NCBI GenBank assembly: GCA_028753945.1
Contig: JAPNXP010000016.1
Coordinates: 310,001-374,000, forward strand
Length of the DNA stretch: 64,000 nt
Direction: 5' to 3'
DNA from: Hexactinellida sp. DTS-2022
Lineage: Eukaryota; Porifera; Hexactinellida
A model generated the notes under the pieces. The model was not told the DNA's origin and did not search any database. It saw only the letters and a program-made list of their open reading frames with translations. A program made the translations under genes and the position numbers. This document shows, in pieces, positions 1 to 64,000 of the stretch (positions are counted from its first letter, which is position 1; each line of letters begins with the position of its first letter).

Positions 1-144
1 TTTGCATTTATTCGTATTCGTTAATTTTTAGGCGTTTTACTGACCTATAACATTATCTAATTATTAAATATTTTCCACATTGCTTCACAAGCAGCAAATT
101 CTCTAAACCGGATAAAATAGTTTCAAACCTGTCACCGGACAAAT

Positions 145-180
145 GGTTGCCAGACTTCTAGACCCGGACGTCTGGCAACC
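145..180. repeat. Short palindrome
   Basis: GGTTGCCAGAC is followed 14 bases later by its reverse complement GTCTGGCAACC. It lies in the intron after the last visible exon of the coiled-coil gene and is probably a remnant of an inverted-repeat element. Confidence 0.5.
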
Positions 181-263
181 ATAAAGTTCCCAATTACAGA
201 AGTGGACTAGTGAAAATTGGATTTATTATTATTATTATTACGTACTATATTATTATCAGCTAC

Positions 264-3070
264 CTGTTCACTGAACTGCTTGAATGCCTCTCTATGCTCC
301 TTCTCAGTTTCCTCAGCTTTCTTTTTCTCGTCCATAGCCTTTTCTCTCTGACAGATCAGTCTGTCTACGTCATTCCTGCTCTTCTGGTAGTCAATCTTAA
401 GCTTTTCATTTCGTATTTGGAACGCGTCGACTTGCTCCAGAGCCTCGCGTAGATCCTATACAGTACAATACACAATACATAATACATAATACATAGAGTA
501 GAGACCGCTTATAGCGGATTAAATGCACCATCGAGTGATAGCATGGGCGAGCCTAGTTATAGTACCTATCTCTAAAGTTTTAGTCAAGCAAATAGAATAG
601 ACTTATTAACCGGAGTTACTTAAATGCGTTTATATAAGCTAGGGGAATAAAACTTTGTACTCCTCAACCGAGATTTATTATCTATGTTCGTATAACTAAT
701 ATACTAAACTAAATCTTTAAGTCATAAAACAGCATAAAATAGTAAAGGCAAAACTATGTTAGATTTAGATTAATCTTAGGAATAAGGGACGTGACCACTG
801 ACCAGATGGTAATTTTGAAATAATCTATCCTGAAATTCAGAGACTAACAGTTATTAACATATATTATCAAATATATTGATTAGCTTTCTTCAAGAATCAT
901 AAAAATTGGAACAACTACAACTGTTAAGTTAATAGCCTTCCTATAATACAAATACGTACCAGTATTTGTTGTCATTAGTTATCAATATATATTGCATACT
1001 ATTGCCCTAATCATAAGTCAATGAGTGGGTAATCACTGATTGTACTGTTTCCATAGTTAAGGGGAAATTCTGTCATAAATGAAAAGCAAATTCCCCGACA
1101 AACATCTCATTGTTGTACAAACTAACTAATTAGATTTAAAATAAGTTGGTATTACGTGGTGGAATTTGGACGAAAACAATCTTTAAAAAGTAATTTGATA
1201 GACCGTTCTGAACTAGCGTCATAGGCTAGAGTAACCAAATACATGCAATTTCAAACTAATTGATAAACTACATCATTAATGGTACAATTAGTTATGCAAT
1301 AATGGGAAGAATCAAGGTTTCATCACGGGCAAATATTCTCAAATTAGAGAATTTAAATCAGAAAGGAATTATTTATTTTTCGCCGCCAACTGCTTGTATA
1401 ATGTAAGCCCAATCATCAGAAAAGGCTTATATTAATCGAAACGGACATTATCATATGAATGTAGGGAACACCACCCAATACTTTGTAATTGTCGAAATTG
1501 AAAATTGTGTAAAATTGATGATGTCATCATAACCTCAGTGTTAAGACCATTCAAAAGGTGTTAGGTGCCTTAAGGAACAATGGTTCATCACGCATTGGTT
1601 TACCCCCTCCTTGGAAGCGTTACGTAACGTTCAATTGTCCCGAAACAGTATTGTATGTACAGTAGAACTTGTCCATAACGGCCAAGTTTAATAGGTCCCC
1701 AGACTTCCCATATCATAATCAACCTGTGGTCACCTGTACATAACGGCCATTTTTGGCGAGTCCCATGGGTGGCCGTAATTAACAGGTTCTACTGGACTCA
1801 CATCGCGTGTGTAGCCCAAATCTAGCTCCAGTTGCATTATCTTGTCATTGGAATCCACGGGAATTGCTTGGTCAGGAGCGCACCACTGAGAGAAGAGAGA
1901 TTCAGTAGCGAGAGATTCCTTGTGCACTCGCTTGTATTTCTTCTCCAGACCGGATAGCTGGTTCTGCAGCAACACCACCGCCTCCTCCATGCTACTCGGC
2001 TCTAGCACTGGCTGAGCTTTCGCAGCCTGGATATCAATCAGCTGATTGCGTAGAGCAGTTAAGCTATCCGAGCATTCTTGGAGCTAGAGATGTGATTGGT
2101 AGTCATATTAATATGATTATTCATATTTCAAGGTATTACGAACTACACGCTTTAATTTCCATAAAAATATATCAATTTCCAAAATATCTACAAAGTATTA
2201 AAGTGTTACGATGAGAAATGTGATTTAATTAAAGATCGTGAATTTTCAACCCTAACCATAGCCCAACTCCAGTGAGAATACTAAACAGAAAACATCGATT
2301 TCTTAATTACCGTTATTATCTTTGTTGATTGTGGCGAAAATTGCATAAAGTAAACAAGTTTCTGTAATGACATACCTTGTCTTCCAATTCGTTGTTATGC
2401 ATGTTCAGCTCGTCCATCTGTTTGCTATGTTCCATAAGGTATGTCTCTCTCTCCACAACAAATCTGTTCTCAGCTTCGTCCCGCCCCCTCAGGGCCTTAT
2501 CGAGCTCGTAGGACAGATCCTTGTTGCTCTGCTCCAGTTGGTGGACCTGTTGGTCCCGGAAAGTCACCAGCTCTTTCAGCTGTCGACTAATAACAGGACA
2601 TTACATACGTAAATTCCTAATTATTATGATACCCCTCAGGACATTACATAACTCAAGGGGTTACTTATATATCGGCCAACACCTTCAATATGAAAACCAC
2701 CTTGTCAGTGAAAAGACAGCTTGCCTCCTAAATTACATTAGAAAGGTGTTGGCCAATATATAAGCAATTCATAACATAATTAATTCGGGGTCAGGTCTGC
2801 TTATTATAAACAACATTATTGGTCCCTTGAAAGTTCATAACAAAATAGCGTTTAAACATTCCAATGCCACATACCGTTGTTCCTGCAGTCGCTTGAGTCT
2901 CTCCTCTAGCTCTGCGGAGGGAGAGGGGGTGGGCGAGTTGGTGTTCCCCTCGCTGGTGGGTCTCCCGGGTGGGTACGGAGAGCTAACATAGAGTGTGCTT
3001 GAGCGCAAACCCTGTTCTGCAGATCCGCCTCTCTCTAGGCTGTTCTGTCTCTCGCCCTGTGACTGAAACA

Positions 3071-3106
<36 letters not shown>

Positions 3107-6100
3107 GCTCCTTCTCGAGCTCTCGAACTTTTCGCGCCTAAACACGAATACAGCAAGCTCTCGTTAATAGGGACACCAGGTACCGTTAAAAGTTTGGAAT
3201 TCGTCTTATCCGGAATTAGTATTAACCGGGTCAGTTTGCTGCATACGTTTAAATACAGTGGTGTTCGCCTAATTGCAATTTATTTAATAGTAATATTGCT
3301 CTATTAGCAAGGTATTTTCAGTGCCCAAGCGAGCATTTAATGTTCATTCTGTACCTCTAATAGCAAGTTCGCCTATTAGCAACCAAATTTCATCAAAATT
3401 AGACTTGAAATTACGAAAACACCACTGTATTTGTATAGGATATGGGAATTACAATTGTACTCGTTAACCATATTTCGCAATATCTTCGTTAGTATTAACG
3501 AGTGTCTTATTATACAGCATAATCATAAGTACGTATTTATAAGTTACACGCCTAAATATAAATACTAATCAACAAATTTAATCGCTAAAAAGTATGTAAA
3601 TTTGCCCGCCCAAATACTAATCAATTAAATCAGGGTTCCGCAAACTAGGTTTTTCAGGCCGCATGCGGCCTGAAACAACCTTATGTCTGGCCTGATAGCC
3701 CAATGGCTATCAGGCCACACATAAGGACAAATCCACCCTTCTCATTAAATATTATTGTCATTACTTTATCATAACTGTATTACCTTTTGACTAGAATCCT
3801 TTAGGCACTTTTTACTTAGTAATAATTATAGTTCTAGTATTACAACAACATAATAGTTTTGTTATAAATTTCGAAAAATTTCTCGATATTGTTTGGGGCC
3901 TGAGGAAAACTTTGTTAAAATTATGTGGCCTGATATAAATGAAAGTTTTCGGAACCCTGATTAAATGAATTAAGCGCCAAAAGGCTCAATTTCCCCACTA
4001 AAATCATCAAAACAATTTGCCTGCATAAATAACATCAGCGAATACTAACATTCTCAAACATTATTGCAGTTAATTACTGACACAAGTGCTACAGCTGTAA
4101 AACATATAAAAATGCTAACATTTCGATGAATTTTTTAATCACTTATAAATAGGATTCTTTAACTAAAATAATAATAATCACCTGTAATTAATCGGTAGAT
4201 AAATAAGGCAATTATGCAACTTCCCAACATACACTGACAGAAGTGATCAGAAAATAAACTTTGTCCTGTAGCGTAATAGATTAGGGAAAATAATTTGAAA
4301 CATTGACATTAAGAAACCAACTTAATCGAGTAGTTAAATTCCATTGACTGTATCATAAGAATTACACTTCAAAGGTGTCAAAGTTTTACACTAATTCACG
4401 CAGGGTCTACTGTGTAATATAACAGAGTCTCAAAAAGTATGACTAATGTAGAGGCCTACACCTTATCAAATGCAATTTTTCAGCATCCATTTTTACCATC
4501 AAAAAATTCACCATTGCGAAGCCGAGTTTTTTTTTTAACCGATATGCAATTAAATCGTGTCTAATTGGATGTGCGCTGAAAACTTTATTTTCGGAATAAT
4601 TTTGGAGTGTTTTAGTAAATGGCGCAGAAAATGGCCTTCGTACCACCAGTTGTAGTAAAAGCATGATGTCTCACATTGGTTAACCTCCTTGGAAGCGTTA
4701 AGTGACATTTGAAAGGGCCTAACTATAAATTTCGCGTAACTACTCACCAATTCTATCTCTCGGTTAGAAAGAACTTTAGGTGCTAGAATGGGATTGAAAG
4801 AAGACCCATGCATTTCCCCAAACTTGCTAATAGTCGCGATCTGTTTCTCTAGGATTTCCTTATCATTGTCGAGCCGCAGAATCTTGCTATTCAGCTTATT
4901 AACTTCGCTCTCTTTATCATGTGCGTACTGCTCCAGGGCTCTGTAGCGCTTGTACTCCTCTCCGGCATCTTGTTTCATGCATTCTGTCAGTTCCTTTATT
5001 GTCTACTTATGTAGGAGTCAATAACCGCACTTTCTAATAGTGCTACTAACGTTTCTTAAACTTAATTAATTAAACACTTAGCCAAACAAAAGTATAAACT
5101 TAGTTTGGATAAGTTTCTTAAGTTCTCAAAACTGAGTTTTTGCTAAAAAGGTCAATCGAGGTTGCGTGTATTTGCTTGAACAAGTTATCTCCAAAACTAA
5201 GCGAGTTTAATTTATGATATAAATTTATTTGAAATACCGTATTTACTCGAAGAGTAGCCTAGGCGATTATTGTTATTTTTTCGCCATTTTGGGACGAAAA
5301 ATTTTTATGAATTTTCGAGAATATCGCACTCTATTACAATTTATTTATTATAGTCGGTTGATAATCGTAATGAGACTTATATTAGATAAAGATGTTTACT
5401 CCGGGCAGTGGTAATAAATTTTATTTACTACTTTGGCGGGAGATTATTCGAGGGGGGACTACTATTCAAGTATATACGGTACCCACAGTGACAGACTTTA
5501 GGCTTAAAACTAACTACTTTTTCGAAGAAGTTATGAATTATTCAAATACCTTCTCATGGCTATAGTGAATATGCTTTATAGCATTCGCCTTTTCCAAATC
5601 CGCTTTTCTAATAGAAGACACACGCTCTTGCAGAGATTCCTTTTCCTTGCTTAATACATTAATTTCCTTTGTCAAGCTGTTCTCCCTTTCTCTCGAATCT
5701 TCTTGGCTTTGTCTTATTAAATTCCTATACTTTTCTTCTGTGTTAGCCTTCGCTACGCGTATTGCATTGTCGCGCTCATAATCTAAAAAGCACAGTTGCT
5801 AACTTAGCTAGAGTAGACTAGTAAATACAAATACCACTTTCCCGTTGAAATTTGATCAAATTTCAGGAAATTCGTATTAACCGGACTACCGGAGTCACTC
5901 GTATGCATTTGTATAGGCTGGGGTAATTAAACACCGATATTTCGCCATATCAGTGTTCGTATTAACGAATCTATTGTATCAATGTTTGTTTGTCGGTTTA
6001 CTCTCGTTAATAAGAACACCAAGGGAACGTCGTAATTGGTTTGCATTATCCGGAAATTCGCATTATCCGGAAATTCGTATTAACCGAGTCACTTGCGTAT

Positions 6101-8204
6101 AATTAATTGTAAATTAATACAGCTGCTAACTAGTAATTTTGAAAGCATTTTGTCTACAAAAATGCAGAATATTATTGCGATTCATACGTAAACTACTTTC
6201 TATAATGAATGAAACTAATATGTAATTGCTTATGTTAACAACCAAATTGCGTTTGATATGCTACCACAAATTATGGATCATTCGAGTAGAAATGATTTTT
6301 GTTGAGGTTAACCTATAATTGAACAATTGTATAATTATCTTAAGGGGCCGTTCAAAAATTACGTAACTCAAAATTCCAGAAATTTTGAATTAATTAATAA
6401 TACATAGTAAATTAATATTTACAATCAAACATAAACTACTAATTTAATTAACCAATTATACATTTACAATAAACAATACCACAACTATCCCTCCTAATCA
6501 GATACAGATAACTGTGTCTGCAAATTAATTCCAGACAGAGCGTTACATAGACACAATACAAAGCTCGTGGGACACAATTCAATACAAAACCTTGTAATTA
6601 AACCTACAATGCATACCATAGTTCTATGGGAATGCTATCGAATGCAGTTTAACGCTATCTTCTAATCTAATGAATAACAAGTAAATAGGAGGTTAATACG
6701 AACGGTCTCCTTCAAAGCCTTTCAAAACAAATGATACTTGTAGATTATTTCTACATATCTATACAATGTATCTATTTCCTGTAAGTAAGAACATATTTGT
6801 ATAATTATTGCGTGAGCAACTTAACGTATTATACGACTTAGATTAATAGCTTACTCATATTATCTCGCATTCTCCTCATCTCTCTATCTTTCTCTGCTAT
6901 CAACTGAAGTACGTCTTTATCCTTGGCGAGCTTAAGGTTAGTCTCCAGTGTCAGGTACAGCTCCTGTCTCTCCACCTCCCACTTCTTACTGTTCTTGTCC
7001 CTCTCGATCTACCAAGCCATGCATTCTCATAACCTTACAGTATCTCGTTAATACGTACCAAGGACCGTCGGAATCTAAACTCCTTATCCAAAATTCGTAT
7101 TAACAGGTGTCATATGTATTGAAAGGCTTTGAATGGAACTGAAATATTGTAAGTATATTAAACTATAAAAGTGAGGGCACTGTGTAGAAGAAGAAAACTA
7201 ATTTCAATACTGGCCCACTACGTAGTAGTCGGCACAGTAAAAAGATGGTCTGTCACACATTGGTTAACCAACCTTGGAAACGTTACGTAACGTTTGAACA
7301 GCCCCTTTGCGAAGCCAGGATTTCAAAATGAAAAGGTGTTGGTAGATATATAAGCCATTTATTAATTAGATTTTGATACCTGTCGACGTACACAGATTAA
7401 ATTAGCAGAGATTAAATCTTTATCTCATTAGATATGTTATAGACAATAATCCTAGTGGTGATCCATGCGGCATAGCGAGCCATTAAGCAGCCGATTATAC
7501 TGCCTACTCGTGATGAGGAATTCTGCATGAAATTTCAGAGATCAAGATTTTCTAATTGACTTAAAAATCACCATTTTTTGCATCGAATAAAAACAAGAAA
7601 TAGCGGACTCTCGTTACACGGAATATTGGTTATGGAGTTAAGGTTTAATTAATTCCATACAAGTGACTCCGGTCAATACAGATTTCCGGGTATGCCAACA
7701 TATTTCGACGGTCCCCTGGTGTTCCTATTAATTAAAGTAATATACTGTATTTGCTAATCTAGCATCTAATTATAGAGATAGTCAATTGAGTAGCGCTTCA
7801 TTTGACCAGTTGATGGCCGAAAGCATTCTGGTGAAATTATTAAGCATTACAATTTACAGCATTACCATTGAGAAATAAGGAAATATACTGCTATATCGGC
7901 TAACACCTTTCCTAATGTAATTTTCAGGACTGAAAAAGTATATTTTCACTTCAAAAATTAACCTTTGCGAAGCCTGGTGTTTTATAAAAAGGTATTGTTG
8001 GCCGATACAAAAGTAAACTTAATAATAAAGTTTTTTAAGTTAGAAGTAAATCTACAAGATTACCGATAATTTCTGGTCCCACTCCTTGTTAAGACGGCTA
8101 ATAGCCATCTTTTTCTCGTGTGAGGCATCTGATAACTTTCTCCGTAGACTCTCTACTTCTTTTTGTGTCTGCAATAACTTAACTTCATTTGCCAACTGTG
8201 CCAT
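264..8204 (-). CDS. Coiled-coil protein with a UBAN-like segment (5' part, eight exons)
   Basis: Eight minus-strand exons join in frame with GT-AG borders: 8204-8064, 7008-6855, 5782-5550, 5002-4748, 3137-2875, 2586-2376, 2083-1802 and 455-264; the last ends at a GT donor, so the gene continues off the left edge. About 577 residues are seen, beginning MAQLANEVKL, and almost all are charged heptad-type coiled coil. Exon 5 interrupts this with 11 glutamines and a Ser/Pro/Gly-rich linker. The last exon contains DYQKSRNDVDRL, which resembles the D-[FY]-x3-R-x-D-x2-R core of UBAN ubiquitin-binding coiled coils (NEMO, optineurin, ABIN/TNIP), at about residue 545, near its place in optineurin and ABIN. 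The coiled-coil call is secure. The UBAN identity is inference; a centrosomal or ciliary coiled coil is the main alternative. The start is the first ATG of exon 1, and an untranslated or coding exon upstream is possible. Confidence 0.75.
1660..1794. mobile_element. Pogo-like MITE next to a splice donor
   Basis: The left end CAGTAGAACTTGTCCATAAC is matched by an inverted copy ending in GTTCTACTG. The left side is flanked by TA. The right end stops one base short of the GTGAGT donor (1801-1796) of the 2083-1802 coiled-coil exon. Confidence 0.55.
2664..2764. mobile_element. MITE, family ATCGGCCAACACCTT
   Basis: About 100 bp with near-perfect terminal inverted repeats (CTTATATATCGGCCAACACC against its inverse at 2743-2764). 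It lies in a coiled-coil gene intron. The same family recurs at 7891, 9441, 15359, 27301 and 59251. Confidence 0.75.
3072..3104. repeat. CTG/CAG microsatellite coding polyglutamine
   Basis: Eleven pure CTG units on the plus strand read as 11 uninterrupted CAG codons in exon 5 of the minus-strand coiled-coil gene. Purity suggests length polymorphism. Confidence 0.9.
3631..3959. mobile_element. hAT-like element CAGGGTTCCG
   Basis: Ends CAGGGTTCCGCAAACT and AGTTTTCGGAACCCTG are inverted repeats. Both flanks carry ATTAAAT, a likely target duplication. The interior has GC-rich hairpins around 3655-3725 and no open frame. It sits in the intron between coiled-coil exons 4748 and 3137. Confidence 0.65.
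7891..8012. mobile_element. MITE, family ATCGGCCAACACCTT
   Basis: CTATATCGGCTAACACCTTT at the left and a diverged inverse (TTGTTGGCCGATAC) at the right, in intron 1 of the coiled-coil gene. Confidence 0.6.
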
Positions 8205-9280
8205 TTAAATATTTAATTATTCTACTAGCAATAATATTACTCTCTTTACTAAATTTTTATCAATTTTCACTTTTATACTTATCCTATTATCTATCTACAC
8301 TGGCAGAATATACGCTATATCATAACATATGATACTGGTGTTGAGTAAAGCTTATAGAGTTACCTAGCCAATTCCATTGTTCAAATTGAAATAATGCAAG
8401 TTTAAACGTCGTAAGATTTAGGTCGTGGTCAAATTATGTTTCCAGTTTGAATGCTAGTGCAGTTCCATTTCCTTATCACATTAATAAATAAACCATAAAC
8501 AAACAAACAAACACTGTCTTATCCATGGTTATAAATTGGAAAGAAACTATCGTTATCATGTCATCTACCTTATTATAGGAAATTAACGCGCCATGAAATT
8601 AACGCGAATTGCTCCAAATCGCGTTAAATTTCCTTGACGTTAATTTCCAATAATATGATAATTAATGAACACAGTTTGTAAGCAAGTTTTTTCGACAAGC
8701 GCATAAATGATACTTTCTAACCGTACAGCGATTTTAACAATTTGGCTGTTCTGTACAGGCGTACAGGGATTTATTCCATTTGTACAGGGATTTATTCCAT
8801 TTGTACAGGGATTTTAATTTACCAAATAATGCCTAAAAATGTTTGCAGTGATGATAGTATATTCTGCCATGCATTCTGCATTGACCACATAAAGGCACAA
8901 TTTGGTTTATATATTTATTCAAACGTACAGGGATATCCTGTACAGTATATAATTCAATGCTAGCTCCTCTCCTAAGTGATAATTTTGATATGACTATATT
9001 AATCCTCTATATAGTAATTCCCTGGAAGAGCGAGCGCAGCGAGCGAGAAAATTTTTGGTAGGTGTAGAGGGATTTTGTCCAATGTACAGGGGAAAATTGG
9101 AGCCCTGACAGGGATATGGCTCAAATAGGTTGGCAGGTATGATAAATTGGTTATACTTGGCCGCAATACAAAAACCATCATTTTGCGTGTACATAGTATA
9201 TATACACAAATTTTATCTTGTATTCTGTTCCGTGTATAATTTATCAAATATTTCGAGAGAAATTAAAGGATTTACTTATA

Positions 9281-9436
9281 CAGTCGAAATCGGTTTTTTT
9301 TGCCCCCCTAGATGCATGGAAAAAGAGGCAAAAAACCCCGTATTTAACATTATACAGTACTATGAGGTTATGAAGAAACAAGGAGAAGCAAGGAGGAAAA
9401 ATAACCCGGAGAGGCAAAAAACCCCGATTTCGACTG
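9281..9436. mobile_element. TA-flanked (pogo/mariner-like) MITE
   Basis: CAGTCGAAATCGGTTTTTTT at the left is inverted at the right (CCCCGATTTCGACTG), and TA dinucleotides flank both ends. It is 156 bp with no coding capacity. Confidence 0.7.
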
Positions 9437-9440
9437 TACG

Positions 9441-9528
9441 TATATCAGCCAACACATATTCAGACATAAAAAATTACCATTGTGAAGCTGGTTATTATAT
9501 TGAAAAGGTGTTAGCCGATATAGAAAAG
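9441..9528. mobile_element. MITE, family ATCGGCCAACACCTT
   Basis: TATATCAGCCAACAC at the left and AAGGTGTTAGCCGATATA at the right. It abuts the TA-flanked MITE on its left. Confidence 0.6.
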
Positions 9529-10561
9529 TAAGCCTAAAATTAAATCATAGAATAAAACAACTATAGTATATCAAAATAGATAATGCTGAGCTGTATCTGT
9601 TTGCTAACCCAATCGCTAAGAAGTACCTACAAACCAAATGACCGAATTGCAGACAATAACCGACAAAATATATGAACCACCAATTGATGTAAATTGAATA
9701 TTTAACGAAATGATTCACTAAATTGGGAGATTATCGGTTACATTTCATCTTAGTGGATAGACTGAATATTCTATGTAATTAACAAAGGGATATAAACCAA
9801 ATTATAGTATATCATCACTATAGACGATTTAAACATTCCTTTTCTACGTTAACGTTGTCATGGATCAGGTGGCGATCTGACCACAATCAAGTAGGTATTG
9901 TCTGTTGTCTGGACAAAGGAATGTAGAGTATGTGTGGATAAATTAATTGATCAATGTTAATTGAATGGCTAATTAGTAATCAAATACCTGTTCATTAATA
10001 TTATCGAATCGAACCAGGGGTTTTTACGAACCATTTCATTGACTCGATGACTCGCGAATCACCGCGAATCATTTAGTCAGATGACTCGAATCGAGTAATT
10101 GCACTTTATCACGAGTCAGAGCTCGCGAGTTATCGATGTAGATAGATGTAAGCTGAGAATAAGCGATTGGAATTTGAGTTTACATCTATTCATTTTTTGT
10201 TAATGAATTAATTATTAATTGTTTATTGGAAAAGAGAGAGACCGAAGGGCTGGTGTTGTACAATAGTTCAACTACCTTGTATTATGATAACCATGGTAGT
10301 TGGACATTTTTGATATGACTTCTCAAATTTTTAGTCAGCCATGGTTATTATAATGCGAGGTACAACAGGGCTCGTACATTTCCAGCGCTTTTCACGAATC
10401 ATGATCTTTGCAACTCGAGTCACAAACAAACAAACAACAATCAATAATATAGATTACTGGTAAAATCTGAACATTGGATACCCTTTAGCTATTAGATTTA
10501 TGATGGTAGTTGAATGTTATACAGGAAAGTGATGTAGGAATGGACTATGGTTTGTATTCAT

Positions 10562-10891
10562 CAGGGGTTCTCAACCGGGGGGGAATTCCCCCCTAGGGGG
10601 GAATTTGGAGGATTTGGGTGGAAATTTTTTAACAATTTGTTCATACCTTATAATATCTCTACAAAGTAAAATTACATAAATACTTACAAAGGTGACCAAA
10701 ATATACAAGAAACCTATTTACTATACAACACGATATGTTTACGTGATTCTTATTCATATTCTCTCTTGTTTCAAGTTGTTTGGAATGAATAATATAATAC
10801 AATTTACAGTTAACAATTATGGGGGGGGGGGGGGAAATGTCTAGAAATTTCGAAAGGGGGGTAACAAGATTGTTTCGGTTAAGAACCCCTG
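10562..10891. mobile_element. hAT-like element CAGGGGTTCTCAACC
   Basis: Ends CAGGGGTTCTCAACCG and CGGTTAAGAACCCCTG are inverted repeats. Flanks GTATTCAT (10554-10561) and GTATTGAT (10892-10899) form an 8-bp target duplication with one mismatch. It includes a run of 14 G at about 10821-10834. Confidence 0.75.
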
Positions 10892-11077
10892 GTATTGATT
10901 CAAACTTGGATAATTATCACTTATCTGCAGTTGTAATATCCAAGGTTAATTTTATATAAATCCAAATTTTAACGCCCTGTTGCATTAAAATTTAAAAATG
11001 CCTCACCATGGATATTTGTGCCATATATAGGGGAAAATTTAACGGATCAATCGTGAAATTTTACCCATCCCCTAAAT

Positions 11078-11158
11078 CAGCGATTCCCAACCTTTTTCAC
11101 CGTGGACCCTCTATAGTAAATATTAGACATCCTGTGGGCCCCAGGTTGGGAACCACTG
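11078..11158. mobile_element. 81-bp hAT-like MITE with intact 8-bp duplication
   Basis: CAGCGATTCCCAACC at the left and GGTTGGGAACCACTG at the right are inverted. CCCTAAAT flanks both sides exactly, as expected for hAT insertion. A sibling with its own perfect duplication is at 52271-52341, and a decayed end is at about 15834. Confidence 0.85.
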
Positions 11159-11383
11159 CCCTAAATACTACATGATTATGCATTTACCCATAATAACAAA
11201 TAAATTTTTTGACACAACTATTCTATTAAATATAAAGGACAATAAACGGACAGTAAACACGACAGTAAATAATTGATAAATAGATTCAGAGTTTGAACGG
11301 TTATACATGGCAACAAATCTATAAGGAATATAAATAGCTGCAAATCGTCAAATGACGGCAACGTGTAAAATATACATTAAAAG

Positions 11384-14056
11384 TCACCAAGTTGGCTTAG
11401 CAGATATTTCCCCACCTCTCATTTGCGTAAGCACGGGTGTATCAGTGTTGTATGGAACACGTTGTTGCATTTCAACATTATCATTTTGGTAAGTGTAAAA
11501 AGGTGGTGGTTGGTCAACGTTACTATCTAGATACCCGTGAACAACAGGCGCACTGGGGTCAAGCTCCTTTGCCCCGCGACCAGCTCCGCCAGAAGGAATG
11601 CTGTTTTCGTCTTCTTCAAACCAAGATTCGTGTTCTCGTCGCACGCTGTAGCGAGCAACTACAAACGAGAAAATGGCTGACAATAACAAGAATAATAACG
11701 CCCATCCCAAACAGAACCATAGACCATTGAAATTGCGTAATACTCCAAGGAATATAACATCGACAACAGCTGTATAGAAGTCAGTTAAGAACTGGCACTT
11801 TGGAATGTTATCTCGCACGTAGAGCAAATATGTTAGCGCGTTTGCCTCTAAAGTGCTTATAGAATCGTTAATCAGGCCATTAGTGAGGTCAGTTAAATTA
11901 CTAGCAAATTCTGTCACGGTATTAAACGCCATTGTCAATGTCACATTAACCTCATTTAGGCCACTAGTTAGTGCATTCAAATTCCCCTGTGTGGATGATA
12001 TAATGCCATTAGCCTGTGGCACAAGATTCATTTCCACATTAGTCAAATCCAATAGGATTTCTTCAGCAGAAGTCTTTAATGTATCTAGCGAGGCTGAACT
12101 AGGAAGCGAGTCAATCATGCTTATCAAATTCAACAGAGGTGTTTTTGCATTGTTGATATTCATTACAACCTGTGATGTGTCTAAGTCAGCTGTTACACTA
12201 TTCGCCGCATCAAAGTCAAAATCCGCTGTATCATACATATTGATAGAAGAAGTGTAGCTATCAATAATCCCATTAGAAATAACATTAGGATTAATTTGCC
12301 CACGTATATTCTGTACTTCGTCATTCAATAGTACACTCACATTACTAATTATCTTGTTAGCCAAATCATCAGCTTGTAGTGCACTCAATAAGGTTTGCCC
12401 ATTTTGGCAAGCCTCGAAAATATGCGTAACATTAACCTGCAATGTAAATGTACCTAAATTCCCCGCTTGAATTTCCTGTGAAAAAGACTCCAAACAAGGC
12501 GCTACATAAATAAGAATAGATTGGTCTACGAGCGGTTGTGAGACTGTTGTTAACAATGACCCAACAGAAAACATTACCACCAATATTGGTATCATTAACC
12601 ACGTCATTAAAAAGCTCACATATCCGGACAATGTTAACAGCACAGCTCCTGTGTTAGAAAGGCCGGTTCGCATGGACGGCTTCTTTTCACTGTCGTAACC
12701 AAAGAAGACGATCACAAGACCAACCACTGCGAACAACACGCTAATGATAATCAATACAAACACAATAATAACAACAGCAAGCATGATTTTAGTTACAATA
12801 GAGTAGGTATTCAGGAATGAAGAAGGAGTCACGCCTAAAGAGCTCAGTAAATTGTTAAACCGGAAAGATGTGAGGTCCTGACCGATCGTATCAGCTAGTG
12901 TTGAGAAAGTATTACCAATATCGAATGAAGCTAAGATATCCAAATCATCAAATGTACCCCGTAACGTGTTTAACTCTGAATCAATACGTGATGTCACGTT
13001 GTCAACCACACTTGCGAGATCAGCTGTATCTAATTGATTCAACTCCATAACTACTGCCGAAATATCAGGTACATTGCTAGGTAGCAATCCGGTTGCTATG
13101 GAGGAGGGTATCGCACTACAGTCTAGGCTTGCAGAAGCACACTGTGTTTGTAAGTTGTTAAGTTTCATGGTTAAACCGTCAGCCGCGCTATTAAGGTTAG
13201 TTATAAGTGTAGAAGCGCCTGTGAGATCCGCTTGTAATGCGTTAGCAGATAACTTTAACGAATCTATGACACTAACAGAAGAGTTAAGTTGAATTACGAG
13301 TCCATCTAAACGTGTGCCGAACGAATTATCAAAGAATCCCTGTACTTGAATAATAGTTGCTTCGAAAGTCGCATTCAATTGTGTCTGAATAGCAAACTCA
13401 AGTTGGCTACTCAACCCACTCAAAGTGCTATTGATAAAATCCAGGGAATTATCGTATATTGTAGGCACGCTCTCAATGTATGCATTGAGACTGATGTAGG
13501 TAAGAATACCGAACAAACACCCTATAATACACAAGAAGAGAAACACGAGGAGAAAAGGGGACCAAATACAGAGGTTAACAAGGGTGCAACGAGGAGTCAG
13601 ATTCTGCGAACGCTCGGCTCCACAGGAATGACATAAGACTCTACAACAACAGACAATACAACAAGTACAGGCTACCGCAATACACATTAATATCCCAAAT
13701 ATAGCCAGTATAATAATACCAATCAACCATGTTACGTATACAGACTGGTTAGTATTGGCAGTTTCAACAAACGCATTGGGATCCGAGGCAATACAAGAAG
13801 AGTTACCTATTTCCACAACAGAGTCAAATATAGGAATTATCCCTGTGGATATACCATTGGAAATGCCGTCTGCAGATGAGTACACGAAAGATAAGTAGGA
13901 TGGATTAGTGAATTCGAATAAAGTAGCGCCACCTGTTTGATCAGGGGGAGGATCAAGTATCAGAGAACCATTTGGGGCGAATTGAAATGTGTTTTGTTGT
14001 TGGGTGAATACGCTGGGTGTGAGTGTGAGAAAAAGCGCGAGTGCGATGGCAATCAT
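11384..14056 (-). CDS. PROM: Prominin-like five-transmembrane protein (intronless)
   Basis: A single 890-residue frame. It has an N-terminal signal peptide (about 1-18), a short outer segment, TM1 at about 108-132 followed by a Cys-rich stretch (CTCCIVCCCRVLCHSCG), and TM2 at about 163-190. A large outer loop with many N-x-S/T sites runs to TM3 (about 421-453); TM4 is at about 470-503. A second large glycosylated loop leads to TM5 near 780-805 and a cytoplasmic tail with proline/tyrosine runs. This order, the two big loops and the length (prominins are about 850 residues) match the prominin family, whose members shape plasma-membrane protrusions and bind cholesterol. Tweety proteins also have five TMs but are much shorter. 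It lies 557 bp beyond the Delta stop on the same strand. The absence of introns is unusual for prominin genes. Confidence 0.82.
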   Translation of the reverse strand: MIAIALALFLTLTPSVFTQQQNTFQFAPNGSLILDPPPDQTGGATLFEFTNPSYLSFVYSSADGISNGISTGIIPIFDSVVEIGNSSCIASDPNAFVETANTNQSVYVTWLIGIIILAIFGILMCIAVACTCCIVCCCRVLCHSCGAERSQNLTPRCTLVNLCIWSPFLLVFLFLCIIGCLFGILTYISLNAYIESVPTIYDNSLDFINSTLSGLSSQLEFAIQTQLNATFEATIIQVQGFFDNSFGTRLDGLVIQLNSSVSVIDSLKLSANALQADLTGASTLITNLNSAADGLTMKLNNLQTQCASASLDCSAIPSSIATGLLPSNVPDISAVVMELNQLDTADLASVVDNVTSRIDSELNTLRGTFDDLDILASFDIGNTFSTLADTIGQDLTSFRFNNLLSSLGVTPSSFLNTYSIVTKIMLAVVIIVFVLIIISVLFAVVGLVIVFFGYDSEKKPSMRTGLSNTGAVLLTLSGYVSFLMTWLMIPILVVMFSVGSLLTTVSQPLVDQSILIYVAPCLESFSQEIQAGNLGTFTLQVNVTHIFEACQNGQTLLSALQADDLANKIISNVSVLLNDEVQNIRGQINPNVISNGIIDSYTSSINMYDTADFDFDAANSVTADLDTSQVVMNINNAKTPLLNLISMIDSLPSSASLDTLKTSAEEILLDLTNVEMNLVPQANGIISSTQGNLNALTSGLNEVNVTLTMAFNTVTEFASNLTDLTNGLINDSISTLEANALTYLLYVRDNIPKCQFLTDFYTAVVDVIFLGVLRNFNGLWFCLGWALLFLLLSAIFSFVVARYSVRREHESWFEEDENSIPSGGAGRGAKELDPSAPVVHGYLDSNVDQPPPFYTYQNDNVEMQQRVPYNTDTPVLTQMRGGEISAKPTW

Positions 14057-14613
14057 TCCAAATAAACCAAGCTAGAATACAACAATACAATATGTAACTG
14101 AAAATACAAACTTACTTGCCTATATACTCAAACTAGTTTGTACTAATTTGAATATACAGCAAGAGTATATGTGAATTCAATGAGTACTAGAAATGATATC
14201 ATGATACAAGTGCAAAGTAGACTTCATGAAGCTAAAGAAATTATACATGATTAAGCGGACAAACTGTCGCTAAGCAATACACACATTCGATTATTGTGAG
14301 CTAACCAAGTGTTCATAATGGAATTGTTAAAAAAACAGGCTTAGATATACATCGGCCAACCCGAATATAAGAACAGCTCATCAAAAAATGACCTTCCAAG
14401 TACCTTAGAATTATAAGGGATATATTTGACACACTAAATTCCTTAGCAACTGAAATAGTTATGATTGTGAAAATCAGTGCAATATTCCTAAAATGAATAT
14501 TTGTTGTCAGAAAAAATTAACACTATCAAAAACATGAACACATAGATAAAATAGAATGTACAGATGTGGGGAATATACACATAAAAAACAAGTTCAAAAA
14601 TACAAATTCTCAT

Positions 14614-15707
14614 TCAATTATTTCCATACTCATTCTCTTCAACACCTGGGCAGAAAGTTAATGAGGTGACCGCAGTGGCCTCGTTATAAATACCCATTAT
14701 AGGCGCATCGATATCGTTAGCGGTTGGAAAATCATTTATATCATTATAAGCTGATTTCATTACATCAGGACTACTCAATGGTTGGTTTGGAATACTCGCA
14801 CTGAATGATTGATTCGGTTCAGCGAGATACAAATTCTCTTCTGTTGCTACACCACCATAATGTGGATTGAAAGTTACAGCTGTAACATCTGTTTGTTTCT
14901 CAATTCCAACACCAGTAATATAAGCAGGGTTATTGGTAACAGCTTCATCTGGTAATCGATACGTTATCTCTTCATAGTTATTCACATCGAGAGATTGGTA
15001 ATGCTCATCTATAAGAATTATGAACATTGTTTCTGAGAATAATTAGAGTATACATTTGTATCCAAAATTGTATTCTCATAATCATTAATAATCAAGAGAT
15101 TACTTGGAAATAGCATTGGATAATTTGGATTGCGTAAAGCAAGACTAATAATTATGGAAACGTGGCCATTTAATTCAGAGGAAATATTATCAACGAGCCA
15201 TTCTGTCTCGGTCGCTTTGCGATGGATCTCTATTTACTACATATCTATCTACCTACGTACTACATTATTCCAGTTTAATAATAAAATGCTCACGCTTGAG
15301 TTTGGAAGAATTATGCCTATGAATTGTATAAATTTTTCGAGCCCAGAAAACAGGGCTTACTTATATATCGGCCAAAACCTTCCCAACTCAAAAACCCCTG
15401 TTCGCAAAGGTAATTTTTTTTGAAAAAAATGACTTAGCACAGTGTATAAATTACATTACGAAAGGTGTTGGCCGATATATAAGTAGTTACCTCAGAATAA
15501 TATAGTATTTGTAGCATTCACACATATCCTTGTAGTAGTATACAGTTAATAATTATCAATTACCTTCATTAACTGCAACTTTAGAGTCCCTTCTCTTCAA
15601 GAAACAACAACAACAACAACACACAACGAGACATATGAGTAAAGCTAGGATGATAAAAACGATGGAAGGAGTTAAAACGTAGTATAGGTAGTCTGCTGTG
15701 GTTAATC
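14614..15707 (-). other. Transmembrane and cytoplasmic-tail exons of the Delta gene
   Basis: Exon 19 (15707-15564) codes the membrane segment (LTPSIVFIILALLICLVV), then six consecutive Cys from a pure TGT run, then the stop-transfer cluster FLKRRDSK. Exon 20 (15032-14614) codes the rest of the tail, with NPAY (about 922-925) and NPHY (about 943-946), acidic stretches, and the end NEYGNN before the stop. Confidence 0.85.
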
Positions 15708-18700
15708 CTAGCAATACAAATAAATAAATAAATAGAGTTAATTAAATGTTTTGGTAAACAACTGTACGTATTTGGAAATTATTAGGCGTTAAAACGACAA
15801 ATTCGTATGGTATCATTCATTTACTTAAACCAGCGATTCCCAACCTTTTTCAACCGTGGACCCCCTATAGTCATTCTGTGGACCCCCTCCCATTGACCGT
15901 AATACATCCTGTGACTAAGCAAAACTAAGTATAATCTTAACCTGGAACAAAGTGGGTATTCTCAAAGTAAACTAAGTCAAAACTTAGAACATATTTAGTT
16001 TGGAGATTAACCTTAGTTCTTGTTCAACATACAATAAGTTTTTGCTGAGTTTTAAGAATGAAAACTAAGTTTAAATTTAATTTAGACACAGTTTAAGTTG
16101 AAATAATAAAGGCAGTGATTTCAATACTGTGCCACTATACTAAAGTATTGTCGGCACAGTCAAAATGTTAATCCTAGTACAAATTAAAAATCAATATTAT
16201 GGAAATACCTTGAAATGAACCTAAAAGAAGAACGAACATATATAAAATAATTGAAGAGCAAAAAAAAAACAACAGCAAGAAACGTACCAATCTCCGCACA
16301 AGTGAATGTATCAATACCTATAAACAAGACAATAATTAAATTTATGTCAATTTCTATATCTATATTATTAAAACTCGATTGTTGTGTGTTTGTGTGTTTG
16401 TTTATTGGTCCATATTGTATTAAAGTGATGGGGGAATAGAAACCGCATTTAACATTGAGATAGATATAAACTAACTTTCAAATGTTATTACAGTACATAA
16501 TGGATATAGTGATATAGGATATAGTGATAATTTTGCCGCTTTTGATGTGTTCCCGAGCAATCCCATACAAATTTTATTGGTTATAGTAATATCATTATTA
16601 GATATAGTGATAATTTGTGCACAGATTATACAAGAACATTGGATTTTGACCTTGTTGTCCCCATAAATTTCATATTTTACAGTATAAATATCGTTACCAC
16701 TTGAATTCGATAAGGAATTTGATTATACTTATGAGAATATAAGTATTGACAATGTATACAGTCATATATTAGACGCAGTGATACAGTGGATAAAGTGATA
16801 GTATATAGTGTGATATACGTATTGGATATAGTGATAATTTGGCCAAAAATCCAATATCCCCACCATTATCACTATATCCATTATGTACTGTATAGCTATA
16901 GGTAAACAAGTATGCTGAACACGAATTTCGCATTTATAAATTTCAATATCAATATTTGTTTTGAGAAAATTCAAAATCAACCTAGAAGTTTGCTTTCAAC
17001 GGATATTATAGATACAAGTTAAAACTATGGAAAATGGTAGAAAGGGAAACATATATAACATCCTCCATGGTGGAAAGGGTGAGGAGTAAGGCCGCATAGC
17101 GGCCGTTAACTTGAGGTGTGTTGCACCGATCCGTCGCAAAGCGACCGAGACCGAAGGGCTCGTAATTATTAAGGCTTACCACTCCCAGCATTAGGACAAT
17201 TGCAGTAATACGATCCTTGTGTATTAGTGCAGTTAACCCCACTAGGACAAGTGTTGTCTCCACTCAAACATTCATTCAGATCAGACTGACACAGATCCCC
17301 TGTATACCCTTGAGGACAGGTACAGTTGAATGTAGACAGGTCAAGGTTAACATCCAAACAGGCTCCACTGTTACAAGGGTTAGGTATACAGCTGGTATTC
17401 TCTAGAGGAGTTAATTGGATAATAAACTTGAGTTAAGCTAAGGCTGGTATTCTTATAGCACTTTTTATTTACAGTAGACTCTCGGTTATACGAGTACCAG
17501 CGGACCGTCGAAATGTTTTTGTATTTATATCCGGAGTCACTTGCATGCATTAAACCTTGTACTCCTTAACCGATATTTCTGATTTTTGACTTATCCGTGT
17601 CCGTATTAACAGTCTACTGTGCCTATATATCATGTATGTATGTACGTAGTCATAATAATATGCCTATGCCCAAATGTATGTATGTATTGGTGCATTGTAT
17701 TCACAATATAGATGATATCCAAGCGAATTGTGGTTTAAAAATGAATCTGTTATTCTTAATGGAAACAAACAACACTAACGGAATCTACAGTCTTTCCCCT
17801 TCCAAGGAGAAATGCAGTCACAAGAGTAGTCATTGCTCCCATCCGTACAAGGAGCAGAGTTGTGACAGGGGAACTGAGCGCACTCATCGATATCTAAAGC
17901 AAATGTAACGTTAAACGGCCTCTGAAAAGCAGGAGTACAATTAATTACAATCACTAATATACATTAGTAAAAATCAATTGTTGTATGTTTGTTTGTTTGT
18001 TTGTTTGTTTGTTTGTTTGAAATAGGGGAATAATAACCGCATTTATATTTGAGATGGAGACTAACTTCTAAATGTTATAACAGATAAACATGTGTGCTGA
18101 ATTCGAATTTCGAAATTAAAATTTATAATGCGAATATTTATTGTTGTTGTTCACAAAAATAAGTAACGAATTATTAATTAACAGGTTCTACTAAATTTAA
18201 TTGAATAAATCAAGACCGCGTAGCGGTTGAGTGATCTGTCGCGAAATGACCGAAATCGAAGGGGTCATAATTCTTAAACTATTGCCTACTTTACAATTCC
18301 TTAATTTCAGAAGAAACCAAATAATTGTAATTTCGAAGTTCAAACTATGTTTGAACCTTGTTTATGCACAAAGTAAATTCCGTAAATAAAAGGAACATAA
18401 CTATATAACGTACTAATGTCGCAGAGGGGTCCAGTAAAGCCAGGCTGACAGATACACTCAAATGAGTCTGTAACCCCACCAAGGCACTCAACGATGTTAG
18501 AAGAATTGCAAGGTTTTGAGTCACAGTTGATAACTAAAGGAACATAAAAAATAAGGAATTTGTTATATATTTTTCGGTAAACACCTTATCTAATGTAATT
18601 TTCTGGATATTTTTATAATATAAAAAGTCACCATTGTGAAAAAAGGAGTTGACCACTGGCGGATTCTTGAAAAAATCCTGGGGGAAAAATTGAACTTATC

Positions 18701-21700
18701 AGAGCTACTTTTTGAAAACTACAATTTGTTGGGTGGGTATATCTCCAATTCGATATTTTCTGATTCTATATTGTACGTTTATATTTGTTACCATTAGCCA
18801 ATATAATTAATAATTATAAATATTTCTTGTTTTCTAATTAATTTCAGTTATTCTAATGTTGAAAAACTGGGGGGCGATTGCCCCCCAAATGTCCCCCCAG
18901 GAATCCGCCGATGGTGTTGACCGTATTATATATACTAGCGCGCTTCGCTTACTAGGTCGCTTCGCGGCACCACACACAAACCGCGGTTTGTGTGTGCTTT
19001 ATACTTCAAACATTAATTATGTAGCGTGAATAGGCCTAAAACAGTAAAATTTAAGTTTATTTAACCATGTTAAATTTTAATCAATACGTCACCATGCGAT
19101 AATGAGTAGGCATATTGATGATATGCTGTTACCAACGTGTCCGCATCGCTAATGTGCATGTTCAATTAAATCTTCAGATTTTTATCTCTAAGAGGGTGCG
19201 AATTATGTGCGATTAAGTGAATTTTAATGGGGTTCACAAATGTGAGAAGGACATCATAACTTGGAGAGGTGTGAGATTTTCGAGTGGAAACCTAAACTTG
19301 TTGTCGGGTACAGTGATGTTTTTTGGGGGGGGCTCTTTTATCCCAGGGGGGGCGCTCCTTCCTATCAGTTATCTATAGATTCATTATTGAGGGCCGTTTT
19401 CACCTATGTTTTCTAAGAAAATGCTAAATTTGAAAAGGGTTCGCCCCCCCACTTCTTTTTTTGGCAAAACACCACTGGTCGGGTACCAAAGTTACAAAAA
19501 TCAGATTTGGAAACCGTCCAGTTTCTTCAAACAACTCGGAACATATAAACAAATATACATATAAATACATACAGCCGTGTTTTAATAGTACATACGTATA
19601 AATAAGTAAGATCTTTAAATAATAACTTTGTATATTTTCCTATTAATTAACCTAAGCTGGCATGGGGTCTGAAGTATAAATTAAAAAACCCACATTCATT
19701 TTCACTTACAATTGAAATTCAATTAACTTTCAGTTTCAGTTTTACGTTCCGAGCCAGCTTTGGGATTAATTGATTAATTAAATAGTTTCTACGGTCTCAA
19801 ACGCTGAAAATACTCAAAAAACAGCACCTACCCTCTCTACATAGAGTGCCTTTATATCGGTCTCCACATGCACAAGTGAAGTTGTTCACTTCATCACTAC
19901 ACACCCCATTTGTACCACATACTGATGTAGAGCCAGGAAACTGCACAATAATAGTACTGAGCTTTGTCATGCATTCATCAAGTTCTAAACAAAGCAAAAT
20001 ATGAAAATAAACGATATACAACCCATAATTAATTTTAATTATTCATGTAAGACCGGAACATAGGTGTCGAACTTTCCAATTTTTCTTAAAATCTCGGGGG
20101 GGGGGCAGCCAGAGAACATTTAAAAGACATTTATTTTATGTTGCAATTAATAAGCAAAAATCACACATTAATTTTTAACGTAAGTGAGATGTAAATTTAC
20201 TGAGAAAGCTTAGCATAAAAATAGATGCACATTTCTTCTATTTTGTAGCCTCAAGTTCACTATAGACCATATGATTGCAAGTTGTGATGATATACACAAA
20301 ATTGAACTCTTGTTATAGCTCACCAATTTCACACTTGGGGCCTGTATAACCGAGGGTACAGTCACAACTGAAACCATACACTCCATCAATACAAATCCCG
20401 TCACCACAGAATACATCCACACAGTCGTCAATGTTCTCTGCACAGAATTCTCCTCTGAATCTAAATTGTTAGACATTCGATCATGGACAAGAAATATGAA
20501 TAACACCATCACCACCACCAACAACAACAACAACAACAACAACAACTTACCCCAGCACACACTCACATGTGTAGTTAAATCGATTGTTAATACAACTTGA
20601 ACCATTCTTACAGGCATTTCCCATAGCGCAATAATCCGTGCGATCAATACAAGTATCCCCCTCAAACCCAACAGTACAGTTACAGCTAAAACCGCCTAAA
20701 AAGTTTGAGCAAGTCCCGTCGTTGTTGCAAGGTGTTAAATCACACTCATTGATATCCGTATCACATAGTGTACCTATTAGAAGAATGAAATTGGAGGATA
20801 AAATCTATATTATAAAAACTCGATTGTGTTTGTTAGTTTGTTTGTTTGTTTATTTATTTGTTCGTTTGTCCGGGTTGTGTTAAAGTGATGGGGGGAAATA
20901 TGTATAAATTTAAAATATGAATATTGGCATTCAGAAATTTCAAATATGAATATTTATTGTTGTTGTTTACAAAAAATAGATAAACAAATTAATTAAAATC
21001 AGAATGAACTTAGAGGCTAGTTCTAAACGTTAGTAAAGGTAAACAGTATGCTGCTTACGAATTCAATTTTTCAAAACTTTAATATTTTTGTCTATTGAAA
21101 AAAGCGAGACGGAATGGCTCGTTAAAGTATTATAAAATAAAAATGAAGGTAACGGACTCTGAAAATATAAAAATTCCGACAGCATGTCCCTTGGAGGCAC
21201 TATCTTTTACTACTTTTAGTGGTTGGTCATTTGATAGTGCCTCCAAAAGAAAATGCTGTTGGCAAAGATGTAATTTTAGATTTTTCTGGCATGTCATCAT
21301 CACTAAAAGGTGTTTCGGATAATTAGTAAAATAATCATTAAATTTATTAATAATTTATTAATAATTTATTAATTAAAAAACGAATTTGACTGATTTGGAA
21401 TATTATCAATTAAAATATAATTAGGCTATAATATTTGAATTCCGCACACTCAATAACCCCTATAAACAAACTGCAAGCGTCTCAAAATGTTAAATACAGA
21501 TTGAATTAATTAGAATTAATTACGTCAGTATAAATAGTGCAAGAGAATTCTAGCCAGGAAATATACTCACATAATGTGTCGTTGTTGGAGTGTATACTCT
21601 TAGTTTTCAATTAGATAATATAAAGCCAACTCATAAGTTTGAATCAATATAATTATCACAATTTGAAACAATAAAATTACATTATATTCAGACCATAGTG

Positions 21701-24700
21701 ACAAAGTGTATTAGACACATAGACAAAAGTTAGTTATTACAAAGGCTAATTTAAGGTAGGAATAATTATTGATGAGATCTTCCAATCGAAACAAAAGTTA
21801 TGTTGTTGTCGAAAAGTATTAACAAATATATGTTTCTGTTTGAATCTAATATTCTTTCAAACGAATATTCGTTTCAGCCTTATAATATTGTTACTGTTGT
21901 GAAATTAAACAGGTGTAAAATGTGTCCAAAAAATGTTTAAAAAATCGTGACCCCAGGTGCAAATTAGACAGTCACCCAACACCTTTATGCCAATTTTTCA
22001 GCCATCAACTATAAAGCACTGGCCAGGGTACCGTCTACGGAGAAAAAGAATAATAAAGGAAGCGATATTAATACTGGCTCACTACATAGTAGTCGACACA
22101 GAAAAAGCCCTGAATTTCATCATTAACTTTAACCGTTCCGTTCATGTGCATGAAAATAGCGTATTTGGCGTTTATGTTATTAGGACACATATTTGTAACT
22201 CACCTTGGTACCCAGGATTACACATACACCTGAAATCATCCCCAGCCAGATCAACACATGTACCATCATTGTTACAAGGATTAGGAGCTGGTGTAGAGGG
22301 GCAGTTGTCCAAGTTGTCCCCACAATAAGTACCCAAATACCCATCACTATAAATAATAAGAAAGTAACATATAGAGGTATACGTGTATAATGCATATTGT
22401 GACCAATTTAAATGGGCTTACTCATAAACGGTGAAAACATGCTCAACGTAAACTCCGGATTTGCAAACATTAATTTTGATCTTAAAATGAGTTGTCGGTG
22501 TCTGAAGATTAAATCGGGAAAATTTGTTAGCCGATATATTAAATTTGGTAATTCGCTAAATGTAGGAAATAGAATGATACTAAGGCAAAAATAAAAGTCG
22601 TACATGTAATAATTCGAGAACTGACAGAATTCCCAAATGAGTTGCAAAAGCTTTTAAGCACTTACCTGCAGGTACAATTGAATAGAGTATTTCCTCCAAC
22701 GTTATTAACACAAGTAGCGCCATTAAGACAAGAGTCAAAATCAGCTGAGCAGTAATCAGGAGAAGGGTTTGCACTTGAATCTATACAAAGAATGAGTACA
22801 GTATACTCACGCTAATAAAACAGCCGAACACGGAGAGGGCGAATATCAAAATATCAGTTAAGAAGTACTAAGTTTAATTCCCCTAGCCTATTACAAATGC
22901 ATGCAAGTGATTCCAGTTAATACGAATATCCGGATAATACGAATCAATTTAGACGGTCCCCTGATGTTCATATTATGAGAGACAACTATAGTAGGATAAC
23001 TCCGTGATAAATTTAAGAAGATCCATTGATCATCAAATCTAACTTGAATTCGCCTTTCTGAAAAAGATTACTAGTTGACTTACCGAGAGAGCAGTTCCGT
23101 CCAACAAAACTCTGATTTGTACAATCACAAACATATCCATTCACAAAGTCCATACATGCTCCAGTCTGGCAGGGATTAATCGCACACTCATCAATTTCTA
23201 ATAAAAAGTTTGGTGATAATTGTTACACAAAAGGCGAAAAATTTGGAAACTAGATTTACCCAGAGTAAAAAAATGCGCCATATATAAACTGCTTAACAGC
23301 ATTATAAACAAAATATGATATGTAAAAACTTTGACACCAATTGAAGATTTTCAAACAAAAAATTAAGCTGAAAAGGACTATTAGTTTTCGCGTTTGGAGC
23401 TAAATAAAAACTACACGGGCACAAATTCATCATCTGAAAAGATAAATATAACAAAAGAATAGGACACAATTAATACACAAAATCAAGACAAATTATTATT
23501 GATAGTTAAGGTAGCGGAAGCACAACTTCAACAAACGATGCAGGGAAATTTCCAACAACTCCATTGAATTCTCCCTCAAACCATTCTTCATTCAACTTTT
23601 GTAGCAAACAGATCATATCACCTGATTTGAAATTTAAATCCCCAGAAACATTTTCGTTATAATCATATAAAGCTTTTGCACGCGGTAATAACTCTTCGTT
23701 TATTTGCATTGTTTTAGCAAATTTGATATCAGTATTAGGTTTGTCAACAATAACACTTGGAGTTGTGTTTATTTTCTCGATAAAACTGACTGGAAAAATT
23801 CCCTCAATTCCATTCAACTCTCCTTGTAACCACTCATCAGTGACACTTGTGATATTATATATGACGTCACCCGCGTTAAAACTAAGATCACCTTCTGTTC
23901 CACCGGGAAAATCATAAAGAGCACTGCCAGTGTATCCAGTGTTTCCAGTGTCAACTTTCACAGGAGGTTCGGATGGCTTTTCAACAATTTCTTTTGGTAT
24001 ATCAGGGAGTGCTTCAATGACCTCGATAAAAGCTTCAGGGAATATCCCCTCCTCATTTCCACCTGGCAATATGCCTTTATACCACCCGTCACCGAGTTTT
24101 TCTAGCAGGTAAACAAATCCACCTGTAAACAAAGGCAAATCCTCTGGATGAACGCCGGGAAAATCGAAAATAACTTTCGCGCGTGGGCCTTCCATATAAT
24201 CTTCTGGATTAGGCGGGCCTTCCTCTAAGTCGGTGACAATCTCCACTTGAGATTTTGGGAACATTCCAATCGCCCGTGTACGTTCGCACTCTCCCTCAAT
24301 CCATGTCTCACTCAGATATTTCACAAGAAATACAACATCACCCTTTTTGAAATTTAGATCTCCATCTACACCAGACGTATAATCATGTGTCGCAACAGCA
24401 AATGGTTTATCTTCGGAAATAATTTGCCCACCTTCATCAGGTAATTTTCTAACAACTTTAATATTGCTAGCCAGCACCAGACCTTCGTCATCACCTTCAT
24501 TAGCACAGTAATACCAGTTATTGTCCAGACGTTCTAAAAGCATTAGAAACTCTCCCTTACTGATACTGAGCATATCTTGGTGGTTGCTGGGGTAATGTAT
24601 TAAAGCGAAGCCGTGTGGCTCCGCACACACATACTTGTAGAGAGGATGTCCGGGTTCAGGGCGTGGAGGTAGAGACGGAGCTTTTAGCTGTACAGCATTT

Positions 24701-27700
24701 GTCGTTTTCGTATCGCTTTTGGGAACGTTGGGCCTATTTGGCTTGGGGTTTCCCGGGCGAGATGGCTTGACTGGAGCGATTGATTTCGAGGATGGGGGTG
24801 GTTTATCTATTTGGGATGCTGGAGGGGGGGCGCGTTTTGAAGGGGCAAGGGGCTTGTTTGCTGGGGGGGCCACAGGGCGTCTTGGTGATGGTTTTGCATA
24901 CACAATCGGTTCGGTCGATTCCGCGGTTTTAACCACCTTCACTTGATTTGCGGATTCCGGGTGTGCTTGAACTGGTTTGAGGGATGTTTTGGCCGTGATG
25001 GGTGGTGGGGGTGCTTTCCTAATTGACGGATTTGTATCTGTCACAGGTGGTGCAACAGGATCATGGTGTATAATTTCGGGTGCAGGAGGTGCAGATTGTG
25101 GCTCTTCAGTGTTTGCGACAATCGGGACTTCTGATGCAGGCCGTCCCGGACGGGGAGGTGGTGGAAATCGAGATGGCGGTTTAGATGTCGGTTCAGATTC
25201 GATAGATTTCTTATGCGTCTTATCCGTGGCTTCTTTCTCCAGAATATTCGACAGAAAAATATCGGACGGAGGAGATGTAGGCCGATTCGGTCCCCTCTCG
25301 TCGCTCTTCAATATGGTAGGCGCCATGCTTGGCCTAGTGGGTGATGTCGCAATAGTTTCATTTGTTTCGGAGGGAATTTCAAAATTCATATAATTCTGCG
25401 GTTTGGGAGGCACCGGTTTTGAGGTGATAGGAGGCGGCAGAGTGGTGTCGGTGGAAGGTTCGCCTACAGGTCGCGAGACCAAGTGAAAGGGATGTGCCGC
25501 GGTGATTGGTTGGGCGGAAATAATAGTCACATCCTTATTCGCAGTAGAGGGGGGTGGGGTAGGGTGCTTTTGAGGTTTGTTCGTCGGGGCAGGGGGTGGA
25601 CCATGTTGTCCCGCTTGTGGGGGCAGCGGGGGAGGGGGCCGGCTGCTACCTGATTTTCTGGATGAGGGATGGTTGGGCGGTAGAGGGGGAGGATCTCTTG
25701 AAGTAACAGGCTGGTCTGATGACATTGTAAACGCGTTACAGTTGCAGTATGTATCGTTAGGCTATTGTATAAAGTAAAGGAGTAAAGGGCCATTCAAACG
25801 ATAACGCTTCCAAAGTTGGGGTTAACCAATATGTGAGAAAGCATCCTTTTGCATAATAAAGGGTAAAAAGCGTGAGGGGGTCCTAATTTTCAGGAAATTT
25901 GCGTTACCTAACATTTGAACGACCCTTAAATAATAGAATGCAAAAGTTAGTCAAATATGATTTTATTTGTTATCATGTGTGTTGGTTCAGTTTAATTATG
26001 AATCTGATCAATTCGGGGAAATTAGCAAATTGGTTGCCATTTCTAAGGACATGAAAGGACACACTGGATGTTTCGTGAAATAATAAAATGCGTGAGTTAT
26101 GTATGATTGATAGAATAGCGACAATTTAATATGAATTTATCCCAAAAGGAATTCATACTAATATTATATTAGCAGATTTCCTATAGGGACCTCTCTATGT
26201 AGTGGAGCGACATTTGGTTATACTGGGGTATTTGTATGGCGGTTTACATACCATTTTTGATAGAACCTCAATGCATAATTCCTATCACACAACTACACCT
26301 TCTAAGTATTCCATGTAGGGGCGGATCCAGAAATTATTCAAAGGGGGGGTTGTCATTTTATAAAAAAATACCACATTAACAGCTGGGGGTCTGGGGGCTT
26401 CGCCCCTGGAAGCAAGATACGATATAATGCTATTTACCCAACTTTCAATACCTAACAAATGCGATGCTTAGTGGATTATTCTGGACATTTCGAAAATTTA
26501 CGAGACCATATGTCACACTTGGACATTGTTTCTTAGGATGGCCCAAATTCCCAGCAAGGGTTCTGAGGACGATGTAATACCCCCACATTTGGGGCGAGGA
26601 GGGATTATTAATTAAAGACAATATGTAGTCCTGAGATCAAATAACTATAAAGGTCCATACTATACTATTAGAAGTTATTAGTAATTTGGAAAATAATCAA
26701 ATAGTATTAGAGGTCAGGGACACTAATTGAGGTAATTATAGCATCTGACACAACTGCACACTAATTAAGACAGAGTATAGTGAAAATCAAAGGGAGGGTT
26801 GCAAACCCCCCTGGAAGCGTCATACAACAGGTGTAATGATAATAGATATAGTATTGTACCTGTTTCGCAGAACTCCCCAGTATACCCAGCTGAACAGTAG
26901 CAGGTAAAACTTCCAATTTGATTAACACAGTCACCGAATGAACAGTTAGAAGTTGGGCAATTGTTAATAACTACAGAAGAGCGTGTTTAAATCACAATCC
27001 ATGGTTTAGAATCAAATAATTTGATTTCTCGCTTACTTTGTGAGCAATTCTTCCCTTCATAACCTAACTCACAGATACAGTCATAATCTGTCATGTGGTT
27101 ATTACAAGCTCCGTTAGTGCAGGGGTCTGGGATGCAGAGGTTGATTGCTAGAAATAAACAATGACAAGTAACTAACGTACAAATAAATGAATAATAAACA
27201 AACAAATAACAAATAACAAATAAACAAACCAAACAAATAAATAAATGAAAAATTAACGAACGAATATAATACTGTAAACGTAAACAAAGGAATTATCATA
27301 CTATATCGACCAACACCTTTTCTTATGTAATTTTCAGCCACAGGCAATGTCTTAGAATTTCAAAGATTACTTTTTGCGAAGTCAGGTATTGAAAAGTGTT
27401 GCTCAATATTTAAGTATGTCCATTAACAAACAAACAAACAAACAAACCTGTTTCACAGTTGGTACCAGTATATCCGTCAAAACAAGTACACGAATACTGG
27501 TTAATGCCAGTGGTAGTACAGACGCCATTGTTACATACTCCTGGGTTGTGTTCACAGAATTTAGTATCTATCAATATATAATAAAGTGAAGAATAAAATA
27601 AATAAAGTAGTCGTATAATAAAATAAAAATTACATACCTTGGTCACAATTAGTGCCTTGATAATCTGGATGGCATTTGCAGTTAAAAGCAGCATCACAGA

Positions 27701-30700
27701 ATCCACCGTTCGAATCTAAAACGCAAGCAGATTATAAATAGGCGTCGACAATAGAGATTAAGTAATTATACCAACCGCAGGTAGGACTTGGAATGCATTT
27801 GCTGCATGTAGCACCCTCCCATCCACTGTTACAGCTAGGAGAGAATGGAATTCATAAAAATAATACATTGACAAAAACATTTATATAAAAACTCACATGC
27901 AAGTGAATGGTGTAGTACAACCACCATTGAGACAGCCATTACTACAGATAGCTACAGATATGGTAATAGTTAGAATGGATAGATAAAACTATAAATTTTA
28001 CATAAGTCAAGTAAATTGTGAAATTTTAAAAGAAAGGTCGCATCCATCATAATATGAATGTATTCGCGGAAACCCAATTACGTATTAATAGATAAAATAT
28101 CACCATGGAAAAAATTTAGGATAACATCATGGATAAAACTCACGTGTCCTGCAGTTACTCCCAGAATATCCATAATTACACACAAATGACCCATCATTTG
28201 GATTGCATGTGTAATGTCCCAGTGCAACGCTATTTTGTGCTACACAATACATGCTACACAAACTGCCATAGTAATTTGCGGAACAAGTTAAGGTCTTCGA
28301 TACCGTCATTATGCTACCAAAAGTCCCTGTGAAAGTGCTGATAGTAGATAGACTTGATGATGACGTCACTGAGAAGTCGATTACAAATCTGTCAATCAGG
28401 TCATTACCGGAAATGGAATCTCCATCAAAAACAACAACGAATAGCTGCATCACGCCCTGTATAAATACACAATATATACGTAAATGAGAATCCATGGTTA
28501 TTTATATCTCATCGCCAAAGCCATAAATTCGTTTTCGGTGAACTTTAAAACACAAAGGAATTTTTAGTTTATACGATTTAAGTTCTTATTTAAACTAAAG
28601 ACATCCGAAACTGTATAATTACAATGCCTTGGTCCCGTTTGAATTCTAAAAGAATTAAACGACAGTTTACTCAAGTTCTTATGGCTTAAATTATTTCAGA
28701 AAATGTCATAACTTTTTAATCAATTTGATCTCAAAAATGATATTCAATTCGTGCTCAGTCACTCATTTAGATTATTTTGTGCCTCAACAGTTTACCTGAT
28801 GCTTCCAAGCACTTTTAATATGGATAGATTCAGAATTCCAAATATTCCGGGTAGACATTAAAAGAAATAAAAAAACGATCATTAATAAATAGTGAACTCC
28901 CGTTATAACGAAATGGAAATTTCCCCCTAGACCACTAAATGGAATAAATATTATCCGCTTATAACGAATATCCGGATATAACGAAGGAATTTACAGGTCC
29001 CAAGCACTTCGTTATAACGAGAGTTGACTGTAGTTGAAGTGCTTAAAGTGAGCCAGAAATTCTAACTTGTGGTAATAAATTGTGACCACAAAGAAAGAAA
29101 AATTGGTCCACGATAAGCATCATAAGAAATTTGAATTTTCCCGAATAAGCGCCGGGTCAATAAAAATGGCATTTGCATGACAAAATGAATACCCATTAAT
29201 TGATAACCGAAGTGTAATTATGACGAATTTCGGTATAATTACTACCGCTGAGACCCATTAGAATCCATCTAAATATTATTTTCTGGATTTTAAAATTGTG
29301 TAATTGTGTAGCCCTGGAAACAATAAATATGCTACTTAAGTTATTACACTTCTGCTTACATTGAATGTGCTCGTAACGCCTAGCGTAAGAGGATTTGTTA
29401 CAGAATCTCCATTAAAAGTCGCAGAATTAAAATTGATAACATTCTGATCATTGTAGCGGTCAGTGGTCTGAGAAGAACTGCAACTAGTATCGGTAATAGA
29501 TGTCAAATAGTTGCGCCAGCAGAATATGAAGAAAGGGTCACAATAACAGGAAAGAAAGTCACAGCATCCGCCTCCCGCGTCCGTCCCACTCGGCCTGGAG
29601 AAACTATGCACTTGCAATTTGAGAATACCGGCAGATTCTATCAGTGGGATCTGGAGATAAAAGGAAAGCTCATATTCAGGTCGGTCAGGCCAATAGCTTG
29701 GCCATTCTTACGTCACTAGTTAGGCCGGCCAATTCATGGCCCGGCCTGCCCACTTTATAAGTGCTTCAGCCGGTCCTGCTATGTCATGCTATTTTGACAA
29801 TTTAGTAATACAAAAAGGATGATCTGTCACACTTTGATTACTCCCACCTCCCTTGGAAAACTAAGCGGTCGTTCAAACTACACGTTGCGAAAAATTCCCG
29901 AAAATTCGAGACACTTCCCCTCACTATACTACGTCACCTTGTTTGACCATTTTGTTTGTTGATCACTGTCACACATTTTAACCACCTTGAAAGCATTACG
30001 TAACATTTGAACGGCCCATAATACAAATCAGGCTTAGACCGGGTCAAGATTTCATGACCCGGTAAGTAAGTATACAGTGACAAGCGATACCAAAGAAGTT
30101 TCAATTGAAGTACTATGTCTCATAAATATTAAACGCCCTACTATATTAGATGAATCTTTCTAAGTTTATAATTCTACAAACCAATAAAATTTAGAAATTA
30201 CTTATATAGAGCTCAGCTCTAGTAGAGTTCAGTTTTTCAGTATGTGTATTCAGGCACTGAGAAAGGTCAGTGTTTTTCCAAGCTTTGAAACTGACCTTTA
30301 GAAAGTAAGCCTGGGCTTTTAGTATGGGAAAAAATCTGAACTCTACAAAGCTCAGCTCTATATAAGGATTATCTAAAATTTAATTAGCGTTACTGTGGAG
30401 AACCGGGTAAAATCAGAAATTAAGTGACCCGGTGACCCGATCCAAGCCGGATCCGGTAGTGACCCGGAATTTTAGCGAATATTGTGCTCCGGTTGACCCG
30501 GTCATATGAAGTAATTCTTGTTTAAACGAAGTCGTCCTTTCAACTGCAAACGGATAAAGTACAGTCAACTCCCGTTATAACCAAGTCGGATATAATGAAG
30601 TACTGTACCTGTTTATAACGAAGTCATTCAATGGTCCGCAAATCCTTCTATCTTATTACATTATTAAAACTTCGGTTACAATGAAATGGATATAACGAAA

Positions 30701-31392
30701 TGCCGCTTATAACGATTTCATTTAAATTCCATATAGCCTCTAATCTATTCATTTTACTCCGGTTATAACGAATTCTGCTTATAACGAACTCCGGTTATAA
30801 CGAAATCCGTTCATATTGAACTTCGGTTACAACGAAATCCAACTTACAATGAACTCTTTTAAGATCGAACTCCGCTTATAACGAAATGAAACTCGGTCCC
30901 GAGCACTTCGTTATAACGGGAGTTGACTGTAGTTGATATTTCATGCTTTTAACAACTCCGCTAATACGGAATAAATTACGGGTCCCTCGGACTTGTTCAC
31001 AGTACAGTAAAACATCCTTGACGAATAATCTCGTGATCAGAGGCGGTCCCAGCATTCGGGGCAAAAGGCCAAAAGCCCCAGTTAAAACATAATTCCCCGG
31101 GCCCCAGCCAAGTAGTTAGTATAATTCCCGGTTGGACAAATCCTCTGCTCGTGATATGTAATGCTTTCCTCGGTACCAAATTTGATGTACAAGATTTTAG
31201 ATTTAACCTAATTCTCGGTTAAGAGAGACCTATCTGAGAGAAAACATTTTTCCGGTACCATGGAGGTCTGTAAAATGTAAAATGAAAAGGGAATATCGAT
31301 GTTTCAAATATAAACGTTGGTCACTAGCAAATTTCTACGTAAATTTAACTCACCACAAAAGCAATCGAAAACAGACACAAAACAAACTTCAT
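14614..31392 (-). CDS. Delta: Delta/Jagged-type Notch ligand, 20 exons, 1026 residues
   Basis: Exons on the minus strand: 31392-31354, 29650-29360, 28456-28144, 27951-27897, 27834-27776, 27715-27638, 27567-27448, 27147-27037, 26970-26860, 23197-23084, 22780-22666, 22346-22204, 20773-20551, 20460-20324, 19984-19832, 18533-18414, 17893-17780, 17401-17180, 15707-15564, 15032-14614. All borders are GT-AG, phases match throughout, and the sum is 3081 bases. Order: signal peptide; MNNL domain (AGILKLQVHSFS, then paired Cys); DSL domain with six Cys at about 168, 177, 181, 194, 203 and 212; 16 EGF-like repeats, several calcium-type (DIDEC, DINEC), the last lacking its sixth Cys; TM at about 848-868; tail of about 155 residues with two NPxY motifs. 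It is a cell-surface ligand for Notch. There is no Jagged-type VWC module before the membrane, so Delta is preferred despite the high EGF number. A complete second gene sits inside intron 9. Confidence 0.9.
15359..15484. mobile_element. MITE, family ATCGGCCAACACCTT, in Delta last intron
   Basis: ACTTATATATCGGCCAAAAC at the left and GGTGTTGGCCGATATATAAG at the right are near-perfect inverted repeats. Confidence 0.75.
16357..17165 (+). mobile_element. Helitron-like element, interrupted by a MITE
   Basis: Starts TCTATATTATTAAAACTCG, continues with a GTTTG-type run and ACCGCATTTAACATTGAG, and ends in a GC-rich stem region near CCGAAGGGCTCGT. Further copies lie at 17960-18275, 20796-21125 and, in reverse, 61825-62330. 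TC at the start and a 3' hairpin are Helitron traits; there is no Rep/helicase coding. It lies in the Delta intron 15708-17179. Confidence 0.5.
16491..16890. mobile_element. TA-flanked MITE nested in the Helitron-like element
   Basis: CAGTACATAATGGATATAG is inverted at the right end (CCATTATGTACTG). TA flanks both sides, and the surrounding Helitron-like sequence resumes after it. A related partial copy is at about 31900-31975. Confidence 0.75.
17960..18275 (+). mobile_element. Helitron-like copy
   Basis: Shares the AATCAATTGTTG start, the GTTTG run, the ACCGCATTTATATTGAGATG block and the terminal stem region (CGAAATCGAAGGGGTCATAA) with the copy at 16357. It lies in a Delta intron. Confidence 0.45.
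18654..18913. mobile_element. hAT-like element CACTGGCGGATTC
   Basis: Ends ACTGGCGGATTCTTG and AGGAATCCGCCGATG are inverted. Flanks GAGTTGAC (18646-18653) and GTGTTGAC (18914-18921) form an 8-bp duplication with one mismatch. It lies in the Delta intron 18534-19831. Confidence 0.65.
20796..21125 (+). mobile_element. Helitron-like copy
   Basis: TCTATATTATAAAAACTCGA start, GTTTG run and the GTGTTAAAGTGATGGGG block. The end near AGACGGAATGGCTCG is diverged. It lies in Delta intron 20774-22203. Confidence 0.45.
23506..25725 (-). CDS. SH3D19: SH3D19/Eve-1-like adaptor with five SH3 domains, nested in Delta intron 9
   Basis: A single 739-residue frame. Residues 1-360 are proline-rich with many PPPLPP and PxxP-type ligands. 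Five SH3 domains follow, at about 371-428 (lacks the ALYDY signature), 442-497, 514-571, 598-652 and 681-735; the last has the classic KALYDYNE, EEWFEGEF and FPASFVEVV elements. A proline-rich N-terminus plus five C-terminal SH3 domains is the SH3D19 (Eve-1/EBP) layout; in vertebrates that protein binds ADAM proteases and endophilin and affects ectodomain shedding and endocytosis. The gene lies wholly within the 3.66 kb Delta intron 23198-26859 on the same strand, with no intron of its own. Other multi-SH3 adaptors (CIN85, ARGBP2 families) have three SH3 domains and fit less well. The start is the first ATG of the frame. Confidence 0.85.
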   Translation of the reverse strand: MSSDQPVTSRDPPPLPPNHPSSRKSGSSRPPPPLPPQAGQHGPPPAPTNKPQKHPTPPPSTANKDVTIISAQPITAAHPFHLVSRPVGEPSTDTTLPPPITSKPVPPKPQNYMNFEIPSETNETIATSPTRPSMAPTILKSDERGPNRPTSPPSDIFLSNILEKEATDKTHKKSIESEPTSKPPSRFPPPPRPGRPASEVPIVANTEEPQSAPPAPEIIHHDPVAPPVTDTNPSIRKAPPPPITAKTSLKPVQAHPESANQVKVVKTAESTEPIVYAKPSPRRPVAPPANKPLAPSKRAPPPASQIDKPPPSSKSIAPVKPSRPGNPKPNRPNVPKSDTKTTNAVQLKAPSLPPRPEPGHPLYKYVCAEPHGFALIHYPSNHQDMLSISKGEFLMLLERLDNNWYYCANEGDDEGLVLASNIKVVRKLPDEGGQIISEDKPFAVATHDYTSGVDGDLNFKKGDVVFLVKYLSETWIEGECERTRAIGMFPKSQVEIVTDLEEGPPNPEDYMEGPRAKVIFDFPGVHPEDLPLFTGGFVYLLEKLGDGWYKGILPGGNEEGIFPEAFIEVIEALPDIPKEIVEKPSEPPVKVDTGNTGYTGSALYDFPGGTEGDLSFNAGDVIYNITSVTDEWLQGELNGIEGIFPVSFIEKINTTPSVIVDKPNTDIKFAKTMQINEELLPRAKALYDYNENVSGDLNFKSGDMICLLQKLNEEWFEGEFNGVVGNFPASFVEVVLPLP
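25787..25926. mobile_element. MITE upstream of the nested SH3 gene
   Basis: GGGCCATTCAAACG at the left and CATTTGAACGACCC at the right are inverted. The left end is about 60 bp from the SH3 gene start codon. Related ends (GGCCGTTCAAA, GTTACGTAAC) recur at about 1620, 4690, 6346, 7270, 29866-30021, 56795 and 58165. Confidence 0.6.
26316..26820. mobile_element. hAT-like element GGGGCGGATCCAG, copy 1
   Basis: Begins TAGGGGCGGATCCAG and shares roughly 400 bp (GATGCTTAGTGGATTATTCT, CCCACATTTGGGGCGAGGAG and further blocks) with 32026-32798 and part with 52782-53035. It lies in Delta intron 9, upstream of the nested SH3 gene. The right end is not well defined. Confidence 0.6.
27301..27415. mobile_element. 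MITE, family ATCGGCCAACACCTT
   Basis: CTATATCGACCAACACCTTT at the left and a decayed inverse at the right, in the Delta intron between exons 27147 and 27448. Confidence 0.55.
28144..29650 (-). other. MNNL and DSL exons of the Delta gene
   Basis: Exon 2 (29650-29360, 97 codons) holds the MNNL/C2-like N-terminal domain, with CCDFLSCYCDPFFIFC as its Cys cluster. Exon 3 (28456-28144) finishes it and carries the full DSL module: Cys spacing 8, 3, 12, 8 and 8, with the landmark residues NYYG, GHYTC and GYSG. This is the Notch-contacting head of the ligand and the strongest evidence for the gene's identity. Exons 4 and 5 then code the first EGF repeat, with the PICSNGC start typical of DSL ligands. 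Confidence 0.9.
28891..29030. mobile_element. TA-flanked pogo-like MITE
   Basis: GTGAACTCCCGTTATAACGA at the left is inverted at the right (TCGTTATAACGAGAGTTGAC); flanks are TA. It lies in Delta intron 2. Confidence 0.65.
30201..30367. mobile_element. MITE CTTATATAGAGCT, copy 1
   Basis: Inverted ends CTTATATAGAGCTCAGC and GCTCAGCTCTATATAAG, with TAGAGTTCAG/CTGAACTCTA inside. Closely similar to 56257-56422 in an RRM1 intron. It lies in Delta intron 1. Confidence 0.75.
30562..30929. mobile_element. TA-flanked pogo-like element with internal repeat array
   Basis: CAGTCAACTCCCGTTATAAC and its inverse GTTATAACGGGAGTTGACTG form the ends, with TA on both sides. The interior repeats a unit like TATAACGAAATCCGCT many times at about 20-bp spacing. 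Same family as 28891-29030, but longer through internal amplification. Confidence 0.7.
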
Positions 31393-32025
31393 ATTTAATA
31401 AACAAATGGAATATCAGTAACACGACCTATTTAGAATTTATAATAATTCAATATGTACTTTGTGATTAACAATTACATTCAAACTTATCCTCTCCTATTT
31501 CAACTTATACAATGCATAAATCAATGATACATACCTCAGCACATTATCTGTTGCTGGTCTGATGATACGTCGTAATGATATAACCAAAAAGGGTGGTATT
31601 GAGTGTAATGAAATCAATACTACTTCGTGAACAGAAATGGCACGTATTAATTAACAATTTATGTATAGGTGTACGTGTAAGCTAAATACAAACTTGTAGA
31701 TTTGAATATTAAATATTAGCGCAAATCTTATACATATTTTTTATATTTTTGTAGCCATTGATACAAAAAAGTATATTTAAAAAATAGGTATTGGAACATC
31801 ACTGATTTTCAAACGATTTGAATGGTTATGTTGCAGACTTGCAGTGCAAGTGCGAATTGGGTGTATTCGCGAATTATCCAATGTATTTGAGAATACAGTA
31901 CATAATGGATATAGTGATAATGGTGGAGACATGGGATTTTTGGCCAATATATCACTATATCCAATATGTGCTTAATTCGCGAATACACTGGTGCAAATCC
32001 GAATATTTATTAACTTGGCACATCC

Positions 32026-32798
32026 AGGGGCTTTGCCCCTGGAAGCCAGATATGATATAGTGCTATTTGTCCAATTTCAAATCCCGATCAAGTGCGCTAC
32101 TTAGTGGATTATTCTGGACATTTCAAAAATTTACGAGACCATATGTCACACTTGGACATTGTTTCTTAGGATGGCCCAAATTCCCAGCAAGGGTTGTGGG
32201 GGACGATGTAATACCCCCACATTTGGGGCGAGGAGGGATTATTAATTTAAGGCAATATGTAGTCCTGAGATGAAATAACTATAAGAGTCCATACTATACT
32301 ATTAGAAGCTAAGCAATTTATCTAGTATAAATAATAAATTAATGAAAATTATTAGGAATTTGGGAAATAATGAAAATTATTAGGAATTTGGGAAATAATC
32401 GAAAACTATTACAGGTTGAGGTCTCTAATTGCTAATTGAGGTAATTATATAATCTGGTACAACCATAGGCGCCGAAATGGGGGGGGGGGGTCAGGGGGGT
32501 GTTACCCCCCCTGGCCGAGGAGAATTCAGGGGAAAAAAATGGAAAATTATTCATTCCATAACGAGTTTGTACAAATATCAGTGGATGATGTATATATCTT
32601 TACAATTATGCCCATCAAACATTGATTTTATCCCCATAAGCATTGTTTTTTGAACTTTCACATTTGAATATTACGTCACACCCCCCCTAGCGTTTGAGAG
32701 TTTCGGCGCCCATGGGTACAACTGCAAACTAATTAGACAGAGTATAGTGGAAATCAAAGGTAATTTAAAATCAAAGGGGGGGTTGCAATCCGCCACTG
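32026..32798. mobile_element. hAT-like element GGGGCGGATCCAG, copy 2, interrupted
   Basis: Matches copy 1 from the GCCCCTGGAAG block onward and ends TTGCAATCCGCCACTG, the expected inverse terminus. It is split by the insertion at 32464-32714. Confidence 0.65.
32464..32714. mobile_element. 251-bp hAT-like MITE inserted in another element
   Basis: Ends CATAGGCGCCGAAA and TTTCGGCGCCCATG are inverted. GGTACAAC lies immediately on both sides (32456-32463 and 32715-32722), a perfect 8-bp duplication of the host repeat. Confidence 0.88.
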
Positions 32799-32860
32799 AT
32801 TGGCATACACACTTTCATTATCTTTCAACTGTTAATATGAATTCGCGAATACAATAAATT

Positions 32861-32989
32861 AGGGGTTTTTTAAGGATGAGACCTTGGTGTAACTCAACAC
32901 TGCAGAGGCCACGGCCGACCCGAATCGTGGTGTAACTCCAAAAAATCTTGGTGTAAATTTACACCAAGATCGGCCTTAAAAAAACCCTG
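32861..32989. mobile_element. MITE with TTGGTGTAA repeats, copy 1
   Basis: AGGGGTTTTTTAAGG at the left and CCTTAAAAAAACCCT at the right. TTGGTGTAA occurs several times in both orientations. Same family as 53863-53997. Confidence 0.65.
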
Positions 32990-33156
32990 CAACAAATATA
33001 ATGCAATGAAATACTATGGATAAGGCCACTGAATGGAAAAGTTTCGGAACATTTAAATTAACAAGAAATAAAATAATACACCAATACCATCCATGGTATA
33101 AAAGTTACTGTATATATACATAATCAAACAATCATATAAAACAATTATCACAAAAT

Positions 33157-33486
33157 CTACTCAAAAGGGATTTCATCATAAGAGATAGCATGATCTCCAT
33201 TCTTATCAAAGGTGTGTATCAACTGGTGAGTGATTATCCCCAATGTCCATTTATAACCTCCGCTTTCTTGAAGCAGAACACGGATTTCTGAATCGTCCAA
33301 TTTGTCATCTCCATTTCTGTCATAAGCACTGAACATTTTTTTAGCATCACTAGTGTATTTTTTCTTAGCCAATTCAAATATTTCCTCTCTAATTTGTTTT
33401 TCATTTGGGAGACAGTTCGATAGAGGGTATGTGAACAATAGTAGGGAGAGTAATAAAATAATTACATTCATATTCTCAAACGTCAA
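33157..33486 (-). CDS. Small secreted two-EF-hand protein
   Basis: 109 residues in one exon. Residues 6-25 (MNVIILLLSLLLFTYPLSNC) form a signal peptide, so translation may start at Met1 or Met6. Two canonical 12-residue EF-hand loops follow: DRNGDDKLDDSE (about 56-67) and DKNGDHAISYDE (about 94-105). Both have Asp at positions 1, 3/5-type ligands and Glu at position 12, so both should bind calcium. The protein is predicted to be secreted or lumenal. It has no KDEL-type signal; the end is IPFE. I cannot assign a named family; short calumenin-like or secreted calmodulin-like proteins are possible relatives. Confidence 0.75.
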   Translation of the reverse strand: MTFENMNVIILLLSLLLFTYPLSNCLPNEKQIREEIFELAKKKYTSDAKKMFSAYDRNGDDKLDDSEIRVLLQESGGYKWTLGIITHQLIHTFDKNGDHAISYDEIPFE

Positions 33487-34102
33487 TCAAAAATCTAGTA
33501 CTAGTATAATAGCCAGGAAATAAACTGGAAGTGGTTTTGAATATTTCATAAATATAAGACTATATATCCTATCGACTTTCAACCAATGCTTTTAGAGAAA
33601 AATTAGTAGAAAGTAGATAGGAAATTTAAAACCGCAGCTGGGCTGCGGGCTATTAATTAAATATACCTGGTTAGTGCGAACTACGAACATCAGGGGAACA
33701 TCAAAATGCGTTCGCCTTATCCAGAATTCGTATGAACTAAATATAATTTGTATTGAAAAGGTTTGAAGGGGACTGGAATAGTGTTCATATTTACCGGAAT
33801 TTCGTATAAACCGTTTCATAGTTATGAGGTTCTATTGTATTTACACGCTATTATGCTGTACTAATACATATCTGTTAACAACCAACCGTTTAACTTTAAT
33901 CCGTTAGATATTAATAACGCCTTCTAGCAATCAATATGACAGTGTATGAAATATCTCGTATATTTTAACCATGGATATTCTAGCCATGACAGTTTCGGTA
34001 CAATAAGTTATCAGTCGTACAGCTTTCTTGTAATGACAATCATAATACAGAGCAATATTATTGAAACAGATTCAACCTCTTAATTAAATAATTAAAAGTA
34101 TA

Positions 34103-34395
34103 CACTCAAACCTCCGAGATACAGGCATCCTTATTGGTGTGAAGCCAATCTGAATATGTATTAATTTAACTAATAATGGAGTTTAATGACAAAATTCTAT
34201 AACAAATACATATCTTATATTATCCACCACAACCCATTAAAAACATCAGTTTAATATTTGAATGAATCAAGAAAATATGAATTTAGACACTTTGGGATTG
34301 CACATGTACCAGCTAATGTATTTCTGAGATCCGGGCAAATTCCCAGTTACGGGCACCCTCCGGACGACAGTGCCCGGATAAGGGAGGTTTGAGTG
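34103..34395. mobile_element. TA-flanked pogo-like element
   Basis: CACTCAAACCTCCGAG at the left and GGGAGGTTTGAGTG at the right, flanked by TA. Confidence 0.7.
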
Positions 34396-35229
34396 TATTT
34401 CACAAAATTATAACTTATCTGCAGAAGACAGGTACTTTATTATAGGAAATTAACCCTCAAGGAAATTAACGCGAATTGGAGCTAAACATTTTCAAATAAG
34501 TACATTAAATTAATCCGATTGAGGGGGAAGAACATTTTTAAATACATACATGAAATTAACGCGAACAAAAATTAGAAATATTTTCCTAAACAATAAAAAA
34601 ATAAAAAATAAAAAATAAGGATCTAAAAATAATATGTCCATGCAAGGATCTAGATTAAGGAAATCCATATCTCCATTTTGGGCATTTGTAACATGGGGAA
34701 GTAATCCCTGAATATGAGTGATATGACCATCCGGATTTGTTAATACAGTAGAACCTCGTTAGTATGAACACGGTTAATACGAACTTTCGGATAAGACGAA
34801 CAAATAGTTCCACAAAATCAAGTCCCTATAATGGCTATTCAATGGGCATTACTCCGGTTAAGGTTCTGAGATTAGGCCACAGGACCCCTAACAAAAAATT
34901 ATATTAATATTGATTAATCTAATTTAACATATTAGCTATATTATTGTAACAGAGAGCTTATCTCTAGCTATCCTACTTTTCTTATTTCAGCAATTATTGT
35001 GTAATTAGAACCAAAATTATTCTATGAAAAACAATATTAATACGAACTCAGAGTAAAGCGAACAAATATTTACGTCTGTTGATGTTCGTATTAACGAGGT
35101 TCTACAGCATATAGATTGGAAGTTCATCCATCCATTCATGATTGTATAAATTTGCTGGAAATTAAGGTTATGGAAATTAACGCTCAAGGAAATGAACGCG
35201 ATTTGGTGCAATTCTCGCTAATTTCATCA

Positions 35230-35361
35230 TATACAGGAGTAGATGCCGGATATAAGAACATTCTACAGGAAAACGGGTGCCATATACCCTGTATAATTTA
35301 TGCCGGTTATAAAAACATTATATGCAGTTCCCGACGATGTTCTTATAACCGGCATCCACTA
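35230..35361. mobile_element. MITE GATGCCGGATATAAG, copy 1
   Basis: GATGCCGGATATAAGAACAT near the left is inverted at the right (ATGTTCTTATAACCGGCATC). A longer relative is at 44765-44937. Confidence 0.6.
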
Positions 35362-36801
35362 TAACAAGGTAATTTATGACAATTTTTATTTAACCACTGA
35401 TTGTGAGTTGATTAGGAATCTACAAATTTTGATCCATAAAATGATTATTATTATTATCAAAAATAATTACGGAAAATGTAAAGTGCATAATCGTACTGAA
35501 AGAGACCACATAGAAAGCTAGGTAATCTTTAAAGCTAATCAAAGTTTAATTTGGCAACATAAATTTATTATTTTCGATAAATGATTCATTGAGATATTTG
35601 TTAGATATTAAATATTTAAACCTGCCACGAATCAATTCATTAAACCTAATAACACATGTTAATCTATACCGCAAATCAACATCTGCTAGCTTTGGCAAAT
35701 AGTTTGGTTGAGAGTACTCACCTAATAGACTTTATGCGTGGACTAATCTACAAATATAATTTGAGGTTTGTAGTTGTGACGAGGCAGACGAGCAATAATA
35801 TAATACTATACAGATGCAATTTAATTAATCGGGTGATTTATGTGTCTAGGGACAGCATTTGCTCTTTAATTATTGCAATGTAAGTAGAAAGTAGAAACCA
35901 ATTTATTTGTAAAGAAACGGTGCATGTGACTATAGCAAAATTCTGAAACTTATGAGGAAATTAATACTAGTTGTATTGAATTCATTTACTGAAACTGAAT
36001 CGCGTACAAGTATTCCCAATAAGAAACTGATCATATTACCAAACAAATCTGAATCTAAAAACAAAAACAGAAAAACCTCCAGGCACCAAAATTTTGAAAC
36101 AATAGACATTATACCAAATAAATTTTAGACAAAAAAAATTAAAAAATCTGATTTTAATAAGCAGGGAACCTTTTTAGATGTCTTGAAATTACTTTAGCCA
36201 GTGATGCATTCCATTATTTCCATATACAATTTGATTAAAACTATCAAAAGTACCAGATGGTGAGTTAGACGAAATATTTCCTCACAATCAATTATTGAAC
36301 ATTTAATTCCAGCGCTAGAGTAATATTTGGACACCGGTTATTATGAAAATAAATTTTAGTAATTCTCGAATAATTCATAAATTAGTCAACTTAGATATTC
36401 ACAGGGGCGGTATACCCGGTACTGCTGGTCCGGCCTAGCCGTTTCAGGATGGCCAGCTTTGCTGTACCACCTCTATCTGTTCTAAATTAACAATTCATTG
36501 ATAATTTAATGATTTAATGGTCTAATAATTGCCGAATCACATTCAAATGCATGGTGCAGCGTCGCCAGACCGGGGGAGCTAGACCATATAAGAATAATTG
36601 GTGAGGCTTCGCCGGACCACATTCAAATACTGTTAAATTCTCCGCCGTACCACTTTTCAAAAGGACGTGCCGTCCCTGTTAGGATCAGTTCTTAAATCAA
36701 ACACTAAAATGGACACATAAGTAGTTCAAAGGAAAAATGTTGTAGGCCAAATTCTTTCGACTAGACAACCTTAAATGAATTGTATACATATATGTTGAAA
36801 C

Positions 36802-37843
36802 CAGGGTTGCCAATCCAATCCAATCCAATCGATAATCCAATCCAATCGATGTAAATTTTGGCAATCGATATCGATAACCAATCCAATCGATGATATGATC
36901 TGACAATCCAATCCAATCGATAATCGATAAAAATCATCGATTTTTTATCGATTATTTAATATTTATTGATTTTCAATAGTTTATTTATCGATTTTCAATA
37001 GATTATTTCTGATTTTCTATCGATTATTTATCGATTTTCTATCGATTATTTATCGATTTTCTATCGATTGTTTATCGATTATTTGTCGATTTTCTATCGA
37101 TTATTTATCGATTTTCTATCGATTATTTGTCGATTTTCTATCGCTTATTTATCGATTACTTGTCGATCTCTATCGATAAAATTGATAGACTATTTATAGA
37201 CGTTTTTCATTTAAATAATCGATTATCTATCAATTATTTATGGATTTCTATCGATTATTTATGGGTTTTCTATCGATTATTTATCGATTTTCTATCGATT
37301 ATTTATCGATTTTCTATCGATTGTTTATCGAATATTTGTCGATTTTCTATCGATTTTCTATCGATTATTTATCGATTTTCTATCGATTATTTGTCGATTT
37401 TCTATCGATTATTTGTCGATTTTCTATCGCTTATTTATCGATTACTTGTAGATCTCTATCGATAAAATTTATAGACTATTTATAGACTGTTTATCATTTA
37501 AATAATCGATTATCTATCAATTATTTATGGATTTCTATCGATTATTGATGGATTTTCTATGGATTATCTATCGATTATTTATCGATTATTTGTCGATTTT
37601 ATATTGATTATTTGTCGATTTTCTATCAATTATGCATTGATTATCCATCGATTGTGTATAAATTATTATAATTTATCGCCTTTACTCGCTAAATCGAAAA
37701 AATCGATAAAAATCGATAAAAATTCGTCGATAATTATCCAATCGATGAAGACTTTGGGCAATCCAATCGATAATCCAATCGATACAAAATTCAGCAATCG
37801 ATAATCGATAAGTTCTCTCGATTGGATTGGATTGGCAACCCTG
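36802..37843. mobile_element. hAT-like element filled with an ATCGAT satellite
   Basis: Ends CAGGGTTGCCAATCCAATCC and its inverse; GTTGAAAC flanks both sides exactly (36794-36801 and 37844-37851). The interior, about 36900-37680, is a tandem array of units such as TATCGATTATTTATCGATTT, with a higher-order repeat of about 286 bp (compare 37141 and 37427). Open frames through it are artefacts of the repeat. Confidence 0.88.
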
Positions 37844-38503
37844 GTTGAAACATTACATACGTATTTCCTTCCCTTTTAAATTTGGATCATTTTGAACAAC
37901 TGAACAACTGAACAACTTAATTAATTATATACACTTAAAAACGACAAATTGTATGACGTATATCCTTAGAAAGTATTTTGAGAAAATTAAAAGTAATCCA
38001 ATGGTCGGTTATACCAATTATAACTGGTTGATTAATCCCAATTTAAGCCAGCAGGACAATTTATCAGAACCCGTCAACAACAATGTATCTTTAACTAATA
38101 ACAATTTAAAATTTAATACTACAGTCAGGTTCTTTTATTATGAACATTCAAGGGACCAAAAATTGTGTTCATAATAGAGAGACTTCATAATAAACGAACT
38201 CAACTTAATACAAACCCTATGTAAGTTGTTAAATTGGGCCCGTAGGGTTTGTTCATAATAAAAAATCTTCATATTAAGCAGACGAAATCTTGTTCATAAT
38301 AAGCAGACCTGACTCTATTAACCAGTGTAGAACACTAGTACAATTCTTAATTTTGATCACAATCAGCTATGAAACCCATTCAATAGTACATATGTATAGT
38401 AGTACTTTTCAATTATATTATAAGTATAAATAGACTGAGTTTTCTTGCAATGTACATCATCTATCAGAAACAACAAAGAATTACTCAAAACTTCGAAAAG
38501 AAA

Positions 38504-39166
38504 ATGGGAAACTACATGGAAAAAGCATTCCCAGTACGAGCATGCTACACTCTATCAGAACCTGTTAATAATCGCATTTTAATTCTAGGCCTTGATGCTG
38601 CTGGTAAAACTTCTCTATTGCAACGTGCTTTGGCGAAGGAAAATGTTGAACCAGATTTTGATGTAAATCCAACGGTGGGGTTCAATGTAGAAATGTGCCA
38701 ATTTGATAAAAATAAACGGGCGACATATGCCCTTTGGGATGTGGGAGGTCAGGATAAAATTCGCAGTTTGTGGAGGCATTATTATGCCGGAGCAAGCGGA
38801 TTGATTTTCGTGATTGATTCTACAGATGTTGATAGACTGGAAGAAGCAAGTGAAGCCTTGAACAGCATTCTAAGTGATCAGGACATGAAATCAACGCCGG
38901 TGTTAATTTTCGCGAACAAACAGGATTCGGAAAATGCAATGGCTATAGACGAAATCACTAAAACGATTGGTTTTAAAGGGCTATCTCAAGAACGAAGAAA
39001 ATGGCGAATTCAACCCTGTTCAGCCTGGACTGGTGATGGTGTCATCGAAGGCCTCGAAGGTTTTCATAAAATCCTTGAGGCAAAACAACAGTTGGAGAAA
39101 AAACATACGTCCAAGATGACCAAAAATAACCTAAGAAGAAGTCTACGCATCAAACCACGAAATTAA
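38504..39166 (+). CDS. ARF-family small GTPase with basic C-terminal extension
   Basis: The chosen start gives MGNYMEK, with Gly2 for N-myristoylation as in ARF proteins; an in-frame ATG at 38450 would add 18 residues and hide it. 220 residues. P-loop GLDAAGKTS, switch I NPTVGFNVE, switch II WDVGGQDKIRSLWRHYY, NKQD and CSAWTGDG are all intact, so GTP binding is expected. The switch and interswitch sequences are closest to ARF proper, which acts in membrane traffic and effector recruitment. Unlike ARF1 (181 residues) it has about 30 extra C-terminal residues rich in Lys/Arg (KKHTSKMTKNNLRRSLRIKP). It is intronless; it could be a retrocopy that diverged or a lineage-specific ARF. Confidence 0.85.
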   Translation: MGNYMEKAFPVRACYTLSEPVNNRILILGLDAAGKTSLLQRALAKENVEPDFDVNPTVGFNVEMCQFDKNKRATYALWDVGGQDKIRSLWRHYYAGASGLIFVIDSTDVDRLEEASEALNSILSDQDMKSTPVLIFANKQDSENAMAIDEITKTIGFKGLSQERRKWRIQPCSAWTGDGVIEGLEGFHKILEAKQQLEKKHTSKMTKNNLRRSLRIKPRN

Positions 39167-41790
39167 TTTCCCTTTTAACCTTGAATTTTGTAAAATAAAA
39201 TGTACTAAATTATTGTTGTTGTTGTTGTTGGATAAGTACCTTACTAAATAGTATCATAATAATGATTAGAAACAATTAATAAATTACTTTAGGAATTGGA
39301 AATAACTGACAATTAGTTAGGAAGTTATTCATAGGTTTTATGTTGTAACAAACAGGTTTTTTCTATTGAGAACAATCAGAGATAAGCTAGAAGCCTCTCG
39401 GTGAATATTTGGGAAATAATAAGGGTTATGGATAGAAATTATGTGGATTCTTTCTCAATCATACAATAATAAGTAATTGCTATTAAGTCAAATATAGCAT
39501 TGTTGAAATATAAAGTCAAGTTAAGTAGAGTTACATTATAGGACGCGTTAAACATAATCCAATTATTATTTTTAATGAAAATTGAAAACAAAATAGAATT
39601 ATGTACATTCGAGATTTGGCGTAGTATTGCTTTTATGGAATTTTTTCGCGAACTATTGTTCTTATGGAAATATTATTCCATTTGTACATATTCAGAGTGT
39701 AGATGTAGGCGCGCTCAGTTATAACCCCTAGATGAAATAATATTTCACAAACTAATTCTGCTATGGTAGCCATAATTATCAGTAATTTGCATTCTGCTAA
39801 GCCTAAGGACATGCTTGCGAATTGATGAGCTTATAATAAGAGGAAATCTATTAATCAAAATACAATAATTTATTGGAAACGAAAGCACTAACTATATAAC
39901 GAGCAACCTTGAACAGTATTGCAATAATGGAGCAAGCTCTCTCTGCAGGAAAACAGTAGCGTTAAAGTAATGGCTTCCATCATGATAAAAGGTCACTCAT
40001 AATTTGTGTTGAATTCCAATAAACACAAGAAGTCATAACATATTAAAGTTCGTATTAGAAGATAAATTTACTTTGATATAATTTCTTATGACATGTCAAA
40101 TACAGTTTGTATAGATATTTTGAATAACAAGTTATATGAATTTCTCTATGTCCTAACTCTAGTAGAAGAATGAATTTAAATATATTATATAATATTAGTA
40201 TACTACCTTGTCTTCTAATGCTTGAAATAAACAAGTATAAGTTTACATCAAAATTGCAGGTGGCCTCTAATTCTATAATCTTGGTTAGCCACAACAAACT
40301 CGTTTCAATGAAGTGAACTTCAACGTTTAAAATAATGGCGTTAGGTGGGATAACAGTTAATAAAAAGTATGGTATTAAATAACTTCAGTGTCTGGTACGC
40401 CTCAATCCATCCTATTACTATTATCTCATCACTTTAACTCAACCAGATGTATTTGAAATTACCAGTAAAGGTACCTCGTGATTCTCCAAGCATTCTTAAA
40501 ATGATTAAAAATGAGATTAATATATCTTTTAATCACCAGATGCATTTAGAATTTCAATAATTTGAATAAATTTCAGGAATAGTGTAATTTATGTTATGTA
40601 ACTCAGCTAAATAAAAAATGATTATCATTTTGCCTTACACACAACTATAGCAAATATTCGAAATCATAAGCATTTAGTCTTTATAAAGTACTTATTTATA
40701 TGGTATACTAACCGAGCTTTACAAAATAAATATTAACAAAACTCTTTCATAGGCTAACAAATAACTTTTATTTTTCTTAGAAACTCATTTACTAATATTT
40801 ATTTAATAGTGAGGGAGTTAAAATTTGAATAAAAAATATAGTGGTAAATTGTCTGTAAGCAATCCACAACAATTTTACTATTCTCAATACGTTTAATGTG
40901 GTTTGTTACTGTCTATTACATCTTATTGGTAAATAAGTTCCGATTACTTTTACCACACCAAACCCTGTGGGCTAGCAGGTTGTTCATTTGAATAAAGTTC
41001 AACCAAGTCCAATAGAATTAATCATCATTTTGCATTAATTAATTAATTAATTAATTAAGAAAATAGAGTCTTCATATCATGAAGTAAGCAGTATAACTCC
41101 AAAAGAAGGCATACAAATCAAATTATGAACTTGAACTAATCCATATTCAATGCATTTCCCCATTTTAGGAACAAATTTAATTAAGTATTGTAACACGAAT
41201 ATTTTCAATGAATAATTTGAATAGAATTAAGTTCGTTACTTAAGTTTCTATAGTACTGATTGCATGCACTCACGATGGTAAATTAGTTCTATTATAAGTA
41301 TTAGATTTGCAAGAGTGTACACAAGTTGCTTCCTGTGAATTATTTTAATTATTAACCTTGAACTTGCGTCAAGAAAGTCAGTATATAGTTGAAATAATTG
41401 CAAAAAGGACATTGACGGCTATAATGTGTGCAACTAATAGGAAATATGTAATTCTAATCATGGGCGTATAATTTATCTTAAAATCTCAAAAATCTGGGGG
41501 GGGGGCGAGATAAGATATATTCTAATGACGATTTCCATTAATTTCATATCTACAAAGCTGAGATACCTAGTTTTATGCAGCACAGCCTCGATTATCCGTA
41601 CTCGTTGGGACCGGTTAAAATGTTCGGATATATACAATCCGGATAATTGAGGTTGTTTATACATAGCGGAATAGCAACTAGTACAAGGATGCATGTTCGG
41701 ATGATTGAGATTGCACTGTATATAGTATTAATAATAGATTATTTGTAATAGGCATTGGAGAAAATAGATCCAAATAGTGGGGGGCGGTAC

Positions 41791-41979
41791 CAGGCACGTA
41801 GCTACGGGGGGGCGACCGCCCCCCCAAAAGTACTTCTCGCTCCCCCTCCCAAGAGAATTAGGAAGTGTTTGTTATAGTAAATAGAGTGATTCGTCCCCCA
41901 CTTGCCCCCCGACTCCCTGCACTTGCCCCCCCAACATAAAACTTGCCCCCTTGAATTACATACTCTAGCTACGTGCCTG
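41791..41979. mobile_element. G-rich hAT-like MITE CAGGCACGTAGCTA
   Basis: CAGGCACGTAGCTAC at the left and TAGCTACGTGCCTG at the right. GGCGGTAC on both sides is a perfect 8-bp duplication. The interior is rich in CCCCCC blocks. A longer copy is at 63086-63450. Confidence 0.85.
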
Positions 41980-42430
41980 GGCGGTACTATGGACCGCCCT
42001 CCCAGCTTAAAATCTAAGGGGGCGCGCCCCCTCGCCCCCAAATTCTACGCTTATTATAATAATAATAGCTAATTCCCCAAAAATCATGTGCAATTGCAAT
42101 AATTAATATAAATGATTGTGGAATAATTAGGAAATAATTGTATGCCTATTGCCTAATAATCAGAAATATCCCTTTTGGTTAAGGAGTTAAGGAAGGAAAG
42201 ATTATAGGGAAATATCAATATTTTCCTTAAATTTTTCTCCTATGATATGTGTTAATATCCCAGGTTTTAACTAATAACTATAATCAAGGATGTGTGTTAG
42301 ACTGTTAGCAAAGATAATAAAGTTGATCAATCAGTATAAAGCTATCTATTAGTGCAAATACATACTATGGACTCATAATATTCTGATCAAACTACTTTGC
42401 TAGAGATTACTTATACACAATCATAGGCAC

Positions 42431-42646
42431 TGTTGTATGACGGTTTACTTACCTCTATTATTATAACCATAATTAACAATGGATACTTTCTATCCATGAC
42501 GGTCTACTTACTGTCTTTGCTATGGCTTCACACTTTATACTTCCTATTACATCTACACTTATAAGGAGTAAACCGTCATGGATAGAAGCTATCCCTAGTT
42601 AATTATGGTTATAGTGATAGAGGTAAGTAAACCGTCATACAATAGC
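42431..42646. repeat. Large imperfect palindrome
   Basis: Two arms of about 90 bp (TGTATGACGGTTTACTTACC and its inverse near 42625-42644) around a spacer of about 45 bp. AAACCGTCAT and its inverse occur four times. Probably a MITE or fold-back element; no clear target duplication. Confidence 0.7.
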
Positions 42647-43196
42647 ACTAGAAGTCTATTATCAAACTATATATCCATGGTATCTGCTACAAACAAATAA
42701 ACATCGTTAGAAAGTAGCTGGGTTAATAATATTAACGAGTCGACCATTAGTACGTAGAGGAGAGTGTTTGTAGCACGTACACACTCATCGATCCCTTCAA
42801 AGCAATTTTAATACTCAGTGACAACTACTAACACAAATTTCGGATAAGACGAACAAATTGCGATAGTCGCCTGTTGTCTATACTACCAAATTACCAATGA
42901 GATTACTGCAAGATTTGTACAACCCCGTTAATCTTAAAATAAAATAAAAGTGGTATATGCTTTTATTGCTGTTATTAAAAGTCCAAATTAATCGTAGTCG
43001 TAGATAGCTATCAAATTCACATTTACTCGTATGGGATTGGAATCAATGGAAATTTACCACTTAACTCTAAAAATATACGTGCAACATTACATGCCCAACT
43101 ATTTAAATACAAATCAGTTGATAAGTGTTGAGTGCATTGTGAGGTCTTGCATTGTTAAAATGCTACAGTCTGAAATTCAATCTCAAAAGTGGAGAA

Positions 43197-46100
43197 TTAA
43201 TATGTACCAATTTTTCCAAAAAGGAATAAATCTTTGTTATCGAGAAATGATGTGTAAGGTTCGAAAAGTTTTTCCTTTGTCTTTTTCCTTCTGAATCCAA
43301 TGTTATAGCAAGTGATAGGTGAAAAGTTAAGCTTTAAGCTTGCAGAACCCATGCTGGATGTTAATGTTGCATCTTTTTCTAAATCAAAACCTGTCGCAAA
43401 ATGACAAGAGAGATCAAGGCTGCCTGTAAAGTCCAATGGATTTGGTCGATTCGGTGTATTGGTCAAATTTAAAGAGTTTGAGTTCGATTTAATTGAATTT
43501 TCTTTGTAGATGGCTGTTTCGGAAATGCTTGAAATCCAGCCTTCCATTTCGGAGAATGTCTCATATGAAATGAGGTATGGTTTATCATGTGTTATCTGTG
43601 GTGTAAAACTGAGTGTTAATTTCGACCATGTAGGTAATATTCTGTAGTTTTGCACCCAAATAATGCCACGAGGCTCCTTCAAAGACCGCTTATTCTTGTA
43701 CCATACAATGAATGGCTCAATGTTGTTAGCAAAAAGTATAAGAAAAACTGCAGAACCTAGATAATAAATTGTAAATAAATTAGGGATTCATGTAATTAAA
43801 TTCCAAAGACAGGAAGTTAGTTCCAACAAAACATGATTTAATAACAAAAAATATTTATTGATTTATTAACTTTCAAATATTAGGAAAATTATTGTCATTG
43901 GCAGGAAGTTAATTAACAATGATAAGAAACTATCCTTCCATTGATCGAATAAAATAAATAATAAGAATTCCAAAACATAACACTTGTTTATTAGATATTA
44001 TAGCTTCTCGATTAGTATTGATAAACCATGATTCTTGAAGCCAAGAGGAACTTAACTCATTATAATTAACAATCATAGATTCACAAAGGAATGTACAATA
44101 ATAGTTTACAGATCTTATGGTTGCATTTATCAAATCATAGAGCAGCTGAATTTGATCACAAGTTTTCTAATTATTAACTTCGTAAATGCCAAAAATCAAT
44201 TCACAAATCATTTAGAGATCGAAAACTTCGATTGTATATGTTATCAAAAAGCAGAATTTTATTGAATACCCACATTTCGATAAACGACAATTCGACACAC
44301 GACATTTCGATACATGACATTTTGATACAATATTATATTTGTTTGAATTAACGTGAATCGAAATGTCGTTCATAGAAAAGTCAGCATTCGCGACCCATAG
44401 ACTGGGTTAAAATTATTCAAAAACAGCTGTGTAAAATGTTGGCCAGCTGATCAGAATCCTTTCTAAAGCGATAAGCGGAGAGAAGCTTTTCTCACAGTAA
44501 ATTTAGTAAACACAATCTTGATGAGAATCATACACAACATTCCCATATTATGCAATTCATTATGGACAGAATAAGGTTATACGATTTTATGCAGGATTAG
44601 AATTAAATGCAACCAAATATTTAACTCAGTATAATCAAGTGTGAACCAGAGTGTAAATTTATATGAGCAAATTATGAACAAATAATATTTCTCTATTGAA
44701 TACAAAATTATCGGCACAGCTGTAGTTATAGATTTTTATTCTTTGGAAATAGTATGAAATACAGTATATGTCGGATATAAGCACACCGGTTAAAAGAACA
44801 TATCGGATATAAGAACACTATCTTGGAAAACGGTTGCCATATACCTATATAATTTATGTCGGTTATAAGAACATGCCGGTTATAAGCACATCAAGTGCAG
44901 TTCCGGACGATGTGCTTATAACCTGCATCCACAGTACTATTTAAATACTATATATATAGAAAGGAGTAAAGAAGAATTTTAGCCCAAAACACAGTCACAC
45001 ATGTTTGTGATATACATAATTAAATGTAAATGCATAATTGAGGAAGTATCTCAGAATTCCTTGAGAGCAAATGAATCCGATGATCTAACTAGGCATCGAT
45101 TATCAGTTGATTGGAAGAATGGCTTCATATTCCATTTGATTCCTTATATAGAATGCACAGATGTTAAAGTATGCAGTTAATTAGTATATTCGGGTTCATC
45201 TTTACAATCAGGTGATAGTATGCTAATTAATACAAGTAATTTGGTAAATGAATTGTTGAAGTTTGTTAAAAACGTCAATAAGGAACACATATCAAGGTAA
45301 ACCGCATTTAAGGGTAATCTGTATTGATATTTGGGCGTTCACGGTGAATCTCAGAATTGCATAATTTACTACTAGGAATACTCTAGATGAGATAGAGATT
45401 GACTTCTATGATTTTTTTTTTCTTAATTTTCAATCAAGATGGTGTTTTTTAATAAAATAAGACGTCGACTTCCTTATATGGGCATGACATTTTTTCAAAA
45501 ATTGTTGAATCTTTTTGAATTTTTGAACATATTATTATGAGACTATTTCCTCTCAGTAATAATTTTTATTTTATTTATTTTTGCAGAAGAAACGATGCTA
45601 AAGGGCATTTTTTCAAAATAATCATAAAACGCAGTCGTGCACTAAACTATCGTTATAAAATGTTAGAAGAAAATTTTTTCAATTCTAGTTCAAGGGTCTG
45701 AGGATGCATCATGTGTTACCCCAGAGAAATTTTTTAACTTTCTGATTATTATTTTTGGTTTTAGAAGCATTCTAAGGCTGCGGCCCACGAATTTTTCCGA
45801 ATTTCAACATCAAAAGAGGTGATAAAAATCTACACTGCCATATATTGTTCCCAAAATAAAAAATTTCGGAATCTACAGGTCAAAATATACAGGTTCACGT
45901 CAAAAAGTTCAGGAATATGTCAAAAATTAGGAAATTAGGGGCATAAAAGAATATGAAGGGTATGCAAGTACCCGGTGATCATATATTACTGTGGGAAATT
46001 GGACAGCAGAATAATTCTGTTATTCTTCATAAAAATGCGCCAGCTTCTTATCTATGCGTAGCATTTGTTTTCAACACTTTTACAATAATATATCATGAGT

Positions 46101-47989
46101 TATGACCAATTTATGACTATGGTTTTGTCTGTTTTGTCATATTTTCACACCTCAAGGCCCTCAAATATACAATAAAGTATTATATAAAACACCAATTTGG
46201 TAATACAAATATGTAAATAGCATTTGCGCACAAAATGAGACGTTACACAACACGATCCAATCATTATTCGATAAGTTATGGACTTTTGGGCCACAGAAGG
46301 GGGCAAAAAATCTGACATTTCACACCTGTTGATATTTCAGAAACGCTTTGAGATAAAATGATCATAGGCATTAGAAAATACTGTAAATACCTGACTTTCT
46401 ATACGTTTATAATACATTTTAGGACTCTAGGTGTCACACTTTTTAACATGACCATATATGGTAATTTGATGTGCCCAATTTTGATGACGAAGCAAATTTT
46501 GTAACTCTTGATCTCTGGACAGCAGAGACTAGCTCTAAAATTCTAGTCACATCATGATACTATTTCTTACTCATTGGATAAACTTTTGGGATTATATTAT
46601 AATTCGAATGATGTGTTCTGATTTCAAATGCCCAAATATGGTGGTGTCAAAGTGGCAATATGTTAAAAAGCTGACAAAAATCCAACTTCTGATCGAAATG
46701 AGATAGAGCTTAGCTCTAAATTTCTAAAAATAGTCTAATTCAATTTCAAATGACATTATCTATTTTATGCAGTTTAGGAACTCCTTTTCCTCGCACTTTC
46801 ATATTCTGGACTCAGCCACTTCGACACAAATTAATTAAATGCTAATTATGAAGGTGTAAAAAAAGACCATTTGGGCATATGGATGTAAAAAAGAGAATTT
46901 TTATACTAGAAAGTCAAACTTTTTTTTAAAATGCTCAGTATATGTAGGCGCATGTTTTAAAAGCGGGCAGTTTTGGCAATATAATACAAAAAAATTGAAT
47001 TAGTATACTTTTAATGAAAAATAGTGGGTTTTTTTTGACCAATTTCACAAAAATGACAATAACATAGAGTAGATTAAAGAAAAAGCATATTTCGGTTCGA
47101 TTTAAAACATTGAGTATTGACTCAGGTATATTTTATAATTGACATGTTTCGCGCTAAAAACTAACATAAAAATTTTTTGTAAATATTTGGCTAGTATGGA
47201 TTAGGCCTATATTGACATTGTCTAGTTCATAACTAAGGATATATACATAGTAGAACTCTAATATTTTCAGGGATATCTTAGATTTATTAGTACTATCCAA
47301 AAACGCAATAAAAACATTAGGTCGTCGGGTGTCAAAATATCAGTACAGAGCACCCTTAATACAATGCTTGACGAAAATGAAAAATGTCTGTATGATGATG
47401 GTATGACAATTAAATTTTGATGGATAACTTATATGTTGGGTTCTATTTTAGAAGTGTAATAATGACATTTCGGATTACACATCATGTTCACACTGATTCA
47501 CAGACATAAATAAAATCCTGCATTGATAAACAACAAATTTGTAAAACATTCCCTAATTACTATTATCTTTCAGTAAAAGCGCGTTAATTCGACAACCAAT
47601 CGGCCAAAAATTAATCGTTTAAATTGGTATTTCATATGTGTGACTCTCGTTAGTAGAACAAAAGGGATCGTCGAAATTTGTTAGCTACACCCGATATTCG
47701 TAATTAACAGGTGTCGTAGTCGTAGTTAGGACCGAAAAGTGAACGTATTGGTAGCAGGAATTTTGTATTAACCGTGTTCGAATAGCAGTGTACAAGATAT
47801 ATGGTGATTTAGATATTAAAGTTACTTACCACGTTTCCGTCGCATTCTCCAAAATCTTCTTTTCTCTCGATAGGAAGTATCCGGTAATAAATATTCACAC
47901 TCTAAATTCGCCTTTCCAGTTTTCGTTGGTATACTTTTATTCACAGAAGAAAATATTATGTTTTTCGTAAGTTCAGAAGTTTTTTCCAT
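43197..47989 (-). CDS. PH-domain protein, two exons, 239 residues
   Basis: Exon 1 is 47989-47830 (starts MEKTSELTKN) and exon 2 is 43756-43197; the GT-AG join keeps frame and the sum is 720 bases. Residues of about 35-132 look like a pleckstrin-homology domain: a basic first strand pair (REKRRFWRMRRKR), hydrophobic strands FLILFANN and FIVWYKNK, EPRGIIWV, and a final helix with the invariant Trp (SEMEGWISSIS, Trp about 127). The rest is Ser/Asn-rich with no recognised domain. PH domains commonly bind phosphoinositides; the layout vaguely recalls Gab/Dos adaptors, but that is weak. The 4.07 kb intron contains a 2 kb transposon-like element. Exon 1 was found by frame and splice logic, not by homology, so it is less certain than exon 2. 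Confidence 0.65.
44765..44937. mobile_element. MITE GATGYCGGATATAAG, copy 2
   Basis: TATGTCGGATATAAGCACAC at the left and an inverse near GTGCTTATAACCTGCATC at the right, with internal ATATCGGATATAAGAACA repeats. It lies in the PH gene intron. Confidence 0.55.
45312..47355. mobile_element. 2-kb TTAA-flanked non-coding element
   Basis: GGGTAATCTGTATTGATATT at the left and an inverse ending TACAGAGCACCC at the right, both bounded by TTAA (45308-45311 and 47356-47359). No frame of 60 codons inside. The last 200 bp resemble the end of 49045-49914. TTAA borders suggest a piggyBac-type origin. It lies in the PH gene intron. Confidence 0.65.
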
Positions 47990-48723
47990 CACACTCTTAA
48001 AAAGTAAAATCTATAAAACATTATAATTTCTCTACTATTTATATGAACCTATACAACTTCTAGGTAGTACATATAAAAGTGCTAGTTTTTCTAATCTTTT
48101 CAACTTTTCAGCGGTTTATAAAATTTGATTATTATCAAATTACAGACATACTTCCTAATATTATTCTGCTTATTGTTGTATTCAAAATCTAGAATACAAT
48201 GCATTTCTGAAAAATATCCTATTATGCAAGTTAGATAAATAGAATATCCCGAGAGTTCAAGCAAAATTCCTTTGGTTAAGAGAACCATTAGAAGGGCTCT
48301 AAATACAATAATATTATATGAAGCTTACAGAGTGAATAGAAAGGTTATACACGATGCATTACGTACGTTTGGTCATCATCACTTGTCCAAAAGGTATGCT
48401 AATTAAGGTTGTTCAAGTTATTATATTTTCTAACTTTAGAGTACTGGTGATCCAACTATTGGGTAATCGGTTGGAAAGGTTAACAAGCGTTTTTCGTTAA
48501 TAAACTACTCGTTCTATTAAAAATGGATACAAGCGTTTTTCAACGTGGCAAATTATTGATAGCATTAGAAGTCTACTACATCGAATTTGCCGTTTCATAC
48601 TCAGCAAATTTAAATTATATTTTGTTTGATAAATACTAATAGTTTGACCATCATTTGTTTCCCTCCATAAGGTGTTAAAAACCAAGAATTTCATCTGTTG
48701 AAAATTCCGATGCAAAAGCTAAA

Positions 48724-48895
48724 TACAGTCAACTCCGCTTAATAGAGTCACCTCGGGACCAGGTTCGATTAAGCGGAGAAATATATATATATGGAGTCTC
48801 CGAATAACGGACATATTGAGGGGATGGATTTTGTCCGTTGTAGAGAGACGTCCGATTCTCGGAGTGTCCGTTTTGGGAACTCTACTGTATATATA
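48724..48895. mobile_element. Composite pogo-like fragments
   Basis: CAGTCAACTCCGCTTAATAG at the left and a right end CCGTTTTGGGAACTCTACTG that belongs to a different subfamily, with an AT run between. Likely two elements fused by decay. Confidence 0.45.
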
Positions 48896-49044
48896 ATCAC
48901 TCCTGTTAGGCTGTTACTATTAGCTATCGGAGTATGTTACATATAGTATTTGTAATACAAGTTATAGATGCTAAATATTATTTCCATTATTCGATTGAAT
49001 ATAAATCAATATTACTGCCATACATTATATAGAGTAGGCTTTAA

Positions 49045-49914
49045 GGAGATAGGTCCTCAAATTAATCACTAATGTTGCAAACGCAAAAATATTGTTTTTA
49101 GCACGCCTAGCTATACATTGATATACTATCTATCTAATTCCGAAAGAAAATTTTAATTCGGACATTTTTTTACCTTTTTGACGTCACTGAAGGTCAAAGA
49201 ATGGGGAATTGTGCAAATTCAGGGGGTAGGACACTCAATTATTAGTAAATCATGAAAAATTATGGATTATTGTTTAAGCACTCCCATCTATACTTTGATA
49301 TACTATCTATCCAATTCCGAAAGAAAATTTGATTAGGACATTTCTTTGACCTTTTTGACGTCACTAAAGGTCAAAATCGCCGCTATTTTGTATTAAACAA
49401 AATTCCGCAAGATTTTCTGAGAGTGACCTTTGTATTCTTATGTGTATCTCAAAAAGTATAAGTAGTAGAGGAAAAAATTATCCCTCAAAAATGATCCTTG
49501 TCAGTTGTTCTTGGGATTATGCCGTGTCGATTTTCAACTTTAATACAAAGTTATAGAGTTAATTAATATATAATGCCAAAATTCTGATAAAATCGAGTGA
49601 TTATTTGAAAATCTAGAGAAAAAAAGAATCAAATCGATATCACAAATTCTGTGTGGCATAATCCCTTGTACTAATGTAGTTGAGTTAAACTTGCACTATA
49701 ATAGAACTTGCGCCAATTAGAGTAAATTGCTAGAATTTATAATGACTAGTATGGATTCACTATTAGGCTAAACTTTGACTATGAATATCTAATTCAAATT
49801 TTTCGATTTTAGAAATTCTGAGCTTCTACGTCCTTCTTAGAATAATTAGTACTATTCGAAAACACAATAATAATTAGGGGTTATCGGGTGTCGAAAATTT
49901 GAGGACCTATCTCC
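49045..49914. mobile_element. 870-bp TTAA-flanked non-coding element
   Basis: Perfect inverted ends GGAGATAGGTCCTCAAATT, bounded by TTAA at 49041-49044 and 49915-49918. It holds a direct repeat (about 49100-49190 and 49277-49367), each copy with a TGACGTCA palindrome. No open frame. Confidence 0.75.
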
Positions 49915-50321
49915 TTAATACAAGTAGCTCGATTTTAAATTAGAGTCTCAAATTCGAGTTGATTAAAGAAATATTCCACGAGATTGAAACATTCAAATTT
50001 CCTAAAGGTCCATAAGGTATGCAAGATAGTCATATCTACACACAATTAGGTAGACTCGTAACTGACATAGAATGTAATCAGATAATTTAAACAAAGCAAT
50101 TTAATACACACGTGATAATGTAATTGTCTCGGGTAACAACGCAACGTATTATGTAGAATGGAATGTAGATAATTGTTATAAAAACAAGATATGAGATAAA
50201 ATATTAGATAGGAAAAGTTGTCGCCAAGAATGCTGCATTGTAATTACGTGGGAAAGGTAATTGAAAGTTGTTAAGTTAGTTTAATTAATTATACCTGTTA
50301 ATTAGTAGTCAAACTAATAAG

Positions 50322-50461
50322 TCCGGCGGAAGCGGTCAGGCAGGTCAGGCCATGGCCTGACCACTTTTATGAAATGGTCAAGCCAATAAACTGACCGTAT
50401 TACGTCATTAGTTAGGTTGGTCAAGCGTGGCCTGACCACTTTATAACTGCTTCCGCCGGAC
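50322..50461. mobile_element. MITE TCCGGCGGAAGC
   Basis: GTCCGGCGGAAGCGGTCAGG at the left and GCTTCCGCCGGAC at the right, with GGTCAGGC/GCCTGACC repeats inside. A decayed relative is at about 29676-29790. Confidence 0.65.
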
Positions 50462-51363
50462 CAGTAATAAAATATAATATAATATACTTCTGAAATTCAA
50501 TCATCTCAAATTCAATCATCTCAAATTCAATCATCTCCACTCCAGAGAAAGAGAAATGGAGATAGTAGATATATTAATTATAATTATAGTGACGCAAGTA
50601 TGCAGATGTTATATTTTAAATTGGATACATAACCTTCTATCCAATTAATTGAAATGCTGAAATTCTCTTACAGTTAGTTATGTTTTTGTAACCCAATATT
50701 TGTGAATGTGGAATGGAGTGAAATATGTAATATACGTACGTATAGGTTTTGAAATGACTACATATATTTTGTGTTTGTTATGTCTTGAATGAATGGTATG
50801 CTTGAAACTAAACTCTTCATAAATATATGATCTAATTTACACATAAAAAATTAAAAATCTGAATTTATTGAAACGAGAGTTGAGATGAAGTGCATATAAT
50901 TTCTAAATGCACAATCATTAGGCGAGTTTTTATATAACTTTAGAATTAACTCGCCTATAAACCTTTGCCCACCTGAAAATTATATACCGTATTTCCCCGA
51001 ATAAGCGCCCCAGCGCTTATTGTTTTCGTGGGCCAAAATTATCCTGAAATCTTTGGGAAAAATCCAGAATATAATATTTAGGTCGCTTCTAGTGGTTTCC
51101 ACCAACAGTATACATACAGAAGTTGCCAAAATCAATGGAATCACATTACAGTGATCAAATAATGTGTATAGATTTTGTCACACCAATGTCATTTTTATTG
51201 CCTCGGCGCTTATTCAAGCCCCCGGCGCTTATTCGGGGAAATACGGTAATTATATGGTCTTACCCGCTTATAGAGGCAGGAAGAGCTAACATTACGCTCA
51301 ATTAGGCGCGTCTACGTAAAAGTTTACAACTGACCGCCCGCACATGAATTTTGTATCTATAAT

Positions 51364-51534
51364 CGGTGTAAGCGCGCTTTGGGGACCCAAGCGTTTTAGG
51401 CCACCTGTCCCTAAAGCCCTAGCGTTTTAGGGACCCGTCCCCATATCGCTAGTTTTAAAGTCCAGGGGGGCCAAAGCGCTAGCCATTTAGGGACAGGGCC
51501 CGAAACGCTGGGTCCCCAAAGCGCGCTTACACCG
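51364..51534. mobile_element. GC-rich MITE with long inverted ends
   Basis: CGGTGTAAGCGCGCTTTGGG and onward (26 bases) is perfectly inverted at the right end. The whole 171 bp can fold on itself and contains repeated AGCGTTTTAGG motifs. It stands out as GC-rich in AT-rich surroundings. Confidence 0.75.
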
Positions 51535-52270
51535 GAATTGGATAAACTTCCGGATGGCCAGAATACCCATTCATAGAGGAAGCAGAAATTAGTGAAAGGA
51601 TAAATATTATTTGATGAAATTTGAAATCAAACAACTTACCCAAGTTCAAAATATTTGAATAAATCAAAAAGCGTGTTTCTTGTTATTATTCAATATACAC
51701 AAAATAAATAAATAACGAATGAATTTATCTCGAAATATTTCGCTTCTCGGCTATTTATCTACACGCCAGATCTCGTTTACTTACTATGGACTAACTTTCA
51801 TCAGCTTAGCATCACACCACATTCCTATGGAGATTTCATAGTAAATACAACTCTTCTATACAGCTTTATGACTATCGTGATTTCCACTTATGCAACAAAC
51901 TGGCTTAGTACCCAGTTCATAGTTTGATATTTAATTACTGCTCATGGCACTGTCACGCAGGTCCGTAGCCAGGGGGGTGAGTAGAGTCAGGGACCATCCA
52001 TGGCACCGCGAATGGTCAGGGGACCATATATATGGCAATGGCATTACAATGCTTCATTGTCAGTAGGTACTTCACCATAGCCGTGATCTTAATCACGTGA
52101 AAGCTATTTACTCACATCCTAAACGCGCCCACCCCTTAATTAACGCCTAAATTTTGTATGCCTAATTACATGTATCATAAACTATGTAATAATTTCAGGG
52201 CCTAAACTCTAACCATTTGAACTAAAATACGATAAGAATGTTAGCAATATAATTTTGAGACCATCTAGAA

Positions 52271-52341
52271 CAGCGATTCCCAACCTTTTTCAACCGTGGA
52301 CTCCCTACAGCCATCCGTGGACCCCAGGTTGGGAACCACTG
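52271..52341. mobile_element. 71-bp hAT-like MITE upstream of MRPL38
   Basis: CAGCGATTCCCAACC and GGTTGGGAACCACTG ends; ATCTAGAA is duplicated exactly on both sides. It ends 94 bp before the MRPL38 start codon. Confidence 0.85.
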
Positions 52342-52435
52342 ATCTAGAAAGTTTTTATCTACCATTATATCGAAACCGACCATCGCTTGTTACGTAATCT
52401 CATTTACTTATTCAGTATTCTAGTGGTATCATCAG

Positions 52436-54451
52436 ATGTGTGGTTTGCCCGGATTCACCGCGCGGGTGCTACGGACGATCCCTAGCAGTATAGCGGCTCG
52501 CCATGAGCGTGCCGCAGTGAGGCAAAGGAATGCATTCGATCCAGTGCTAGAGAAAGGTGCCCGGTATGATACAACCCGCATTCCTATAGAGGAAGTAAAT
52601 AGGGAATGGTGGCAGAACGCACTCTCTGGGAGAAGATCACACCTCAGAAGTGGTGAGTTGCATTATAGAAGTAATTCAGCAATTTTTGTGTCCGGTTCTA
52701 AGAATTTAATCTATACTTTTATATAAGTTATCCCATATGGGGCCATTTAAACTTTACGTGTAGCAAAAATTCCTGAACATTCAGGGGCGGATCCAGGATT
52801 TGTTACAAGAGGGGTTGTCCTTTTATTAAAAAATTCAGAAATATTTATTCCAGGCGCAAAGCCCCTGGAAGTGAGATACGATAGAATGCTAATGGCCCAA
52901 TTTCCAATATCTAACAAGTGAAGTGCGATGCTTAGTGGTGTTAATCTAGACATTTCGAAAATTCTCGAGAGCATATGCCACACTGTACCCCAAGGAGTGG
53001 ACATTGTTTCTTAGGACTAGAAGCTAAGAAGCTAAGCAACCTATATTGTATTTCCCTGAATATGCTTCTCAACGCTTTTATTTTCTTCCTCAATTTCGCT
53101 AAGAACAGCTGTTCAATTACAATTTCCGCATTGGCATACACAGTTCGGCGTTCATTTTGAAAATATGGTAATTCTCCCATCAGTCGATAAATTAACTATA
53201 ATTACTCACAGATTTATCGGTTTAATTAAGTTGACGTTCTTTCATATAGGAATATACTACGAGGTGTTTCAACAGATATTACGATGCTCTCCGTATACTC
53301 CCATTGCTAACTTTTCTGTCACTTATCCTCCGATTGAGACAAAGCCAAAATTCCCCACTAACAATGAAAATACTGGCGACTCCATAGAACCCACGAAGCC
53401 TAAAACGAATCCTGTTTTTCTAGGGAATGTTTTACTTCCTAAATCTGCCACAAATAATCCAGAAATAAACATCGACTGGTCTGGAGTCAATACTGAATTT
53501 GCCACTATTTTCCTTGCTAATCCTGATGGCTACCTAATTGATAATCAGTTCGAAATATTGCACTGGTTGGTAGCGAATATTCCGCGCGGGAAAGAGATAA
53601 TCGATGGGCAGGTTCTGGCAGATTATTTACAGCCTTTGCCTTTCTATGGAACAGGACTGCATAGGTCAGTTATTGATTAGTTATCCATGGTTACAAGCAA
53701 CGATTATTACTTGATTTGTGCGCCTCTAATGATGTTTTATAATACACTCTAAACGGTTAATTAATTGAGCAGTCTGGTTATGTGAACCCTACTGAATTTG
53801 GTATCATAGTCAAAAGTCGATTATTTTCCCAATCAATACTAGGGCCAGATGAGTTTATAAGGCAGGTTTTTTAAGTGCGATCTTGGTGTAAATTACACCA
53901 CGATTCGGGTCTATCGCTGGGTATGGGAAAAAAAATTATGTGGTTATACCGCAGTTAATCTGAGTTACACCAAGGTCTCAATCTTGAAAAATCCCTGTTC
54001 TAAGGGACCCTAATGTATTAATACAGTTGACTCCGCTTAATAGGGTCAGTTTTGTTCCAGGATAGTTTGACCCCATTAAGCGGAGAAATCTATTAAGCGG
54101 AGTATACGTACTGTATTTATATTTTCTAGGTATTTATTCTTCCTGATTGAGCACAACAAACCGATCACATATAGCCAGATTTCAACCAAAGATAATTCAT
54201 CAAAATTATCAAAGTTTGAGGAGCGTATTTTCCTAACCTCAAAATTCCTTGCTGACAACCAAATTGTTCCATCGGAATGTGTTAGCTTTTTGTTTTTTCA
54301 AAGCATATGGGATACAAGCGTGAGTTCTTGCCTTATAAATGATTTGAAGATTGCTGAGCCGTATTATAAGCGTTACGTTCCTTTGACCAAAGGACAAATT
54401 GTAAAGCAAAAGATCCGACAAATTAGGAGTAACAAGTTTAGGATAACTTGA
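52436..54451 (+). CDS. MRPL38: Mitochondrial ribosomal protein L38 (mL38), three exons
   Basis: Exons 52436-52652, 53250-53664 and 54130-54451, all GT-AG and in frame; 317 residues. Exon 1 has a basic N-terminus suited to mitochondrial import and the MRPL38-type block IPIEEVNREWW. Exon 2 carries the PEBP-like core of mL38: FLANPDGYL, LHWLVANIP, GQVLADYLQPLPFYGTGLHR. Exon 3 continues YLFFLIEHNKPI and ends in the C-terminal region including SFLFFQSIWDTSV. The protein belongs to the large subunit (central protuberance) of the mitochondrial ribosome. Human MRPL38 is 380 residues, so the N-terminus is shorter here; an unseen 5' exon is possible because CAG precedes the ATG. A hAT-like element sits in intron 1 and two inverted-repeat elements in intron 2. 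Confidence 0.9.
52782..53035. mobile_element. hAT-like element GGGGCGGATCCAG, copy 3 (partial)
   Basis: Starts CAGGGGCGGATCCAGGATTT and matches copies 1 and 2 through GACATTGTTTCTTAGGA, then stops. It lies in MRPL38 intron 1. Confidence 0.65.
53863..53997. mobile_element. MITE with TTGGTGTAA repeats, copy 2
   Basis: CAGGTTTTTTAAGTGCGATC at the left, TTGAAAAATCCCTG at the right, TTGGTGTAA and TTACACCAA inside. It lies in MRPL38 intron 2. Confidence 0.6.
54023..54113. mobile_element. Short TA-flanked pogo-like MITE
   Basis: CAGTTGACTCCGCTTAATAG at the left, a CTATTAAGCGGAGTAT inverse near the right, ending GTACTG with TA on both sides. It stops 16 bp before the MRPL38 exon 3 boundary. Confidence 0.55.
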
Positions 54452-54964
54452 AGTATGGTCTATTTAGTTTAATCAATTATAAACCTATCGAATATGTCAA
54501 CTTTTTATGATTAAAATTAGACGGGATGGTAATGTAATTAGTTGATTATTGTTTGGACTATAAAAGTTCCTCTATTCCATGGCCTAATTTTATGGTGAAA
54601 ATATCCATACTTATAAGGTTTGTGTGAGAGAAAATAATTGATATGAAAAGCCAGAACAGATATGTTAATACAGTATAAAGGTACTCAACTTCTAACCCAT
54701 CTTAATGAGCTATTACTCATTATTGAACTGACTAATTCATAAAGGTTTATACCACGGATGTGTCACATTTCTTATAAGTCTGAAACAACCCTATCAAATT
54801 TATTGTTAGAAAAGCGATCATGGTATAATATTATTGTACGAGATATCTACAATCAAATATTAATAAGTGATATATATTGGTGGTAAAGAAATCCTGTTAC
54901 GTATAGTCAATACTTAATTTCTTAAAGAACTATACGTATTAGCAACCTGTTTCATTTGTCATAA

Positions 54965-57900
54965 ATGCTCACGTCACCACATTCAGAACGCTTATACGTA
55001 ATAAAGCGCAATGGAATGCGAGAGAATGTTATGTTCGACAAAATAACATCAAGGATAAAAAAACTTTGCTATGGACTTTCTGACAGATATGTCGACGCAG
55101 TGCAGATCACGATGAAAACAATTTCAGGTGATTTCCTAAGTTTGGATTTTAGCATTTTTTTATCTCAAAAAACAAAAAACAATTTGGCATGGCTGTTTAC
55201 TAGTGTTGTAAGGTCGGAAAATTTCCTAAGAAATTTCCAAAAATTAGCTAAATTTCCGGAAATTTTACAAGGAAAAATTATTATATATACCTAGTTTTTT
55301 TTAATTTTGATAAACCATATCTTTAATGTAGAGTTGTTACTGTGCGCTTGTTATTCTCCCTCATGACAGTGTAACTTAAGTAGCACAAAAATTTTGGCAA
55401 TTTCAAATAAAGTTCCTAAGCATAATTTGAAATATGTAATCTTTCCGGAAATTTCCATAGAAAACAAAATTTTTGGAAATTTTACAGTCACTACTGTTTA
55501 CAACAATTTGCAATTTTGCAAATTAATTATCTGCAAGTAATATCTATTTGTTAATCTACTAATTATGTTTTTAGAATCAGTGTTTGAGCAAGAAATATAT
55601 ATAAATTTAGCATATATAATATTTTCTTTAGTAGTGAAATTTAATATTTCATAAATTAGTAATTTTTAATACATACATCTTTGTAATTAGTTACCTGTTA
55701 TAACACATTCATCGAAAAGTCATTTGTAGTATGAATAGACTTGTAATGTATGTAATTAATTGCAGGTGCTCATTTAATATATAATTCGATAAAATAGTTG
55801 AATAATCATTGTACTGTTATCAAAACATCATCAGATCTCTTTTCTAGGAATTTACCCTGGCGTTACTACGAATGAGCTTGACAATTTGGCTGCAGAAATA
55901 GCAGCTACCATGACTACAATCCACCCGGACTATGCGAAGCTTGCAGGAAGAATCGCCGTTTCTAATCTGCACAAAGAATCACAGAAAGCTTTCTCGACTG
56001 TGATAGAAATGTTATATACCCATTGTGACAAAGACACGGGTATTACATTTATCAGCAATCATCGACATTATATTTATTTTACTTTCTACCTTCTGCAAAT
56101 GTATTTCTCTGTGTGATAGAGAGAATATTTGTTAGTAAGTAGTTAAGAACTTAATAAGTGAAATGTAACGCCGATAATTTATGATACACTGAAAAATAAT
56201 CTTCAAACATAATTTATGATCTGATTTAAGATATTTTATATTTATATTTGAAATTACTTATATAGAGCTGAGCTTTGTAGAGTTCAGTTTTTCACTATGT
56301 GTATTCATGCACTGAGAAAGGTCAGTTTTTTTCCAGAGTTCGAAATTGACCTTTAGAAAGTAAGCCTGGGCTTTTAGTATGGGATAAAATCTGAACTCTA
56401 CAAAGCTCAGCTCTATATAAGGATTCCCTTTATATTTTATACCATTGATTAAAGGGGACATCAAATTTGGAATTTGTCAGAATTTATATTTATCAGATTT
56501 TCACACCTTAAACTAAAAATATTTATCATTCTGCTATAGGTTTACTATATTTGCTATCCTGTAGGGGCTAAAACTCCAATGGTATCACAGCAAACCTATG
56601 ACTTTGTTATGAAATATGCCGACCGACTCAACTCAGCTATAATATTCGATAGAGATTTTGATTTATCTTATTTCGGCTTTAAAACGCTTGAGAGAAGCTA
56701 TCTACTGAAGATTAATGGGAAGGTCGTAGAGCGACCACAACACCTCTTCATGAGGGTAGCAGTAGGTGAGGGATTTATCCAATAACTACCATTTGGGGCC
56801 ATTTAATTACGTAACGCAAAATTCCATAAAAATTAGACACCCCCACACATGCCACGATTTTTGACCAGTTTATATTACAAAAAGATGGACTCTGCATAAT
56901 CTTCCCTAAAATTGTAGTCAAGGTGAATATTAATTCAAGCCCACCCCTTAGGGTATATGGTACCACTTTTCGTGGAAACATGGTTGTGAAAGTCACCATT
57001 GGGAGTTAAATAGGAATTTGATAGTAATTTCATATTCCAATGGTCATATAAGTATAAATATTATTTGCAGGTATCCATAGTCATGCTGAGGATTTAGATG
57101 CAATATTTGAAACTTACAGTATGTTGTCAGAACGCTGGTTTACACACGCTAGTCCAACTCTCTTCAACGCTGGCACCTGCTTGCCTCAGCTATCCTCATG
57201 CTTTCTTGTCGCTATGAAGGACGACAGTATTGATGGTATATACGAGACTTTGAAGGAGTGTGCACTCATTTCTAAATTTGCAGGGGGAATTGGCCTGCAT
57301 GTACACAATATACGGTCTAAAGGGAGTTTCATAGCTGGTACAAACGGTATTAGTAACGGTCTTATTCCTATGCTGAAAGTGTATAACAGTACAGCAAGGT
57401 ATGTTTATAGAATAAGATAATTGGGTTCAATCGCTTCTCATTATGGGTTTGAATTGTAATTTATTTTTATACAAATCCTATTGGATTGGAAACAGGTGGT
57501 CTGATATAATAATGCTATTAATGTTAAGCAATCGAACTTTTGCTAACAAGAATTCCTATGTAGCTATCTATAATTTACAACTACTTAATCGGTCTCTGAA
57601 CCTTAATTAACACGAATATATTAAATTACTGCACCCGTTAATACATGAATTGAACCCAATCCTTATTGAAAGTTGAATCAGTACAGTTAATATATTAATT
57701 ACAATATGATTATTTCAGGTATGTTGATCAGGGTGGTAATAAGCGTCCAGGTGCTTTCGCTATCTACCTTGAACCTTGGCATGGAGATATATTCGATTTT
57801 CTCGATATACGCAAGAACACAGGAAAAGAAGAGCAAAGAGCACGCGATCTTTTTAACGCACTCTGGATTCCTGATCTTTTCATGCAGCGAGTTGAAGCCG

Positions 57901-60900
57901 ATAGTGAATGGTCGCTTATGTGTCCACGTAGCTGTCCAGGATTGGCCGATTGTTGGGGGAAAGATTTCGAAGTTTTGTATACTAAATACGAGAATGAGGG
58001 TCGATATATAAAGAAAATTAAAGCTCAGAAATTATGGTTTGCTATTCTTGAATCTCAAATAGAAACAGGTTAATACATTCAGGAGACCTTGAATAGGTTT
58101 TCTAATAGGAGTATTGTTTGACAAATTTGTTCCAGGCCGGAATAATATATTAAAACACATTAAGGAGACGTTCAAACGTTACGTAAAGTAAATTTCCCAA
58201 AATTAGACTCCCCTATCTTATTCATGCTTTTTAACCATTTTGTATTACAAAGGATGGCCTGTCACACATTCGCTACCATTTAGTTAATCCTTGGTATATT
58301 TTTATTATGTAACTATCAGGCTCTTATACAAATCTTTATTATTTTAATTTCGGCGTCTAAACGATAGTCTTACCGTGTATATGGGGTGGAAATGTGTATA
58401 TTTGCGTAACTTGGGAATTTGTAACCAAAACTGAGATCGTCATATTAGTGTTCAATTTACAAGAGTTGATTGAGATTTGTTATTAATAGTCTTACGAATC
58501 ATGCTCAATAACTACGTTAATAATAGAAACATCTTAATAGTCAGACAGCATTACAAGTGCATTGTAATTCAATTAAGAATGTTTACTTTACACAGTTGCT
58601 ATATTTTCAATTTGCAAAATGAAATCTCCTTTGTTCATTTATAACAAACGAGACTCCAACTTAAAATACCTTTAGAATTCAAATTTAATGGATTAGAATA
58701 GCAAGATACAGCGGTCAATAGCGTTACTCATTATTTTGACTTATTTCAAAGTAAACAAATTTCCACTTCACATTACGCCATTAATTTCATACTCTCATTA
58801 TGTAAGACCTTCTGTATTACATTTTGTAATAATATTTAGGCACTCCATATATGGTCTACAAAGATGCTTCTAATCGCAAGAGCAATCAACAAAACCTTGG
58901 GACAATCAAGTGTTCTAACCTCTGCACTGAGATTATAGAATATTCTAGTCCTGAAGAGACTGCTGTTTGTAACCTAGCTTCGCTGGCTTTGTCAAGATAT
59001 GTTGAAAAGAATGGAGACACTTCAAAATTCAATTTTGAAATACTACATAATGTCACAAAGGTTGTTTTTTAACGTTTCTGAACTGAATGATTATCTGAAT
59101 TACAGTCGACTCCGTTTAATAGAGCCACCGGTTAATATATTTCACTTCAAACTTTATAAGACGGAAATAGATTTCGGTTAATAGATTTCTTCGCTTAATC
59201 GGGTCAAAGTAACCTGGTTCCGAGGTGACTCTATTAAGCTGTCGACTGTACTTATTTATCGGCCAACAGCTTTATAATGTAATTTTTAGGCATCTGGCAA
59301 GAACATTTTTATCATAAAATTCAACATTGAGAAGCCAGGGTTTTAAATTGAAAAATATTGGCCGATACATTATAACCCAATTTAATTATTTTATTTGCCT
59401 ACGTTACTAAGGTTATATTCGGGGCGTACTAATCTAGGTAAACTTATTCATTAATCTTTAGGTCGCAACCCGAAACCTTAACAAAATAATCGATATCAAT
59501 CACTACCCAGTGCCAGAGGCAAAGCGTTCTAACTTTAGACACAGGCCAATTGGGATCGGTGTACAAGGACTAGCAGACACATTTATATTAATGCGTATGC
59601 CTTTTGATTCTGAACCTGCACGTGAGCTAAACCGGGAAATTTTCGAGACCATTTACCATGGTGCTTTGGAAGCTTCATGTGAGCTCGCGAAACGTGACGG
59701 ATTTTACGAGTCTTATCCTGGCTCTCCTGTTAGCAAGGGAATTCTCCAGTATGATATGTGGGGTGTGACACCGGGACCCCGTTGGGATTGGGCGTCCCTT
59801 AAGGCACAAATAAAATTACATGGCATCAGAAATAGCTTGCTTGTTGCTCCAATGCCGACTGCATCTACCGCACAAATTCTGGGCAATAATGAATCAATTG
59901 AGCCTTTCACTTCGAATATTTATACGAGAAGAGTTCTTGCTGGTGAGTTAATTGTTTATTGCCCCAGTCATATTATTAATACAGTCCAGTTCTAATATTA
60001 GTGTTGTAAGCTCGGGAAATTTCCAAAAAATTCCCAAATTTCTGGAAATTTACTTGGAAAATTATTATATACAGGTAAACCTCCCAAAGCGGCACCCATC
60101 GGGAGAATGATATTGTGCCGCTTCTCGGAGGTTGCCGCTTTGGGAGGTTGCTCGTAAGGTAAAACTCCCAAAGCGGCACCCATCGGGAGAATGATTTTGT
60201 TCCGCTTCTCGGAGGTTGCCGCTACTCGGAGGTGCCGCTTTGGGAGGTTTACCTGTATACCTAGTTTAAAATTTTGATAATCCATATCTATAATGAGAGT
60301 TGTTACTGTGCGCTTGTTATTTTTCCTCGGAATTAATTAACTTAAGTAGCACAAAAAATTTGGCAATTTCAAAAAAAGTTCCTAAGCATAATTTGAAATA
60401 TGTAATCTTTCCTGAAATTTCCATGGAAAACAAATTTTTTCGAAATTTTACAACACTGGTTCTATTATACAAGGGGTCATAGTAGAGAGACTTCATAATA
60501 AGCGAACTCAACTTAATACATAACCTTTGTATTATGTAAGTTGTAAAATTGGGACCATAGGGTTACTTCTGAATAAAAGTTTATCATATTAAGCTTACCT
60601 TTGATTTACATAACATGTAGGTGAATTTCAAGTTGTCAATAAGCACTTACTTGAGGATCTGGTTAACCTCGATATATGGGATGACCGGATTAAGAACCAG
60701 CTAATTGCGGATAAGGGATCTGTACAAAATATCCCACAAATACCGGACGATTTGAAATCACTCTACCGTACAGTGTGGGAGATCCCACAACGTTCCATTA
60801 TCGATATGGCTGTTGATAGGTCTGCTTTCATATGTCAATCACAATCACTAAATATCCATATCGCGGAACCTAATTTCTCGAAACTTACAAGTATGCATTT

Positions 60901-61063
60901 TTACGGATGGAAGAAAGGTATGAAATGCGGTATGTACTACTTACGTACTCGCCCTGCCGTAGACGCTATTCAGTTTACAGTCGATAAACAGACTCTGAAA
61001 GAAGATAGAGAAGATATTCCTTTATGCAAGATGGAGGAAGGTTGCTTATCTTGTAGCTCTTAG
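54965..61063 (+). CDS. RRM1: Ribonucleoside-diphosphate reductase large subunit, eight exons
   Basis: Exons 54965-55127, 55848-56039, 56565-56765, 57071-57398, 57719-58068, 58840-59060, 59462-59942 and 60621-61063; frame is kept and the product is 792 residues, the same as human RRM1. The N-terminal ATP-cone ([20 protein letters not shown]) is the allosteric activity site. Catalytic residues are present: the Cys of QLSSCF and the NLCTEI and ETAVCN cysteines with the nearby Asn and Glu. The C-terminal GCLSC motif shuttles electrons. [18 protein letters not shown] is conserved. The enzyme reduces ribonucleotides to deoxyribonucleotides in the cytosol with an RRM2 partner. The donor of exon 6 (AAG|GTTGTT) is weak and was chosen to match family spacing. 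Introns hold at least five inverted-repeat elements. Confidence 0.96.
55202..55487. mobile_element. AGTGTTGTAA element, copy 1 (empty site)
   Basis: Begins AGTGTTGTAAGGTCGG, ends TTTTACAGTCACT, and is rich in GGAAATTTCC-like motifs. It aligns along its length with 60000-60458, apart from the insertion there. It lies in RRM1 intron 1. Confidence 0.65.
56257..56422. mobile_element. MITE CTTATATAGAGCT, copy 2
   Basis: Inverted ends as in 30201-30367, with a near-identical interior (GAAAGGTCAGT, AGTAAGCCTGGGCTTTTAGT). It lies in RRM1 intron 2. Confidence 0.75.
59103..59248. mobile_element. TA-flanked pogo-like MITE
   Basis: CAGTCGACTCCGTTTAATAG at the left and CTATTAAGCTGTCGACTG at the right, TA on both sides. 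It lies in RRM1 intron 6 and abuts the next element. Confidence 0.75.
59251..59372. mobile_element. MITE, family ATCGGCCAACACCTT
   Basis: CTTATTTATCGGCCAACAGC at the left and TATTGGCCGATACATTA at the right, in RRM1 intron 6. Confidence 0.65.
60000..60458. mobile_element. AGTGTTGTAA element, copy 2 (with insertion)
   Basis: AGTGTTGTAAGCTCGGG at the left and TTTTACAACACT at the right. The body matches 55202-55487, interrupted at 60072-60255. It lies in RRM1 intron 7. Confidence 0.7.
60072..60255. mobile_element. 184-bp TA-flanked MITE inside copy 2
   Basis: CAGGTAAACCTCCCAAAGCG at the left is inverted at the right (CGCTTTGGGAGGTTTACCTG). Internally it is a tandem duplication of a roughly 90-bp unit (AAAGCGGCACCCATCGGGAG twice). 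TA is duplicated relative to the empty site in copy 1. Confidence 0.85.
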
Positions 61064-61448
61064 AAAGTAGCACTTACCTTTAGATATATTCACTGACTTC
61101 AGTTTTAGAGCAAATTATCTGTTAATTAGTTTGTTGATTTGACCTTCAGACACCGGCTTGTTAGTTTATTGAATCAGATTCTGTAATCTTCACTGACTTA
61201 CCTCATATTACTTGTGTTGCATGTTGCTTTATCCAAGTTAAGTTTGAATACAGTTTTTCTGAAATCTGATTTGAACAGAATCCATCATATGTATTCTCTA
61301 TTAGTTTTATTACTAGTATTAGCTGCATTGGTAAGGAAGATACCGTTAGATACGCCTGAGGTATACAAAATTAACTTGATATTTTCTTTAAACATTATAT
61401 TTATTTTAACTTTATTAGCATCTAAAGTATATACTTTCCTCACTCACT
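61064..61448. other. RRM1-NOP10 spacer
   Basis: 385 bp between the RRM1 stop and the NOP10 start on the same strand. A hydrophobic frame at 61214-61471 overlaps the NOP10 start but has no family support. The spacer must hold the RRM1 3' end and the NOP10 promoter unless the genes are co-transcribed. Confidence 0.5.
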
Positions 61449-61646
61449 ATGTATCTTATGTATTACATTAACGTCGATACCAATCAACGTGTCTACACAC
61501 TAGATAAAACAGATCCCTACGGGCAACCTACAATATCTGCTCACCCGGCAAGATTTTCACCGGATGACAAATTCTCAAGATATAGAATTAAACTCAAAAA
61601 GAGATTCGGTATTTTGCCAACACAATTTCCTGAGCCTTGTTTCTGA
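61449..61646 (+). CDS. NOP10: H/ACA ribonucleoprotein subunit NOP10
   Basis: 65 residues in one exon, the full length of the family (human has 64). [10 protein letters not shown] at the start, then [15 protein letters not shown] and the highly conserved [28 protein letters not shown] and a short tail. NOP10 binds the pseudouridine synthase dyskerin in H/ACA snoRNPs, in the nucleolus and in telomerase. The zinc-ribbon cysteines of archaeal homologues are absent, as in eukaryotes. The gene is 385 bp downstream of RRM1 on the same strand and has no intron. Confidence 0.95.
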
Positions 61647-61824
61647 TACAAATTGACTATGAGCAACTTCTTGATTGATTTAGCAGCGAATAATAAGAAA
61701 TTATTACTAATATTGTACTTCGTATTTTTGTTATATTAGTGTTACTTTAATTTTTTATCCCTACGTGATGATATTGGGAATCCCCACCAATTCGACAATA
61801 AGTAATAAGTGAAATGCAGTTTAA

Positions 61825-62330
61825 TTATAAACGAGCCCTTCGGTATCGGTCGTTTGCGACAGATCGGTGCTGCACCTCAAGTTAACGGCCGTTATGCGGC
61901 CTTACTCCTCACCATTTCTACCATGGAAAATGGTAAAAAGGGACTTTATATACATTCCTTTATAAGATTTCCATAGTTTTTAACTTATTTTTCATATATT
62001 CTAAATCATAAATGCGAAATTTGTGTTCAGTATATGTGTACTTGTTTACCTATTATACCCGTTGAATGCTAACTTCTAGGCTGATTTTGAATTTCATTAA
62101 TTTGTTGACTTATTTTTGTTAACAACAACAATAAATATTAATATTAGAAATTTGTAAATGCAAAAATCGAAATCAGCATACTTGTTTACCTATTATAACA
62201 TTTGAAAGTTAGTTTATATCCCAATATCAATAGCGGTTTCTAATTTACTTTCTACTCCACAATCACTTCAACACAATCCGGACAAACAAACAAACAAACA
62301 CACAACAATCGAGATTTAATAATATAGATG
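61825..62330 (-). mobile_element. Helitron-like copy, reverse orientation
   Basis: Read on the minus strand it starts ATATTATTAAATCTCGATTG, has the GTTTG run, and ends in the stem region CCGAAGGGCTCGT, like the copies in Delta introns. The GGCCGCATAACGGCCG hairpin near its end is shared with 17090-17105. Confidence 0.55.
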
Positions 62331-63085
62331 ATCGAAATAGTCTCCCTTAATTAACGCGAATACACTCCTTTATTTTATACGTCTATCCAAGCAATTAAAT
62401 GTCTTTTGTTCTTGGGGATCGACTTTACTGATGAATTGCGAATCCGCTAAATTCATTGACGTAATGGGTTCTGAAATCTTCAATTTAGTATGGTCATAAA
62501 CCTGAACTTGATTTTATTATCAATATTCACAATGTATTACGAAATCTGCTCCCCTATTCTGTGTACGCATGATCTATTATTTGCTGACTGTTTACAACTT
62601 TACATCATGCTTATGATTTTTAATTTACAGTTTTTCACGTGTATCAAAACACCTTATTGCTTTCTAAAGGAAACTGTATCAAATTGTTTTCTACGTAATC
62701 AGGTATTGTACTTGCAAGTTTTTAATTTTGATAAAATCTTATCTATGTGAATCCAATTACAAAGGTATTATGTACTTGGAAAAAATAATTTTCTATTAAA
62801 AATATCATTTAGATATAATATTTTTCGTTAAAGATTCGTAATTGCAATTACTGTAGTTAACATAACCATCAGTGGCTAACTAATCATCCATAGCTAAATG
62901 AGGCACCATTGAGCAAATAAGCCTCCGGGCCGAGTAAAGAAACACTGTTTTACATCTTGTGAAAATCTTTTGGGACTCTACCTCGTTTCATAAAATTGCA
63001 TATAAAATTTATTTGGTGGCTTAACTAAATCACCACACTATTAATTTTGGTGGTTTATAGGAAGATTTCGGTGGTTGACCGCCGG

Positions 63086-63450
63086 CAGGCACGTAGCTAT
63101 GGAGGGGCGAGGGGGCGACTGCCCCCCCAAAAGTACTTCTTGCCCCCCCCCCAAGAGAAGTTTAGGAAGTGTTCGTTATAGTAAATAGACTCGAATTTAC
63201 TTCAACTGCATGATTAAAACTATGGAATTTGAAACTCCCGTTGCTATGTTCATACGATTTTAAGCGCGGAAACTCGTCGAATTTAATAATAGGCATTGAA
63301 TTTCTGCTAAATCTTTCATCATATAATCGCAGCCCGCTTCAATCATTGTTTCTTTTGATTTATGTTATTCAGTCAATTCAGTGATTCGTCCCCCCCCCCC
63401 CCCGACTCCCTGCACTTGCCCCCCTGAATTACATACTAGCTACGTGCCTG
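63086..63450. mobile_element. G/C-run hAT-like element CAGGCACGTAGCTA, longer copy
   Basis: CAGGCACGTAGCTATGG at the left and TAGCTACGTGCCTG at the right. The CCCCCCCAAAAGTACTTCT block is shared with 41791-41979, plus a middle section of about 180 bp missing there. The flanks do not match each other. Confidence 0.75.
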
Positions 63451-64000
63451 GGTTAAGTAGGCTTACATAATTTAAAGTTGATTATTTGTAGGCGTGCGAA
63501 ATCTGTAACAATAGACGTAATGCAAATTATCGTTTTAGGCGTGCAAAATTCAGTTCAAACACTTGAGTCTTAATGAACCCTTGTTTAACCACCACCCATT
63601 CGTGCTTAACTAGCCACCAGAAAATTAATTGGTGGCTAAGTGTGACCATCATCATGCATCAATTTTTTATTTTTTGTCGAGCATTTGTAGTAACCTGTTT
63701 AGAACTCAAACCTGATTCCCAAGAATATAAAAATGATCTACTCTTCAAAAAATGTTTTTTTCTATTCAGTCTTAGTAAGTTGGGAATGGTTCAAGGGAGT
63801 GATTGCCATAAAAAGGCGTAAAAGTATCAGGTATTTGTAAATAGCTAGCATTGCAGTCTCGTATGGTATTAATTACAGTGAAGATACTGAACTTTGTCAG
63901 AAATACTGAAGTTCGAAACAATACCAGATCATTATCCCCAAATATAGGTGTAGAATTTCTTATTTATGTTCACTCATAACGAATCTCATTTGGTAGAAGA

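Follow-up and report, generated by a model that had tools for sequence, protein, structure and literature searches.

We consider it likely that a complete, independent and intronless gene for an adaptor protein with five SH3 domains lies within intron 9 of a single Delta-like gene, on the same strand as its host. Since nested genes are common in animals, sponges included, this arrangement would be an ordinary one, and our best reading of it is same-strand nesting of a well-known kind. So read, it adds one same-strand nested gene within a developmental signalling gene of a probably early-branching animal, and it carries a caution for annotation: programs that do not allow one gene within another would break this Delta apart or miss the adaptor.

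The window referred to below is the whole stretch of 64,000 nt analysed here (C8:310001-374000), taken from an assembly of 112,398,167 bases in 18 contigs. Its Delta gene marks the genome as that of an animal, presumably a sponge. Coordinates are positions in the window unless a contig is named.

Host and guest genes

The Delta-like gene was modelled from the DNA as 21 coding exons (the earlier note had counted 20) that span 31392 to 14614 on the minus strand. Each of the 20 introns has GT/AG borders, and the spliced frame is open from Met to stop for 3087 nt (1028 residues). Exons 1-9 (26860..31392) encode a signal-peptide-like start, an N-terminal region, a DSL domain and the first EGF repeats; exons 10-21 (14614..23197) encode more EGF repeats, a membrane segment and a cytoplasmic tail. 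The hydrophobic start of the translation, and the membrane segment with its tail near the end, were recognized by eye. Pfam searches found the DSL domain (PF01414, E 1.8e-9 and 6.1e-9); the part of Delta 5′ of intron 9 matched DSL (E 6.1e-9) and EGF-type repeats, and the part 3′ of it matched EGF (PF00008, E 5.4e-41) as well as EGF_CA repeats. No Pfam match to the MNNL/MNLL domain was obtained at E 0.001; among five Amphimedon Deltas, domain software is reported to have recognized the MNLL region in one and missed it in four (PMC3482393).

The DSL domain is thus confined to the exons before intron 9, and the membrane segment and tail to those after it. As modelled, the two halves together make up a normal, complete Delta, and neither half is complete alone; we infer from the DNA that the gene would yield one transcript. 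The exons on either side of intron 9 (26970-26860 and 23197-23084) join in phase, as had been claimed before, and have AG/GT borders. The junction falls in phase 1, the phase of 15 of the 20 Delta introns (intron 9 among them), and phase-1 joining of EGF exons holds for one gene or for separate genes alike. The assembly was also searched for relatives of each part. For the N-terminal exon, no other locus gave a match across the greater part of the exon, and the membrane and tail region had one weak match elsewhere (C16:5503750-5504340; 21%, E 4.2e-4, query 12-200). Six other match rows cover most of the DSL region; the two that were inspected both adjoin EGF/FN3 frames, and are therefore of no help with the continuity of Delta.

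The guest (23506..25725, minus strand) is a single-exon ORF of 739 codons running from an ATG at 25725 to a TAA at 23506 (2220 nt with the stop, no intron). Its protein has a proline-rich N-terminal half and five SH3_1 stretches (PF00018, E 2.3e-56). When the bases of the ORF were shuffled (200 mononucleotide shuffles), the longest forward-strand frame was 179 codons. The gene lies wholly within intron 9 (26859-23198) and on the same strand; here our coordinates are identical to those given earlier.

One full-length copy of the gene was found in the 112-Mb assembly, and the next-best of 16 SH3 matches has 36% identity across query residues 598-738. Long frames without introns are commonplace in this genome: seven distinct frames among the 16 matches, the gene's own included, have 562-1834 codons, EGF-matching frames reach 4261 codons, and within the window the prominin-like gene and the Arf-like gene each consist of one frame. 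SH3D19 genes in other animals typically have many introns. The nested gene may have originated as an intronless copy inserted here, perhaps an old and since decayed retrocopy, or through loss of introns in place. A recent retrocopy was considered and rejected, with no second full-length copy and no intron-bearing parent in the assembly, and no poly(A) tract seen by eye past the SH3 stop. Relatives of the gene were also sought in the viral_contigs and genome_contigs collections and none was found; these hold mostly viruses and prokaryotes, and their null result therefore says nothing on animals. Around the SH3 start (about 25720) and ahead of Delta exon 1 (about 31560), a shared stretch of 12-13 bases was noticed by eye; a match of this length is expected by chance.

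We call the gene SH3D19-like from its architecture alone, taking five SH3 domains C-terminal to a proline-rich region to be the plan of SH3D19/Eve-1; the nested gene matches this plan, with its proline-rich N-terminal half followed by five SH3 stretches. The best PDB match of the protein, among the matches listed, was SORBS1 (2mox). No SH3D19 chain appeared among the best 60 of 193 PDB rows for the whole protein, nor among the best 60 of 169, 153 and 192 rows for domains 1, 3 and 4, respectively; PDB may hold no SH3D19 chain.

The earlier note had pointed to a link of vertebrate SH3D19/Eve-1 to ADAM-dependent shedding and proposed co-regulation with Delta. The link itself stands, in that Eve-1/SH3D19 is reported to up-regulate HB-EGF shedding in vertebrates (PMC4103893), but in a further study Eve-1 played no evident part in the regulated shedding of APP (PMC2211485). 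Nothing in the sequence points to co-regulation, and a functional pairing of the SH3 gene with Delta is not supported.

Signals within intron 9

Intron 9 (23198..26859, minus strand) is 3662 nt long, the longest of the 20 modelled Delta introns. Its donor, CAG/GTACAA, is the weakest of the 20, scoring -0.13 where the other 19 range from 4.15 to 11.53, and the exon-10 acceptor, TTTTTATTAG, ranks 15th of 20 with a score of 3.97 (both leave-one-out). Exon 9 reads on openly into the intron for 31 codons. A short frame, D-DEFVPV-stop (23411..23433, minus strand), stands behind an acceptor at 23433 and could follow exon 9 as an alternative terminal exon of Delta. This acceptor scores 8.52 against the 20-acceptor training set, and it is one of 6 among 554 intronic AGs that score at least 8.5.

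Last exons that encode a membrane segment could in principle end the front part of Delta within intron 9. Four were found there, including one within the SH3 ORF, all with acceptors of 50-56% pyrimidine; none has an acceptor of at least 60% pyrimidine, and this candidate ending was rejected for that reason. The other 19 Delta introns (10,030 nt) hold four such exons with acceptors at or above 60%.

Upstream of the SH3 gene, intron 9 carries an AATAAA (25962..25967, minus strand) and two ATTAAA hexamers, at 25996 and 26130; one or other of these hexamers also occurs in 11 of the 19 other Delta introns. Downstream, a scan for 12 kinds of poly(A) hexamer found none in the 308 nt from the SH3 stop to exon 10. 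Three of five further genes in the window (Delta, prominin, EF-hand, Arf and RNR, the ends of EF-hand and RNR being set by eye) likewise have neither AATAAA nor ATTAAA within 600 nt of their ends; the Arf end has AATAAA at +27 and the RNR end has ATTAAA only at +523.

Two dispersed repeats also lie in the intron upstream of the SH3 gene. The first (26320..26793) has at least 55 match rows in the genome, counting its own copy and drawn from the 40 of 131 candidates that were scored, and a second copy within the window at 32027-32319. The other is short (25802..25926), with 30 genome match rows, its own copy included, and inverted ends as judged by eye; it lies about 80-200 nt before the SH3 start codon.

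A signal-peptide-like ATG exon, MLLSSLYMAHFFTL, at 23302-23260 (minus strand) is a candidate start for a second EGF gene. It has a phase-1 GT donor (score 5.55) and lies ~60 nt upstream of the exon-10 acceptor. Equally good sequences turned up in 66 of 998 test segments and in 198 of 1000 shuffles, with the hydrophobicity cut set to the candidate's own score; a stricter cut missed the candidate and left 32 of the 998 segments positive. The segments were 308 nt long, overlapped by 208 nt and were counted on both strands, with only the Delta, SH3 and prominin exons masked. The hydrophobic core of the candidate (1.54) is well under that of Delta exon 1 (2.95). A second start before exon 10 was accordingly set aside: the exon is present, yet its quality is that of chance. 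It had been claimed that no start, stop or membrane segment separates the halves of Delta; the join is indeed open, but 'no start' does not hold in the strict sense, with this exon of chance quality standing in between.

Nesting and its rivals

Under the nesting that we favour, the SH3 gene would have its own promoter within the roughly 1.1 kb of intron 9 before its start codon and would end at a poly(A) site of its own, placed either ahead of the following Delta exons or in them; during read-through of Delta, the SH3 sequence would otherwise be spliced out with intron 9. Against so simple a picture stand the weakest donor, the start-like exon, the lack of a 3′ hexamer, the exon-10 acceptor at rank 15 of 20, and the fact that EGF exons join in phase 1 in any case. 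Given the weak donor of intron 9 and the AATAAA ahead of the SH3 gene, Delta may conceivably end early or consist of two separate EGF genes.

Two EGF genes would turn the locus into a row of three genes: a secreted DSL-EGF gene whose end lies in exon 9 or shortly past it, the SH3 gene, and an EGF membrane protein starting at 23302-23260, in which case the SH3 gene would not be nested at all. The weakest donor at exon 9, the hexamers ahead of the SH3 gene (AATAAA at 25967, ATTAAA at 25996 and 26130), and MLLSSLYMAHFFTL with its phase-1 donor before exon 10 are all in keeping with this division, and there is a precedent in Botryllus fuhc, which was once taken as one gene and is reported to comprise two genes 227 bp apart, one secreted and one membrane-bound (PMC3691228). 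We nevertheless hold it to be quite improbable, given the chance quality and low core of the start-like exon, and given that the halves form one complete Delta and neither is complete alone. Most doubtful of all is that Delta transcripts, driven by the Delta promoter, use the SH3 ORF as an exon, either shared or alternative. Ahead of the SH3 start codon, an acceptor-like TATACAATAG immediately preceding 25761 might serve it (score 2.76), but a phase-1 join to exon 9 runs into a stop after one residue, and the product would have no coding sequence in common with Delta. A non-coding leader may be spliced onto the SH3 ORF.

One Delta with two ends is compatible with nesting, and we regard it as unlikely. 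Here the weak donor and the poly(A) signals would lead to some early-ended, soluble Delta, made of exons 1-9 with 31 intron-encoded residues or with the D-DEFVPV frame spliced onto exon 9, and early ending would perhaps be greater when the nested gene is active, by analogy with H13/Mcts2. The donor strength, the AATAAA at 25967, the open 31-codon extension and the acceptor at 23433 are consistent with it. So are two known systems: at the mammalian H13/Mcts2 locus, transcription of the nested gene is reported to promote intronic polyadenylation of the host (PMC13309782), and in Drosophila, intronic poly(A) signals are described as silent and as functioning once the 5′ splice site is deleted (PMC3890989). 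Against it, these signals are weak or of a kind that arises by chance, as the hexamers in 11 of 19 other introns and the six of 554 AGs at or above 8.5 indicate. If the weak donor does yield an early-ended soluble Delta, Notch signalling in such an animal would be subject to interference between host and guest. It is very unlikely that intron 9 goes further and is a regulated switch, in which the weak 5′ splice site, the intronic poly(A) signals and the nested promoter would select between membrane-bound and soluble (exons 1-9) Delta; were it so, transcription of the adaptor gene would control the form of a Notch ligand. Same-strand nesting of a complete adaptor gene in one Delta-like gene remains our preferred account.

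Comparison with known nested genes

That same-strand nesting is the rarer kind, as had been asserted, is a weak claim: about 63% of human nested genes are reported on the opposite strand to their hosts, which leaves about 37% on the same strand, and 41% are single-exon (PMC3192792). Our literature search recognized no paper that describes an SH3 adaptor gene nested in a Delta. The Deltas of Amphimedon queenslandica likewise have a signal peptide, a DSL domain, EGF repeats (three to ten, with none in one of them) and one membrane segment; the text of that report nowhere uses the word 'intron', and gene structure therefore cannot be compared (PMC3482393).

The H13/Mcts2 locus also has a guest within a host gene, and an intronic poly(A) signal precedes that guest; there, at an imprinted locus, interference was shown experimentally, whereas the SH3/Delta pair is known here from DNA alone (PMC13309782). 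Closer to hand, nested and single-exon genes are described as common in several sponges, with 2432 of 19,578 genes nested in Aphrocallistes vastus (12.4%), 3358 in Amphimedon and 5032 in Sycon; the counts of 83 in Oopsacas and 0 in Ephydatia are blamed by the authors on annotation programs or method (PMC10282587). In the same report, glassin of Aphrocallistes vastus and Oopsacas minuta differs from our case in both guest and host, and is, like the SH3 gene, a single-exon gene inside another gene of a compact animal genome (PMC10282587).

Neighbouring genes and repeated frames in the window

About 540 nt downstream of the stop codon of Delta, the Notch-ligand-like gene, lies a prominin-like gene on the minus strand (window 11384-14071; Pfam E 5e-37), which is a single unbroken frame of 895 codons. 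The plus strand carries an Arf-like GTPase gene in a single frame (window 38387-39166; Pfam E 9.7e-51), with AATAAA at +27 nt from its stop codon, and a multi-exon gene for the ribonucleotide reductase large subunit (window 54965-61063), for which one exon was searched and matched PF02867 (E 8.7e-63), the remaining exons and the gene end being assigned by eye. Frames of a short repeated motif resembling IDYLSIFYRLF, also on the plus strand (window 37013-37804), look like a tandem repeat of DNA.

Matching frames on other contigs

An intronless 571-codon frame is found in L002, a stretch of contig C5 of the same assembly, with its match at C5:5351240-5351623; by eye, its translation appears to carry three SH3 domains on the C-terminal side of a PDZ domain. 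The EGF, membrane and tail region of Delta is weakly matched on the plus strand of another contig (C16:5503750-5504340; 21%, E 4.2e-4), within a 775-codon frame.

Further DSL-matching places

At two further places in the assembly, both on contig C1, EGF and FN3 frames, of which the DSL exons may or may not be part, lie directly 3′ of a match to the DSL region of Delta. One is L070 (362-748 and 1105-2040, C1:10727361-10729039). At the other, L069, the DSL-region match (C1:782905-783264) is directly upstream of a 1997-codon frame (L069:818-6811, C1:783317-789310). Because its translation has 12 FN3 stretches together with HRM and GPS, this frame is predicted to encode an adhesion-GPCR-like protein.
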